This document shows, piece after piece, positions 1-64,000 of a stretch of 64,000 nt of DNA. Source of the stretch: Siphonodentalium dalli. Lineage: Eukaryota > Mollusca > Scaphopoda > Gadilida > Siphonodentaliidae. A program made the position numbers and the translations under genes. The notes below the pieces were generated by a model. The model was given only the letters and a program-made list of their open reading frames with translations. It was not told where the DNA came from and made no database searches. Position 1 is the stretch's first letter. The number at the start of each line of letters is the position of its first letter. The stretch lies in the NCBI GenBank assembly GCA_032622095.1, contig CP136067.1, positions 49,577,899 to 49,641,898 of the forward strand, written 5' to 3'.

Positions 1-958
1 TGTGTTGAATGGAAACTGAACATTAATTGCTCAAAAACTAAGATAGTGGTGTTCGGCGAGGGCAGAGATGAAAACTACACATTTAAAATAGGTGAAAACA
101 ATGTTGAAGTAGTTAAAAGTTACAAATACCTAGGGGTAACCTTTAATAATGAAAATCATTTTGCAGAGGAAAAAAGAAATGTTGCATTGAAGCAAAAAGA
201 GCTATGTTTTCTCTGATAGGCAAATCCAGAAAATACAAACTGCCATTAGATGTACTAATTGATGTATACAATAAATGTATCATACCTACATTAATATACG
301 GATGTGAAGTATGGGGATATGGATCAAATACAGGTATTCAAACAACTGAGCTCTGGTTTTTCAAATTTATCTTAGAGCTAAAAAAAAATAGACAACACCA
401 ACCGCAATGGTGTACGGGCAACTTGGAATTTTACCGGTTACAACTAAAATTAAACTGCGAATGCTTTATTTCTGGGAGCGCTTGATAAACGGCGAACAAT
501 GGAACTTATCGAATATCATATTCCATGCTATGCTAAATAAACATAAGGGTAAAAGGTCACTCAGGTGGATCTGCAATATTGAGAAAATCTTGAATGAAAT
601 TGGTATGTCATATATTTGGCACTATCAAAATACCTATGGGACACAATGGTTTAACAATGCAGTCTATTGAAGACTGAGTGATGCATATATCCAAACATGG
701 AAAGCCATATTGAACTCTTCTAACAAATACTCCTTTAATAGACTGATAAAAAGTGATTTTGGAATGGAACCATATTTCAAATTCCTACCTGAAAGAGATG
801 CAAAAACCTTGGCTAAATTTAGAACACGGAATCATATATTGCCCATTGAAACTGGGGGTTGGGGACATGTAGATGAACATGTTGCTATAAATTACAGGAT
901 CTGCAATTTGTGTGACACTGGAATTGGTGACGAATATCATATAATTATAGAATGCTAA
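1..958 (+). pseudogene. Decayed non-LTR retrotransposon (LINE) ORF2, C-terminal half
   Basis: This is the end of a LINE reverse transcriptase that enters from the left window edge. Frame 1 reads KSYKYLGVTF, the usual thumb-proximal motif (YLGv.f). The reading shifts near 190-204 to a frame with PTLIYGCEVWG, again near 407-480 to YGQLGILPVTTKIKLRMLYFW, and resumes at 710-958 with RNHILPIETGGWG and a zinc-ribbon-like end CNLC-x9-H-x4-C (RICNLC...DEYHIIIEC) before TAA at 956-958. These are standard C-terminal landmarks of CR1/Jockey/RTE-type LINEs. At least three frame changes mean it is not functional. The clade cannot be assigned from this fragment. No target-site duplication can be seen because the 5' side is outside the window. 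Confidence 0.85.
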
Positions 959-3067
959 TCCTTAAGCTATGTTAGAAACAGATTAATTGATAAATATTTC
1001 ATTTCGAAGCCCAGCATGTATAAGCTCTTTGAGCTTTTCACCCAAAACACTGACAAAATTAGACCAGTGACAAAATTACGCGAGAAATCTTTAAAAATCT
1101 ACAGGACCCAGTAAACCACAGGACAGTAGACAAATGCTGTAGTGTGTACATATATGTAAATCCATAGCTGACACTTATCAATGTTGTCCGAATTCTAAGA
1201 ATTGTGGCAAGCTTGTATAAATACTGAGATACTATCATACTGGTAGTACATGTAATTTAAAATGATAGAAATATTCTAATTACATAAACACAATATGAGT
1301 CTACATTCTTCTAACATGTATTATGGCATCCTAAGTTATTACTTGTACACTTAATAAACCATAAGTTTACATAATTATGTGGATCTAGAACCACTACTGT
1401 TAGTTTTAAGAATATTAAATATTCTTAAGAATAATATTCAACTTGAATGCTGAGTGAAATAGTAGGATAGATCAGTGTTAGGTGTCAGAGTTCAGAGATT
1501 GACATACCAGTACATGATGAGAACTTACCAAATAATTAAATAAAATAATTAAATTGATCACATGTATCAGCACCACTCATAGAGCCTTGTAGGCTAGTTG
1601 GCTATGTAATTACCAATGTGCATGCCATCCATCAGCTGTACCGAATATGGTACAAATAGTGAACTCGACAAGGGTTCAAACCAACTAAGTATATTTATAC
1701 ATGGACAATAACACACAGTCATAATTTATGCTATATCTTATATGTGATAATTTCAGGTAATGAATAAACTTTAATCCTGATATATATGCTTACATTTGGC
1801 TTCTCATCAAGTACTAATTCTAAATATGAAAATTTACCGCACTAAACTATTTATTTGTAGTGCAACACATGTTTTATGGCTGAGTGTATACACTGTCCAG
1901 TATTATGTGCATAATATGTGAATCACGCCTCATGTTAATATTGACAACATCATGGTATTGTTTATATATGTAAACTAGAAAGTTATATTATGATATGACA
2001 GTATCAGACTGAGAACAACGTTATTTCTCAAACATTATCATATTAATATATGATTTTTAAGTTATATGCTCAGAGTTAATAACCTGAAAACGAATATAAA
2101 TAAAAGAAAACAATGATTTATAATAATAAATAAATAAGGCATGGGGATCACACTGCTTGTGCATACATGTACTAGTATACCGATAAAATAATAACTACTA
2201 AGCATTCACGTCTAAGGGTCTCATAGCCATGCACCCAGCCAATTTTTACAACCGAATGAAATATATTTTGACATGCCAACATAGAAATAAGAATGGTCCT
2301 TTAGTGTTATCGATAAGACATAAGGAGCATTCTGAGGCATAAATTAGATAATAAATTAATTAATTAATTAAACATTCCAAAGTATTTAAGTTTTAAATTA
2401 AACGACTACAAATGTTGGAAAGTGAAATTGACAAGAAACTAAGATACAGCTTGTTACTTGTGTTCCTAACTACCTATAACCTAAAACTTAACATACTGTG
2501 CTGGGCGAATGACTGTGTGACCCAACACTGAAACAGAATTATTGAAATAATTATTTAGATATGTAAATAAGTGATACATATTTATAAGATATAAGTAAGT
2601 GATACATATTTATAAGACAGGTGGGCATAGCATTGAGTCAACAGGTTTAATACCAGTTTACTATCAAAGGATATAATTAATATCCTAAGTTTCTTAGAAA
2701 TGGAAAGGGCAATAGATTAAAATATTTAAAACACAATACATGTAGCAGTGTACCTTAGTGTCTTTATGGTAAAATACAACTTATAAGGGGGAAACCAACC
2801 ATAACTCAATGCCACCCCCACTCATCTATGCAACTCCCAAGTCGACATCCCTGTTGCTGTGGGTCGTCTTTTGACATGCACGTGTATACAACTACAGAAG
2901 AGAACTTACCTAGATGCATTATATAGTCGTTGCCCATGAGGGACTGGTGTTTGTTATAAATGTTTTTGATTCAGATCAAACTTTAAATCAAAAACCTTGC
3001 GACAAGAAAGAGACAAACATTTTTATGTTAACCGAACACATGTGACGTCAAAAAATGGAACAAATCC
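959..3067. other. Non-coding interval, no gene seen
   Basis: AT-rich DNA without a convincing ORF. It holds short AT-rich simple sequence (TAAT repeats near 2350-2372, AATAAATAAATAA near 2126) and a small direct repeat near 2567-2620 containing AAGTGATACATATTTATAAGA twice. Part may be the 3' UTR of the LINE remnant to the left. Confidence 0.7.
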
Positions 3068-4713
3068 ACGAATAGCCTCTTTCAAGTTTCTAACCAGTCT
3101 CGGTAAATTAGACAATTCATGACAATTACACAGGCACTAACAACATTATAATACCTACTCCGTGATTAGATAACTAATTCTCTTTTAATTTCTATCTGAT
3201 TCGAACAAACGGTGAATTAGGACAAGGAATAAACAAACACAGCGACATCAGGGCCACTAGACTCGGTCACGTGACGGGTAACGAAACACTCATAACAAAT
3301 AGCTAATTCTCGCTTCCGATGCTTATTTCTCGAAAACAACAAATATTATTGTTGTGCCATAATAGCGAAAGAAGAACTATATATTTCTTGTGTCCATTGA
3401 ACAAAACCGCTTTTAGAAATATAGTCCCGTATAAAGCTGATGCCTCGCACAAATTTCAATCTCTTACTTCTCACCCATTTTCGCGCTGGTGGCTTTTATT
3501 GATAACGCCAACACATTTAACCCAATTTCACCAGTAAGAAGCATTTGAGCTTTATTTAGAACATTTGTCCATCCGGTATAATAGACAAAAATTGAGAAAC
3601 ATATTCCTGAATGAATTTCAAAATATATCTTGCAAATGTGCGCACCTATCCACTCTCTGTGCCTTCAAATGTAATATTGGTAACGTTCGGACAACCGGCG
3701 AGGCATGATAACGCACACACAGTAATATAATATCGGCTAAATGTTGTAGCTTTATTCACATGGAACAAAGCCGAGAACGCTTACAAGCACTGAACGATTC
3801 TACTATCGGACAATATTGCAGGGATAGTCCTCCAAATGGAACAGATACATTTTTACGATATATTATCTATTTACAATAGAAACAAAGGAACGAATTCCCC
3901 GTTATATACACAAATAATTTGTGAAACATGTCATTATTAGAGTTGTGGGAAAACAGTTGTATTATAATGCAATCCAAACCTGATTTTGTCCAGAAAAAAC
4001 TTAATTGTTATGGAGCCCAATCGGGACCGATACATGTTTTTCGGGGCACTGATTATTGGTATTTTTTCGGCAAGGGGAGATGGTCAAAGTTGTAATTTGC
4101 AATTTCACCTCGCAGATAAAAATTCACAATTGAAAATACTCCATTTGTACCCCTCAAGTTGTAGTTATATATCCACCTAATCCCCCACGTTTCCCAATAG
4201 GTGGAAATGTCCACGTCACAATCGAAACTTGAAGAAAATATTATAATCTATATATATCAGACGACATAATTATATTATACTATAAAGAATGGCGGAAAGT
4301 CAAACTATCGGTGCAATCTCAACAACACATAATTATTCGGTCTGAAGTATCTGGCTGCTGCTGCCCCTTATGTCACCACGACCATACGGTACATTTGACT
4401 ACTCACCACAGATCCGAGTTACAATTGTTGCAGAATAGTTTATTCTTCCACCATTAGAAATGGTACATAGAATGGATCAATAAATACACGATACGATGCA
4501 TGCATACAAGACAATAGACAAAAGTGTGCATCCGATTAGGGACAAGACGGCCCACCCGTTATTCGCCCCCAGCGCACGCCCACGCTCTTAGAGTCGAACT
4601 CAGTATCCCTGGTTATACGATGGTAGCTCACAACGATATGCGCCATAGTTCAGTATCAGCTATGTTCAGATGCTAAATTGTGGAAAAGACAGTGTATAAC
4701 GTGCGGGTGCATC

Positions 4714-4989
4714 TCAACCGTTTACTCGGGAGAAATACCAGTTTTGTTCATTTAAAAAATTAACAAATTTACTCAGTTTCTTCAACATTGATATCTTTTT
4801 CGAGGAGAGCAAGATACGGAATTTGGCGCTATTAGGATATTTGTGGTATGCCTTCGGGATATACTGCTCTCTTTCGTGAGACATTTCTGTGCAATGAAAT
4901 ATATGATAGTGCAATTCATCTCCCAACAAGTTCTTATTACAAAGTTTACATGCTCTTTTGTTACGTGGCGTCCCATTCCAACGGACTGT
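4714..4989 (-). pseudogene. LINE ORF2 C-terminal fragment (zinc-ribbon end)
   Basis: Read on the minus strand from 4989, one open frame gives RWNGTPRNKRACKLC, then GDELHYHIFHC, followed by REQYIP and PNSAKFRILL. The CxxC-x9-H-x4-C arrangement preceded by a basic residue stretch is the usual C-terminal zinc-ribbon of LINE ORF2 proteins. The frame stays open to the stop at 4714. Upstream of 4989 no RT motif is recognisable, so this is a short 5'-truncated or eroded copy. It resembles the ends at 860-958 and 58142-58399 but is too short to classify. Confidence 0.7.
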
Positions 4990-6343
4990 TTCGATCGGTA
5001 ATTACTAGTTCTAAACCTGACTATGGTGCACGTCCGTTCACATATACATCACACACCATTTTATTCAATAACAAAATTACCATAGGTCCAGGTCGTTTGT
5101 TGAACTTGGTATCTGAACATTTCCTACAATGATAAATTAAATTCCTGTAATTTCCTCTAGAATATAGTCTAAAATGCATCCAATGAACATAAAGTCAAAC
5201 CTGTCACGAAATTGTCCTGTCATAGTTCTTCCAAGTTATAGCTGGCAAAACACTTCCGCTAGATAACATAGCTTTTTTACTGTGGATTGAGGTTATCAAT
5301 TGGTACCGATGCATAAAGAATACAGGGATGCGGTACTCGAATGACGTTAAGTGGCAACAAGCAAGACGGTACACCATTGATGACGTGGATATTTATATTT
5401 CGAAACACTGTAACCAGGTCTGGCACATCCTGAACTGATTACTTATAGTTATATTTATCGATAAGAGTTTAATGTGGATATCGCCGTTTCGTGAATTGGT
5501 AGAAGGTGCATAACGAACATAACGTATTTTACAAAAACGAACCAAACACAGCGTCGCAGAAGATTGTACCATGCATGCTTGTTTCTCCGTGCATGTGAAT
5601 GATTAATCATGGTGCCATACATGTATGTCACGGTAAGGAAGTCAATTAGTACTGGCATTGGTATGGATATTGCAATTGTATTGGGTATAAAATAATAAAT
5701 ATTAATTGAGGACCAATGTCCGAAAACGCTTCTATCAATTAATATTGATTTTATTTCGAATAATTTATTATAAAATGAGATGATTTGATGGGACACTTTA
5801 TTGTTCTATTTTAGAACGGACCATTCAGGCCATACCATATAGCGATAGAGATCTTTATGGTGTTCCCATAGCTATGCTGCGAACGTCAAATGACACATAT
5901 ATTAATGTTTGTATTGTTTTATTACATAGTTATAAGCGACAATGAGTCTAATTAACGTTTATTTGTGACAAAATTGCACAATAACATTTCTGGTTCTGTT
6001 AACAGTAACACTATTGTTCGTTAGATAAACGACCACACGTTTTTAGACCAGAATATATTCGATTATAATCCATATTAATCGATAGAAGCATTTCTTGACA
6101 TGGGTCTTTGATTCATATCTAATATTTTATACCCCGGTGACTATATAACACATGTTTACACGGAGATAGACCATCTTTAATGTTACTTAGAATGGCTTAG
6201 TTGTGCGATTATTGAGTAAAAAAGCTTGCGCAAAAGGCCGCACAGAATTATATATGGATAACGTTCATTTGCTTGCCACATTGTTGAGATTGCAACATGC
6301 ATGGCTGTGTATAAGTGAGATCACCGAGTCGCGGCTATATTCA

Positions 6344-6511
6344 ATTCATGAAGCCCCCTCCCCATTCCGCGGTTTAAGTGCTACAGGTCAAAGTTCTGGT
6401 GGTGCATTCGATGTATATGGAATCGTGAATATTCAAAAGTTCCATATATGGAATGCACCTCCAGAACTTTGACCTGTGGCACTTAAACCGCGGAACGGGG
6501 GCTGGATGAAT
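6344..6511. mobile_element. Foldback/MITE-like perfect hairpin element (copy 1)
   Basis: Two inverted arms of about 70-75 bases (starting ATTCAT..AGCCCCC, with CCGCGGTTTAAGTG and CAGGTCAAAGTTCTGG inside) flank a spacer of roughly 20 bases (GTGAATATTCAAAAG). Only scattered mismatches break the pairing. The left flank is TTCAA and the right flank CCAA, so no clear target-site duplication can be named. A non-autonomous DNA transposon is the likeliest explanation. Short ORFs crossing it are by-products of the palindrome. Confidence 0.75.
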
Positions 6512-6834
6512 CCAACATGGCCGCGATTTTTAACGATACCACTTGAATATAACTATAATAGTTGAACTTAGGATTCGCCAAACATGATAATACTTTGTCT
6601 TATTAATTAGATATGACATTTTTGTCCAGAACGGCCTGTTATCGAACTTTGTGTGAATATCGCTTCAATTTGCAATTAAACCGAATAATATCATTTTATC
6701 ACACATCCGAGTAATATAGTTTTCACGACGCGATAATTTATCTACTTCACTACTAAATAACGTGTATATCGATATGGTGACGTCACTCATATGAAAGAGT
6801 TGCCAGTTACTAAGAGGCAATCTAATTAATAATT

Positions 6835-6971
6835 AGGATATTACTTGGTTGGCTTGATAGTATATAGGCCTGATATCAACCATCGATAACCTCGGCCTTT
6901 GGTCTCAGGCTGATATGAGATTACCTCGGGCTGATATGGGGCCTAATATCAAACCAACCAAGTAATATCCT
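6835..6971. mobile_element. MITE-like inverted repeat element (copy 1)
   Basis: The arms AGGATATTACTTGGTTGG..TTGATA and TATCAAACCAACCAAGTAATATCCT match over 25 bases with one mismatch. The interior carries repeated subsections (GGCCTGATATCA, CAGGCTGATATGAG, GGGCTGATATGGGGCC). Length is 137 bases with no coding capacity. It looks like a non-autonomous DNA transposon or snapback repeat. Confidence 0.65.
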
Positions 6972-8784
6972 CTAAATAGTCCCTGGTGGACAAGCATCGC
7001 ATTTTGCACGGAGAAGTGTATTATGTGTACATCAATAATGTACTGATATTTCAGTCTTCCGACATTTGATTATCACTTGGATAGTATCGGTATTAGAATT
7101 GGAATGAAGCTTTCGTTAGATGTACATGCATGTGTACTTCAAAATGTATAAAAAATAGTCCCCATGCAATACATTAAATTGGTATGACTATACGCACACA
7201 TTTGGGTTCTTTCAGAAGCATATATATAGTTATGCATGTTGTTAATAATAAACACATCCCTGGGCATATATCTAGAAATTATAATAAAGAATGATTGTGT
7301 AACTTAATAAGATACTTTAATCAGTTAAGTAAAGAACTGTCGATCGTTTGATAACATGCGTGAGTATGAAACTGACAACGTTTCGATCCATTTATTCGCT
7401 TCCCCGCACTTTCCTGAGTAGATTGTTCGTAGGACACCATATGTACACTTCTTTTGAGAATTTGGTAGTGATGACTCTGTCATTGCGACATATATAACCT
7501 GTGGAAGATATAAAAATCATTCTCAAGTAAGAAAATAGTCAACTCATTATATCCGCTGGCTAAAATGGATCGAAACTGATGTGAAAATGTGAGTATCCGT
7601 GTGTGACGTGAGCGTTACCCGCAGTTTGGGCGTTACCTTTTTTTATTTAACTAGGCTTGTTGTTAACAATTTGCCAACAAGTGCATATTAAAAATATTCC
7701 AGAGACATTTTGTTTCTCGTGCACTATTTAAATGAATAGTTTAGCTCCGTTTAGCGGCTGTATTGGCAATTAAAGTTATTTTTTTTTAGCGCAATCGCAA
7801 TTTTCTATACGTCGACAATAGGCAAGTTAAACTAGTTGGGAAGGCATCACGAATAACTCGAAACATCTAATGGAAATTATTCTAATCCTTCCATTTAATT
7901 TTTTTACTCAGCCTTCTCTCCGGTGGGTCTACTAGTGGTCAATTGAACAACAAAGTTATACAGAACTCAGTACTTACTTTGAGGTGATAAATCCGTCGGC
8001 CATTTGTACACTAAAAATAGTAACCACGTGACCAAGTTTGGTGGCCCTGGACATTGCATGAGAATAAAAGCACATCGGTGATACTGGGTGCAATTTATCT
8101 GATCTTCGATTTTGAAGAACCCCCGATTCCTACCGAAAGATATTCGGCATTACTCGGTTTGACGTCTGGGTGTATTCTGCACATACTCCGAACAGATCCC
8201 CAATTTGTAACATACCCGAGCTACGGGACATAACTCTAATCCATACATGCCAAGTTTCATCAAGACATTTCGCCGTATTGAAGGAACAAACACCACAGTC
8301 AAGTCGAAACGTGAAATGTGTACCTATTTAAGCACTGTATAAATAGGTAGTGATTGGTAGTGCAGTGAACACGAGTATAGCATGTTGGAATTGATGTTTT
8401 CAATAGTAGACTATACTTCTACTATGTCGGCACTTAATGATTAAAACAATTTATTTATTTACTTTGTGCGCTTATTTTTTTATTATTTTTTTTTAAAGGC
8501 TTTTTCGTAACGTCTGGTGGCGTTCTACACCACCGTAACTGACTGTTCTGTGTCTGTTCAAAGTCAAACTATAGACGTATATAAATATCGTCTGCATGAT
8601 TGTTAAAAAACAATTTTCATTCATGATTGATTGACATTCAATAATTAATTAATTGTTAATTCGTCTTTATTATATATACGGTATTTTTATAATCGCAGAG
8701 TACACAAATAAATGTAAATTATAACATCAAATAAAACACACAACGGCAGTCAACATCAACAAAAACAACAGCGAAGTATACTCA

Positions 8785-8862
8785 GATCTCCGATGTTGAA
8801 GATCCCCCGGAGATACCCGAATCGGCTCGGCAATATTCGGGGGATCTTCAAAATCGAAGATC
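8785..8862. repeat. Hairpin repeat with 25-base arms (copy 1)
   Basis: GATCTCCGATGTTGAAGATC and its near-complement GATCTTCAAAATCGAAGATC face each other around a GC-rich centre (CCCCCGG...CGGGGG), giving a 78-base hairpin. A diverged direct relative (GATCTTCGATTTTGAAGAAC) lies at 8101-8160, so the motif is repeated within the unit. It is not associated with a gene. Confidence 0.6.
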
Positions 8863-9393
8863 CGCGTCCTTGCATACTGGGTCACCAAGCGAGCAAGTGG
8901 ACCGAATCATGTTTTTCACGTTCATGTCAGAATGACGCGACGTTTTATTGCAGCAGCCCGGTGTGCACTGAGGGGGCGATCAAAGAAGTACCTCTTTTTA
9001 ATGTGATGTTATGCCAGTAATCGATGCGTATTTTCAGAAATGTAGAACATTGTATGCATTTGCGGGGGCTCCATCCCATTCACAGCCAACTCATTCGGCA
9101 TTAAATGACAACTATAGCTACCGTAGGGCGTAGGCTTTGTGTCCGTATATAGCATATAACTTGACATGGGCTTGAACTGGTCATGCTCGCCCAGCGTCGA
9201 TCTCTACTCTTGGCGCACCGGACCAGCTCAGCAAAATGCCCTGCCATATAAATACGCGCTTAATAATAACCACATATATGACGTCATCGTCATCCATCAT
9301 TCATCGGACCTCCAGAGAGCTTGGATCGCCACCTCTTATGATGAACTCGCCACCGCTAATCCCAATTAGTATCACTAGTATGCATGTCACGCA

Positions 9394-9973
9394 TTGTCTG
9401 AGCTGGTCACTCCACGCTTACAAAGGCGGATACCAGTTGATTCTAGCAAAGCCCTTTTCAGGGCTCTCTATCGGGAGGGGACTGGAAAATACCAGATCAG
9501 CGCGGAAGCCTCGCTGAAGGAAAAAGAAAACACCATCAAGGAAAAAAAGAGATGCCGAGAGACTAGCAGCATGGAAAGTGAAAAAGTCGACGGAAACTCC
9601 ACCAGTCAACTCCACCCACGCAGTCGATATCCAGGCCCAGTCTGTCCAGGAGATGGAATCACCACAACCATCACCACCACGGCCAGACGAGGATACTGAA
9701 GACGAAAACGAGGACCCCTCTGACTTCGTCCCGAAGACTCCGGAGTGTACCGAGCCGGAGCCTTCACCCTCAACCCAAGCAGAAACCGCCGGAACCATGA
9801 GAGGAACCGTCAAGAAACCGATAAAAATAATGACCTTCAATTCAATTGCTGAAATTTTCGACACCCTTCCACCGCCGACCTCACATCTTCCTTCGCCACC
9901 ATCATCTTCCACTTCACCACCACCGAAGAAAAGAAAGGAAGAAAAGAAAAAGAATAAACCAAGCAACAGCTAG
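9394..9973 (+). CDS. Unrecognised ORF pair, Pro/Ser/Glu-rich, possibly retroelement ORF1 (copy 1)
   Basis: Two overlapping plus-strand frames are open here. The first (9394-9699) has a basic, helix-prone part with ALYREGTGKYQISAEASLKEK. The second (9578-9973, 131 codons) is rich in Pro, Ser, Thr and Glu (SPPRPDEDTEDENEDP) and ends in a Lys-rich tail (PPPKKRKEEKKKNKP) that could act as a nuclear signal. Local GC content is higher than in the surroundings. About 370 bases further on lies an (ATG)n stretch (10349-10364), a common LINE 3' terminus, so this may be the remnant of a retroelement ORF1. No domain is recognised and it may not be expressed. Confidence 0.3.
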
Positions 9974-10348
9974 AGTCCAACTTCACCTGACCCACCTGAG
10001 CCACGGCCTAGACAATCGTTGGTACTTACAAGACCAAATAAAAAATCAAGTCAGGGCCTAAGGGCGATCTTCGGATGAGCCCATCATCATCCTCGTGCCG
10101 CCCTTCGGGCGAACACGCAAATCCTTACACAACAACCACATATATGATATATATAAATCAAGTTAATTAAATGACTAAAACTGAATACATCCTAGAAAGA
10201 TCTAAAATGAACACGGAAATTAATTAAATGTATTATGATTATATTATGCGTGATGGTGCACACGTGACTGTAGGCCTATATATTATTTGTATATAATTAT
10301 TTGTAATTTGTCTAGAATGTCTTATATATAGATGTTAGACAATAAATA
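9974..10348 (+). other. Probable 3' UTR and (ATG)n tail of a retroelement (copy 1)
   Basis: No ORF. A GC-rich stretch near 10075-10110 (GTGCCGCCCTTCGGGCGA, able to form a small hairpin) is followed by AT-rich DNA and ends in GACAATAAATATGATGATGA around 10337-10364. A short ATG-repeat tail after an AATAAA is typical of several LINE 3' ends. A different LINE fragment begins immediately afterwards. Confidence 0.4.
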
Positions 10349-11535
10349 TGATGATGATGATGATCGATATATGCAACTCATATGCTCTGAATTGGCGATT
10401 TATGTTCTCGAACACCAAAAGTATTGTTGTTGTATTCAACGAGTCGGTGCATCAACACGAGCGCAGCAACAGAACTTGGACAATCGGAGACCAAACGCTC
10501 CCTGAGACGACAGACTGTGTGCATTTAGGGATAAAACAGTACAAGTTCAAGAATAGTAATATCAGGGCCTCTGATATTTCTGATAAGCTTAGAAAAACAT
10601 TATTCGCAATTGCTGGAAGAAATATCACGAAACAATGCACTCCGCCCACGATGACCTCTCTCTTAAAAACTATTGTTCTGCCAAAATGTCTCTATGGGTG
10701 TGAAAGTCTGACCTCTACTGATTCCAATGTTTACTGTGTGGAGAAAGCTTATCGCTCGTGTGTTAAACATATAACTCGGACTCCTACTGTTATTTCAATG
10801 AGCCTGTTAGGTCTTATGCCACTCGAAAACGAAATTCACATAAATAAACTTTCATTCCTCGCTGATCTAATTTACCTTCCCGACGGGAATTTTCTTATAT
10901 ATATTCTTCTTACACAGCCTCTTCGGACGTGCGACAACAGGGTTTGTTTCAGACATTACACAGTTACTTCGGCAATACAATCTGCACGCGTATCTGGATA
11001 CTTTCGTGGCGACGGGCGAATTTCCTTCTAAATCAGCATGGAAGCACCTCTGCAAATCAACAGTACAGTCCCAATATGTTATACAATGGAAAACTACAGT
11101 GGACCGAGATATCTCACTTAATTTGTTCGCATTGTCATTTTGGAGTATTTGGACATTGCTGAAAAGGCACCCTAGCGCGTCTCAAGCTCTGAAAAACTCG
11201 CTTTACTGCTCAACAGAACTAGGGCCTATACATTTTATAATGATCGCACGTGTCGCGCTTGTTGTAACGTGATTCAGAATGACATACTACACGCCCTTCG
11301 TTATTGTACAGCAGCCAATTCACTTGCGCTTCGGAATTCGTTCTGAGAATATATTATTGATCAGGTTGGTCTCTCGACCTTTCTGTACATGGATTCTGGA
11401 GATGATATGTCTCTGTTAGCCCTGCTTCTGGGCGGTGAGCCAATTAACTCACCCGCCGAACTTGACAATAATATAGAAACTATAATTCTCGACATGGCTC
11501 ACTTCATTTATGTTATGTGTCATCTGATTCAGTAA
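10349..11535 (+). pseudogene. LINE ORF2 C-terminal fragment, same family as the element at 27.8-32.0 kb (copy 1)
   Basis: The first frame (to about 10900) reads WRFMFSNTKSIVVVFNE, TTDCVHLGIKQ, PKCLYGCESL and LLGLMPLENEIHINKLSFL. These match, motif by motif, the minus-strand element at 27795-31796 (FNFSNTKSKVVIFNE, VVTECTHLGIIQ, PRAMYGSEL, LLGLMPIEREIHIRKLSFL). After a frameshift the reading continues with FVSDITQLLRQYNLHAYL and FPSKSAWKHL. After a second shift it gives the zinc-ribbon CRACC...H-x4-C (near 11248-11305) and ends at TAA 11533-11535. The palm domain (YxDD) is absent, so the copy is 5'-truncated and dead. Confidence 0.85.
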
Positions 11536-11839
11536 CAATTACTTTATGTAAATAAATATGTGTTTGCGCATAAAACAAAATCGCATTCGCATGGACGGGT
11601 CTCTTCAAGATATGACGCCTTCGATCAGCCACGCAACGGTTCTGTTTTCTTAAACATATCCATTTGCTGCATAATATATATTTCCATGTATGTATATTTT
11701 CTTCTCCTACAAGGAGGTATACAATAAAATATAACTACTCGTTCACGCCTCATTGATATCTTCCCTTTTCTGCGTGCAGAAATTATTTTCCGCCTAATTT
11801 ACTACGTTCAAACGTCGGAAATTATATTTGCAGTGGTAA

Positions 11840-12167
11840 CTTTATTCATCAAACGAATTCCAGAAACAAGACAGTACATTTTGAAAGGGAAAGTATAACA
11901 ATAATGCAGGGTCTATGTCACTCTATTTTCGCAGAATTTTAAACAAATTCCCATTATTTAACTATACTTTCAAGTTCACTTCTTGGTACAGAGAAAATTA
12001 ATAATTCAAGTTTTTCTGTAATACTCTATCGGATATCTATGCATATTTATTTGTTCAAGCCAACATTTTTGAACTTTACTCTCGATTATTGTCAATCAGC
12101 AAGCCGGTCAAAATTTACTGCCAGCCGCAGACACGTCTTGGTTTTGGAATTCGTTTGATGAATAAAG
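11840..12167. mobile_element. TIR element, about 33-base inverted ends (copy 1)
   Basis: CTTTATTCATCAAACGAATT at the left is answered by AATTCGTTTGATGAATAAAG at the right, and the pairing continues inward to ~33 bases with two mismatches. The total is 328 bases with no ORF, consistent with a non-autonomous DNA transposon. No target-site duplication is obvious at the edges. Confidence 0.55.
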
Positions 12168-12658
12168 ATGGAAAATTGGCCACAAACACATCTGATGAAT
12201 TAAAAAAGGTATGAGTGGCGGAACATATATGGGCATTTATAGATTATTTTTTTTTTTTTAAATAATTTTTATTGAAAGAGTCAGATGATTTTACGTGCAA
12301 ATTGAATGGTTGTACATGTTGGATACAACATAACTATAATATTCATCTGATACATACATTCAGGTATACACTCATTCACGCACTCACGCTTGCACTCTTA
12401 CTTACATCAACCGGCATTCAGTGGCTCTAAACAGGCTATCGGGAAATCTTTGATATTGTAATTTAAATCATGATATACAACCGAGAATGATTTGAATTTT
12501 TTTATTTTTCATTTTTTGTTTCGGTTTAGCACGACACTCAACTGAAGGGTGACTATAATTACTATAATTGAAGAGAGTAAGAGGTAGAACGGAATCATAA
12601 TTATTAAAGGAAAAAGCGCGAGTCTGATGAGTATATATCAAGAAATGTATGCTTTTTA
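12168..12658 (-). other. Possible minus-strand retroposon 3' end (poly-A) (copy 1)
   Basis: On the minus strand, AATAAAAATTATTTAAAAAA with a run of about 12 A (plus strand 12246-12276) looks like a polyadenylation signal followed by a poly-A tail. That suggests the 3' end of an L1-like element or a processed transcript running in from the right. The 400 bases upstream on that strand hold no recognisable protein. Confidence 0.35.
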
Positions 12659-14160
12659 GTCGAGTTTTTTTCAAAAACTCGACTTATAGTTTAATGAGGG
12701 ACGGTGGGCGGGCGGCGGACGGGCGGGCGGGCGGGCGGCGTGTTTTGCTTATAACTCAACCGTTTATTGACGGATTTTGGTGTGTGAGTACATATCCATG
12801 CACGTAAGCTGCAGACAAAAAAGCGGGTTCGTCCGCACATTTATTACAGAGTTATGGCCCTTTGCCATTTTTCACTGATTTTAGAATCGTTAGCGCAACA
12901 ACTTCAACAAACGTTATCTGATTCGATTGAAATTTGGGATATAGGTGTCTCCCAAGAATATCTCGGACGAGTTCGAAAACCGGCCTGGTCCGATAAAATT
13001 TGATAGAGTTATGGCCCTTAATTAGTCATTTTTCACGAATTTTCAGCTCGTTAGCGCGATAACTTCAACAAACGTTATCCGATTTGATATTGAAATTTGG
13101 TATATAGGTGTCTCCCAAGAATATCTCGGACGAGTTCGAAAACCGGCCTGGTCCGATAAAATTTGATAGAGTTATGGCCCTTAATTGGTCATTTTTCACG
13201 AATGTTCAGCTCGTTAGCGCGATAACTTCAACAAACGTTATCCGATTTGATTGAAATTTTGTATATAGGTGTCTCCCAAGAATATCTCGGACGAGTTCGA
13301 AAACCGGCCTGGTCCGATAAAATTTTATAGAGTTATGGCCCTTAATTAGTCATTTTTCACGAATTTTCAGCTCGTTGGCGCGATAACTTCAACAAACGTT
13401 ATCCGATTTGATTGAAATTTTGTATATAGGTGTCTCCCAAGAATATCTCGGACGAGTTCGAAAACCGGCCTGTTCCAATAAAATTTGATAGAGTTATGGC
13501 CCTTAATTAGTCATTTTTCACGAATGTTCAGCTCGTTAGCGCGATAACTTCAACAAACGTTATCCGATTTGATATTGAAATTTGGTATATAGGTGTCTCC
13601 CAAGAATATCTCGGACGAGTTCGAAAACCGGCCTGGTCCGATAAAATTTGATAGAGTTATGGCCCTTAATTAGTCATTTTTCACGAATTTTCAGCTCGTT
13701 AGCGCGATAATTTAACAAACATCATCCTATTTGATTGAAATTTTGATATATAGGTGTCTCCCAAGAATACCTCGGACGAGTTAGAAAACCGGCCCGGTCC
13801 GATAAAATTTGATAGAGTTATGGTCCTTAAGTAGTCATTTTGTACGATTTTTTAGCTCGTTAGCGCGATAACTTCAACAAACGTCATCCGATTCAACTAA
13901 AATTTGGTATATTAGTGTCTTCCAATAATATCCTGGACGAGTTCGAAAATTTTGATAGAGTTATGGTCCTTAATTAGTCATTTTTCGTGAATGTTTAGCT
14001 CGTTAGCGCGATAACTTCAACAAACGTCCTCCGATTTGTTTAAAATTTGGAATAGACATACTTGCCAAGAATATTTCGGACGAGTTCGAAAACAAGCCTG
14101 GCCCGATAAAATTTGATAGAGTTATGGCCCTTAATTAATCATTTTTCGATTTTACCTATT
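12659..14160. repeat. Satellite-like tandem array, ~161-bp unit, with hairpin and G-rich leader (copy 1)
   Basis: The region starts with a hairpin GTCGAGTTTTT...AAAAACTCGAC (12659-12683) and a GGGC/GGGCGG-rich tract (about 12707-12740). Then follow about eight units, each containing CTCGGACGAGTTCGAAAACC, GATAGAGTTATGGCCCTTAA and GCGATAACTTCAACAAACG. Repeat landmarks fall at 12961, 13124, 13285, 13446, 13609, 13770, 13931 and 14074: period 161-163, with a final unit shortened to 143. The rightmost units are the most diverged. No long ORF runs through it. The mechanism that spreads it is unknown to me. Confidence 0.9.
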
Positions 14161-15815
14161 AATTAGTCTACGAATAGCCTCTTTCAAGTTTCTAACCAGT
14201 CTCGGTAAATTAGACAATTCATGACAATTACACAGGCACTAACAACATTATAATACCTACTCCGTGATTAGATAACTAATTCTCTTTTAATTTCTATCTG
14301 ATTCGAACAAACGGTGAATTAGGACAAGGAATAAACAAACACAGCGACATCAGGGCCACTAGACTCGGTCACGTGACGGGTAACGAAACACTCATAACAA
14401 ATAGCTAATTCTCGCTTCCGATGCTTATTTCTCGAAAACAACAAATATTATTGTTGTGCCATAATAGCGAAAGAAGAACTATATATTTCTTGTGTCCATT
14501 GAACAAAACCGCTTTTAGAAATATAGTCCCGTATAAAGCTGATGCCTCGCACAAATTTCAATCTCTTACTTCTCACCCATTTTCGCGCTGGTGGCTTTTA
14601 TTGATAACGCCAACACATTTAACCCAATTTCACCAGTAAGAAGCATTTGAGCTTTATTTAGAACATTTGTCCATCCGGTATAATAGACAAAAATTGAGAA
14701 ACATATTCCTGAATGAATTTCAAAATATATCTTGCAAATGTGCGCACCTATCCACTCTCTGTGCCTTCAAATGTAATATTGGTAACGTTCGGACAACCGG
14801 CGAGGCATGATAACGCACACACAGTAATATAATATCGGCTAAATGTTGTAGCTTTATTCACATGGAACAAAGCCGAGAACGCTTACAAGCACTGAACGAT
14901 TCTACTATCGGACAATATTGCAGGGATAGTCCTCCAAATGGAACAGATACATTTTTACGATATATTATCTATTTACAATAGAAACAAAGGAACGAATTCC
15001 CCGTTATATACACAAATAATTTGTGAAACATGTCATTATTAGAGTTGTGGGAAAACAGTTGTATTATAATGCAATCCAAACCTGATTTTGTCCAGAAAAA
15101 ACTTAATTGTTATGGAGCCCAATCGGGACCGATACATGTTTTTCGGGGCACTGATTATTGGTATTTTTTCGGCAAGGGGAGATGGTCAAAGTTGTAATTT
15201 GCAATTTCACCTCGCAGATAAAAATTCACAATTGAAAATACTCCATTTGTACCCCTCAAGTTGTAGTTATATATCCACCTAATCCCCCACGTTTCCCAAT
15301 AGGTGGAAATGTCCACGTCACAATCGAAACTTGAAGAAAATATTATAATCTATATATATCAGACGACATAATTATATTATACTATAAAGAATGGCGGAAA
15401 GTCAAACTATCGGTGCAATCTCAACAACACATAATTATTCGGTCTGAAGTATCTGGCTGCTGCTGCCCCTTATGTCACCACGACCATACGGTACATTTGA
15501 CTACTCACCACAGATCCGAGTTACAATTGTTGCAGAATAGTTTATTCTTCCACCATTAGAAATGGTACATAGAATGGATCAATAAATACACGATACGATG
15601 CATGCATACAAGACAATAGACAAAAGTGTGCATCCGATTAGGGACAAGACGGCCCACCCGTTATTCGCCCCCAGCGCACGCCCACGCTCTTAGAGTCGAA
15701 CTCAGTATCCCTGGTTATACGATGGTAGCTCACAACGATATGCGCCATAGTTCAGTATCAGCTATGTTCAGATGCTAAATTGTGGAAAAGACAGTGTATA
15801 ACGTGCGGGTGCATC

Positions 15816-16091
15816 TCAACCGTTTACTCGGGAGAAATACCAGTTTTGTTCATTTAAAAAATTAACAAATTTACTCAGTTTCTTCAACATTGATATCTTT
15901 TTCGAGGAGAGCAAGATACGGAATTTGGCGCTATTAGGATATTTGTGGTATGCCTTCGGGATATACTGCTCTCTTTCGTGAGACATTTCTGTGCAATGAA
16001 ATATATGATAGTGCAATTCATCTCCCAACAAGTTCTTATTACAAAGTTTACATGCTCTTTTGTTACGTGGCGTCCCATTCCAACGGACTGT
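15816..16091 (-). pseudogene. LINE ORF2 C-terminal fragment (copy 2)
   Basis: Second copy of the zinc-ribbon fragment at 4714-4989 with the same reading (RNKRACKLC...HYHIFHC). It exists only because the whole 11.1-kb unit is duplicated, not as a separate insertion. Confidence 0.7.
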
Positions 16092-17445
16092 TTCGATCGG
16101 TAATTACTAGTTCTAAACCTGACTATGGTGCACGTCCGTTCACATATACATCACACACCATTTTATTCAATAACAAAATTACCATAGGTCCAGGTCGTTT
16201 GTTGAACTTGGTATCTGAACATTTCCTACAATGATAAATTAAATTCCTGTAATTTCCTCTAGAATATAGTCTAAAATGCATCCAATGAACATAAAGTCAA
16301 ACCTGTCACGAAATTGTCCTGTCATAGTTCTTCCAAGTTATAGCTGGCAAAACACTTCCGCTAGATAACATAGCTTTTTTACTGTGGATTGAGGTTATCA
16401 ATTGGTACCGATGCATAAAGAATACAGGGATGCGGTACTCGAATGACGTTAAGTGGCAACAAGCAAGACGGTACACCATTGATGACGTGGATATTTATAT
16501 TTCGAAACACTGTAACCAGGTCTGGCACATCCTGAACTGATTACTTATAGTTATATTTATCGATAAGAGTTTAATGTGGATATCGCCGTTTCGTGAATTG
16601 GTAGAAGGTGCATAACGAACATAACGTATTTTACAAAAACGAACCAAACACAGCGTCGCAGAAGATTGTACCATGCATGCTTGTTTCTCCGTGCATGTGA
16701 ATGATTAATCATGGTGCCATACATGTATGTCACGGTAAGGAAGTCAATTAGTACTGGCATTGGTATGGATATTGCAATTGTATTGGGTATAAAATAATAA
16801 ATATTAATTGAGGACCAATGTCCGAAAACGCTTCTATCAATTAATATTGATTTTATTTCGAATAATTTATTATAAAATGAGATGATTTGATGGGACACTT
16901 TATTGTTCTATTTTAGAACGGACCATTCAGGCCATACCATATAGCGATAGAGATCTTTATGGTGTTCCCATAGCTATGCTGCGAACGTCAAATGACACAT
17001 ATATTAATGTTTGTATTGTTTTATTACATAGTTATAAGCGACAATGAGTCTAATTAACGTTTATTTGTGACAAAATTGCACAATAACATTTCTGGTTCTG
17101 TTAACAGTAACACTATTGTTCGTTAGATAAACGACCACACGTTTTTAGACCAGAATATATTCGATTATAATCCATATTAATCGATAGAAGCATTTCTTGA
17201 CATGGGTCTTTGATTCATATCTAATATTTTATACCCCGGTGACTATATAACACATGTTTACACGGAGATAGACCATCTTTAATGTTACTTAGAATGGCTT
17301 AGTTGTGCGATTATTGAGTAAAAAAGCTTGCGCAAAAGGCCGCACAGAATTATATATGGATAACGTTCATTTGCTTGCCGCATTGTTGAGATTGCAACAT
17401 GCATGGCTGTGTATAAGTGAGATCACCGAGTCGCGGCTATATTCA

Positions 17446-17613
17446 ATTCATGAAGCCCCCTCCCCATTCCGCGGTTTAAGTGCTACAGGTCAAAGTTCTG
17501 GTGGTGCATTCGATGTATATGGAATCGTGAATATTCAAAAGTTCCATATATGGAATGCACCTCCAGAACTTTGACCTGTGGCACTTAAACCGCGGAACGG
17601 GGGCTGGATGAAT
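17446..17613. mobile_element. Foldback/MITE-like hairpin element (copy 2)
   Basis: Duplicate of the hairpin at 6344-6511. The one base difference noticed between the two units (17380 G, 6278 A) lies 66 bases to its left, outside the hairpin. Confidence 0.75.
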
Positions 17614-17936
17614 CCAACATGGCCGCGATTTTTAACGATACCACTTGAATATAACTATAATAGTTGAACTTAGGATTCGCCAAACATGATAATACTTTGT
17701 CTTATTAATTAGATATGACATTTTTGTCCAGAACGGCCTGTTATCGAACTTTGTGTGAATATCGCTTCAATTTGCAATTAAACCGAATAATATCATTTTA
17801 TCACACATCCGAGTAATATAGTTTTCACGACGCGATAATTTATCTACTTCACTACTAAATAACGTGTATATCGATATGGTGACGTCACTCATATGAAAGA
17901 GTTGCCAGTTACTAAGAGGCAATCTAATTAATAATT

Positions 17937-18073
17937 AGGATATTACTTGGTTGGCTTGATAGTATATAGGCCTGATATCAACCATCGATAACCTCGGCCT
18001 TTGGTCTCAGGCTGATATGAGATTACCTCGGGCTGATATGGGGCCTAATATCAAACCAACCAAGTAATATCCT
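17937..18073. mobile_element. MITE-like inverted repeat element (copy 2)
   Basis: Duplicate of the 137-base element at 6835-6971, with the same AGGATATTACTTGGTTGG arms. Confidence 0.65.
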
Positions 18074-19886
18074 CTAAATAGTCCCTGGTGGACAAGCATC
18101 GCATTTTGCACGGAGAAGTGTATTATGTGTACATCAATAATGTACTGATATTTCAGTCTTCCGACATTTGATTATCACTTGGATAGTATCGGTATTAGAA
18201 TTGGAATGAAGCTTTCGTTAGATGTACATGCATGTGTACTTCAAAATGTATAAAAAATAGTCCCCATGCAATACATTAAATTGGTATGACTATACGCACA
18301 CATTTGGGTTCTTTCAGAAGCATATATATAGTTATGCATGTTGTTAATAATAAACACATCCCTGGGCATATATCTAGAAATTATAATAAAGAATGATTGT
18401 GTAACTTAATAAGATACTTTAATCAGTTAAGTAAAGAACTGTCGATCGTTTGATAACATGCGTGAGTATGAAACTGACAACGTTTCGATCCATTTATTCG
18501 CTTCCCCGCACTTTCCTGAGTAGATTGTTCGTAGGACACCATATGTACACTTCTTTTGAGAATTTGGTAGTGATGACTCTGTCATTGCGACATATATAAC
18601 CTGTGGAAGATATAAAAATCATTCTCAAGTAAGAAAATAGTCAACTCATTATATCCGCTGGCTAAAATGGATCGAAACTGATGTGAAAATGTGAGTATCC
18701 GTGTGTGACGTGAGCGTTACCCGCAGTTTGGGCGTTACCTTTTTTTATTTAACTAGGCTTGTTGTTAACAATTTGCCAACAAGTGCATATTAAAAATATT
18801 CCAGAGACATTTTGTTTCTCGTGCACTATTTAAATGAATAGTTTAGCTCCGTTTAGCGGCTGTATTGGCAATTAAAGTTATTTTTTTTTAGCGCAATCGC
18901 AATTTTCTATACGTCGACAATAGGCAAGTTAAACTAGTTGGGAAGGCATCACGAATAACTCGAAACATCTAATGGAAATTATTCTAATCCTTCCATTTAA
19001 TTTTTTTACTCAGCCTTCTCTCCGGTGGGTCTACTAGTGGTCAATTGAACAACAAAGTTATACAGAACTCAGTACTTACTTTGAGGTGATAAATCCGTCG
19101 GCCATTTGTACACTAAAAATAGTAACCACGTGACCAAGTTTGGTGGCCCTGGACATTGCATGAGAATAAAAGCACATCGGTGATACTGGGTGCAATTTAT
19201 CTGATCTTCGATTTTGAAGAACCCCCGATTCCTACCGAAAGATATTCGGCATTACTCGGTTTGACGTCTGGGTGTATTCTGCACATACTCCGAACAGATC
19301 CCCAATTTGTAACATACCCGAGCTACGGGACATAACTCTAATCCATACATGCCAAGTTTCATCAAGACATTTCGCCGTATTGAAGGAACAAACACCACAG
19401 TCAAGTCGAAACGTGAAATGTGTACCTATTTAAGCACTGTATAAATAGGTAGTGATTGGTAGTGCAGTGAACACGAGTATAGCATGTTGGAATTGATGTT
19501 TTCAATAGTAGACTATACTTCTACTATGTCGGCACTTAATGATTAAAACAATTTATTTATTTACTTTGTGCGCTTATTTTTTTATTATTTTTTTTTAAAG
19601 GCTTTTTCGTAACGTCTGGTGGCGTTCTACACCACCGTAACTGACTGTTCTGTGTCTGTTCAAAGTCAAACTATAGACGTATATAAATATCGTCTGCATG
19701 ATTGTTAAAAAACAATTTTCATTCATGATTGATTGACATTCAATAATTAATTAATTGTTAATTCGTCTTTATTATATATACGGTATTTTTATAATCGCAG
19801 AGTACACAAATAAATGTAAATTATAACATCAAATAAAACACACAACGGCAGTCAACATCAACAAAAACAACAGCGAAGTATACTCA

Positions 19887-19964
19887 GATCTCCGATGTTG
19901 AAGATCCCCCGGAGATACCCGAATCGGCTCGGCAATATTCGGGGGATCTTCAAAATCGAAGATC
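19887..19964. repeat. Hairpin repeat with 25-base arms (copy 2)
   Basis: Duplicate of the hairpin at 8785-8862. Confidence 0.6.
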
Positions 19965-20495
19965 CGCGTCCTTGCATACTGGGTCACCAAGCGAGCAAGT
20001 GGACCGAATCATGTTTTTCACGTTCATGTCAGAATGACGCGACGTTTTATTGCAGCAGCCCGGTGTGCACTGAGGGGGCGATCAAAGAAGTACCTCTTTT
20101 TAATGTGATGTTATGCCAGTAATCGATGCGTATTTTCAGAAATGTAGAACATTGTATGCATTTGCGGGGGCTCCATCCCATTCACAGCCAACTCATTCGG
20201 CATTAAATGACAACTATAGCTACCGTAGGGCGTAGGCTTTGTGTCCGTATATAGCATATAACTTGACATGGGCTTGAACTGGTCATGCTCGCCCAGCGTC
20301 GATCTCTACTCTTGGCGCACCGGACCAGCTCAGCAAAATGCCCTGCCATATAAATACGCGCTTAATAATAACCACATATATGACGTCATCGTCATCCATC
20401 ATTCATCGGACCTCCAGAGAGCTTGGATCGCCACCTCTTATGATGAACTCGCCACCGCTAATCCCAATTAGTATCACTAGTATGCATGTCACGCA

Positions 20496-21075
20496 TTGTC
20501 TGAGCTGGTCACTCCACGCTTACAAAGGCGGATACCAGTTGATTCTAGCAAAGCCCTTTTCAGGGCTCTCTATCGGGAGGGGACTGGAAAATACCAGATC
20601 AGCGCGGAAGCCTCGCTGAAGGAAAAAGAAAACACCATCAAGGAAAAAAAGAGATGCCGAGAGACTAGCAGCATGGAAAGTGAAAAAGTCGACGGAAACT
20701 CCACCAGTCAACTCCACCCACGCAGTCGATATCCAGGCCCAGTCTGTCCAGGAGATGGAATCACCACAACCATCACCACCACGGCCAGACGAGGATACTG
20801 AAGACGAAAACGAGGACCCCTCTGACTTCGTCCCGAAGACTCCGGAGTGTACCGAGCCGGAGCCTTCACCCTCAACCCAAGCAGAAACCGCCGGAACCAT
20901 GAGAGGAACCGTCAAGAAACCGATAAAAATAATGACCTTCAATTCAATTGCTGAAATTTTCGACACCCTTCCACCGCCGACCTCACATCTTCCTTCGCCA
21001 CCATCATCTTCCACTTCACCACCACCGAAGAAAAGAAAGGAAGAAAAGAAAAAGAATAAACCAAGCAACAGCTAG
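20496..21075 (+). CDS. Unrecognised Pro/Ser/Glu-rich ORF pair (copy 2)
   Basis: Duplicate of 9394-9973. Both frames give the same amino-acid sequences as copy 1, ending in the Lys-rich tail. The same caution applies: no domain is recognised and it may be retroelement-derived. Confidence 0.3.
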
Positions 21076-21450
21076 AGTCCAACTTCACCTGACCCACCTG
21101 AGCCACGGCCTAGACAATCGTTGGTACTTACAAGACCAAATAAAAAATCAAGTCAGGGCCTAAGGGCGATCTTCGGATGAGCCCATCATCATCCTCGTGC
21201 CGCCCTTCGGGCGAACACGCAAATCCTTACACAACAACCACATATATGATATATATAAATCAAGTTAATTAAATGACTAAAACTGAATACATCCTAGAAA
21301 GATCTAAAATGAACACGGAAATTAATTAAATGTATTATGATTATATTATGCGTGATGGTGCACACGTGACTGTAGGCCTATATATTATTTGTATATAATT
21401 ATTTGTAATTTGTCTAGAATGTCTTATATATAGATGTTAGACAATAAATA

Positions 21451-22637
21451 TGATGATGATGATGATCGATATATGCAACTCATATGCTCTGAATTGGCGA
21501 TTTATGTTCTCGAACACCAAAAGTATTGTTGTTGTATTCAACGAGTCGGTGCATCAACACGAGCGCAGCAACAGAACTTGGACAATCGGAGACCAAACGC
21601 TCCCTGAGACGACAGACTGTGTGCATTTAGGGATAAAACAGTACAAGTTCAAGAATAGTAATATCAGGGCCTCTGATATTTCTGATAAGCTTAGAAAAAC
21701 ATTATTCGCAATTGCTGGAAGAAATATCACGAAACAATGCACTCCGCCCACGATGACCTCTCTCTTAAAAACTATTGTTCTGCCAAAATGTCTCTATGGG
21801 TGTGAAAGTCTGACCTCTACTGATTCCAATGTTTACTGTGTGGAGAAAGCTTATCGCTCGTGTGTTAAACATATAACTCGGACTCCTACTGTTATTTCAA
21901 TGAGCCTGTTAGGTCTTATGCCACTCGAAAACGAAATTCACATAAATAAACTTTCATTCCTCGCTGATCTAATTTACCTTCCCGACGGGAATTTTCTTAT
22001 ATATATTCTTCTTACACAGCCTCTTCGGACGTGCGACAACAGGGTTTGTTTCAGACATTACACAGTTACTTCGGCAATACAATCTGCACGCGTATCTGGA
22101 TACTTTCGTGGCGACGGGCGAATTTCCTTCTAAATCAGCATGGAAGCACCTCTGCAAATCAACAGTACAGTCCCAATATGTTATACAATGGAAAACTACA
22201 GTGGACCGAGATATCTCACTTAATTTGTTCGCATTGTCATTTTGGAGTATTTGGACATTGCTGAAAAGGCACCCTAGCGCGTCTCAAGCTCTGAAAAACT
22301 CGCTTTACTGCTCAACAGAACTAGGGCCTATACATTTTATAATGATCGCACGTGTCGCGCTTGTTGTAACGTGATTCAGAATGACATACTACACGCCCTT
22401 CGTTATTGTACAGCAGCCAATTCACTTGCGCTTCGGAATTCGTTCTGAGAATATATTATTGATCAGGTTGGTCTCTCGACCTTTCTGTACATGGATTCTG
22501 GAGATGATATGTCTCTGTTAGCCCTGCTTCTGGGCGGTGAGCCAATTAACTCACCCGCCGAACTTGACAATAATATAGAAACTATAATTCTCGACATGGC
22601 TCACTTCATTTATGTTATGTGTCATCTGATTCAGTAA
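21451..22637 (+). pseudogene. LINE ORF2 C-terminal fragment (copy 2)
   Basis: Duplicate of 10349-11535, with the same two frameshifts and the same zinc-ribbon end. Shared frameshifts show that the decay preceded the 11.1-kb duplication. Confidence 0.85.
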
Positions 22638-22941
22638 CAATTACTTTATGTAAATAAATATGTGTTTGCGCATAAAACAAAATCGCATTCGCATGGACGG
22701 GTCTCTTCAAGATATGACGCCTTCGATCAGCCACGCAACGGTTCTGTTTTCTTAAACATATCCATTTGCTGCATAATATATATTTCCATGTATGTATATT
22801 TTCTTCTCCTACAAGGAGGTATACAATAAAATATAACTACTCGTTCACGCCTCATTGATATCTTCCCTTTTCTGCGTGCAGAAATTATTTTCCGCCTAAT
22901 TTACTACGTTCAAACGTCGGAAATTATATTTGCAGTGGTAA

Positions 22942-23269
22942 CTTTATTCATCAAACGAATTCCAGAAACAAGACAGTACATTTTGAAAGGGAAAGTATAA
23001 CAATAATGCAGGGTCTATGTCACTCTATTTTCGCAGAATTTTAAACAAATTCCCATTATTTAACTATACTTTCAAGTTCACTTCTTGGTACAGAGAAAAT
23101 TAATAATTCAAGTTTTTCTGTAATACTCTATCGGATATCTATGCATATTTATTTGTTCAAGCCAACATTTTTGAACTTTACTCTCGATTATTGTCAATCA
23201 GCAAGCCGGTCAAAATTTACTGCCAGCCGCAGACACGTCTTGGTTTTGGAATTCGTTTGATGAATAAAG
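22942..23269. mobile_element. TIR element (copy 2)
   Basis: Duplicate of the 328-base inverted-end element at 11840-12167. Confidence 0.55.
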
Positions 23270-23760
23270 ATGGAAAATTGGCCACAAACACATCTGATGA
23301 ATTAAAAAAGGTATGAGTGGCGGAACATATATGGGCATTTATAGATTATTTTTTTTTTTTTAAATAATTTTTATTGAAAGAGTCAGATGATTTTACGTGC
23401 AAATTGAATGGTTGTACATGTTGGATACAACATAACTATAATATTCATCTGATACATACATTCAGGTATACACTCATTCACGCACTCACGCTTGCACTCT
23501 TACTTACATCAACCGGCATTCAGTGGCTCTAAACAGGCTATCGGGAAATCTTTGATATTGTAATTTAAATCATGATATACAACCGAGAATGATTTGAATT
23601 TTTTTATTTTTCATTTTTTGTTTCGGTTTAGCACGACACTCAACTGAAGGGTGACTATAATTACTATAATTGAAGAGAGTAAGAGGTAGAACGGAATCAT
23701 AATTATTAAAGGAAAAAGCGCGAGTCTGATGAGTATATATCAAGAAATGTATGCTTTTTA

Positions 23761-25262
23761 GTCGAGTTTTTTTCAAAAACTCGACTTATAGTTTAATGAG
23801 GGACGGTGGGCGGGCGGCGGACGGGCGGGCGGGCGGGCGGCGTGTTTTGCTTATAACTCAACCGTTTATTGACGGATTTTGGTGTGTGAGTACATATCCA
23901 TGCACGTAAGCTGCAGACAAAAAAGCGGGTTCGTCCGCACATTTATTACAGAGTTATGGCCCTTTGCCATTTTTCACTGATTTTAGAATCGTTAGCGCAA
24001 CAACTTCAACAAACGTTATCTGATTCGATTGAAATTTGGGATATAGGTGTCTCCCAAGAATATCTCGGACGAGTTCGAAAACCGGCCTGGTCCGATAAAA
24101 TTTGATAGAGTTATGGCCCTTAATTAGTCATTTTTCACGAATTTTCAGCTCGTTAGCGCGATAACTTCAACAAACGTTATCCGATTTGATATTGAAATTT
24201 GGTATATAGGTGTCTCCCAAGAATATCTCGGACGAGTTCGAAAACCGGCCTGGTCCGATAAAATTTGATAGAGTTATGGCCCTTAATTGGTCATTTTTCA
24301 CGAATGTTCAGCTCGTTAGCGCGATAACTTCAACAAACGTTATCCGATTTGATTGAAATTTTGTATATAGGTGTCTCCCAAGAATATCTCGGACGAGTTC
24401 GAAAACCGGCCTGGTCCGATAAAATTTTATAGAGTTATGGCCCTTAATTAGTCATTTTTCACGAATTTTCAGCTCGTTGGCGCGATAACTTCAACAAACG
24501 TTATCCGATTTGATTGAAATTTTGTATATAGGTGTCTCCCAAGAATATCTCGGACGAGTTCGAAAACCGGCCTGTTCCAATAAAATTTGATAGAGTTATG
24601 GCCCTTAATTAGTCATTTTTCACGAATGTTCAGCTCGTTAGCGCGATAACTTCAACAAACGTTATCCGATTTGATATTGAAATTTGGTATATAGGTGTCT
24701 CCCAAGAATATCTCGGACGAGTTCGAAAACCGGCCTGGTCCGATAAAATTTGATAGAGTTATGGCCCTTAATTAGTCATTTTTCACGAATTTTCAGCTCG
24801 TTAGCGCGATAATTTAACAAACATCATCCTATTTGATTGAAATTTTGATATATAGGTGTCTCCCAAGAATACCTCGGACGAGTTAGAAAACCGGCCCGGT
24901 CCGATAAAATTTGATAGAGTTATGGTCCTTAAGTAGTCATTTTGTACGATTTTTTAGCTCGTTAGCGCGATAACTTCAACAAACGTCATCCGATTCAACT
25001 AAAATTTGGTATATTAGTGTCTTCCAATAATATCCTGGACGAGTTCGAAAATTTTGATAGAGTTATGGTCCTTAATTAGTCATTTTTCGTGAATGTTTAG
25101 CTCGTTAGCGCGATAACTTCAACAAACGTCCTCCGATTTGTTTAAAATTTGGAATAGACATACTTGCCAAGAATATTTCGGACGAGTTCGAAAACAAGCC
25201 TGGCCCGATAAAATTTGATAGAGTTATGGCCCTTAATTAATCATTTTTCGATTTTACCTATT
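23761..25262. repeat. Satellite-like ~161-bp tandem array (copy 2)
   Basis: Duplicate of 12659-14160, including the GTCGAG hairpin, the G-rich tract and the same order of diverged units. The preserved unit order shows that the array was copied as a block and not homogenised since. Confidence 0.9.
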
Positions 25263-25373
25263 AATTAGTCTACCGATACTGATGCACACAAATTGGCGGT
25301 AGCCACCGGCGGTAGCCACCGGCGGTAAGCCACCGAAAACGAGACACAGCATCTCTGATGCCACCTCTTGTTT

Positions 25374-27153
25374 TTAGTTATAGCACTTTCTATCAGGAAC
25401 CAGTTTTTTCTCAAATTCTGCAATCTTCATATTACAACGAGCATTGAATCTGTCACATCGATACCTGTATTGGAGGGCTGCTATAAAAGCATTGACGGAC
25501 AGCATATCTGGGTTGAATTTAGTTCGATATATGTATTGTTTGACAAGCAGCCAAAACAAATTGGTGGTATAATTTCCTTCTGTTGGTGGAGAACCTAGAA
25601 TAATTATTTGTTTCGAAGTTTTGAGATTAAGGTTATTTTTGGTTGACCAATCGTTAAACTCACCTATGAATTGTTGTACGCATGCGCAGTCCCAGAATAT
25701 ATGTGAGATGTTCTCATTATTATTTCTGCATCGATTACACTGGTCATCAGATCTTACTTTTTTATTTTAATAAATCTATTAGTTGATAATATCCGAGAAG
25801 TAATCCTAAACTGTAACCACTGCAGCTTTGTATCAGGCGTCGTGGAGTAAGGTATGCGGTTGAACGATGTCCAGTATATTTCTGGCTCCCCAAGTTCAAT
25901 TGCCCATTTGCTTTGGGGCTTGGGGGAAAATTTCATAGCATTCAAAATTTAATAGAAGTCTTGCCCACCCTTTGAATTTTGAAAAAGTGGAACCATATTA
26001 GTACAACGAGTTAAGGTTTTCGTATATTTTTTGGCTAATGAATTAATTTGTCTACGAATTGCGTTCTGCAGGGTGATGAAGTCGGTGGATACATTAAAAG
26101 ACGCGTAAAGACTTTCGGGTGTGTGGAATTTACCATTTGTATGTATCACGTCATTGATAAAAAATATGCCATGTCTTCTCCATGTAGCGAAGTTGATCAT
26201 TTTGTCGTGACACTTTATGTTTGGATTATTCCATAAGACCCATGTACATATATTCCCGTTTGACTCGTTCTTCTCGCTGAAATAGCTCCATGTTGTGAGT
26301 ACATCACGCAAAAATGGATTTAATATATTTTTGGAGTAGTTTCGCAAGTACATGCTGTCATAAAAAAGAAATAGTGAGTCATCGGCAACAGGGAGATCAG
26401 TTAATGGGATCCATTTCGAGTTCATTGCTACAAGACGTCTAACCCAAGTTAATTTCATTGACATTATGAAGTGTTTTATATCTACCATTTTCAAACCGCC
26501 ACGTTGATAGTCTTGATATATGAGCTTTCTTTTTATTCTGTCCCTATTCGAATTCCAAAGAAATTTGTAAAGAAGTGATTCGAGTTGTTTAATAAATGCT
26601 TGTCCAGGATCTGGTAATGCTATGAATAGGTGGGTAAGTTTAGATAGTATAAGAGATTTGATCACTGTTATTCTTCCGATTGGTGTTAATAGTCTATGTT
26701 TCCATGTTTCGATCATACGGTTTATGTCTACTAATTTGTTATCATAGTTGTGACTCATCTCGCCTAGGTCTGTATTGAACTGTATACCCAATAAATCGAA
26801 GGTATGAGAAAAGCCAGATATGTTTGCAAAGTAGTCTAGTACTTTATAAGCTTCTCGTAAACTATTTTCACTACCATCTAAGATGAGTGTCGTGTCGTCT
26901 GCGTACTGTGTTATTTTGTACTAATGATTGCCGAGGGTTATTCCTGAACTGAACATTTATCAATGGAAATTTCTAGTTCATTTTTTATTTTTAGTAATGA
27001 GCCTTCTTTTTCTTATCGCTCATCATGATTATATAGCGATTGATACTTAACCGGGGTTCATGATTATATAGCGATTGATACTTAACCGGGTGCACAATTA
27101 TATAGTGATAGAAACTTAACCACGCTTGCGTTTAGCCGAATACGCCACTGTTT
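25374..27153 (-). pseudogene. L1/Tx1-like LINE ORF2 remnant A
   Basis: On the minus strand the order is: a YADD box (QYADDT, near 26880-26912); an open frame 26791-25949 with LVDINRMIETWKHR, IGRITVIKSLILSKLTHLFI and GGLKMVDIKHF, which are signature blocks of L1/Tx1-type reverse transcriptases; a further block at 25945-25754 (DTKLQWLQFRITSRIL..NRF); and a zinc-ribbon CNRC-x8-H-x4-C with a stop at 25374. Frame breaks occur near 25948 and 25754. To the right, the YADD region is joined at about 26955 directly to DNA that in remnant B (44.6-46.8 kb) lies about 830 bases further upstream, so part of the palm is deleted. A last matching patch (GCTTGCGTTTAGCCG) sits at 27125-27153. Confidence 0.9.
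27024..27120. repeat. Short tandem repeat, ~36-bp unit, inside LINE remnant A
   Basis: CATGATTATATAGCGATTGA followed by TACTTAACCGGG occurs twice, and a third diverged unit (CACAATTATATAGTGATAGA) follows. The array sits between two patches that both match LINE remnant B, so it was inserted into or arose within the dead LINE. Confidence 0.75.
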
Positions 27154-27794
27154 ATATTCTGTATTGCCTCCTCGTGGGAGAGAGTGTACATGTCGAGCAT
27201 GACAGTGTGTTTGATATTTACAGGTGCAAATTATATACAATATAATAGGTACATATACAATTATTTGTATGGTCGTGCCGGCAATTCGGCAGAAATATTG
27301 TGTTGGGATAAGCACATGCGTTCGACGGGATTCATGATCTAGGTGAGGGTATGGTCAGGAATAGTCCAACTTCGATAAAGGTTTCATGCCATGGGTTGAG
27401 ATGAGATCCTATATAATAGCGACGTTAATTGTTAGATATGACATGCGGAAAATGACATATGTATAAGCTATACTACCAATATCGATGACCAGAACTTGTT
27501 AATAATCGAGATTATAGTAATTTAATATGCGTGAGATTTGTTAAGCTAGTTAAGCAATGAGCAATCTGACGAATTGATCTTACTCTGAATGTTCACAATG
27601 GTGACATTTAAGAAGATAACCATTATCTACATTATGTATTTCGGTGGTCACATAATTGCGAAATATTCATTTCGTTATCGATTAACAGGTGTGGTGGTCT
27701 TAGTGTACGAATAGATCAATCTCATGACAGTGGCAGACATCTGATGTTAGTAAATCGATACACATATTATATTAGTCAATCAGGTGCTGTTCAA
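27154..27794. other. Non-coding interval, no gene seen
   Basis: AT-rich DNA between two minus-strand LINE remnants. No ORF or structured repeat is recognised; the right part may be 3' UTR of the LINE that starts at 32 kb. Confidence 0.6.
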
Positions 27795-30700
27795 TGTCTT
27801 CACGATTCTGCTATAAAATAGCAAAAAAAATATGCTGTTTCAATGACTACATTGTCAATTACTGGTGCCAACTCCACTGGAATATGCACACAAGAGCCAC
27901 CGAGGATAATCGCCATCAATTGTTGAAGCTACATGCTGTCCGGGAACATATACATTGGAATACCATATTTGTCAATAATAAGGTTCCAATAATTATATCG
28001 CATCTGGATAATCGCATCCGAGCTACGTGTCCAAACTACGTGCATCAATTCATTGCTGTATCTCGAACCACACTTAAGACACAGAACATTATTGTCATAT
28101 GGAGTAAGGCCAGGTGTTTTAGTGCCACGGTGTGCGGACGATTCCTACGCATTAATTTCCATATGTTACAGCTGTCCAGTGGATGCGGGTGACACTGTAC
28201 CAACATAGCCAAGCTAGTGGTGGTACATGTAAAGTTGAACCACTCTGCACAATAGTTTTGTTCAACGGCCTGGCGACTGTGTTTTTTCCAGATATCATCA
28301 GAAGGGAATATTCCGTTATCAAGGAAATCGGTGAGGAAATGTCTGAGGTTGTATCTGTCCAAGATTCGAAAGATGTCAGCGACAAACCCGGAAAATATAC
28401 TACCGAATAAATTATACTGGTATGTTGAATAGAAACAACCTGAGTGGAATTTGATGTCCAATCGGCAGGTGGATTAGCTTCCCAAGAAAGGAGAGTTTTC
28501 TAATATGAATTTCTCTTTCTATCGGCATCAACCCGAGGAGTCCCAAAGCGAGATGAGTTGTGGATCTGGTAGGTAGTGATTGGCACATGTCCGATACGAT
28601 CTCTCCAGTGTGAGTAGTGCGGATGCTTTGTCCATGGGACACAACTCAGATCCATACATTGCTCGAGGAATAACTACGTTTTTCAAAAGTTTAGATATCA
28701 CAGACGGAGAACATGAATGCAGAATACGTTTGCCATCTAGTCCGAAGTATGTGCTCCTCATGTTATGCGACATTTGCTTTGATCGGATCGATGTGATATC
28801 GAATTTTCCTTGAATTATGCCTAGGTGTGTGCATTCAGTAACCACTTCAATTGTGTGTTCTCCAAGTTTCCAGGTTCTTGAAATATCGTGTTGTCTTTCA
28901 GTTTCGTTAAATATAACGACTTTACTCTTTGTGTTAGAAAAATTGAAGCTTCACTTCGTACTATATTCGTGACATGTGGAGAGCATTTTGCCAAGACCAG
29001 CTTTAGTGAGTGAGATTATAGCTATGTCGTCTGCTGTTGTTGGGGCAGCACATGTTATATTGTGAATAGTGAGACCTTCTGGTGAGTTGGCGAGTTGTTG
29101 AAGTAGTTCATTCACGTAGACCAGGTGGAAGAACGGGGAGCATACGGCCCCTGGTGGGTTCCTTGTGCGATTCGAATAGAGTTAGAAATATTTCCATTGC
29201 ACACAACACGGCTACTGCAGTCTGCATGCATATCGCGGAAAATTCGCAACAGCTTTCCTCGAATTCCTAACTCATGGAGTTTGACTATAAGTCCTGCATG
29301 CCAGACGCGATCAAACGCCTTTTGAGAGTCCAAGTAACACACAAAAGCTGGAGATCCCATGTCCGATGCATAAGACACTGATTCCTGCATAATGAACGAC
29401 GTCATCAAACAGCTCATATTCTTTTGGATGCCGCTTTGAAGTTCATTGGGGAAATTTGATGTCACTGAACTAGAACTGATGCGGTTAATAAGAATTACTT
29501 CAAGTATTTGTACAAAACCGGCAGTAAAGTGATGGCACGGTAACTGTCAGGCAAATGCCGAGCTTTCGGGTCGCCCTTGAAGAAAGTTAATATGAGTCCA
29601 GTTTTCATGTCTGGTGGTATGCTTTCTAGACTAAGAATGCCATTGTAAAACGTACACAGTAGATCAAGGAATGATTCAGGTGAGTGAAGCGAGTGTTCAT
29701 TCACTATGTTGTCTATTCCACCAGCTTTGTTTCTGTTGAGGTGGCGAATAACAGTGTTGATTTCCAAGGCGGAAATAGGCTTACACAATAATGAAGAGGA
29801 GTAGTCTTGGTGCCCAGGATCTAGAATATATCTCAACTGGTGATCTACATGTTCTTCGAATGACGGATCCTTGTGTGGAGATTTGGAATATACATAAGAG
29901 AATTAGTCCCTCCATCCCGACCATCTTACCGTCGAATTCCGTTTCCGACATAGTTGCTTGTTTGGTGTTATCAGAATTGAGAAGCTTCCAGAAAGCTGTT
30001 TGGTCACGGATTGCTAAATTTTCAAGGTTATCACAACGCTGTTGCTTCAGCTCAGACGTTCCACGGCGTAGTACACGACGAAAGGTTCGCTTCGCATTCT
30101 TGTACATCGTGTAAGTCGCCGATGTGGTGGAGTGTGACTTTCCGTCGTGAATCCATTTTTGTCGACAATCCATCGAATTATTACGAATGAGACTCAGTTC
30201 TTCACTCCAGAATGGTTTGGCATGTTTGACGAATTTCTTGCGCCCAACAGCGACATCCGCTGCGTTTAACAAAAGTTTGACAATATCTTGATATAGGCGA
30301 GGCAGGTCTGCGATGCACAAAATTGGGCTGTTGTCCGATAGTACATCAATAGTTGGGGTTTGTTGTGTGTGATATTTCCCTGTATTGTGTTGATAGGGTT
30401 AATTATGTTATGGCTAAGCACTATGTAGAGAGACAGAGAGGTATACGAAACGATAAGTACAAGATTACACATCTAAGCAACATAGCATACCTATAATTGT
30501 CGACGACTGATCGACTGGTTGCATTCATAGTACAGCACAGGTATGCGAGTAGATAATAGACTGTTCCAGTATCAATTGTGTGATATACACTATAGCAAAA
30601 GTATAGATAGCTTGGATATCATGATACCTCGGACCTTATATGGACAAATGATATACCAGCGATACTGAGAATAAGTATACTTCTCCGAGAGCGGAGTGAT

Positions 30701-31796
30701 CACTTTTAAACTCACCGTCGTACCGAGATGACCTATCTTAACTTGTCTACACAGTGCTTCGCCGGCAACTATTTACCTACATTAAATTATCAAACCAACG
30801 GATGTTCTGATCTGAATCGTTCCCGATATCACGGCCAATCAACATCTAAAACCTAGACGTATCGGGACACTGTTAAGCATCTGAGTTTATAAATGAGTGA
30901 TATTTTATAACATCGATGCGCTTCCAGTTGTAGAATATTTTTCTGTGATGTTCGATTTCAGCCGTGCCGTTGTGGGAGTGTTTTGGTATTGTAATCGAAC
31001 ACGTTACTGGGACATGACAAGACGTGTTGGTATGAGAGTCACTTAGTATTTGACATCGAATGAGGAGGTTCTTGAATGAACATGGGATTACGATATGGTC
31101 AATCAGTGTTGGTGAGCCGACAGAACTGCAGGGAAAGAATGAGAATTGTCCACCTTCACATTTCTCTGATAATGTTGTTGGTGTATAGATTTCAGTCTTT
31201 CGAGGAATTCCGAGAACAACCGCCTGCGGACAGAATGGCCAGATGCTGGATTGTCAGATCACCATAATGAACATTGAAATCACCAATGAGAACGACGTAT
31301 CCGTCATGTGCGTAGAAGTTTGCTACGTTCTCAAGCGACTCCTGTGTATCTTCGAAATACGAGTCACTGTGACTTGTACTAGGTAGATATACCTGTATTA
31401 TGGTTAGGTGGAATCCAGCATTAAATGTAATCTGAACACCAATGAAACGTTGATTATCGATGCTAATTGAGATACACAGTCTGAGCAACCTACGTTGGAC
31501 AAGCAGGGCTATGCCATCCCTAGTGAAGCAGCCGCCCATTTGAGTGCGAATCTCTCTGCCAGGTTTTGAAAAAGTCATATAATCACCACAGATCGATCCA
31601 GGAAATGAAGATTGTTTTCGTTGAGCCAATGTTCAGAAAGGCCGATTACTCCATATTGGCGAGAATTTATTATTTCACATAGATAGTCGCTATTGGAGGT
31701 GACACCACTGGTGTTCCAGGTAAGTATATTAAGCAACTGGTCCATGATTATGAACTGCGTTACGCTTGTGGTGGAGTCCGTCTCCACGGACGCCAT
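27795..31796 (-). pseudogene. LINE ORF2 (endonuclease + reverse transcriptase), broken, near full length
   Basis: The minus-strand order is that of an APE-type LINE ORF2. The endonuclease starts at 31796 (LNILTWNTSG, GVIGLSEHWL) and continues in another frame (GIALLVQRRL, LTIIQVYLPS, VVLIGDFNVHYG). A linker follows (FWSEELSLIRN, FWKLLN), then RT block 1 (HLNRNKAGGIDNI, DSYRAITLLPVLYK), block A (CYLDSQKAFDRVWHAGL, about 29345-29300), an ADD box where the usual Y or F is replaced (TTADDIAI, near 29010-29035), VTECTHLGI, LLGLMPIEREIH, RYNLRHFL and a zinc-ribbon (CLKCGSRY...H). It needs several frameshifts and stops to read through, so it is inactive. The plus-strand fragment at 10349-11535 is the same family. 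Confidence 0.9.
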
Positions 31797-32029
31797 GTGA
31801 CACCAGCCGGGAGGAATCCATTCGACGTCAGAATTTCAACGTCTTTAGAGTGGATTATCACTCTTGCGGATTGAGTTCCCATGATAGAGCTACGAAACAG
31901 TTTGACAAAAGTCGGAGTCACGCCTCTCTTTTGTAGATAGGCTCGAATGATTTCCTCGGTAGATCTTGGTGAAATTTTCCCAAGATAAAATTTCTTTGTC
32001 CGCTTAGCGTTCCGGTTTACGACACCCAT
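31760..32029 (-). pseudogene. LINE ORF1 C-terminal part
   Basis: An open frame reads KKFYLGKISPRSTEEIIRAY, then GTQSARVIIHSKD and LPAGVTWRPW, just before the stop. This pattern (FYLG.IsprsT...ylqkrGv...SARv.i......f.P.GV..RpW) resembles the RRM-like C-terminus of ORF1 proteins in CR1/L2-type LINEs. It overlaps the start of the endonuclease ORF by 37 bases, as expected for ORF1/ORF2 of one element. Upstream, 32030-32900 is probably the rest of ORF1, but stops occur in all frames and no domain can be assigned. Confidence 0.6.
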
Positions 32030-33292
32030 GAAACACTCAGAGTAATCGTTATCTATTTTATGTTCAGGGAGGTCTTCAATACCATACGATTCATTTGCAT
32101 CGGATATGTTTGTAACGGTCTCATTTCATCGCTGTTTGGGAAGAGTGTATCCACTAGTAGGTGATGTAGACTGAATGTTATCTTCATGACGAGAGCATTT
32201 CTTTAACGATGTGATGCTCACATCTACGACTGACTCATCGGGCGAGTTTCAGTGAGCGTTCATAATGTTCTTGGCATCACCGTTTTCGGGTTGGATATCG
32301 GTCGTATTCTCAATCTGTTCGCTTGATGGAATAGAACCCGATACACGGGATTCATGGGCTGCCGCAACTTGAGAATTTCGCTACGTTAGTAAGGAATGTT
32401 CATTCAATTGAGAAATGTACTCATCAACAGTAGTCAATGTGCCGCTGTCTCCTCTCGAGTGGCCCGAGTTGATACGATACGACGATTTACCTTTTGGATC
32501 AGGTTGACGGGATCCTGTGTCGGCGACTAATTTATGGAAGAATGCTTCAAGAGATGCAAGTTTGTCTTCGTGATTAGTTGACTGGCAGGCATTGTGCGAC
32601 TTCCCCGCTGGATCAGCATAACCATTAATTACTTATGTGTGCCCCTGACAGCACTTTCACGTGCGGGTTTACATAGCTGCAGAGGTCTTGGTATTTCACC
32701 ATCGTATTTGCAGCAAATAGTTCGAATACAGAACACATGTGTTTTTCCACATTGTCAACGTGATTTTTAGTCTGATTTGACAAGGAGGGGAGGCACATTT
32801 CTGTGAATTAGCGTTCAATCGTTGGTTGAGGGAATCAGATTTTACACACATTTTTGAGAGAGACTTGAGTTTGTTTTCCATGGTCTTTCCAAGAGTGTCA
32901 CGTTTCTCGCTAAAGTCAGATATTTCATCCTTTATTTGCTTTAGTGTAAACTTATTTTATTCTCTAAATCATGCACATGAATTAACAAGCTAATGGTACA
33001 AGTATAACATAAAGACAATTTTATTAGAGAATGGGATTTGGCAGAAAGCATGATGCTTATATCAGCCATGTCCCCATCTTTAGCATTCACAGGTGGTGTC
33101 TTTATTGATTATTCATAATGTTCTTTTCCCAGTTAGATTTTGCTTTCATGTTCAATGTTTCTATCTTATTGGCTTTGTCAGCCATCTGGGGCATAGACTG
33201 TCAAACAGTAACTCATCATTACGCCACCTAGTGTGGTGTTTCTAGCATTTGTTTTTTTTATATCGCATGGAGTACAGGGCGAATGTATTCTT
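32030..33292. other. Probable eroded LINE ORF1/5' region, then non-coding DNA
   Basis: Up to about 32900 the minus strand still has short open pieces rich in Ser, Asp and Asn, but nothing that can be named. 32900-33292 shows no gene. Confidence 0.4.
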
Positions 33293-33790
33293 GGAGATTG
33301 TTTGTACCTTACTCAATCGTACCGATATAATCACGTAGATGCCGAAATTGTAAAGTTTACGCCAGCGGTGTATAATACGTTTATGAAAATATGATAAATC
33401 CTATCGATAGAGTCAGGACAGGCTCAAATTGTAAACTTAAAGTCACCGGTGTAATAATATGTTGTTGAAAATATAAATAATCTGATAGCCTGAAAATATT
33501 GTATAACCTATTGGGAGCCCATAATAAATGGGAATAACCTATTGGGAGCCCCTGCATGTAGTGAACTGAATTGTGGGTATTTTATGGAGATTGTTTGTAC
33601 CTTACTGAATCGTACCGATATAATCACGTAGATGCCGAAGTTGTAAAGTTAACGCCACTGGTTTATAATATGTTTATGATAAATCGTATCGATAGAGTGA
33701 GGACAGGCTCAAATTGTAAACTTAAAGTCGAAAATATAAATAATCTGATAGCCTGAAAATATTGTATAACCTGTTGGGAGCCCCTGGTGT
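33293..33790. repeat. Local direct duplication, ~293-bp offset
   Basis: GGAGATTGTTTGTACCTTAC at 33293 recurs at 33586, followed in both by GAATCGTACCGATATAATCACG-like sequence (up to small differences), GATGCCGAA and TTGTAAAGTT. Both copies also contain AGGACAGGCTCAAATTGTAA and ACCT.TTGGGAGCCC. A further diverged relative (ACCCATTGTGAGCC, TATTGTGGGTATTTT) lies at about 34270-34310. No coding function is seen. Confidence 0.8.
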
Positions 33791-35381
33791 AGTGAACTGA
33801 ATTATGGGTAATTTTAATTGGAGTGCGCATGTCTGTTTTTTTTGTAGTAACGGCCATCTTTTATTTTCTGTAATTATGGTAAGAGTTTATGGTTTAATTT
33901 ATTTATTATTTAAGTTTGTTTCAATTTTTGAATGGTTTTATGTTAACCCGATAATTTGTATTTTGTAAAGAATAAAATTGTTTGAAGAAAAATGGCGAAT
34001 TTCCAAATTTCCGGCTTCGGATGCTGTTCTGAGTGTCAGCTCGATAGTGAGACTGAGACTGTGACGGTGTGAGTGACTGAGAGTCTCAAGTTAGTTTATT
34101 TACAGTTGTGTTCCGAGTATTTTTTGTAGTCAAATATTAATGAAATACGCTTTGTTTATATATACTAATTTGCTTATTTATAGAAACGTGTAATATTAAT
34201 TTGAAAGTTATTTCGATAGACTATTTGTTTTTAGTTGAAGATAAAACAAATTTGGAAAACAAATATTATAACCCATTGTGAGCCTCGTGAAGTGTATTGT
34301 GGGTATTTTAATATAATTGCGCATGCGCAGTCTATATGCGTTCTTTTGGGGAAATTCGCTATTTTGGTTAAGTGAAACAATGGTATGAGTTCAATGTTTG
34401 TTTGTATATAAGAAAGTATATTGAATTTTGGAGGCCGACAATTGTATCTATTTGAAGATTAAAAGTTGCTTGTGTGTATTTAGCTGTGCATGGTTCGTTA
34501 ATTAGGCCAGCCTATTGTCATATTAGAACGTCTCCAATAACATACAACCTCTCTGCAGTTAACATTGTGAATTTGGCAACAGTCCAAGCAGGCCCTCTAA
34601 TGGAGCACTGTGAATTTGGCAACAGTCCAAGACACGTGGGGTATAATAACTGAACACCTGTGGCCAACTTGATCTCCAGAATGTTTTTAAGTGGAAGGGA
34701 CAGTGTAGTGGGGTGGGGGTGGAAGTTAGATTTTGAGTGTGTATGATTCACAACTTTTGTAAAAAAAAGTTAATGCACATGTAGTTGGAAATTTCATACA
34801 TTATTACACTACAACATAAAGGTTAAAATACATGGTTACCATTGCCTGGTATCCCAACTATGATGGGGACGGGGATCGAATGATGGAGGTATTTTGAGGG
34901 GGTGGGAGTCACAACTGTTATAAAGAATTTTAACAGTTGGAAATTTCATACATGATTACAGTAACTTTTTGTCCCCATTTATTTTACTGCTGTCTTGTTT
35001 GTTACTGTATTCCTGATATGGAAATAATAAAGAGCATTTATTACGCCACCTGTGGTGTATCTAGCTGCTGAGATTTTGATATTGCGTGGTGGACAGGGCG
35101 AATGCATTGTGGGGCTTTTATTTATAGAGTTGGAAATTCCGTTTATTTAAAAGTCGGAACTACGCGACCAGTAGGCCAAGTCCAGTAAAACGGTTCGTTA
35201 TAGGTGCTGGTTGTTATTGTTATTTTAACGGAATTCTGAGTTGGTCATTCGCGAAACCAATATATTTTATATTCTATAATTAAAACCGTGGGTATATAAT
35301 ATATGATCCTCTTTATGGATATTGTAGGAAGGTAAATTTAGCTAAAGCGGTGGGATATCTTGCAAGACAACACATTTCGGT
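33791..35381. other. Non-coding interval, no gene seen
   Basis: AT-rich DNA with scattered short repeats, including TTACGCCACCT...GGACAGGGCGAATG at 35040-35115, which echoes 33210-33285. No supported ORF. Part may be intron or intergenic DNA upstream of the receptor exons. Confidence 0.6.
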
Positions 35382-36091
35382 TTGCGCTATAACTGCTCAA
35401 TGTTTTAAGGTGTTACACAACGTCTGATAAAAAGAGTTCTATCGGGAATATTCACACTATTTTTTCAGAGAACATGCATAGAGTAAACATAGTCCTATCG
35501 GACTATCGTAAAGTAGTTCCGTTTGATTCGGGATTAATTAACCCTCAGACTGCCGAAACTGCCGACAATAAATTCGCTTGTTCGTGTCCGCCGAAAATCA
35601 AACTTGCCTGTTTAGAGGTCCCATTTTCGTGGCTAATGGTGATAGAATCACAATTTTTCAGTCAAGTTCATGGATAAATTACATTACACTTAATCGGCTT
35701 ATGTCCGCGGCCATAAACCTGCGTTTTGATAACAATTTATTTGAGACAAACTGTTGCGCGGGTATCAGTCGGCGCTTATCGGTTGAAGTTATTATGATCG
35801 TGCAGCCTGCGCGTGCAACAAGTGTTCAAATACAACAGAAGAAAAAAATACTATGTCAAATAAATAACGTCATCAATGGACAGACAAGTTTCATTTCCGC
35901 GGGACACGAAAAAGCGAATTTAATGTCGTCAGTTTCGGCAGTCTGAGGGGTTTAATTAATCTCCTTTACGATATCCCGATAGGACTATATTTACACTATG
36001 TTCTCTGAAAAAAAATGGTGTGAATATTCCCGATAGAACTATTTTTATCAGACGTTTTGTAACACATTAAAACATTGAGCAGTTAGCGCAA
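35382..36091. mobile_element. Foldback element with very long terminal inverted repeats
   Basis: The two ends are inverted copies over roughly 200 bases. From the left: TTGCGCTATAACTGCTCAAT, AACGTCTGATAAAAA, AGTTCTATCGGGAATATTCA, TTTTTCAGAGAACAT, AGTCCTATCGG, then TTAATTAA, CCTCAGACTGCCGAAACTG and AAATTCGCTT. The right side (down from 36091) has the complements with scattered mismatches and a few indels. A centre of about 250-300 bases has no recognised protein. Long-TIR, non-autonomous DNA transposons look like this. A diverged direct repeat (TTAACGGAATTCTGAG...CCAATATATTTTATATT) lies outside it at 35231-35278 and 36483-36532. Confidence 0.8.
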
Positions 36092-37008
36092 TTTTCTGGA
36101 ATTTCGGACTATTTCGTCTATAAAAATACGATGAGCAACTGAAAATGTTTTTCAACATTCTGGAAGGGGTAGATGTCCAGGTATATATGTTTAAAATTTC
36201 ACGCATAAACTATGACAGATAACAAAGTTATAATTAGTTTTATAGGCCCACCATAAATCCCCTATAATAAACGCATGCCTCCGTAAGCACATGGCTTTGC
36301 TGTGGATGCTTTCGTTCCCAGCATGCATCATTCTCGCTATCTGTAAAATGTCTATGAACAATGGCTGTGCCACGCACTCTTAGCTTTGATCCGCATTTAG
36401 AAGCATTCTGGTGTGGCGAATGAGAAACCTGCAGTAATTTATAAGCCGTAGTTCATTGTAATAATTTGAAGAATTACTTATCTTAACGGAATTCTGAGGC
36501 GGTCCATTCATGTAACCAATATATTTTATATTATGATTTATATGTATGGCTAATAATACGATCTTGGTGGCGTTACCATTTCTGACTATGGTTTTCTTGT
36601 GAGTCACTGCTGGGCAGTCCATGCATCAGATGACCGGAATTGTTACATGTATGTGACCTGACCCCAGACCTACCCCATCATTTTCTAATAATCGTAGCTC
36701 AAAGTTCAAGTTTCGAAATCAAAACGACAAGAGAGTTGTGTCTTATAGTATTACGAGCAAAATATAATACATGTATACTGAAATATATGATATTTTTCCA
36801 CTTTTCTAAGTTATCTATCTTCTATCTTCTATCTATCTTTTGAGAACTCCTTGTATTCGAGAGATAGCCCACACCCTCCGGACCTCAATGATGTGATCGT
36901 GAATGAGTATTGATATACCCCACTAAACTTTGACAAACACCAGTAATGGTGTGTAGATCATTTACATATCTCTCCTATATATTTTGATACAATCTATCTA
37001 ATTTACAT
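36092..37008. other. Non-coding interval, no gene seen
   Basis: No supported ORF. A short CTATCT-rich stretch lies near 36812-36838, and ACATATCTCTC..TATATAT occurs twice (36963 and 37005), just before the Helitron-like element. Confidence 0.6.
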
Positions 37009-37633
37009 ATCTCTCTTATATATGTATGTTTGTGTGTGTGTTGTACTTCATACAAATCTACGATTCTCGACCGATCGGGACGAAACTTGGTACGTGTGTG
37101 TAGTTTGACCAGGCGGTGGTCGTTGTCGTATTGGCGAGCCCGTGCGACGCCCGTGCAGCGCATGCGCAGACGAGATCTCGGAAACGGGTGGAGCTATCGA
37201 CTTGAAATTTGCTATGTGAATGTATCTTGCGCCGGGTACAAATTTTATCGGGTCGCCGAGCCCGTGCGACGCCCGTGCAGCGCATGCGCAGACGAGATCT
37301 CGGAAACGGGTGGAGCTATCGACTTGAAATTTGCTATGTGAATGTATCTTGCGCCGGGTACAAATTTTATCGGGTCGCCGAGCCCGTGCGACGCCCGTGC
37401 AGCGCATGCGCAGACGAGATCTCGGAAACGGGTGGAGCTATCGACTTGAAATTTGGCATGTGAATGTATCTTGCGCCGGATACAAATTTTCATGCGCAGA
37501 CCAGATCTCGGAAACTGGTGGAGCTACCGGGTACACATTTTTCTTATTGAAACGCGTGGAGCTAAAAATTAAAAAAAATTATATAAAAATGTCATGTTTC
37601 GGACAAGCCGCCGGTGGCGGGCTAACCTGCTAG
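37009..37633 (+). mobile_element. Non-autonomous element with Helitron-like 3' end (A)
   Basis: The right end has a hairpin CCGCC-GGT-GGCGG (37608-37620), a 9-base spacer GCTAACCTG, then CTAG (37630-37633) followed by T. A GC hairpin about ten bases before CTRR, inserted before a T, is the established Helitron 3' signature. The left end is a guess: TCTCTCTTATATATG after an A at 37008, which fits the A^TC rule but has a near-duplicate at 36967. The interior holds a 122-bp tandem array and no Rep/helicase gene. Element B to the right ends identically. Confidence 0.45.
37135..37500. repeat. 122-bp tandem repeat, three units
   Basis: CGAGCCCGTGCGACGCCCGT starts at 37135, 37257 and 37379. Each unit contains GCGCATGCGCAGACGAGATC, ACGGGTGGAGCTATCGACTT and TATCTTGCGCCGG. 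The first two units differ only at a few bases and the third decays after about 37487. GC content is well above the surroundings. Because 122 is not a multiple of 3, open frames shift between units; they are not genes. Confidence 0.9.
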
Positions 37634-37639
37634 TACTAT

Positions 37640-37655
37640 ATATTTTGAGACTTCG

Positions 37656-37695
<40 letters not shown>

Positions 37696-38672
37696 ATAGA
37701 ATCCAAAACGCGTGTACAGATTGAGCTCAAACTTCCTATGTAAGTGTCAAATCCCACCGACACGACCGTGGTCGCGGTTTAGAGAAGCTCAGAGCACCCG
37801 TTCTCCAATCTCAAATCACCGCAAAGGCACGGCGGGGGTTAATCAAGTGATTATTTAATGAGCGTTTGTTTTTGACGCATCTCTATAAAGAGCGTCTGTT
37901 TCCCATTCAACGTTATTCGCATCTGCAGAGTTATACGGGAACGCAAACGTTATCGCTCGAAATTTATTCCCTGCGAGCACGGATGGCGCGCTCTGTTTTT
38001 ACAGTATATACCTTCGGTATATACCGAAATCATCCCAGATAATCACAAATATAGCATCAGATTTCTCCCCAGATATACCGTTATAAAGCTACTGGAATCT
38101 GCCAATCTACTGGAAATTCCAGGGAATGCCGATTGAGCTCAAACTTGCTACCTACGGGAAGTGTCATATATATGAGTGTGTCCTTTATAGACTCTAACCG
38201 ATTGAGCTCAAACTTGCTAAATAAGAAAATAGCCACCAAGCCGTAAATATCAACAACAACGATATTACTAAATACACGTTTTCGGCAATGTGAGAGTTTT
38301 CGGGGAGCCGTGATGCCAACAACAATGACCCGAAGACAGATTTCCCGACGGGAAGCGTTTGTTTTAAATTCAATGCAATGTTATCGTAGAGAGATTTCAC
38401 GAAACAAAGAATGCGTTGTCTGTCGTTCCTAGGAAGGGGGGGGGGGGATTTCTACGGGTAAATTTTTCCGCCAGAAACAAAAAAATTAATTAAAACAATT
38501 TACAATTTAATTAAAACAATTCAGAGACAAAATATATTAAATTTAAAAAACATTAAATTCATATTCAAAAATAAAAAACAAAAATAAATAAAAACAAAAT
38601 AATTACAAAAATGTCATGTTTCTGAAACAAAGCCATGGGACGAATGCCGCCAGTGGCGGGCTAACCTGCTAG
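37640..38672 (+). mobile_element. Non-autonomous element with Helitron-like 3' end (B)
   Basis: The 3' end matches element A: hairpin CCGCC-AGT-GGCGG (38647-38659), the same 9-base spacer GCTAACCTG, CTAG at 38669-38672, then T. The preceding AAAAATGTCATGTTTC is also shared with A (37586 and 38609). The 5' part of both starts with a TATATATGTGTG stretch and TACTTCATA.AATC. Here a (GT)n run covers about 37663-37690. No protein is encoded. The 5' boundary is uncertain. Confidence 0.4.
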
Positions 38673-38679
38673 TACTGTA

Positions 38680-39578
38680 TAATTGGTAACTTCGAAGTCT
38701 AGTTTTCACACGTTCACGTTGTTTCATAGAGGCAGAATGTTTTATTTATTTATAAAGTTTATTTATAAAGTTAGCGACTTAGGAAAAGTTCAATTTGGAA
38801 ATCGTTTAGATAAAATTATGAATTTTTGGACCCTCATAAATAAATCTATTATCTCTTCCAATGATAGTTTGTGGCTTCCATGTAGCAAGGTTTTTACTCC
38901 TGGTCTTGTTATTAATCCCCCAAAACACCTATCTCTTTCAACCAAATATCTGCGACAATAAAAAAGAAAATGTTCTGATGTTTCTTTGGCACCACAAATA
39001 CACAACGGACTATCTCTCAGATGGTTGCTGAAAAGATCATAGTTTAAATTACTGCATTCCAGTCTTAATCGGCAATGGTATATTTGACTTGCTCTCGTAT
39101 ATGCATATTCCAAGTATCTAGGACGCTCTTTGAGGTCACTATTCAAAAATGTTTTGAAGTCTGAGAGTGTTTCACATTTCCTCACTTCTGGTTTTAACTC
39201 GTTCCAAAGATTGATTGTGTGTGGAAGAAATGATTTCTGATAAGTAACTGAGTTGCAGAAAGGTACTCTAAGATCATCTGATCTCGTGTCATATCCACTA
39301 GTACTCGATATTGTATTCGGAACAGCATTGTATAGATAAGGGGGAGTGAGTTTTTTCGTCATTTTAAAAAAGAGCATGAGTTTAGTCTTTACTCTCCGTT
39401 TTGATAATTTTTCCCACCCAACTTCTTGAAGAACTGTGCATTTATTACAACTTCTTGTTCCACCGGTTACTATTCTAGCGGCTTCGTACTGAATATCTTC
39501 TAGTGAATCGGCTTCTTCGCCTGTACAATTGTCCCATACCGAGGAAGCATATTCCAAGACGGGACGAATATAGGACAA
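38680..39578 (-). pseudogene. CR1/Jockey-like LINE ORF2, 3' part (split by insertion)
   Basis: The minus-strand frame begins at the insertion junction with LLSYIRPVLEYASSVWDNC, continues with YEAARIVTGGTR, VGWEKLSKRR and SFLPHTINLWNEL, and ends with a zinc-ribbon CICG-x6-H-x4-C (LCICGAKETSEHFLFYC) and a stop at 38790. 38680-38789 is probably the 3' UTR. The other half of the gene is at 41804-43868: its last residues (RIYLSYI) join directly to this part across the inserted element. The two halves are thus one older LINE cut by a younger insertion. Confidence 0.9.
39567..39578. repeat. Target-site duplication, left copy
   Basis: AATATAGGACAA is identical to 41804-41815 and directly flanks the plus-strand LINE insertion. 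It lies within the coding sequence of the older minus-strand LINE. Confidence 0.85.
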
Positions 39579-41278
39579 TAGTGCCAATTCATAAAAAAGA
39601 AGACAGGAGTAAAATGTCTAACTATAGGCCTGTATCACTGCTCAGCTGTATATCAAAGGTGTTTGAGAAATGTATATATAAAAAAATTTGGGACTTTTTA
39701 ACACTTAATGGACTAGTATCAAATTTACAGTCAGGATTTGTCCGTGGTGATTCCACTGTCTTTCAACTCACCGATATCTACGATTACATTGCAGACTCAT
39801 TGGACCAAGGTAAAGAAATAAGATCTGTCTTCTGTGACGTTAGCAAAGCGTTTGATAAAGTATGGCACACAGGTTTATTGTACAAACTTGAACGTATTGG
39901 TATCACTGGTAAATTACTTCACTTGATCGAGAGTTATCTAAGTCAACGCCAACAACGAGTAATAATTGACAATGAAAACTCAGATTGGAAACCCGTACAA
40001 GCAGGTGTTCCCCAAGGATCTATACTTGGACCTTTACTATTTATAGTTTATATAAACGATATATCTGAAAATGTTACTTGTCACATCCGACTTTTTGCTG
40101 ACGATACATCCATGTTTCTTACTATAGAAGATCCAGACAGAGCAGCAGATATGATGAATATGGATATCGCGAGACTAGCTAATTGGGCACATCAGTGGCT
40201 TGTTACTTTTAATCCTCAAAAAACTGAATCTCTTCTCATCTCCAGAAAGCGAACACCCATAGCCCACCCACCACTTCAGATGTCCAATTCTATTATCACA
40301 GAAGTTAGCTCGCATAAACACTTAGGATTAACATTTGACAATCAAGCGAAATGGGGTGACCACATAGATGATATTACTGATAGAGCTTGGAAGAAAATTA
40401 ATATAATGCGAATGCATAGATTTTCGCTGAATAGAAAAACCCTTCAAAAAATATATTTCTCTTACATTCGTCCAATCATAGAATATGCTGCACCAGTATG
40501 GGACAATTGTACATGTGAATTGAGCACACGACTTGAAAAAATTCAATTTGAAGCAGCAAGGATCGTTTCAGGAGCCACGCGTAGCACTAACAATAGCGAC
40601 CTTCTATCTGAACTTGGGTGGGAAACATTAGCAGAAAGGAGAAAAAAATTTAAACTACATCAGTTTTATAAAATGTTTGTTAGATCATCACCATCCTATT
40701 TATACAACATGATCAACACCGATACCCCGGGTTCCCAGAGATATAATTTTAGGAGAAAAGACTTAAGACCTCCGCAAGCTGACAACTCGGCATATATGAA
40801 CACCTTCCTTCCATCTGCTACTCGCCTGTGGAATGTGTTAACACCCGAAACTAAAAGCGCAAAGTCTTTAGAGATATTCAAGTCACGACTAGATATAGAA
40901 AAACGGAGAAATTCATTGAAAGTCCAACATTTTGATTATTGTTTAAATCGCGAAACCCAAATATTCCATGCCCGTTTAAGACTCAAGTGTAGTAATCTAA
41001 ATCGTGACCTTCGTGAAAACCATTTACGCGATTGTGACAAATGTGTATGCGGGGATGTAGAAAGCGCTGAACACTTTCTATTATTCTGTCAAAGATATAC
41101 TCAACTCAGGTCTGACTCATTCTCAAATATTGACCCGACTTTCTTAACTACCAAGATCTTACTCAAAGGCATACCATTGCTATCATCTGAAATAAATAAT
41201 GAAATATTCCGAGCTACGCAATACTTCATTCAAAAAAGCGGACGTTTCAAACAATACACTAACAATTCAACGGCATAG
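39579..41278 (+). CDS. Reverse transcriptase fragment of the inserted LINE, frame intact
   Basis: One uninterrupted frame of about 566 codons runs from the insertion edge to TAG at 41278. (The frame happens to be open into the host DNA to an ATG at 39503, but that part is not element sequence.) Motifs in order: NYRPVSLLS; LQSGF; DVSKAFDKVWHTGLL (motif A); GVPQGSILGPLLF (motif B); FADDTSMFL (catalytic Asp pair, near 40090-40115); HKHLGLTF; SYIRPIIEYAAPVWDNC; zinc-ribbon CVCG-x6-H-x4-C. The palm is complete apart from the first block. It has no visible stop or frameshift, so the insertion is young, but without an endonuclease it cannot move on its own. Confidence 0.9.
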
Positions 41279-41803
41279 CAACGATAACCCATGGAGTTTT
41301 CATATTTAGTTTTCATGTTTAGTTTCCATATTTAGTTTCCACATTTATTTTCAAAACAATTCATTTTCAAAATAATTCTTTCCACAAGTTAGTCTAAAAA
41401 TGTTCATAACAGTGGTACCGACTTTTCTTTCACATACAAGCTCTTTATTTCCATCGCTTCACCTATCTCTGTCTCGTATTCCTTGTGAATACACCCCTCT
41501 CATTATTATCCACATAAGCTTATTTATCATTTCAACACTTATTGTAAACTCGTCTGTACATCATAATATTAATATACCATCACTTCTTAAACCTATTGTT
41601 TCTCTAACTCGACCATTTGCCATTCGCTCGATCTTCCTTGATTTCTACAATTTTTCTACTTGTCTGAGGAGATAGCTCAACAAAAGCACATATCTGCTTG
41701 CTGCTAAATCCTCTTCCCCTTTTCTATTCTACTCATGTTTCCATCATCTAAATGTTGTTCATCATAAATGTAATATTGGGGCTAATAAATATTGTTTAAA
41801 TCA
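39579..41803 (+). mobile_element. 5'-truncated CR1/Jockey-like LINE inserted in an older relative
   Basis: The insertion is bounded by the 12-bp direct repeat AATATAGGACAA. It starts inside RT block 1 (IVPIHKKEDRSKMSNYRPVS), so it lacks ORF1, the endonuclease and the first RT motifs, as is common for target-primed reverse transcription that stops early. The 3' UTR covers 41279-41803 and ends in GGGCTAATAAATATTGTTTA. The host sequence is a related LINE in the opposite direction. Confidence 0.9.
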
Positions 41804-41815
41804 ATATAGGACAAG
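41804..41815. repeat. Target-site duplication, right copy
   Basis: AATATAGGACAA matches 39567-39578. Removing 39579-41815 restores the reading of the older LINE (RIYLSYI into RPVLEY). Confidence 0.85.
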
Positions 41816-43883
41816 TAAATTCTTTCTAGAGTTCTTCTATCAAGGATAAATTTATACTTCCTCAGTATGTACAATCTTTTGGACGCTCGGTTTTCAATAT
41901 CTTCTATATGGTCTTTCCATTTACCCTGTCGGTTGAATGTCAGACCCAAATGTTTATGTGTGTCTACCTCATTTATTCTCTCGTTTGACATGTTTAGTAC
42001 TGGTTGGTCAATAGGTATTTGTTTCCACGAAACAAGCACGGATTCTGTTTTCAATGGGTTGAATTTAACTGCCCAGGTCTTTGACCAGTTGAATATTTTG
42101 TGTAGGTCTGAATTGATCAAATCTGCAGCAATTGTGGGATCTTCTATAGCAATATAAAGTGATGTATCATCCGCAAATAATCTTATATTACATGTAATTC
42201 CCTCGACTATGTCGTTTATATACACGAGAAATAGGAGAGGGCCGATTATTTATCCTTGAGGCACTCCTGTTGTAACGTCTTTCCATGGCGAATTAAAGTT
42301 AGAAATTGTTACTCTTTGTTGTCTACAATCAAGATAGTTTTCAAGTAGTTTTAAAAGCTTCCCAGTTATCCCCGTTCTTTTAAGTTTAAAGAGGAGACCC
42401 CTGTGCCAAACCTTATCGAACGCCTTGCTTATATCGCAGAATACACCCCTTATTTCCCTCCCATCGTCAAGGGCTGAGATAATATAATGGTAAATATCGA
42501 TCAATTGGAATACTGTGCTATCGTTCGGTGTAAATCCCGACTGTAGGTCGGTTAAAAGCTTATTCTTCGTAGGTATTTTGATATATGATAGAATAGACAT
42601 TTCTCGAAGACCTTAGACAGACAACTGAGTAAGGATACTGGTCGATAATTGGATGGATCGCTGGGATCTCCATTTTTGAAAATTGGGCATACGTTTGCCT
42701 TTTTCCATTCTGAAGGAAAATACGACCGTTCAATGAAAACCCTGAAAGAGAATGCTAGTGGTTTAGCTAGTGATATCGAACAATTTTTTAATACTTTGGA
42801 ACTAATACCATCGTATCCGGCCGCTTTCGATGTCTTGATTGAGTTTAAACTTTCGAGTACACGTTCATCAGATATTTCAATGTCGCTCAGGCGCTTAACC
42901 GTTAACCAATCAAAGATGGGTAACTCTAACTTATCTTCATCAGGTAAGGAGGAGATTTTACAAAAATAGTTATTTAATAAGTCTGCCTTTTCTTCATTTT
43001 CGGTTATTATAATCTGGTCAGTTTTTAGGGCTGGTATTGGTTTAGGTTCTGGTTTCATGAGGTGGTTTAATGTTTTCCACCAGAGTGAGGAATCAGTGAA
43101 ACAACTACCCAGTATTGACTGTGTTTTCTCCAGAGACTTTTGCTTGGAACGTCTTATTTTTGCTATAACTTCATTTCTTTTCTTTTTATAATTCGTCCAC
43201 GCTTCAATTGTTTCTCTTTGTTTTGCCAATTTGTAGTAACGTCTCCTTTGTCTCATAAGTTTTCGAATTTCACATGTTAACCATTCAGGTTCATTGTGTC
43301 GAACTATTACGAGTTTATTTGGTATATATAGATTCGCGGTGTCAATTATTTTTTTCGTTAGAGCTTCTGCTATTTCATCAGATCGAATTGCTGAGAGATC
43401 TCTCTTAAAGTCCCACGCGTTGAAGGCATTATTCATTGCGGAGTAATCGGCTCGATTATAATCCCATATCCTTCTTTTCATGATTTCACTCGGCTTCTTA
43501 AATTTCAAATTCAAACGTAGCAAGATTGGACAATGAAACCGAGTTAAATCCGAAAAGAATGGATCTAAGATTTCATTCGGTTCAACAACCTCAGGGGTAT
43601 TTGTAAAATATAAGTCTATGAGAGAAGAAGAACTTTCTGTGAAATATGTAGCTTGTTTAATTATTTGCTTTAGGCCAAAGCGCTGATAAATATATTTAAT
43701 TGGTTTTGTTTCTAATGGTATTTGGTTTGAATTAAAATCTCCAGTTATTATAACATGTGGGATATTAGTACGATCGCCCAACGCCAAGTCAATATTTGTA
43801 TATATATTTTCCCATATACTGATGGGTGTATTTGGTGGTCTATAAAACGTACCAAGCAAAAATCTCATTGTGGATGTTTCAAT
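41804..43883 (-). pseudogene. CR1/Jockey-like LINE ORF2, endonuclease and RT part
   Basis: Minus strand. The frame from about 43883 reads LEIETSTMRFLLGTFYRPPN and HVIITGDFN (APE endonuclease, but without its first ~90 residues). It continues with IDLYFTN, a linker with WLTCEIRKLMRQRRRYYKLA and FWWKTLN-like sequence, TSKAAGYDGIS, and NYRPVSLLSCLSKVFEKC. One frameshift near 42555-42600 moves to the frame with LTDLQSGFTPNDSTVFQL and SKAFDKVWHRGLL. In GVPQG*IIGPLLF a serine codon has become TAA (42250-42252). The frame then continues with FADDTSLYIAI and HKHLGLTF to the insertion junction. The element is therefore damaged lightly: a missing endonuclease start, one frameshift, one stop and the insertion. 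Confidence 0.9.
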
Positions 43884-43885
43884 CT

Positions 43886-44600
43886 CTAGCCATACGCTCT
43901 CTCTTGCTTTAGTTGGGCTTTAAGATTGTCTATGCCCATGCATTTGGCACTTTGAATCCTTTCGTAGGCTAGATCCAAGGACGAGTGCTTGGACACTAAG
44001 CCATCGATTGCGGATGAATTTGATGAAGACATCTTCGATAGGGCGTCGACTGTTTTTGTCAGAGTGCAAACAGTCTCCGACATTTCCAGTTGCGTGCTTT
44101 TGATGGTCGTGAGTCCTGTATCTATTCCAGATACCTTCTCTTGGTGAGACCGAGTGTTCGCTTTCATCAATGTGAGCTCAGTCAATGCGGAAGCAAGTTT
44201 CTCCTGAATACAAACAGCATTACACGGGCAGGTTGACGCAGGCGACTGGGCACTTTCAGGTGGTGCTGAATCATTGGGCTGAGTCGTCCTCGAAATGCAC
44301 TCGCGGATTTCATCAAATGGTCCTCCGTGTATGAACTGGGTAAGGCTATAAATATCCTTAGCTAGTTTTGTCTCCAGTGGAACTCACCCGCGTTTGGCTG
44401 GGAGGCGTGGTTTCGGTTTATATGTCCAAAGGTCAGCGTAAGTGTCCCGTGCCTCCGCGAAGACTTGCTGTCGGGCAGATTCCAGATTAACTGGGCCCGG
44501 GATCTTCAGAATAGGATTGCTGATCAATGATTCCTTTGGGAGGTGGATATTTCCTTCTATGTCACATTCCACGTATGGGTCCTGTGGTGGTTGCTTTGAA
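43886..44600 (-). pseudogene. LINE ORF1 remnant, coiled-coil type
   Basis: An open frame from 44185 reads LTLMKANTRSHQEKVSGIDT, SETVCTLTKTVDALSKMSSS and CMGIDNLKAQLKQERAYG, heptad-like and helix-prone, as in LINE ORF1 coiled coils. Further upstream (to about 44600) lie DPYVECDIEGNIHLPKES and SARQQVFAEARDTYADLW in a shifted frame. It stops just before the endonuclease part of the neighbouring ORF2, whose N-terminus is missing, so an internal deletion probably joined the two. Whether ORF1 and ORF2 come from one element is not certain. Confidence 0.55.
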
Positions 44601-44604
44601 TTCA

Positions 44605-46790
44605 GATCTGGTAATGCTATGAATAGGTGGGTAAGTTTAGGTAGTATACGAGATATGTTCCAACTTAAATGTTGGCTTTGCAAATAAACAATCAATCAAG
44701 ATTTGATCACTGTTATTCTTCCGATTGGTATTAATAGTCTATGTTTCCATGTTTCGATCATACGGTTTATGTCTACTAATGTTTTATCATAGTTGTGACT
44801 CAGCTTGCCTGGTCTGTATTGAACTGTATACCCAATAAATCGAAGGTATGAGAAAAGTTTAGATTTAGATCGGGATAAATACAATCCTTCCGACATGCGT
44901 ATGATCCTATCCACGACGCCTGACATTTGCTAGGGTAGATTCGCAAGCCAGATATGTTTGCAAAGTAGTCTAAGATGAGTGTCGTGTCGTCTGCGTACTG
45001 TGTTATTTTGTACTAATGATTGCCGAGGGTTATTCCTGCCATATTTCCATTTTGCTTCACCAAGAGAGATAAAATTTCTGCGCATATCAAACAAATATAC
45101 GGTGAGACAGGGTCACCTTGTCGACAGCCTCGGGAAAGACTGAAACTCCTTGAGATGTGGCCATTTATCAGAATTGATGAATTAATATTGTTGCAAAAAA
45201 TTGTAATCCATCTCTTTAATGATTCACCAAAATTGAACATATCTAAACAGTTCATAATGAATTTCCATGATACGGAATCAAATGCTTTTTCAAAATTTTG
45301 AGAAGGTGTGGGCCTTGTTTTTGTGTCATAGAAAGCTCACCATCAACGAGGGATTCATTTAGCGATTCACACAGCAGTTGACCGAGGTCAGTCCAGAACA
45401 ATTTCCAGAACTCATAAGGATAGCCATCTAAGCCGGAAGATTTTTCCGTTTTTCGATTTTTTTAGTGCCATCGTTAGTTCACCTAGAGTTATCGGGCCTT
45501 CTATACTTTGGGATGCCTCGGGCGATAGTCTTGAATATTCACCTTGATCCAATATTGATTTGTAATCAAAGTCTATTGTTTTTTTTGACGAGTACAAGGT
45601 TTGGTAGAAATTTCGTGTTTCATTTAAAATTTCATTTTGTTTTGTTAACTTTTTTCCGTTTGAATCCTCCAAGAATGCCAGGGTTTTTTATATATATAGT
45701 TTCGTTTTCTAAATTCAGAAAGTATTTCGTTGGTTTTTCTCCCTGCTCAATCCACTTTGTTTACGATCTCATCATTGCTCCTTGGGTAGCTTCTATTCTC
45801 ATTTCATGGAGTTCAGGGTTAATGTTTTGAATTTGTTCCATTATACTGGCCTTCTTATTTAAATCAACTGAACATTTATCAATGGAAATTTCTAGTTCAT
45901 TTTTTATTTTTATTTTTTCGCTCACGCTTGCGTTTAGCCGAATACGCCACTGTTTGACCGCTGATATCGAGGAGAATTGCGTCAAGAAATAGTTGTTTGC
46001 CAATTTCGCATCTATTTGAGGTGGAATCCGCTTCACCGCGTCTGATATATTTGTATCTACATTTGTTTGATTCTATGATAGATTTAACCAATTCTATATA
46101 TTTTTCTTCGCGTAAGAGAGAAGTATTGAATTTCCAAAAACCCTGGCCTCTCTTGATATTATTCAGCGCTAAAGATAGAGTAATAATAGAGTGATCTGAT
46201 CTATATCCTGGTAATATATCTGGGCCCGCTCCTGTGATACTAATTAGGTCATTTGATATCAGGAAATAATCAAGTCTTGCCATTTTAATTGGAGATCTTC
46301 TCCTCCAGGTGTATCGCTTCTCATTTTCATTATTAAGGCTCCATACATCTACAAGTTCGAGTCTAGTCTGTCGACAAGTGGTTCCACTGCTTTTAATGCT
46401 TTTGGGTTATTTATATGTTTATAATTATAAGTATCCATGTTTTGGTCGCGAGCTAAATTCCAGTCCCCACAAATGATAACTTGTGTGTTGCCAATATCAA
46501 GAATTTTATTTTTGAGTTGAAGATAGAAATCTGGATTATCTTCGTTTGGTCTGTAGATATTTGCAAGAGTTACTCTCATTTTTTCAAAAGTCATGTCTAG
46601 TATAATAAAGTTTCCGTTGTCATCCTTTAATATGTATATGATAGTCAAAGTTATTGTTGAAAAGAATTGCTACTCCGCGTGATTGGGATTTGTAAGAAGC
46701 TGCTTCAATTTTGAAGCCCCATTCGGTAGATTTCGGTATCGATATCTCGACATCGCTGCGTTCAATTTCGCCGAGTTATATGTCAAATGA
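44605..46790 (-). pseudogene. L1/Tx1-like LINE ORF2 remnant B
   Basis: The minus-strand order is: an endonuclease start near 46740 (STEWGFKIEAASYKSQSRGV, AILFNN), QVIICGDWNLARD, RLDYFLIS, GYRSDHSIITLSL and GFWKFNTSLL; a linker with ETRNFYQTLYSS; RT pieces SLSRGCRQGDPVSPYICLI (45130-45090) and QYADDT (near 44975-45000); then INRMIETWKHRLL and IGRITVIKS. Frames change at least five times. It is the same family as remnant A at 25.4-27.15 kb, with near-identical DNA where they overlap. Each copy has its own internal deletions. Here ~48 bases (ATGTTCCAACTTAAATG...) interrupt the match near 44650-44698. The 3' third is missing, cut at the ORF1 remnant to the left. Confidence 0.9.
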
Positions 46791-46915
46791 AAGGGAATTT
46801 TATTGCCAATAAGACACATCTGAGGATATTTTTGCCTGCAATTATCGATTTCTAGAACTTATTAGGGCTTTGACAGTTTGTGTGGTTTTAAACCAAAATC
46901 AATACTTTCAACCTT
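46791..46915. other. Short non-coding flank
   Basis: AT-rich DNA between the LINE remnant and the 321-bp flanking repeat; nothing recognised. Confidence 0.5.
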
Positions 46916-47236
46916 GTCACTAGTATAGTCGATATTGGTATTTTAGTCATTTTCCCCAGGGGCCTGTAGTACTGATCATATTATTATGCTACTTTGATAT
47001 ATCCTCGGGCTAATAGGTTCACATTGGACCTGAATACTGACATTGGTTCATATTGGACTTACTTGGTTCTGATATAGCCCATAATGGACGTATACCCGTC
47101 GTTATAACCTACGACAGGGTACCCTGAGTCACCACACCAAATTTGTTTGAAATCGGACCAGTAGTCTGGGAGATAAATCCGGACAGACAGACGGACAGAC
47201 AGATCCTACTCTTGTGTGTGTATATATATATATATA
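46916..47236 (+). repeat. 321-bp flanking direct repeat of the Penelope pair, left copy
   Basis: It starts GTCACTAGTATAGTCG and ends in (TA)n. It matches 55568-55888 at a constant offset of 8,652 with no difference noticed. It contains CACACCAAATTTGTTTGAAA, CCAGTAGTCTGGGAGATAAA and GGACAGACAGACGGACAGAC. Diverged relatives occur at 56185-56290 and (inverted) 63270-63440, so it belongs to a dispersed repeat family. It may be a long target-site duplication made by the Penelope insertion, or the PLE may have entered between two tandem monomers of this repeat. Confidence 0.85.
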
Positions 47237-47320
47237 TTTTGAAAGTGTGGAGAGCGCGGGCACAGGTCGGAATCCGATTTCTTATGTAATTATTTCTATG
47301 GAACTAGCTAAATTTTTTTA

Positions 47321-47485
47321 GGTTGTGTCGGAAATTGACATAAATTTTGTTAGGTTGTGTCAGAAATTGACATAAATTTTGTTAGGTTGTGTCGGAAATT
47401 GACATTGAATAATTTGTTGAGCATTGTTGTCATTCAAAGATGGAACTAGCTAAATTTGTTTGGGTTGTGTCGGAAATTGACATAA
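47321..47485. repeat. 32-bp tandem repeats in the PLE 3' UTR (copy 1)
   Basis: GGTTGTGTCGGAAATTGACA starts at 47321, 47353 (one base different) and 47385, an exact 32-base period, and a separated further copy begins at 47462. The array lies between the ORF2 stop and the 3' end. Its role is unknown; repeats near the 3' end could serve RNA recognition by the RT (speculation). Confidence 0.85.
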
Positions 47486-47557
47486 AATATTGTGTTGAGC
47501 ACAAACTAAGGATAATGGTGTTGACATAAGCTAAAAGCTAATTGAACTGCGTGTTAA

Positions 47558-49924
47558 TCAAGGTCTGAGTCTAGATCGAACGAGCATATCTCTCAAACTG
47601 GGATTTTTCTTGTAGGCAATAATAACCCGTTTGTCGAGAGGCTCGGTCAATTTAGTGTTTAATAATGCAAAGTTTTTTCTGAAAATGTTTGCGATTTCAA
47701 CATTTCTACGATTGTAGATCAGAGGAAAGCACAAGAAATTTCGAGAAACACCTTTGTAGTCAATGTTAAGTCCGAACGGAAGATATGTTTTAAGTACGCC
47801 CATCCAATGATTTTCGCGTTCTAGGCGTATTGAATCGGTTTGGTCTTCGTCGGCTAGAATTGGTGTCTGTTCTATTGGCTGAAAGCTGAAATGGGATTTA
47901 ATGTCATGATTAGATGAGTTGAAATGATCGGAAATTTGCATGTCGAGTTTTTTGCGAACACTGGAAAGATGATTAGACATTCTAACTTTGAGAGAGGTTT
48001 TTGTTTGTCCAACATATTGTATACGGCATCTTTTGCATGTGATTAAGTAAATTACATTTTTAGAATCACAATTAAGTTCGCTATGCATTTGATACGATAT
48101 GCGTGTTTGTTCGCTGGTGAAAGTGTTACTAGTATTGATATATCCTATTGTATTGATGTAACATCGTTTTTTGTGACAAAATGAGGCTGAACCATTACCC
48201 AACACCGGCCGGTTGTGCCGTATCCTTGTTGGTTCAGTCGATGTTGGGTCATGGCGTGACGAGTTCAATTCTCTGAGAGTTTCGGACTTTACTTGGCGCA
48301 GTAATCTACTAGAGTAGCCGCGCGGTCGTAAAGCCTGGAAAAGCACTGAACAAGCTTGATTTAGGTCGCTTCTGTTCGTGCAGTTCCGGTGATATCGAAT
48401 GATTTGAGATTTAATCAATCCATTGAAAAGTTTTGGCGGATGGAAAGATTTACGATGAAGTAGCTGGTGAGAATCCGTTGGTTTCGTAAAAAGTTTTGTA
48501 TCTAAAATGTTGCATGATGTAAATTGTGGGCCCTTAAATATTGTTAAATCAAGGAAATCAATGCTGGTTTGCGATATTGATTCTTTGAGTTTGATTGATT
48601 CGTCATGACTGTTCAAGATGTCCAAGAACACCCTAAACTCATCCAGACCATGAGTCCAAATGATAAATATGTCGTCCAAGAATCTATAATAGGCTAATGG
48701 TTGTTTATCAGATTTGGCCAGGGCGCCTTTCTCCCACTCTGCAACAAAAATTGAGGCAAAATTAGGACTAAACTTCTTGCCCATACTGCAGCCGGAGACC
48801 TGTAAATAATATCGTCCATTAAATTCAAAGTCATTCCCTTTAAGAGAAAGTTCTAATAATTGAAGTAGTTCATCTCCAGGTCTATGAGGATCATGGTGGA
48901 AATCAAATGCATTCTTAATTGACTTTAATCCGGCATCGATTCCAATATTTGTATACATAGATTCCACGTCGAGACTAATTAGGTAAGCAGAAGGTGGAAC
49001 TTCAATTTTCGACAATTTAATGAGGAAGTCCTCCGTGTCTTTTAGATAGCTCGGATGGCGGGTAGCAATTGGTTTCAAATAGAAATCAATAAACTCCGAA
49101 ATGTGGTACGACTCCGAAGCCACGTCGCTGATGATGGGGCGACCGGGTGGTGTGTATGGATTAGTCCAACAGCTCAAAGGTTTGTGTATTTTAGGTAGCA
49201 AATAAAATGTCCTATTATTGGATTCAGGTTTTGCAATTAGATACTGAACATGTTTTTTCTTTAAAACGTCCTGGTCCAGCAAGCTTTTGAGAATGAGATT
49301 GAATTTTAAAACATTGGATTTCCAAATTGGCTCATCCAATGGTTTGTAATATTTAGTGTTGCTTAATTGGCGCGTCGCTTCTAGAATGTAATTTTCTTTA
49401 GACATGATGACGAGCGAGCTGCCTTTGTCACAAGGTTTGATTACAATGTTTTTATTGCTGCGAAGAGTTTTTAGTGCAGTTCTTTCAACTTTAGTGAGGT
49501 TATCCTCGTTGTGAAATTTTGGTAAATTTGTGATGTCGGTTTTGACTAAGCCAGCGACCTCGGGAATGGAGTGGTCAATCTGGCGATCAGAGGGGGTCCA
49601 TATCGAAGGTTCTTTAAATTGATCTTTTAAACCTGTCGAATTGCGAAAGAAATCAGCCATAGCTGTTACTTCCCTAAATTGCATGCTTGCTGGACCGCCG
49701 TTCATTTCCATGGCATACATAGAGTCTGGTAAAACCAATGTTCCATCCTCCGTCTCAACAACATGTGGTGTTTCTTTGAGATCGGGTGGGGTAGGAACAA
49801 AGGTTAGACCATACCTAAGTATTGATTTCTCACCAGCGCTCAGGGAAAGATCGGGTACAAGATTGACTATCTCGGTGCCGAGACCGACTCTTTCCGCATG
49901 GCTGATGCGCTTCTGAGGAATTAG
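47558..49924 (-). CDS. PLE reverse transcriptase with GIY-YIG endonuclease (ORF2, read by -1 frameshift)
   Basis: The reading frame is open from 49924 (first codon after the slippery site) to the stop at 47558, 788 codons. There is no ATG close to its start, and the conserved PLE N-terminus (GEKSILRYGLTFVPTP) lies upstream of the first internal start candidate at 49738. Numbered from 49738, motifs are: KPCDKGSSLVIM (101-112), LPKIHKP (181-187), GRPIISDVASES (199-210), SLDVESMYTNI with catalytic Asp257, GCSMGKKFSPNFA (316-328), YRFLDDIFIIW with Asp355/356, LHRKSFHPPKLFNGLI, Cys-rich CHKKRC and CKRC, and the GIY-YIG nuclease VIYLITCKRCRIQYVGQTKT (562-581) with an Arg at 586. The enzyme would nick DNA and prime reverse transcription. 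The match to EN-containing Penelope RTs is clear; the subclade is not assigned. Confidence 0.95.
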   Translation of the reverse strand, partial: LIPQKRISHAERVGLGTEIVNLVPDLSLSAGEKSILRYGLTFVPTPPDLKETPHVVETEDGTLVLPDSMYAMEMNGGPASMQFREVTAMADFFRNSTGLKDQFKEPSIWTPSDRQIDHSIPEVAGLVKTDITNLPKFHNEDNLTKVERTALKTLRSNKNIVIKPCDKGSSLVIMSKENYILEATRQLSNTKYYKPLDEPIWKSNVLKFNLILKSLLDQDVLKKKHVQYLIAKPESNNRTFYLLPKIHKPLSCWTNPYTPPGRPIISDVASESYHISEFIDFYLKPIATRHPSYLKDTEDFLIKLSKIEVPPSAYLISLDVESMYTNIGIDAGLKSIKNAFDFHHDPHRPGDELLQLLELSLKGNDFEFNGRYYLQVSGCSMGKKFSPNFASIFVAEWEKGALAKSDKQPLAYYRFLDDIFIIWTHGLDEFRVFLDILNSHDESIKLKESISQTSIDFLDLTIFKGPQFTSCNILDTKLFTKPTDSHQLLHRKSFHPPKLFNGLIKSQIIRYHRNCTNRSDLNQACSVLFQALRPRGYSSRLLRQVKSETLRELNSSRHDPTSTEPTRIRHNRPVLGNGSASFCHKKRCYINTIGYINTSNTFTSEQTRISYQMHSELNCDSKNVIYLITCKRCRIQYVGQTKTSLKVRMSNHLSSVRKKLDMQISDHFNSSNHDIKSHFSFQPIEQTPILADEDQTDSIRLERENHWMGVLKTYLPFGLNIDYKGVSRNFLCFPLIYNRRNVEIANIFRKNFALLNTKLTEPLDKRVIIAYKKNPSLRDMLVRSRLRP

Positions 49925-51363
49925 TTTAAATGACCTTTAAAGATGTTGGTCCAGCCTTGGTAGATTTTCGCCGCCGTCTGTGATGTCCAGTGGATGTTGT
50001 CATTCTCCACGTGAAAGTCGCGGGGGGGTATTGCCTGTATGACCTTGAGGTTCTGTGTCTGACGAGCTTGGCTGTTAATGGCACGCAGAACATCCTGGTC
50101 CCTAGAATCTAAACTGAATGAGATATTTATTTCCTGAAAATGAAGTGTCGCATTAGGAAAAACTTTTCGGAAATTACTAACCATGTTAGTTACCCTGCTT
50201 TTAGCTGTGGTGCCTGCTGTTTTGCCTTTGTCGTTGTCTATCTTCCAGTCCTCTCGGTTGTTGATGCCAATGTTGATGATGACGTGTCGAGGTGTCTTTT
50301 CTGGCTTCGATTTCAGTTTGTGGGCCATGTTGCAGAAATGACCTAAATTGCCACCTGGGTAAGAAGCAATACAAACATTTTTGGGAGGATCGACATCGAT
50401 CCGGGACACATTAGAAGAGCCTAAAATAACAACAGGGTTTTTTATCTGTTTAGGGAAGGACCAATCCTTCTTAGGGCCAGGTTGACGAAATTTATAAAAT
50501 TTGGATACCTTAGGTGATGTTGATAATACCTCGGCATACGATGGTGATGATGTTGAAATCGCTGGCGATGTCATCGAAGCAATGGAACCAACAGGCGAAG
50601 GAGGGCTGGAAGAGATGTGCTTTGGTGGTGTTGTTTTCTTGGCTGGTGAATTTTGAAGTGATGTATTTGGTGGAGTGGATATGCGTGACGTCCGTGGTTT
50701 TGGTGCAGGTCTCTGTGGCTGTGGTGTGGCTTTGACGCGTTTTGGTGTGGATCTCACAGACGACGACGTTGTCGGATCCCTGGCTGGACTATCCTGAAAT
50801 TGAAGCTGGCGAGCGATTAGTGGGGGAGGGGAGGGTGACCGACCACGTTTGTTTGTATGAGTTTGGACGCCAACTCGTGTACCTATCGAGGACTGAAGAT
50901 TACCACAGATGCTCAAGAACTTTGATTTTGTCTCATTAGTTAATTTGGTGCCAAAATTCTTCAGTCCCCATTTTAATGCCGTGTCACGTGCTCGGTCGAA
51001 GTCAAGGGTTTTAGAAGAAAGAGCCGAAAGAACCTTGACTTCAATTTCTGATTCCGTTTTCCGATAATAATTTACCAAAGTTTTCATGGAGTTTAAACCC
51101 CACTGAAAAGCGTCCGCTTTAAGCGAATTGAAGACATCGTCACAGGGGAGCACTGGTCGGAATGTCTTCTTTCGCCCTGACTCAACGATGGCCGAAAAGC
51201 CTTTCGGAAGGACCTTCTTCTCCAAACGGTCCTGTAAAAAATTAATATGGTGCCAAAGTTGTAGAATTTTGTATAGCAACTTTACTAGATTTGAATGGTC
51301 TAAATAAGCCTGGTCTTTTTGCCGCTCTGGGCGGTTAGTTTTTCCACGTTTAGGTTGAGTCAT
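49921..51363 (-). CDS. PLE ORF1, SGNH-hydrolase-like protein
   Basis: 480 codons from ATG at 51363. Residues 1-150 are helix-prone and basic (KLLYKILQLWHHINFLQDRL); 170-300 are Pro/Ser/Thr-rich and probably disordered; 310-472 look like an SGNH/GDSL fold. Block I is VVILGSSNVSRI (Gly315, Ser317 in the nucleophile position, with the usual Asp of GDS replaced by Ser), then SYPGGNL (Gly337-338), IINIGINNR (Asn368/369) and HVENDNIHWT (Asp455-x-x-His458). Similar esterase-like domains occur in CR1-type ORF1 and in some Penelope-related elements. Function in transposition is unknown; RNA or membrane association is a guess. The stop TAA (49921-49923) follows directly on a T TTA AAC heptamer that sets up a fusion with the RT. 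Confidence 0.85.
   Translation of the reverse strand: MTQPKRGKTNRPERQKDQAYLDHSNLVKLLYKILQLWHHINFLQDRLEKKVLPKGFSAIVESGRKKTFRPVLPCDDVFNSLKADAFQWGLNSMKTLVNYYRKTESEIEVKVLSALSSKTLDFDRARDTALKWGLKNFGTKLTNETKSKFLSICGNLQSSIGTRVGVQTHTNKRGRSPSPPPLIARQLQFQDSPARDPTTSSSVRSTPKRVKATPQPQRPAPKPRTSRISTPPNTSLQNSPAKKTTPPKHISSSPPSPVGSIASMTSPAISTSSPSYAEVLSTSPKVSKFYKFRQPGPKKDWSFPKQIKNPVVILGSSNVSRIDVDPPKNVCIASYPGGNLGHFCNMAHKLKSKPEKTPRHVIINIGINNREDWKIDNDKGKTAGTTAKSRVTNMVSNFRKVFPNATLHFQEINISFSLDSRDQDVLRAINSQARQTQNLKVIQAIPPRDFHVENDNIHWTSQTAAKIYQGWTNIFKGHLN
49924..49930 (-). promoter_or_regulatory. Predicted -1 ribosomal frameshift site (T TTA AAC)
   Basis: ORF1 ends CAT TTA AAC TAA. The heptamer T TTA AAC obeys X XXY YYZ in the ORF1 frame and is one of the most efficient known slippery sequences. 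Slipping one base back makes CTA ATT CCT CAG the next codons, precisely the frame that stays open for 788 codons of RT. Downstream, CGCAT-CAGCC-ATGCG (starting 14 bases after the heptamer) and TCTCG-GCAC-CGAGA can form hairpins. Confidence 0.75.
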
Positions 51364-51484
51364 TTTGATCCAGGACTTGAATTTTGGCTGTGAATAAAGG
51401 TAATGATTAGTAACATATAATACACAAAGAACGGAACGCGAAGATATACAATAAAAAAGTACTTAGGAGCGCACTGTCAAGTTG

Positions 51485-51543
51485 CCTCAACGTTTCGGTA
51501 GAATTACCTTCTTCAGGAAGCAAGCTAGGTTCGAATGTTGAGG
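51485..51543 (-). ncRNA. Hammerhead-ribozyme-like motif in the PLE 5' UTR
   Basis: On the minus strand: CCTCAAC (51543-51537), ATTC, GAA...TTC (51532-51517), CTGAAGA (51516-51510), A, GGTA-ATTC-TACC (51508-51497), GAAAC (51496-51492), GTTGAGG (51491-51485). CTGANGA and GAAA are the two conserved core strands. The outer CCTCAAC/GTTGAGG pairs perfectly (stem III), GGTA/TACC is stem II and GAA/TTC stem I, with predicted cleavage after C51533. Deviations: one extra A before stem II, and a mismatch next to the A15.1-U16.1 pair. Hammerhead motifs are established in Penelope-like elements; activity here is untested. Confidence 0.6.
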
Positions 51544-51556
51544 TTTTTCCATGGAT

Positions 51557-51564
51557 CTTATATA
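51557..51564 (-). promoter_or_regulatory. TATA box of the PLE
   Basis: GGGTATATAAGATCC on the minus strand contains a strong TATATAAG. The usual start 25-31 bases downstream would fall at about 51533-51526, which coincides with the predicted hammerhead cleavage position (51533/51532). Confidence 0.5.
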
Positions 51565-51924
51565 CCCGTGTGAGATAAGCTCCCATTGTGCTCCAGGGTT
51601 TCGAGAGACGTGTCAACAGCTATGTTCCTGTTTAAAACAAACAGTGAAACAATGCATACAAAATGTTTGGCGCCGTCACGACGCCCGTGTTTATTTAAGA
51701 TCGCGCGTTCTTAATGGGTTGTGTAATGGCTTCCGGAAGCCCCTAATCCAAATCCTAGTGACAGTACGCAATTAGACAGTAATACATATGTGTTAAGTAA
51801 ATAGAAATAAAAGATATCCCTGGCACAGGCGATATATATATTTTGAAAGTGTGGAGAGCGCGGGCACAGGTCGGAATCCGATTTCTTATGTAATTATTTC
51901 TATGGAACTAGCTAAATTTTTTTA

Positions 51925-52089
51925 GGTTGTGTCGGAAATTGACATAAATTTTGTTAGGTTGTGTCAGAAATTGACATAAATTTTGTTAGGTTGTGTCGGA
52001 AATTGACATTGAATAATTTGTTGAGCATTGTTGTCATTCAAAGATGGAACTAGCTAAATTTGTTTGGGTTGTGTCGGAAATTGACATAA
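51925..52089. repeat. 32-bp tandem repeats in the PLE 3' UTR (copy 2)
   Basis: Same array as at 47321-47485, with the same unit order. Confidence 0.85.
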
Positions 52090-52161
52090 AATATTGTGTT
52101 GAGCACAAACTAAGGATAATGGTGTTGACATAAGCTAAAAGCTAATTGAACTGCGTGTTAA

Positions 52162-54528
52162 TCAAGGTCTGAGTCTAGATCGAACGAGCATATCTCTCAA
52201 ACTGGGATTTTTCTTGTAGGCAATAATAACCCGTTTGTCGAGAGGCTCGGTCAATTTAGTGTTTAATAATGCAAAGTTTTTTCTGAAAATGTTTGCGATT
52301 TCAACATTTCTACGATTGTAGATCAGAGGAAAGCACAAGAAATTTCGAGAAACACCTTTGTAGTCAATGTTAAGTCCGAACGGAAGATATGTTTTAAGTA
52401 CGCCCATCCAATGATTTTCGCGTTCTAGGCGTATTGAATCGGTTTGGTCTTCGTCGGCTAGAATTGGTGTCTGTTCTATTGGCTGAAAGCTGAAATGGGA
52501 TTTAATGTCATGATTAGATGAGTTGAAATGATCGGAAATTTGCATGTCGAGTTTTTTGCGAACACTGGAAAGATGATTAGACATTCTAACTTTGAGAGAG
52601 GTTTTTGTTTGTCCAACATATTGTATACGGCATCTTTTGCATGTGATTAAGTAAATTACATTTTTAGAATCACAATTAAGTTCGCTATGCATTTGATACG
52701 ATATGCGTGTTTGTTCGCTGGTGAAAGTGTTACTAGTATTGATATATCCTATTGTATTGATGTAACATCGTTTTTTGTGACAAAATGAGGCTGAACCATT
52801 ACCCAACACCGGCCGGTTGTGCCGTATCCTTGTTGGTTCAGTCGATGTTGGGTCATGGCGTGACGAGTTCAATTCTCTGAGAGTTTCGGACTTTACTTGG
52901 CGCAGTAATCTACTAGAGTAGCCGCGCGGTCGTAAAGCCTGGAAAAGCACTGAACAAGCTTGATTTAGGTCGCTTCTGTTCGTGCAGTTCCGGTGATATC
53001 GAATGATTTGAGATTTAATCAATCCATTGAAAAGTTTTGGCGGATGGAAAGATTTACGATGAAGTAGCTGGTGAGAATCCGTTGGTTTCGTAAAAAGTTT
53101 TGTATCTAAAATGTTGCATGATGTAAATTGTGGGCCCTTAAATATTGTTAAATCAAGGAAATCAATGCTGGTTTGCGATATTGATTCTTTGAGTTTGATT
53201 GATTCGTCATGACTGTTCAAGATGTCCAAGAACACCCTAAACTCATCCAGACCATGAGTCCAAATGATAAATATGTCGTCCAAGAATCTATAATAGGCTA
53301 ATGGTTGTTTATCAGATTTGGCCAGGGCGCCTTTCTCCCACTCTGCAACAAAAATTGAGGCAAAATTAGGACTAAACTTCTTGCCCATACTGCAGCCGGA
53401 GACCTGTAAATAATATCGTCCATTAAATTCAAAGTCATTCCCTTTAAGAGAAAGTTCTAATAATTGAAGTAGTTCATCTCCAGGTCTATGAGGATCATGG
53501 TGGAAATCAAATGCATTCTTAATTGACTTTAATCCGGCATCGATTCCAATATTTGTATACATAGATTCCACGTCGAGACTAATTAGGTAAGCAGAAGGTG
53601 GAACTTCAATTTTCGACAATTTAATGAGGAAGTCCTCCGTGTCTTTTAGATAGCTCGGATGGCGGGTAGCAATTGGTTTCAAATAGAAATCAATAAACTC
53701 CGAAATGTGGTACGACTCCGAAGCCACGTCGCTGATGATGGGGCGACCGGGTGGTGTGTATGGATTAGTCCAACAGCTCAAAGGTTTGTGTATTTTAGGT
53801 AGCAAATAAAATGTCCTATTATTGGATTCAGGTTTTGCAATTAGATACTGAACATGTTTTTTCTTTAAAACGTCCTGGTCCAGCAAGCTTTTGAGAATGA
53901 GATTGAATTTTAAAACATTGGATTTCCAAATTGGCTCATCCAATGGTTTGTAATATTTAGTGTTGCTTAATTGGCGCGTCGCTTCTAGAATGTAATTTTC
54001 TTTAGACATGATGACGAGCGAGCTGCCTTTGTCACAAGGTTTGATTACAATGTTTTTATTGCTGCGAAGAGTTTTTAGTGCAGTTCTTTCAACTTTAGTG
54101 AGGTTATCCTCGTTGTGAAATTTTGGTAAATTTGTGATGTCGGTTTTGACTAAGCCAGCGACCTCGGGAATGGAGTGGTCAATCTGGCGATCAGAGGGGG
54201 TCCATATCGAAGGTTCTTTAAATTGATCTTTTAAACCTGTCGAATTGCGAAAGAAATCAGCCATAGCTGTTACTTCCCTAAATTGCATGCTTGCTGGACC
54301 GCCGTTCATTTCCATGGCATACATAGAGTCTGGTAAAACCAATGTTCCATCCTCCGTCTCAACAACATGTGGTGTTTCTTTGAGATCGGGTGGGGTAGGA
54401 ACAAAGGTTAGACCATACCTAAGTATTGATTTCTCACCAGCGCTCAGGGAAAGATCGGGTACAAGATTGACTATCTCGGTGCCGAGACCGACTCTTTCCG
54501 CATGGCTGATGCCCTTCTGAGGAATTAG
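52162..54528 (-). CDS. PLE reverse transcriptase with GIY-YIG endonuclease (copy 2)
   Basis: Same length and same protein as 47558-49924 from the internal start at 54342 onward. All RT motifs (SLDVESMYTNI, YRFLDDIFIIW) and the GIY-YIG motif are present. The only difference noticed lies in the leader between heptamer and conserved N-terminus: 54513 is C where 49909 is G, changing an Arg codon to Gly and removing the outer base pair of the CGCAT/ATGCG hairpin. Because the 5' UTR and ORF1 start are missing, this copy would depend on another promoter. Confidence 0.9.
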   Translation of the reverse strand, partial: LIPQKGISHAERVGLGTEIVNLVPDLSLSAGEKSILRYGLTFVPTPPDLKETPHVVETEDGTLVLPDSMYAMEMNGGPASMQFREVTAMADFFRNSTGLKDQFKEPSIWTPSDRQIDHSIPEVAGLVKTDITNLPKFHNEDNLTKVERTALKTLRSNKNIVIKPCDKGSSLVIMSKENYILEATRQLSNTKYYKPLDEPIWKSNVLKFNLILKSLLDQDVLKKKHVQYLIAKPESNNRTFYLLPKIHKPLSCWTNPYTPPGRPIISDVASESYHISEFIDFYLKPIATRHPSYLKDTEDFLIKLSKIEVPPSAYLISLDVESMYTNIGIDAGLKSIKNAFDFHHDPHRPGDELLQLLELSLKGNDFEFNGRYYLQVSGCSMGKKFSPNFASIFVAEWEKGALAKSDKQPLAYYRFLDDIFIIWTHGLDEFRVFLDILNSHDESIKLKESISQTSIDFLDLTIFKGPQFTSCNILDTKLFTKPTDSHQLLHRKSFHPPKLFNGLIKSQIIRYHRNCTNRSDLNQACSVLFQALRPRGYSSRLLRQVKSETLRELNSSRHDPTSTEPTRIRHNRPVLGNGSASFCHKKRCYINTIGYINTSNTFTSEQTRISYQMHSELNCDSKNVIYLITCKRCRIQYVGQTKTSLKVRMSNHLSSVRKKLDMQISDHFNSSNHDIKSHFSFQPIEQTPILADEDQTDSIRLERENHWMGVLKTYLPFGLNIDYKGVSRNFLCFPLIYNRRNVEIANIFRKNFALLNTKLTEPLDKRVIIAYKKNPSLRDMLVRSRLRP

Positions 54529-55567
54529 TTTAAATGACCTTTAAAGATGTTGGTCCAGCCTTGGTAGATTTTCGCCGCCGTCTGTGATGTCCAGTGGATG
54601 TTGTCATTCTCCACGTGAAAGTCGCGGGGGGGTATTGCCTGTATGACCTTGAGGTTCTGTGTCTGACGAGCTTGGCTGTTAATGGCACGCAGAACATCCT
54701 GGTCCCTAGAATCTAAACTGAATGAGATATTTATTTCCTGAAAATGAAGTGTCGCATTAGGAAAAACTTTTCGGAAATTACTAACCATGTTAGTTACCCT
54801 GCTTTTAGCTGTGGTGCCTGCTGTTTTGCCTTTGTCGTTGTCTATCTTCCAGTCCTCTCGGTTGTTGATGCCAATGTTGATGATGACGTGTCGAGGTGTC
54901 TTTTCTGGCTTCGATTTCAGTTTGTGGGCCATGTTGCAGAAATGACCTAAATTGCCACCTGGGTAAGAAGCAATACAAACATTTTTGGGAGGATCGACAT
55001 CGATCCGGGACACATTAGAAGAGCCTAAAATAACAACAGGGTTTTTTATCTGTTTAGGGAAGGACCAATCCTTCTTAGGGCCAGGTTGACGAAATTTATA
55101 AAATTTGGATACCTTAGGTGATGTTGATAATACCTCGGCATACGATGGTGATGATGTTGAAATCGCTGGCGATGTCATCGAAGCAATGGAACCAACAGGC
55201 GAAGGAGGGCTGGAAGAGATGTGCTTTGGTGGTGTTGTTTTCTTGGCTGGTGAATTTTGAAGTGATGTATTTGGTGGAGTGGATATGCGTGACGTCCGTG
55301 GTTTTGGTGCAGGTCTCTGTGGCTGTGGTGTGGCTTTGACGCGTTTTGGTGTGGATCTCACAGACGACGACGTTGTCGGATCCCTGGCTGGACTATCCTG
55401 AAATTGAAGCTGGCGAGCGATTAGTGGGGGAGGGGAGGGTGACCGACCACGTTTGTTTGTATGAGTTTGGACGCCAACTCGTGTACCTATCGAGGACTGA
55501 AGATTACCACAGATGCTCAAGAACTTTGATTTTGTCTCATTAGTTAATTTGGTGCCAAAATTCTTCA
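54525..55567 (-). pseudogene. PLE ORF1, 5'-truncated (copy 2)
   Basis: Matches the last ~345 codons of the full ORF1, including the Pro-rich middle and the whole SGNH-like region (ILGSSN, GINN, DNIH). It lacks the N-terminal ~135 codons and has no own promoter. The frameshift heptamer is conserved at 54528-54534. Confidence 0.9.
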
Positions 55568-55864
55568 GTCACTAGTATAGTCGATATTGGTATTTTAGTC
55601 ATTTTCCCCAGGGGCCTGTAGTACTGATCATATTATTATGCTACTTTGATATATCCTCGGGCTAATAGGTTCACATTGGACCTGAATACTGACATTGGTT
55701 CATATTGGACTTACTTGGTTCTGATATAGCCCATAATGGACGTATACCCGTCGTTATAACCTACGACAGGGTACCCTGAGTCACCACACCAAATTTGTTT
55801 GAAATCGGACCAGTAGTCTGGGAGATAAATCCGGACAGACAGACGGACAGACAGATCCTACTCT

Positions 55865-55888
<24 letters not shown>
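55568..55888 (+). repeat. 321-bp flanking direct repeat, right copy
   Basis: Matches 46916-47236 with no difference noticed. Its right end runs into the long (TA)n tract, showing that the original locus had a microsatellite at the insertion point. Confidence 0.85.
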
Positions 55889-55898
<10 letters not shown>

Positions 55899-55899
55899 G

Positions 55900-55961
<62 letters not shown>

Positions 55962-55984
55962 CTATATATATATATATATATATC
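55871..55984. repeat. (TA)n microsatellite
   Basis: About 110 bases of TA repeats, interrupted twice by TATAGCTATA. The PLE 3' ends also end in TA repeats, so this tract may have been the insertion target. Confidence 0.95.
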
Positions 55985-56184
55985 GTATAAAGTGTTGAGA
56001 ACTATATGCACAGATATATATATAGTAGAAATGAATAAACTTATACCCGTTATTCTGTTGGACGGCACGGGCCACAGTGAAACACATCTATAAAGACCTG
56101 AAATAGGCACATAGTGAGCGTATTTTATTTTATTTTTTGTGTGTATTTAATTATAATTTTTTTAATCAACAGTTTGAAAAACTA

Positions 56185-56290
56185 ACCTCCGCCAGATTAT
56201 CCCGAGTCACCATACCAAATTTGGTTGAAATCTGACCAGCAGTCTGGGAGAAACACCCGGACAGACGGACAGACAGATCTTACTCTTTTA
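56185..56290 (+). repeat. Diverged member of the 321-bp repeat family
   Basis: TCACCATACCAAATTTGGTT, CCAGCAGTCTGGGAGAAACA and GGACAGACGGACAGACAGAT match the right third of the 46916-47236 repeat at about 85%. It ends in TCTTTTATATATTTTG. Confidence 0.75.
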
Positions 56291-56836
56291 TATATTTTGA
56301 TAGCTGATAATGCTGTTATCAAGAGAGAACTATCGCGACGCGAATGGAGTTATCTTTCTTATAATGCATTCCCGATCGAAGACAAATTAGCCACATTTTG
56401 ATCACAACTTGATGAAAGGTATTGGAAAAATGTCATATAATTGAAAACTATTCTTAAAATCATATTCAAACTGAAATATTTGAACGTTCTACACGATTAT
56501 CATTGTGTGTTGACAAATCACTGTAACAGTACTGTTTACATATTTGACAACTGGTTTCAAGTCTAGAAATTTCGTTATTCCAGAAAATTCAATAATTAAT
56601 ATAAGAACAAAGTTTATTGCGAGCAACTATTCTGGCATCGTGCCAAAACACACCCGCGTCCACCTGTGCTATCTGGAAGATACATTTATATGTAGTCTGG
56701 CTCATAACATATGGCGGAGGAAAATGCTAAACGTATGCTATGTTGTCAGCATACATAGTTTATTTGCGTTAACTGTGATATATATAGAAGATTATGTAAA
56801 TTTGTAATCGTAAAATTATAACATATTCTTTTTCAG
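56291..56836. other. Intron sequence (upstream of receptor exon), no other gene seen
   Basis: AT-rich. It ends in a good splice acceptor (ACATATTCTTTTTCAG, AG at 56835-56836). The preceding receptor exon, which should code for the pore and SYTANLAAF region, was not found anywhere to the left in this window. Confidence 0.6.
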
Positions 56837-57102
56837 GAGTCAACGGATCCAGATTATAGTAAACTGTGGCGCGCGATGAGCGATGGGCCGCATCATCCGC
56901 ATGTGACTTCACGAGAAGATGGAGTAGACCATGTTTATTCTGGCAAATATGCGTATATAGGTCGGAGAATGGGTGCTGAAGTGATAGTATCAGATCCTAA
57001 ACATTGTGGTAATCTCGCTTTGGCAGACGAAACCTTTAACACCGCTGGTGAAGGATTCATTCTACCCGAAGGTGCGGCTTTCACGGAGCTATTTAATAAA
57101 AA
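56837..57102 (+). CDS. Ionotropic glutamate receptor, exon of ligand-binding lobe S2
   Basis: Acceptor TTTTTCAG is followed by the exon GAGTCAACGGATCCAG..., translating ESTDPDYSKLWRAMSDG, then EDGVDHVYSGKYAYIGRRMG, CGNLALADETFNTAGEGFIL, PEGAAFTELFNK. The order (a Y/F..W..M block, 'eGv..v..GkYAy', 'C.l......f...g.g...p.gs....') is that of the S2 half of AMPA/kainate-type iGluR ligand-binding domains. The exon is phase 0 at its start and ends phase 2 before GTATGT (57103). Its last two bases (AA) pair in frame with the C that opens the next exon to give AAC (Asn). The usual Glu of 'ME.T' appears as Gly-Arg-Arg here, so the ligand preference may not be glutamate. The subtype is uncertain. Confidence 0.85.
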
Positions 57103-57596
57103 GTATGTTCACTATATATTTCTTCTCCGTCATAAATCATATTTTAATTTTTTGTCTCATCTAGTATAGATTTATGGAAAATATAGGCTATCCAACAATG
57201 CGTTATTTCCTTTATGTATCCAGGTTTTAAAATAAACCCAGCAAGCTGGGCCATAATACTCCAAGATACGTTATAGTAGCTGACAGTTCAAACCAAATTA
57301 TTAATCGCATCACTCGCCCAACGATCTTCCCAGCGCCAAAGAGAATACAGAACTATAGTCAAATTCCCGCTTTTTATCCCGAGCTGTCTTAATTGACACT
57401 TGGGGTAACATTTCCTGATGAGAGGATTTCTATAATAGCCATATGGCTTGTTATTTTTGTTATGCCATCCTTATTTGACCTGTTCGTTTATTTGTGAAAA
57501 TATAAATTGTCAATGTGGTGTTCTGTTTTGGATCAAATAAATAATGATTGTTATAAATATATATTAAGCTTGTTAACCTATCCTATTCCATCTTAA
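57103..57596. other. Start of 5-kb intron, no gene seen
   Basis: Begins with the donor GTATGTTC. AT-rich, with no repeat recognised until the palindromic cluster at 57597. Confidence 0.7.
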
Positions 57597-57826
57597 CCGC
57601 CACCTCCTCTTTTGTTACTAACTTGTTCAAACAAGTTCCCTAACTTGTTCAAACAAGTTACCTAACTTGTTTAAACAAGTTACGAACTTGTTTAAACAAT
57701 TTAGCTAACTTAATTAAACAAGTCAGCATCTGGCCAATCACTCATAACCATTTTCTACGAAAGCGTAGAGCCACCACCTGCTCTTCTGTCACTAACTTGT
57801 TTAAACTAAAAGAGGAGGTGCCGGTT
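57597..57826. repeat. Foldback element with palindromic ~21-bp repeats
   Basis: Outer arms CCGCCACCTCCTCTTTT and AAAAGAGGAGGTGCCGG (57810-57826) face each other. Inside are successive units CTAACTTGTTCAAACAAGTT and AACTTGTTTAAACAAGTT, each itself a palindrome. Another direct copy of the outer arm (GAGCCACCACCTGCTCTTCTGTCACTAAC-like) sits at 57770. Likely a non-autonomous DNA transposon with internal repeats. Confidence 0.6.
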
Positions 57827-58141
57827 CTACGCTGCCGTACAATTATTCTGTTTCGTGATCCTGATTTTGGGAAATATGATTAATAGTGACATTTATGAGA
57901 TAGTCCATGACTATTTCAAATGGGTCAGGGCAGGTTCACGATGTTATAGGCCAAATTGGTCAATGGCCAATTTTCTTTTCGAAAATGGCAAAAAAAAATT
58001 CATTTGGCGAAACTTTGTTTTACGCGAAATTGGAAATCTAATTCAAAAACTCAAAATGATGTTGAAACGGGAGCGAGATCAGAATCAAATTTATAATATT
58101 GAAAAAATCAAATTTATAATATTGAAAAAGTTAGACATCAT

Positions 58142-58399
58142 CAACCTATAATTAAGAGACTGTGCCTTAAATGCAGGACCGGTTCTGATATAGAAAATGA
58201 GTATCATTTCATTATGGAATGTCCACACTATTGCGATCTCAGAGATGAACTTTTCCAAATTGTTGGTAGATATCAAAGTAATTTTACAAGTATGTCAAAC
58301 GATAAGAAATTTAATGTTATAATGAAAAATGATAACCCTGAAATAATCAGCAAAATCAGCAACGTGGTCCGGCGCTTCTTTGATAAGCGTTCTGAATGA
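58142..58399 (+). pseudogene. LINE ORF2 C-terminal fragment in the receptor intron
   Basis: One frame reads QPIIKRLCLKC, then SDIENEYHFIMECPHYCDLR and ends at TGA 58397-58399 after ISNVVRRFFDKRSE. The CxxC-x9-H-x4-C zinc-ribbon followed by LRdelf is the usual end of LINE ORF2. Just upstream, AAATTTATAATATTGAAAAA is directly repeated (58087 and 58111). The open frame at 57855-58151 could be more of the same element but shows no RT motif. CGTATCGTATCGTATC at 58535-58552 may be its tandem-repeat tail. Confidence 0.75.
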
Positions 58400-59747
58400 A
58401 CATTACGCTTGTCATCACATAATAAAATACATATAGCTAGACATGCAATTGCTTATTAATTGTTTATTGTTTTATTATGAATTGTATTGTTAGCATACTG
58501 CCTTTATTGGTGTTTATTATGCAAATAAATCGTTTCGTATCGTATCGTATCTGCCAACATACCAAACGTTTTAACTAGCATGCGTGCATACAACAATAAT
58601 TAAAATCATTGTTCTTCATGATATATGTGCATGATAACATGAGTGACAAACATTTACAATGTTTTAACATTTACTGGGTCAGCTCATTGATTAGGTGATA
58701 CAACTTGATGGGCCATAAAATGCAATAACACAGTAATGTAATTAACACTAATGAAACCTTTGTCTGTCATCAAGCTGAATGGTATATGGTGGGTAGTGGT
58801 ATATTTCCATGTAACAATGAGGGATTAAAGATACAGTATTTGGTACGATGTCGTCATATATTTGTTTCACTTGGTTGAGCGGATTTATATTATTATAATT
58901 ATATATAATGTTAGATGTTAAATAAAAAAAAACAATATTCATTAAATGTGAACCCAGTTTTTTAATTTGGCCCAAAAATCAGAATTGGTCAACAAATTGA
59001 CCCTGCGTGAACATTGAGTCCTGGTCTGAATAGGCTCGCCTGGCGCCTGAACCCGATGTCATGTCAGTGTATATCTGTACAAGTTGTTATGTTGTTCCAG
59101 CCAGAGGCCGGATAGGATGATCCGAGTGCAGTGTACAGTTCCCTTCATCCTATTTGCACAAATAAACTGTTTAACCAGTTATATAATGAATGAATTTTCC
59201 CACTCAGTTATAAAGGTTTATAATGGGGTGGTCTATTATTTATTTGGAGGTGTGTTCAAGATAAATTAGCAGACGATGGTGACTCGATAAGCTAGTACAG
59301 GTTCTGAAGTATTCGTAAGTTCAACAAACGCAAACTCTTTGATTTAACGGATTATCACACCAAGTATCGAGCCAATACCGGTACGACAAGACTTAGTGAG
59401 AACAACTCTATATTCATCATGATTATTTACGCATTACTTTCTCGTTGTTCATGCTACATGCAACCCAGTTTCCCACTACGTTTCGTGAAGATCTATTGAC
59501 AGTAGTCCCTGTCCCGTCCACGAAACGTGTAAACAATAGATTAGTGTGTACATATTTCGTGGATGGGAGAGAGACGCCCAATATATTGTAACAACTCTTA
59601 GTACAATACCCATTTGTCATCAGCTGTTAGTTAGTTGTATTATATGCGGGGTGGATAGTGAATACGTTATTTCAAACGGGTAGACGATTTAACGTTCAAA
59701 TTCGACTACTTTGTGTTGACTTTCTAAACCAACACATTTATGGATAT
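58400..59747. other. Intron, no gene seen
   Basis: AT-rich, with no recognised coding sequence. The first 150 bases are probably the 3' UTR of the LINE fragment, ending in a (CGTAT)n run. Confidence 0.6.
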
Positions 59748-59910
59748 GGGAGCTCGATAGCCGACCCGTTAGCGCGTTCGACTTGAAGTATTGTCAGCAT
59801 TGTGAGTTCGCCGCCCGCCGGTGGAATATAGAGTCTCCCACAGCATTGGTAGTAAGCAGTGTGTGGCAAACTATATGCAGGATCTATCTCCATTTATGAC
59901 TCAATAAGAC
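59748..59910 (+). mobile_element. tRNA-derived SINE-like repeat
   Basis: GGGAGCTCGATAGCCGACCC, GTTAGCGCGTTCGACTTGAA and TGTGAGTTCGCCGCCCGCCG reproduce the D-arm/A-box (TRGCnnA..GTTAGCGC) and T-arm/B-box (GAGTTCGnnnC) order and spacing of a tRNA, as in many invertebrate SINEs. It is not a functional tRNA gene: the acceptor stem does not close. The 3' end is uncertain. Confidence 0.5.
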
Positions 59911-60929
59911 CGCTGCTACCTGCGATATTTTACCCGAATTTGGTGGAATAGAGCAACATTTTTGCCCTTATTAAGCACACACAATTTCGGTCAAAGGTTG
60001 TGTAATGTCCTACCTTAAGTTTTGAAACTCCCACAAGAACCAAAGAACTATATTGCGAAACGGTGTGATTTGGTTCTCTGATTATTTTCTCAACACGAAA
60101 GTCTAACCGCACATAGACGACAGCATGCATGGCAGTTGAGACGCAAGAGTTACCATTTGCTGCCATTTTGCTAAGGAGTGAAAATCTTAAACAAATCTAC
60201 CGCTTTAATTCTCCATTGTGGCAATATGTTTTTAGTGCGGGATTGTTCTCAAGGTACATAGGAAATTTGACTTTGCTCAATCGGTTTCGCCATTTTGTCT
60301 TTAATATAAAAACCAGCGTTAAATATAGAAAACCACAGACTAGTACCCTGTACGCTGTTTTAAGTCGCCAGGTTGAGACCCTTGAATACCTTAAATAAGG
60401 TCACTCGTACTGTGAATCGGCTCCATCCTACCTATAGGCGTAAATAGGTACATGGCGTGTTGTTCCTGTGGAGGTGTATGCGTATATGTGCATATCTCGC
60501 CGCTCTGTAGTGGATTACCAATTACCATTACTGATTACCAAAACAGAATTTTATGAATACACTATATATGCGTATAAACTAATTACGTTAATCTAATTGA
60601 TCAGAACTTACAGAATGTCAACTGTAATAGCGGAGATATGTTTAAGAGCAATTCCGAACACGATGTATCCAAAGAAACGCACACGACGAACTTTAGAAAC
60701 TGTTCTTAATCAATTCTTAAGTCTCAGCCCAGCAGGCAATACTAAATTCACGGTACCGTCATACCAGATGTTTGAACGTATTTATTGTGACCCACATATA
60801 CATGGAATATTTTACATAACACATAATATTATACACAATGGTGTGGGTGCACATGGGATCGGAGCACAAGTTACCAAATTTAGTGAGGCTCCTCTCCCCT
60901 AGCGTTCAGCTGCTGATGAGTAAAATCGA
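59911..60929. other. Intron, no gene seen
   Basis: Two short plus-strand open frames (60129-60398 and 60597-60902) have no recognisable domain and no splice context. They are regarded as chance. Confidence 0.5.
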
Positions 60930-60998
60930 TGGTGTTCATGAAGGAATTCGATGGTGTTCATGAAGGAAATCGATGGTGTCCAGGAAGGAATTTGATGA
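60930..60998. repeat. Minisatellite, ~22-bp unit
   Basis: CGATGGTGTTCATGAAGGAA occurs with slight changes three times in succession (unit about 22 bases, last unit GATGGTGTCCAGGAAGGA). Confidence 0.8.
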
Positions 60999-61053
60999 CA
61001 GCATTTGTTTGTTATTTGAATGGGGAATGGTGTCCCGTGTCATACCCGTTTAT

Positions 61054-61107
61054 GATCAGACAATTATATCATGTTTTACGATCAGACAATTATATCATGT
61101 TTTACGA
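61054..61107. repeat. 26-bp tandem duplication
   Basis: GATCAGACAATTATATCATG followed by TTTTAC occurs twice in direct tandem. Confidence 0.85.
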
Positions 61108-61696
61108 TCTCGGATTTGCATACATGTATATGATACTAATTATTGTAGATACAACAATCTTCTTTTCTCATTTGTAAATATGTTGTGTCTCAATACTCAT
61201 GCAAGTTTACAAAATACGGTTAAGAGCATACACTAATTGAATTGGAGCTCATGTAAAATGGTCGTACGCATTAGAACAACATGGCTCAAAATTTGGAATC
61301 GTATCTCCCAACTGGGTTGATATACATTCCAGGTAAATTATAACGGGCAACACGCAACTATCTTATGTCGTCGATCGTTGACGTCGCATGCGGTTTAGAA
61401 ATATCCAATGAAGGGGATTTGACGACGATCATAGATCGACCGCAATTATTTATCGCATTCGCTTATTGCAGTTTACATGCATGCTTAGTTCGTTTCAGGT
61501 ATGAGCAACGTGTTTTATACTAATCTTCACATTCTTGAAAATACATTAAAAGTGATGGGAAGTATCCACCAGCTTCAACTCTCATTCCGCAGAAAGATTC
61601 AGACTTAGTCTGTACCTCTATTTTGCGGATTGTATCCGATTAGTGTTGGCGATTTATTCGTGGTGCGGTGGGCATGATACATATTAATATAACATA

Positions 61697-61964
61697 AATA
61701 TGTTGCTTAGTTATTATCTTTCCTTAATTATGTACTAATGTAGGTGAAGATCCCAACTCAAAATATCATGATTTAATTATCTTTGGGAGTGATTTTGCAT
61801 CACGTTCCTTACAATTATGGAATTGCTCCTGCATGGGTCAATAATTCACTGTTTTTTTGTTTTTGTTTTGCAATATCGGCTCAGAAAAGCATGTAATTTC
61901 GAGTTGGGACCTTCACCTACAGCGAACAAATTATTAAGGAAAAGATACTAACTAAGAAATATAA
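61697..61964. mobile_element. MITE-like inverted repeat element near the intron end
   Basis: Arms of about 70 bases: left TTGCTTAGTTATTATCTTTC, TGTAGGTGAAGATCCCAACT; right AGTTGGGACCTTCACCTACA and AAAAGATACTAACTAAGAAA. The centre (about 110 bases) is non-coding. It lies 130 bases before the last-exon acceptor. Confidence 0.65.
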
Positions 61965-62094
61965 TCCCCGAGTTATTTTTGAAACTTCAAAACTGTTGGA
62001 ATATGATCTCTACGGTCGTTAGCCAGAGTAGAGATTCATGGCATGATCTACAGGGGTCCGTTTATTCTATTGATTGTGTCATTACACGTTTCAG

Positions 62095-62434
62095 CATAAT
62101 GAATATGCAAGAGTCTGGGTTAATTCAGCGATGGAGGAAAAAGTGGTTCCCTTCGACAGATAAATGTACCAGAGGAGAAACCGGTGGGGCCTCGTCCTTA
62201 GTGATGAACAACGTGGCGGGACCATTTCTAATATTCGGTGGAACAGCCATAGTCGCAGCCGTCTGCTTGATACTGGAAATCGCTTTGAGGCGACACATCG
62301 GGACCTCTTGCTCTGCCCCGACTGGAGAACACGTCAACGATAATATACAAACTGAAACTGAGATGAGCACCAGCATAATAGACAAGGGATTGCACTCGGT
62401 CGATCTGGATTATGACCAAACAACGAAGCTCTGA
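62095..62434 (+). CDS. Ionotropic glutamate receptor, last coding exon (end of S2, M4, cytoplasmic tail)
   Basis: Acceptor ACACGTTTCAG, then C ATA ATG AAT ATG CAA. With the AA of the previous exon the reading is KNIMNMQESGLIQRWRKKWF, PSTDKC, then the membrane helix M4 NVAGPFLIFGGTAIVAAVCL and ILEIALRR, and a 50-residue cytoplasmic tail ending DLDYDQTTKL before TGA (62432-62434). The block 'i..mqesG.iqrw.kKWf....C' followed by 'n.aG.f.i...g.......e' is the conserved end of iGluRs, including a conserved Cys. The phase matches the exon at 56837-57102 exactly, across a 4,992-base intron. A possible AATAAA is at 63474-63479. Confidence 0.9.
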
Positions 62435-62530
62435 TTTGCATTCCAGTGTCGAGAAACACGTTTTATGGGAAGTTCTAAATGAAATGTATTATGCAATATT
62501 GAGGAGATAAACATACTCTGTTCAGTTGGG

Positions 62531-62730
62531 TACAGTAATGCTCTAAGTAATCGACATATTAACCACAGCAGAATTATGGGTAACTCTTCAGGATTTAGTC
62601 GGAAATATGGCTTGTTGCCTCGGGGAGAGCTTTCCGATGATGGCAACAAGCCATATTTCCGACTAAATCCTGAAAAGTTACTCATAATTCTGCTGTGGTT
62701 AAGAAGTCGATTAATTAGAGCATTACTGTA
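62531..62730. mobile_element. Palindromic MITE in the receptor 3' UTR
   Basis: A 200-base near-perfect palindrome: TACAGTAATGCTCTAA and TTAGAGCATTACTGTA at the ends, with TTTAGTCGGAAATATGGCTT and its complement inside, arms of ~88 bases and a spacer of about 22. CAGT ends flanked by TA on both sides fit a Tc1/mariner-type MITE (TA target duplication). If transcribed as 3' UTR it would form a long RNA hairpin, 97 bases after the stop codon. Confidence 0.75.
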
Positions 62731-63269
62731 TGAAGGGCTTCGAGCATGAAAGTAGTTTGCGAACAAGCCGGCGAGTTCGTAAACTGATTTACTGCTCGAA
62801 TCCCCGAATATCCAACCAAGCAGGGTACGTTTATCCCTATTGAATTCTGTGATAATTACAACAAAAATTACCGCGCGGATTAATACCTTTTCGAAAGCTG
62901 CGCATGAGACCAACAACAGACATCGCAAGTTGATTGCTTTGTTCATTAAAGTTAAATTATTGTCCAACGTTGAACTAACGATAATAGGCACAAACCAAAG
63001 AGGCAAATTGGTGGACTATATATTTCGTCGCCATTCAGGGTGCGCAATAGTGTCGTATATATACGGTTGTGAAGCGTCTCAGCCAGCGCCTTGCATTTTG
63101 CATGCATTTTTCAGCTTTTAAGGATTTGGTTTCTTAAAAAGGCATAAAGCTCTAGTTTTTTTCTTGTGATACAGAAGATCTTCATGTTGGGATACAAAAT
63201 TTTATGAAACTCGTTTGATAAATTTGATTCACAACTCGTCTATATGTGTGTTCACTGTGGTCCGCACCA
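62731..63269. other. Intergenic or 3' UTR sequence, no gene seen
   Basis: Between the receptor stop and the convergent gene. A minus-strand open frame (62410-63006) runs through the palindromic MITE and is regarded as chance. Confidence 0.5.
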
Positions 63270-63440
63270 TCCAACGGAATAACGAGTATAAGTCCACTAT
63301 GGGCTTATTCCAGAATCAAATAAGTCCAATGTAAACCAATGCCATTATTTAGGTCAAATACGAACCTACTTGCACGAGGATAAATTGCAGTAGCATGATA
63401 AATATCTATATATATATATATATATATAGTAGGATCTGTC
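63270..63440 (-). repeat. Inverted, diverged member of the 321-bp repeat family
   Basis: On the minus strand, ATCATGCTACTGCAATTTATCC, GTAGGTTCGTATTTGACCTA and TGGCATTGGTTTACATTGGA correspond to the middle of the 46916-47236 repeat. On the same strand they are preceded by CAGACAGATCCTACT and (TA)n, which is the far end of the repeat. So the family can stand head-to-tail with (TA)n between monomers. Confidence 0.65.
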
Positions 63441-63761
63441 TGGCATGCGCATGAAGCGCACAGATGGGCACTGAATAAAGGCTCATGACGGGAACCTGTT
63501 TCAGCTAGTATATATGTTATATTTATTCGCCTGTGAGTGGCACATTTATTTACGAAATCGTGACAAATAGGGTGGTCATCCTTAAGACATTAATAATTTC
63601 ACAAACAATTAACTGAATAAATATAGCCATAATTCTCAGACTCAACTCGTGTATATGCATGTGTATGTATAATGTATATCTATAAGTATCCATGCAACTC
63701 TCTTTGTTTAAATTTAATTTTCAAAATATAACAACAGATGGATTCTACCATGTGTCTATAT

Positions 63762-64000
63762 TCAAGCATTTTCGTGAGTCACTCGCTTTTTCAGTTGTTT
63801 CATGGTGGCACGCACACAGCACCCCAGAAAGCATATAATGCACATGATTAGCATCATAAGATATCCGTACTGTACACAGGACAGTCCAGTGCAGTAAATC
63901 GAGTTCACGTCATCTATTGATTCGTCGTATATATAACCGAACATATACTGGAACAGTGTTCCGGCGATAGATTCGGCAGCAAGAATAAACCCCCAATTGC
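63762..64000 (-). CDS. C-terminal end of a multi-pass membrane protein, possibly an MFS transporter (partial)
   Basis: The minus-strand frame is open from the window edge to TGA at 63762-63764. It reads WGFILAAESIAGTLFQYMFG, YIYDES, then Cys-containing CTGLSCVQYG, a hydrophobic helix YLMMLIMCIICFLGCCV and a basic end MKQLKKRVTHENA. A Gly-rich helix, 'f.Y.fG.iYD', an extracellular loop with two Cys and a final helix with a basic cytoplasmic tail resemble the last two helices of nodulin-like/MFS transporters. The similarity is weak and only 79 residues are visible. Minus-strand AATAAA at 63522-63527 is a plausible poly-A signal. The gene converges on the glutamate receptor. Confidence 0.4.
   Translation of the reverse strand, partial: NWGFILAAESIAGTLFQYMFGYIYDESIDDVNSIYCTGLSCVQYGYLMMLIMCIICFLGCCVRATMKQLKKRVTHENA

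Follow-up and report, generated by a model that had tools for sequence, protein, structure and literature searches.

A putative programmed −1 frameshift between an SGNH-like ORF1 and a Penelope-like reverse transcriptase in Siphonodentalium dalli

Programmed −1 ribosomal frameshifting very probably yields an ORF1-RT-EN fusion, Gag-Pol style, in a Penelope-like retrotransposon (PLE) of Siphonodentalium dalli, as judged from reading frames and their conservation. The element, which is tandemly repeated and has two ORFs, lies in a window of 64,000 nt (the whole stretch of contig CP136067.1 that was analyzed). In the proposed mechanism, ribosomes would read ORF1, a putative SGNH-type protein, through to UAA, and a fraction would slip back one base on U_UUA_AAC, the P-site codon changing from UUA to UUU and the A-site codon from AAC to AAA. 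Slipped ribosomes would enter ORF2 and produce an ORF1-RT-GIY-YIG fusion of ~1,268 residues, in a low fixed ratio to ORF1 protein alone, as in Gag-Pol. Other families of the host genome may slip likewise on U_UUU_UUA. That ribosomes slip here, how often they do so, and that a fusion protein exists and has a role are inferences. A preliminary description of this DNA had proposed the frameshift, and the sequence comparisons leave that reading supported, not proven.

Reading frames, domains and copies of the element

On the minus strand, ORF1 of the element (family A) ends with GGT CAT TTA AAC TAA. It measures 513 aa stop-to-stop, or 480 aa if counted from its ATG (51363); ORF2 (792 aa stop-to-stop, 49936-47558) overlaps it by 16 nt in the −1 frame. 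The features, all on the minus strand, are:

47558..49936, minus strand: ORF2 in the −1 frame, Penelope-type RT and GIY-YIG, 790 aa when counted from the slip codon
47795..48058, minus strand: GIY-YIG endonuclease domain in ORF2 (34.9 bits, cut-off 22.6)
48605..49000, minus strand: RVT_1 match in ORF2 (28.3 bits, cut-off 29.6)
49831..49907, minus strand: putative bulged stem-loop 3′ of the slip site (A and C only; weak)
49921..49923, minus strand: TAA stop of ORF1, abutting the 3′ side of the heptamer, invariant in A, B and C
49921..51363, minus strand: ORF1, 480 aa counted from the ATG, with a C-terminal SGNH/GDSL-like domain (subthreshold Pfam GDSL/SASA, Foldseek)
49924..49930, minus strand: slippery heptamer T_TTA_AAC (junction sequence; also in families B and C)
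49924..50496, minus strand: SGNH hydrolase-like domain of ORF1 (region used for the structure model)
52162..54540, minus strand: ORF2 of the second tandem copy, 792 aa stop-to-stop
54525..55570, minus strand: ORF1 of the second tandem copy, 5′-truncated
54528..54534, minus strand: heptamer of the second tandem copy, same letters

Frames and phase can be read directly from the letters. The −1 RT frame is open across T TTA AAC right before the ORF1 TAA, exact to the base as first described; the claimed 2,367 nt from 49924 to 47558 were confirmed, counted from the CTA at 49924, and the claimed fusion of ~1,268 residues agrees with a predicted length of 480 + 788 = 1,268. The site has the form X_XXY_YYZ in the correct phase, with the downstream ORF at −1. 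In HIV-1, a stop codon placed after the slip site reduced frameshifting in one published study, so the UAA of the family A site may cost efficiency. UUUAAAC had been called a highly efficient −1 heptamer of RNA viruses, and the excerpt of PMC5009743 lists U_UUA_AAC with the heptamers most prone to shifting on mammalian ribosomes.

Codon shuffles gave any canonical heptamer at the given place with a probability of 0.004-0.006, and TTTAAAC with 0.0001-0.0002; because these figures are low, the heptamer at the junction is more than chance. In-phase canonical heptamers in ORF1, junction included, number 5 in A (one a second TTTAAAC), 3 in C, 3 in B and 2 in D, and the sole one common to A, B and C is that at the junction.

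The combination of RT and GIY-YIG that marks Penelope-like elements was found in ORF2, GIY-YIG being over the cut-off and RVT_1 of A just below it. RVT_1 reached the cut-off in B and C, and D gave no match; ORF2 was assigned to the Penelope type by PLE motifs. No Pfam match to an integrase, protease or Gag was obtained in ORF1 or ORF2 of A. Pfam GDSL/SASA matches of ORF1 were below the cut-off in A and B, C had no match, and a PDB sequence search with ORF1 gave no match better than E 0.46. With a single-sequence model of the ORF1 domain (pLDDT 48.6), 8/8 Foldseek matches at E ≤ 0.001 were named esterase or PAF acetylhydrolase, and non-esterases first appeared at rank 23. The Ser/Gly/Asn/His residues of the SGNH blocks are conserved in A, B and C. 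PLEs carry a hammerhead ribozyme in the pLTR; a search of 46000-56500 against Rfam gave 4 matches at E ≤ 1, none of them a hammerhead. A hammerhead-core-like CTGANGA...CGAAAC lies at ~51516 in A, and also upstream of ORF1 in B.

The tandem copies at 47228-50966 and 51832-55570 are 99.97% identical, and the unit of ~4,604 bp is present twice in the window, the tandem or partial-tandem arrangement of Penelope-like elements. The junction 23-mer of A occurs 286 times in the 2.2 Gb host genome (≤3 mismatches; control 3), so that the junction is not a one-off lesion; all matches listed (~100) were exact, and among them were arrays spaced 4,604/4,613 bp. The 23-mers just upstream and just downstream of the junction gave lower counts (230 and 241). 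Decay is widespread among the copies, and variants that break an ORF do multiply in the host genome, e.g., an A-run variant in the endonuclease domain.

Searching viral contigs with ORF2 of A gave no pattern match; with a four-family alignment, 412 pattern matches in viral contigs and 505 in genome contigs were obtained, with 0 confirmed in either. The searched collections comprise viruses and prokaryotes, and absence of relatives from them therefore says little.

The slip site and ORF2 start codons in related families

Alignment of related PLE junctions, named in the preliminary description as a check, was run within the host genome, and both heptamer and frame were conserved. Families B and C are 30-49% identical to A in ORF1 and 49-68% in ORF2, and UUUAAAC-UAA (10 nt) is identical and in phase across the three families, all relatives coming from one genome. 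Of 20 loci fetched via GIY-YIG endonuclease matches, 16 belong to A, B or C; the 10 nt were in phase in 14/14 that bear a junction, L041 being without a junction and L055 masked there. The 14 loci amount to about three independent comparisons, because within-family copies are nearly identical at the junction. At L049 the heptamer is present, but a stop follows soon afterwards in ORF2; no junction was found in L072-L075, further candidates from the GIY-YIG list. Among the invariant runs of the ORF2 codon alignment of the three families, these 10 nt rank second in length, although only 20.5% of third positions in it are invariant (pS 0.67-0.83); synonymous divergence among A, B and C is near-saturated.

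In a second set of families, D-H, ORF2 (RT) also lies at −1 and overlaps ORF1, over a different classical heptamer, UUUUUUA. ORF2 of D is 30% identical to that of A, and the overlap of the two ORFs is long in this second type. TTTTTTA was in phase in 12/15 junction-bearing D-type loci, among them 5/5 with an ORF2 match free of internal stops. The three without intact UUUUUUA (L063, L064 and L065) all have internal stops in their ORF2 matches, as do 7 D-type loci that keep it. The six T at the D-H slip site are invariant, not mixed C/T, and in an ORF1-frame alignment the slip site of D does not share a column with that of E-H.

The claim that the conserved RT N-terminus precedes any usable start codon holds in A, C and D, but not in B. 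Counted from the TTT slip codon, A reaches its first ORF2-frame ATG after 70 codons, past GEKSILRYGLTFVPTP; C does so after 50 and D after 153. Relatives whose ORF2 has a start codon in good context had been named as evidence against frameshifting: only in B does a start codon stand before the conserved motif, an ATG 16 codons past the slip that has G at −3 and +4. The ORF2-frame stretches obtained from E-H extend 33 to 67 codons past the slip, and their sole ATG lies within the conserved motif, in E and G (GMKF).

Selection, downstream RNA and other routes to ORF2

When A and C were compared downstream of the heptamer, differences by codon position were 10, 5 and 26 in the ORF2 frame (dN/dS 0.13, pS 0.63, pN 0.16), and upstream they were 20, 12 and 26 in the ORF1 frame (pS 0.75, pN 0.33); the remaining frames had ratios of at least 1 and contained stops. 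Between A and C both ORFs evolve under purifying selection, and the sequences place the switch of the constrained frame at the heptamer. Constraint adjoining the slip site is weak in comparisons with B (A-B, last 50 codons of ORF1, dN/dS 0.77; ORF2 codons right after the slip, pN/pS 0.65 for A-B and dN/dS 0.69 for C-B).

Two small hairpins had been described downstream of the slip site; a better description is one longer stem-loop with bulges, predicted in A and C (alignment A3, columns 24-100). Two-sided A/C changes occur at 36/87 and 42/81; L057 and L058, two more copies of A, do not keep pair 42/81, and much of the pairing is broken in B. Folding z ranged from −1.6 to +1.5 in 45-70-nt windows after the slip site, and over ~100 nt it was low in A (−3.1) and C (−2.6) but not clearly so in B (−1.3). 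Folding of D-type junctions gave no clear structure, and no stimulatory structure common to the families, of the kind expected 5-9 nt past a −1 heptamer, was found by folding the downstream sequence. Downstream structure as a general driver of the slip is not supported by the folding.

ORF2 might instead be reached via alternatively spliced mRNA with a 3′ splice site at the junction, a route that we consider unlikely. It is strongest for UUUUUUAG, which resembles a 3′ splice site; TTTTTTAG at the D-type junction is a good polypyrimidine-AG, and a CAG lies a few bases past the heptamer in A and C (CTAATTCCTCAG) and in B (CTAAATCAG). PLEs can have introns: in the Adineta study a spliceosomal intron is reported from a Pen5 ORF (excerpt of PMC3846280). 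Splicing, however, leaves unexplained the invariant TTTAAAC, the exact phase in both types and the six T of D-H. An intron removing the ORF1 stop had been named as a refuting observation: no splice donor scoring ≥8/9 was present in the scanned ORF1 part of A-F (1,440 to 449 nt), and no class of downstream-only, spliced copies of A stands out (23-mer counts 230/286/241). Donors of 7/9 differ in distance, the closest pair (B 616 and C 604 nt upstream) falling in different alignment columns.

Still less probable is independent initiation of ORF2 (termination-reinitiation, internal entry, a non-AUG start or a second promoter), which would give a separate RT. The ATG of family B, with its G at −3 and +4, is in its favor, as is the precedent of many LINEs, in which ORF1 and ORF2 are separate proteins. 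Against it, A, C and D have no ORF2-frame AUG before the conserved N-terminus, the sole ATG of the fetched E-H stretches is inside the conserved motif (E, G), ORF2-frame constraint between A and C starts at the slip site, and the heptamer is left unexplained. That a once-continuous ORF was disabled by mutation at the frame break, which then spread with the family, is largely refuted, and we give it almost no weight. Decay of many copies and multiplication of the ORF-breaking A-run variant would suit it, but break, phase and heptamer are the same in families near synonymous saturation, purifying selection acts on both ORFs between A and C, and the second type combines another heptamer with a long overlap.

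Comparison with known retroelements

PLEs form the third class of eukaryotic retroelements, with an RT akin to telomerase; little is known of how they express that RT or package their RNA. If Gag-Pol-like ratio control operates, ORF1 protein would be in excess and the RT tethered to it; this in turn would predict RNP particles. A sequence rule also follows, namely −1 overlaps at PLE ORF1/RT junctions, which would re-annotate elements called frameshifted or dead.

In retroviruses, a −1 slip at a fixed heptamer makes the copying enzyme. With those retroviruses and animal LTR retrotransposons that make Gag-Pol by a −1 slip, the element shares an upstream ORF and an RT at −1 over a classical heptamer; it differs in element class and in having an RT with GIY-YIG. 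Downstream of ORF1, CR1/L2-type LINEs carry a LINE RT and an APE endonuclease, unlike the Penelope-type RT and GIY-YIG here. ORF1 of one of them, ZfL2-1, has an SGNH esterase-like domain (excerpt of PMC3905857), a likeness to the putative SGNH domain of the present ORF1. Among animal LTR elements surveyed, pol lies at −1 in 28/51 (excerpt of PMC5009743).

We found no published case of programmed frameshifting in a PLE, as the preliminary description had supposed, in the part of the literature covered; a prior report may exist. Excerpts of PMC3846280, PMC11167929, PMC6431247, PMC6515669 and PMC3849965 contain none, and the frameshift passage in that of PMC5408684 concerns LTR gag-pol. Athena/Terminon PLEs of bdelloid rotifers likewise carry additional ORFs, GDSL/SGNH ones included (excerpt of PMC5408684); they differ in being endonuclease-deficient and telomere-associated, with several separate ORFs and, in that excerpt, no mention of a frameshifted RT.

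Canonical EN+ PLEs (Penelope/Poseidon, Neptune) are described as single-ORF in excerpts of PMC3846280, PMC11167929 and PMC6515669. The present element shares with them the RT with C-terminal GIY-YIG, an ORF of ~800 aa and tandem or partial-tandem copies, and differs in its extra upstream ORF and in an RT ORF without an early AUG in A, C and D. On balance, we favor the view that EN-bearing PLEs are not all single-ORF, and that whole lineages may have a Gag-like ORF1 and RT-EN only as a −1 fusion. Since two different heptamers are found on two different ORF1 types, the device would (i) have arisen twice, or (ii) have been retained through replacement of ORF1 and the slip site.

The element and its two reading frames

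The retrotransposon comprises two head-to-tail copies on the minus strand (46.9–55.9 kb of the window; unit ~4,604 bp), which are 99.97% identical across 3,739 bp; the upstream copy is 5′-truncated. The complete copy carries two ORFs:

51363 (ATG) to 49921 (stop), minus strand, ORF1, 480 aa
49936–47558, minus strand, ORF2, stop to stop, 792 aa

The GIY-YIG domain of ORF2 in the window copy scored 34.9 bits (Pfam cut-off 22.6). The reverse transcriptase (RT) match was slightly below the Pfam cut-off in this copy (family A) and above it in families B and C of Penelope-like elements (PLEs) of the same genome; no RVT_1 match was found by the Pfam scan in ORF2 of family D. On these profiles, the predicted domain order of ORF2 is that of endonuclease-bearing PLEs. 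The C-terminal domain of ORF1 resembles SGNH/GDSL esterases, with weak Pfam matches in A and B and no SGNH/GDSL Pfam match in C. A low-confidence single-sequence model of this domain (pLDDT 48.6) gave eight PDB matches at E ≤ 0.001, each named as an esterase or a PAF acetylhydrolase.

The tandem array, beside a TG/TA microsatellite, is bounded by a perfect direct repeat of 322 bp (46916–47237 and 55568–55889). This repeat had no match among the loci fetched from the host genome at E 1e-10 and so resembles a target duplication of unusual length. A hammerhead-like core (CTGANGA...CGAAAC) lies upstream of ORF1 in A (51492–51516, minus strand) and 5′ of ORF1 in B (L040:2999–3025; also L041 and L042). 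Rfam gave no hammerhead match for it, and it may be due to chance, because the same loose pattern matches inside ORF1 of D. An A-run in the endonuclease (EN) domain (about 47950, minus strand) is 6 A long in the window copies but 7 A long in eight distinct copies on several chromosomes (L009, L012, L013 (= L057), L017 (= L056), L018, L020, L023 and L025), a share that is not representative because these copies surfaced through a high GIY-YIG score. The 7-A variant truncates ORF2 (to 675 aa in L056 and L057), and the run may be either a length-variable site or the mark of a spreading defective subfamily. Elsewhere in the window are an 11.1-kb head-to-tail duplication (3065–14171 and 14167–25273, 99.98% identical), each half closing with a ~160-bp tandem repeat array, and LINE endonuclease/RT-like ORF fragments, seen as translations only, at 39503–41278 (+), 42552–43868 (−), 25949–26791 (−) and 46349–46669 (−).

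The ORF1/ORF2 junction in families A, B and C

As the preliminary description had stated, ORF1 of family A ends CAT TTA AAC TAA and ORF2 is open in the −1 frame (TTT AAA CTA ATT); the junction has the exact phase for simultaneous slippage, T_TTA_AAC. The claim that no usable start precedes the Penelope N-terminus also holds for the window copy, where the first ATG in the ORF2 frame lies 70 codons past the slip codon, behind the conserved N-terminal motif. Junction included, ORF1 contains five in-phase canonical heptamers in A, three in C, three in B and two in D, and the junction one alone is common to A, B and C. A second in-phase TTTAAAC inside ORF1 of A (51097, minus strand) is absent from B and C.

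The host genome (2.23 Gb, 9 contigs) was searched for GIY-YIG domains, giving at least 146 matches with 150 of 796 candidates scored. Twenty loci, chosen from this list for open-frame variety regardless of junction, sort into families A, B, C and D. ORF1 is homologous among A, B and C (BLAST identity to A 30% in B and 49% in C), and ORF2 is 49% and 68% identical to A, respectively. Alignment confirmed TTTAAACTAA in identical phase at 14/14 junction-bearing loci among the 16 A/B/C loci (L041 lacks the junction and L055 is masked there); at L049 the heptamer is present, but ORF2 stops shortly after. Copies within each family are 98–100% alike near the junction, so the evidence is that of three families. 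Their three-way ORF2 codon alignment has 20.5% of third positions invariant (pairwise pS 0.67–0.83), and only one invariant run in it is longer than the 10-nt TTTAAACTAA. The comparison of related PLE junctions envisaged in the preliminary description, run here within the host genome, thus found heptamer and frame kept in A, B and C.

Between A and C, differences by codon position in the 147 nt from the slip were [10,5,26] in the ORF2 frame (dN/dS 0.13), and the other frames gave ratios >2 and hold stops. In the 141 nt ahead of the slip they were [20,12,26] in the ORF1 frame (pS 0.75, pN 0.33; the computed dN/dS of 0.10 is unsafe at this saturation), with ratios of ~1 in the other frames. For this pair, therefore, the constrained frame switches from ORF1 to ORF2 at the heptamer. 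Comparisons with B gave a weak signal close to the slip: dN/dS was 0.77 (A–B) and 0.44 (C–B) for the last 50 ORF1 codons, and the first 14 ORF2 codons past the slip gave pN/pS 0.65 (A–B) and dN/dS 0.69 (C–B). ORF2 constraint was clear again from codon 17.

A second junction type and other possible routes into ORF2

ORF2 of family D, 30% identical to A, is at −1 and overlaps ORF1 by 124–163 nt. TTTTTTA is in phase, 118 nt separate the slip from the end of the ORF1 stop, and the first ORF2 ATG lies 153 codons past the slip. No Pfam match was found in ORF1 of D (the scan covered D and not E–H). A protein search with D ORF2 gave relatives 41–51% identical (at least 63 matches, 58 of 3,351 candidates scored), and 13 further short loci enlarged the D-type set; L048 and L071 lack the junction. 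TTTTTTAG is in phase at 12/15 junction-bearing loci (D 3/3, E 4/4, F 3/3, G 1/1, H 1/1) and missing in phase at L063 and L064 (one further family) and L065 (another family). The heptamer is kept at 5/5 junctions whose ORF2 match has no internal stops and at 7/10 whose match has stops. ORF1 upstream of the slip is poorly conserved between these families (pN 0.44–0.60), so the fixed octamer stands out; for the same reason, the ORF1-frame alignment does not put the D slip site in one column with those of E–H, and its homology with them in that frame is only putative.

ORF2 could instead be reached by splicing, with TTTTTTAG used as a 3′ splice site, and PLEs are capable of carrying introns (PMC3846280, in part). 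Such splicing leaves TTTAAAC unexplained. For an intron removing the ORF1 stop, which the preliminary description had considered, no strong donor was found within the scanned stretch of ORF1 in families A–F, and family A 23-mer counts (230 upstream, 286 at the junction, 241 downstream) gave no surplus of downstream-only copies. Separate ORF2 initiation, also considered there, has a candidate start in B, where an ATG 16 codons past the slip counts against frameshifting; A and D have no early ATG.

Proposed slippage and known systems

ORF1-RT-EN is likely made by slippage on U_UUA_AAC. Most ribosomes would end at UAA, releasing the ORF1 protein, and a minority would re-pair one base back to yield ORF1-RT-EN. 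This heptamer is listed as one of the most shift-prone for mammalian ribosomes (PMC5009743, in part). A stop codon immediately 3′ of the slip site has viral precedents; after the HIV-1 site a stop reduced frameshifting, and additional eRF1 reduced it more (PMC4373837, in part). The UAA here may therefore hold the frameshift rate low instead of raising it. The RNA 3′ of the slip is not reliably structured. In place of the two small hairpins noted there previously, a longer bulged stem-loop is predicted in A and C, whose 104-nt folds are better than shuffles (z −3.09 and −2.64, respectively), but B does not keep it. The ORF1 protein would act like Gag or a LINE ORF1 protein, and its SGNH-like domain suggests contact with lipid or membrane, as proposed for ZfL2-1 (PMC3905857, in part).

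The portions consulted of PMC3846280, PMC11167929 and PMC6515669 describe canonical EN+ PLEs as having a single ORF, whereas the element here has two ORFs. No report of −1 frameshifting in PLEs was found in the literature searched, several PLE papers lying outside its reach, and we rate the junction as what would be an established recoding mechanism within a class of retroelements for which no earlier description was found. Athena-type PLEs bear extra ORFs, GDSL included (PMC5408684, in part), and among animal LTR elements −1 Gag-Pol frameshifting is widespread, pol lying at −1 in 28/51 of those surveyed (PMC5009743, in part).
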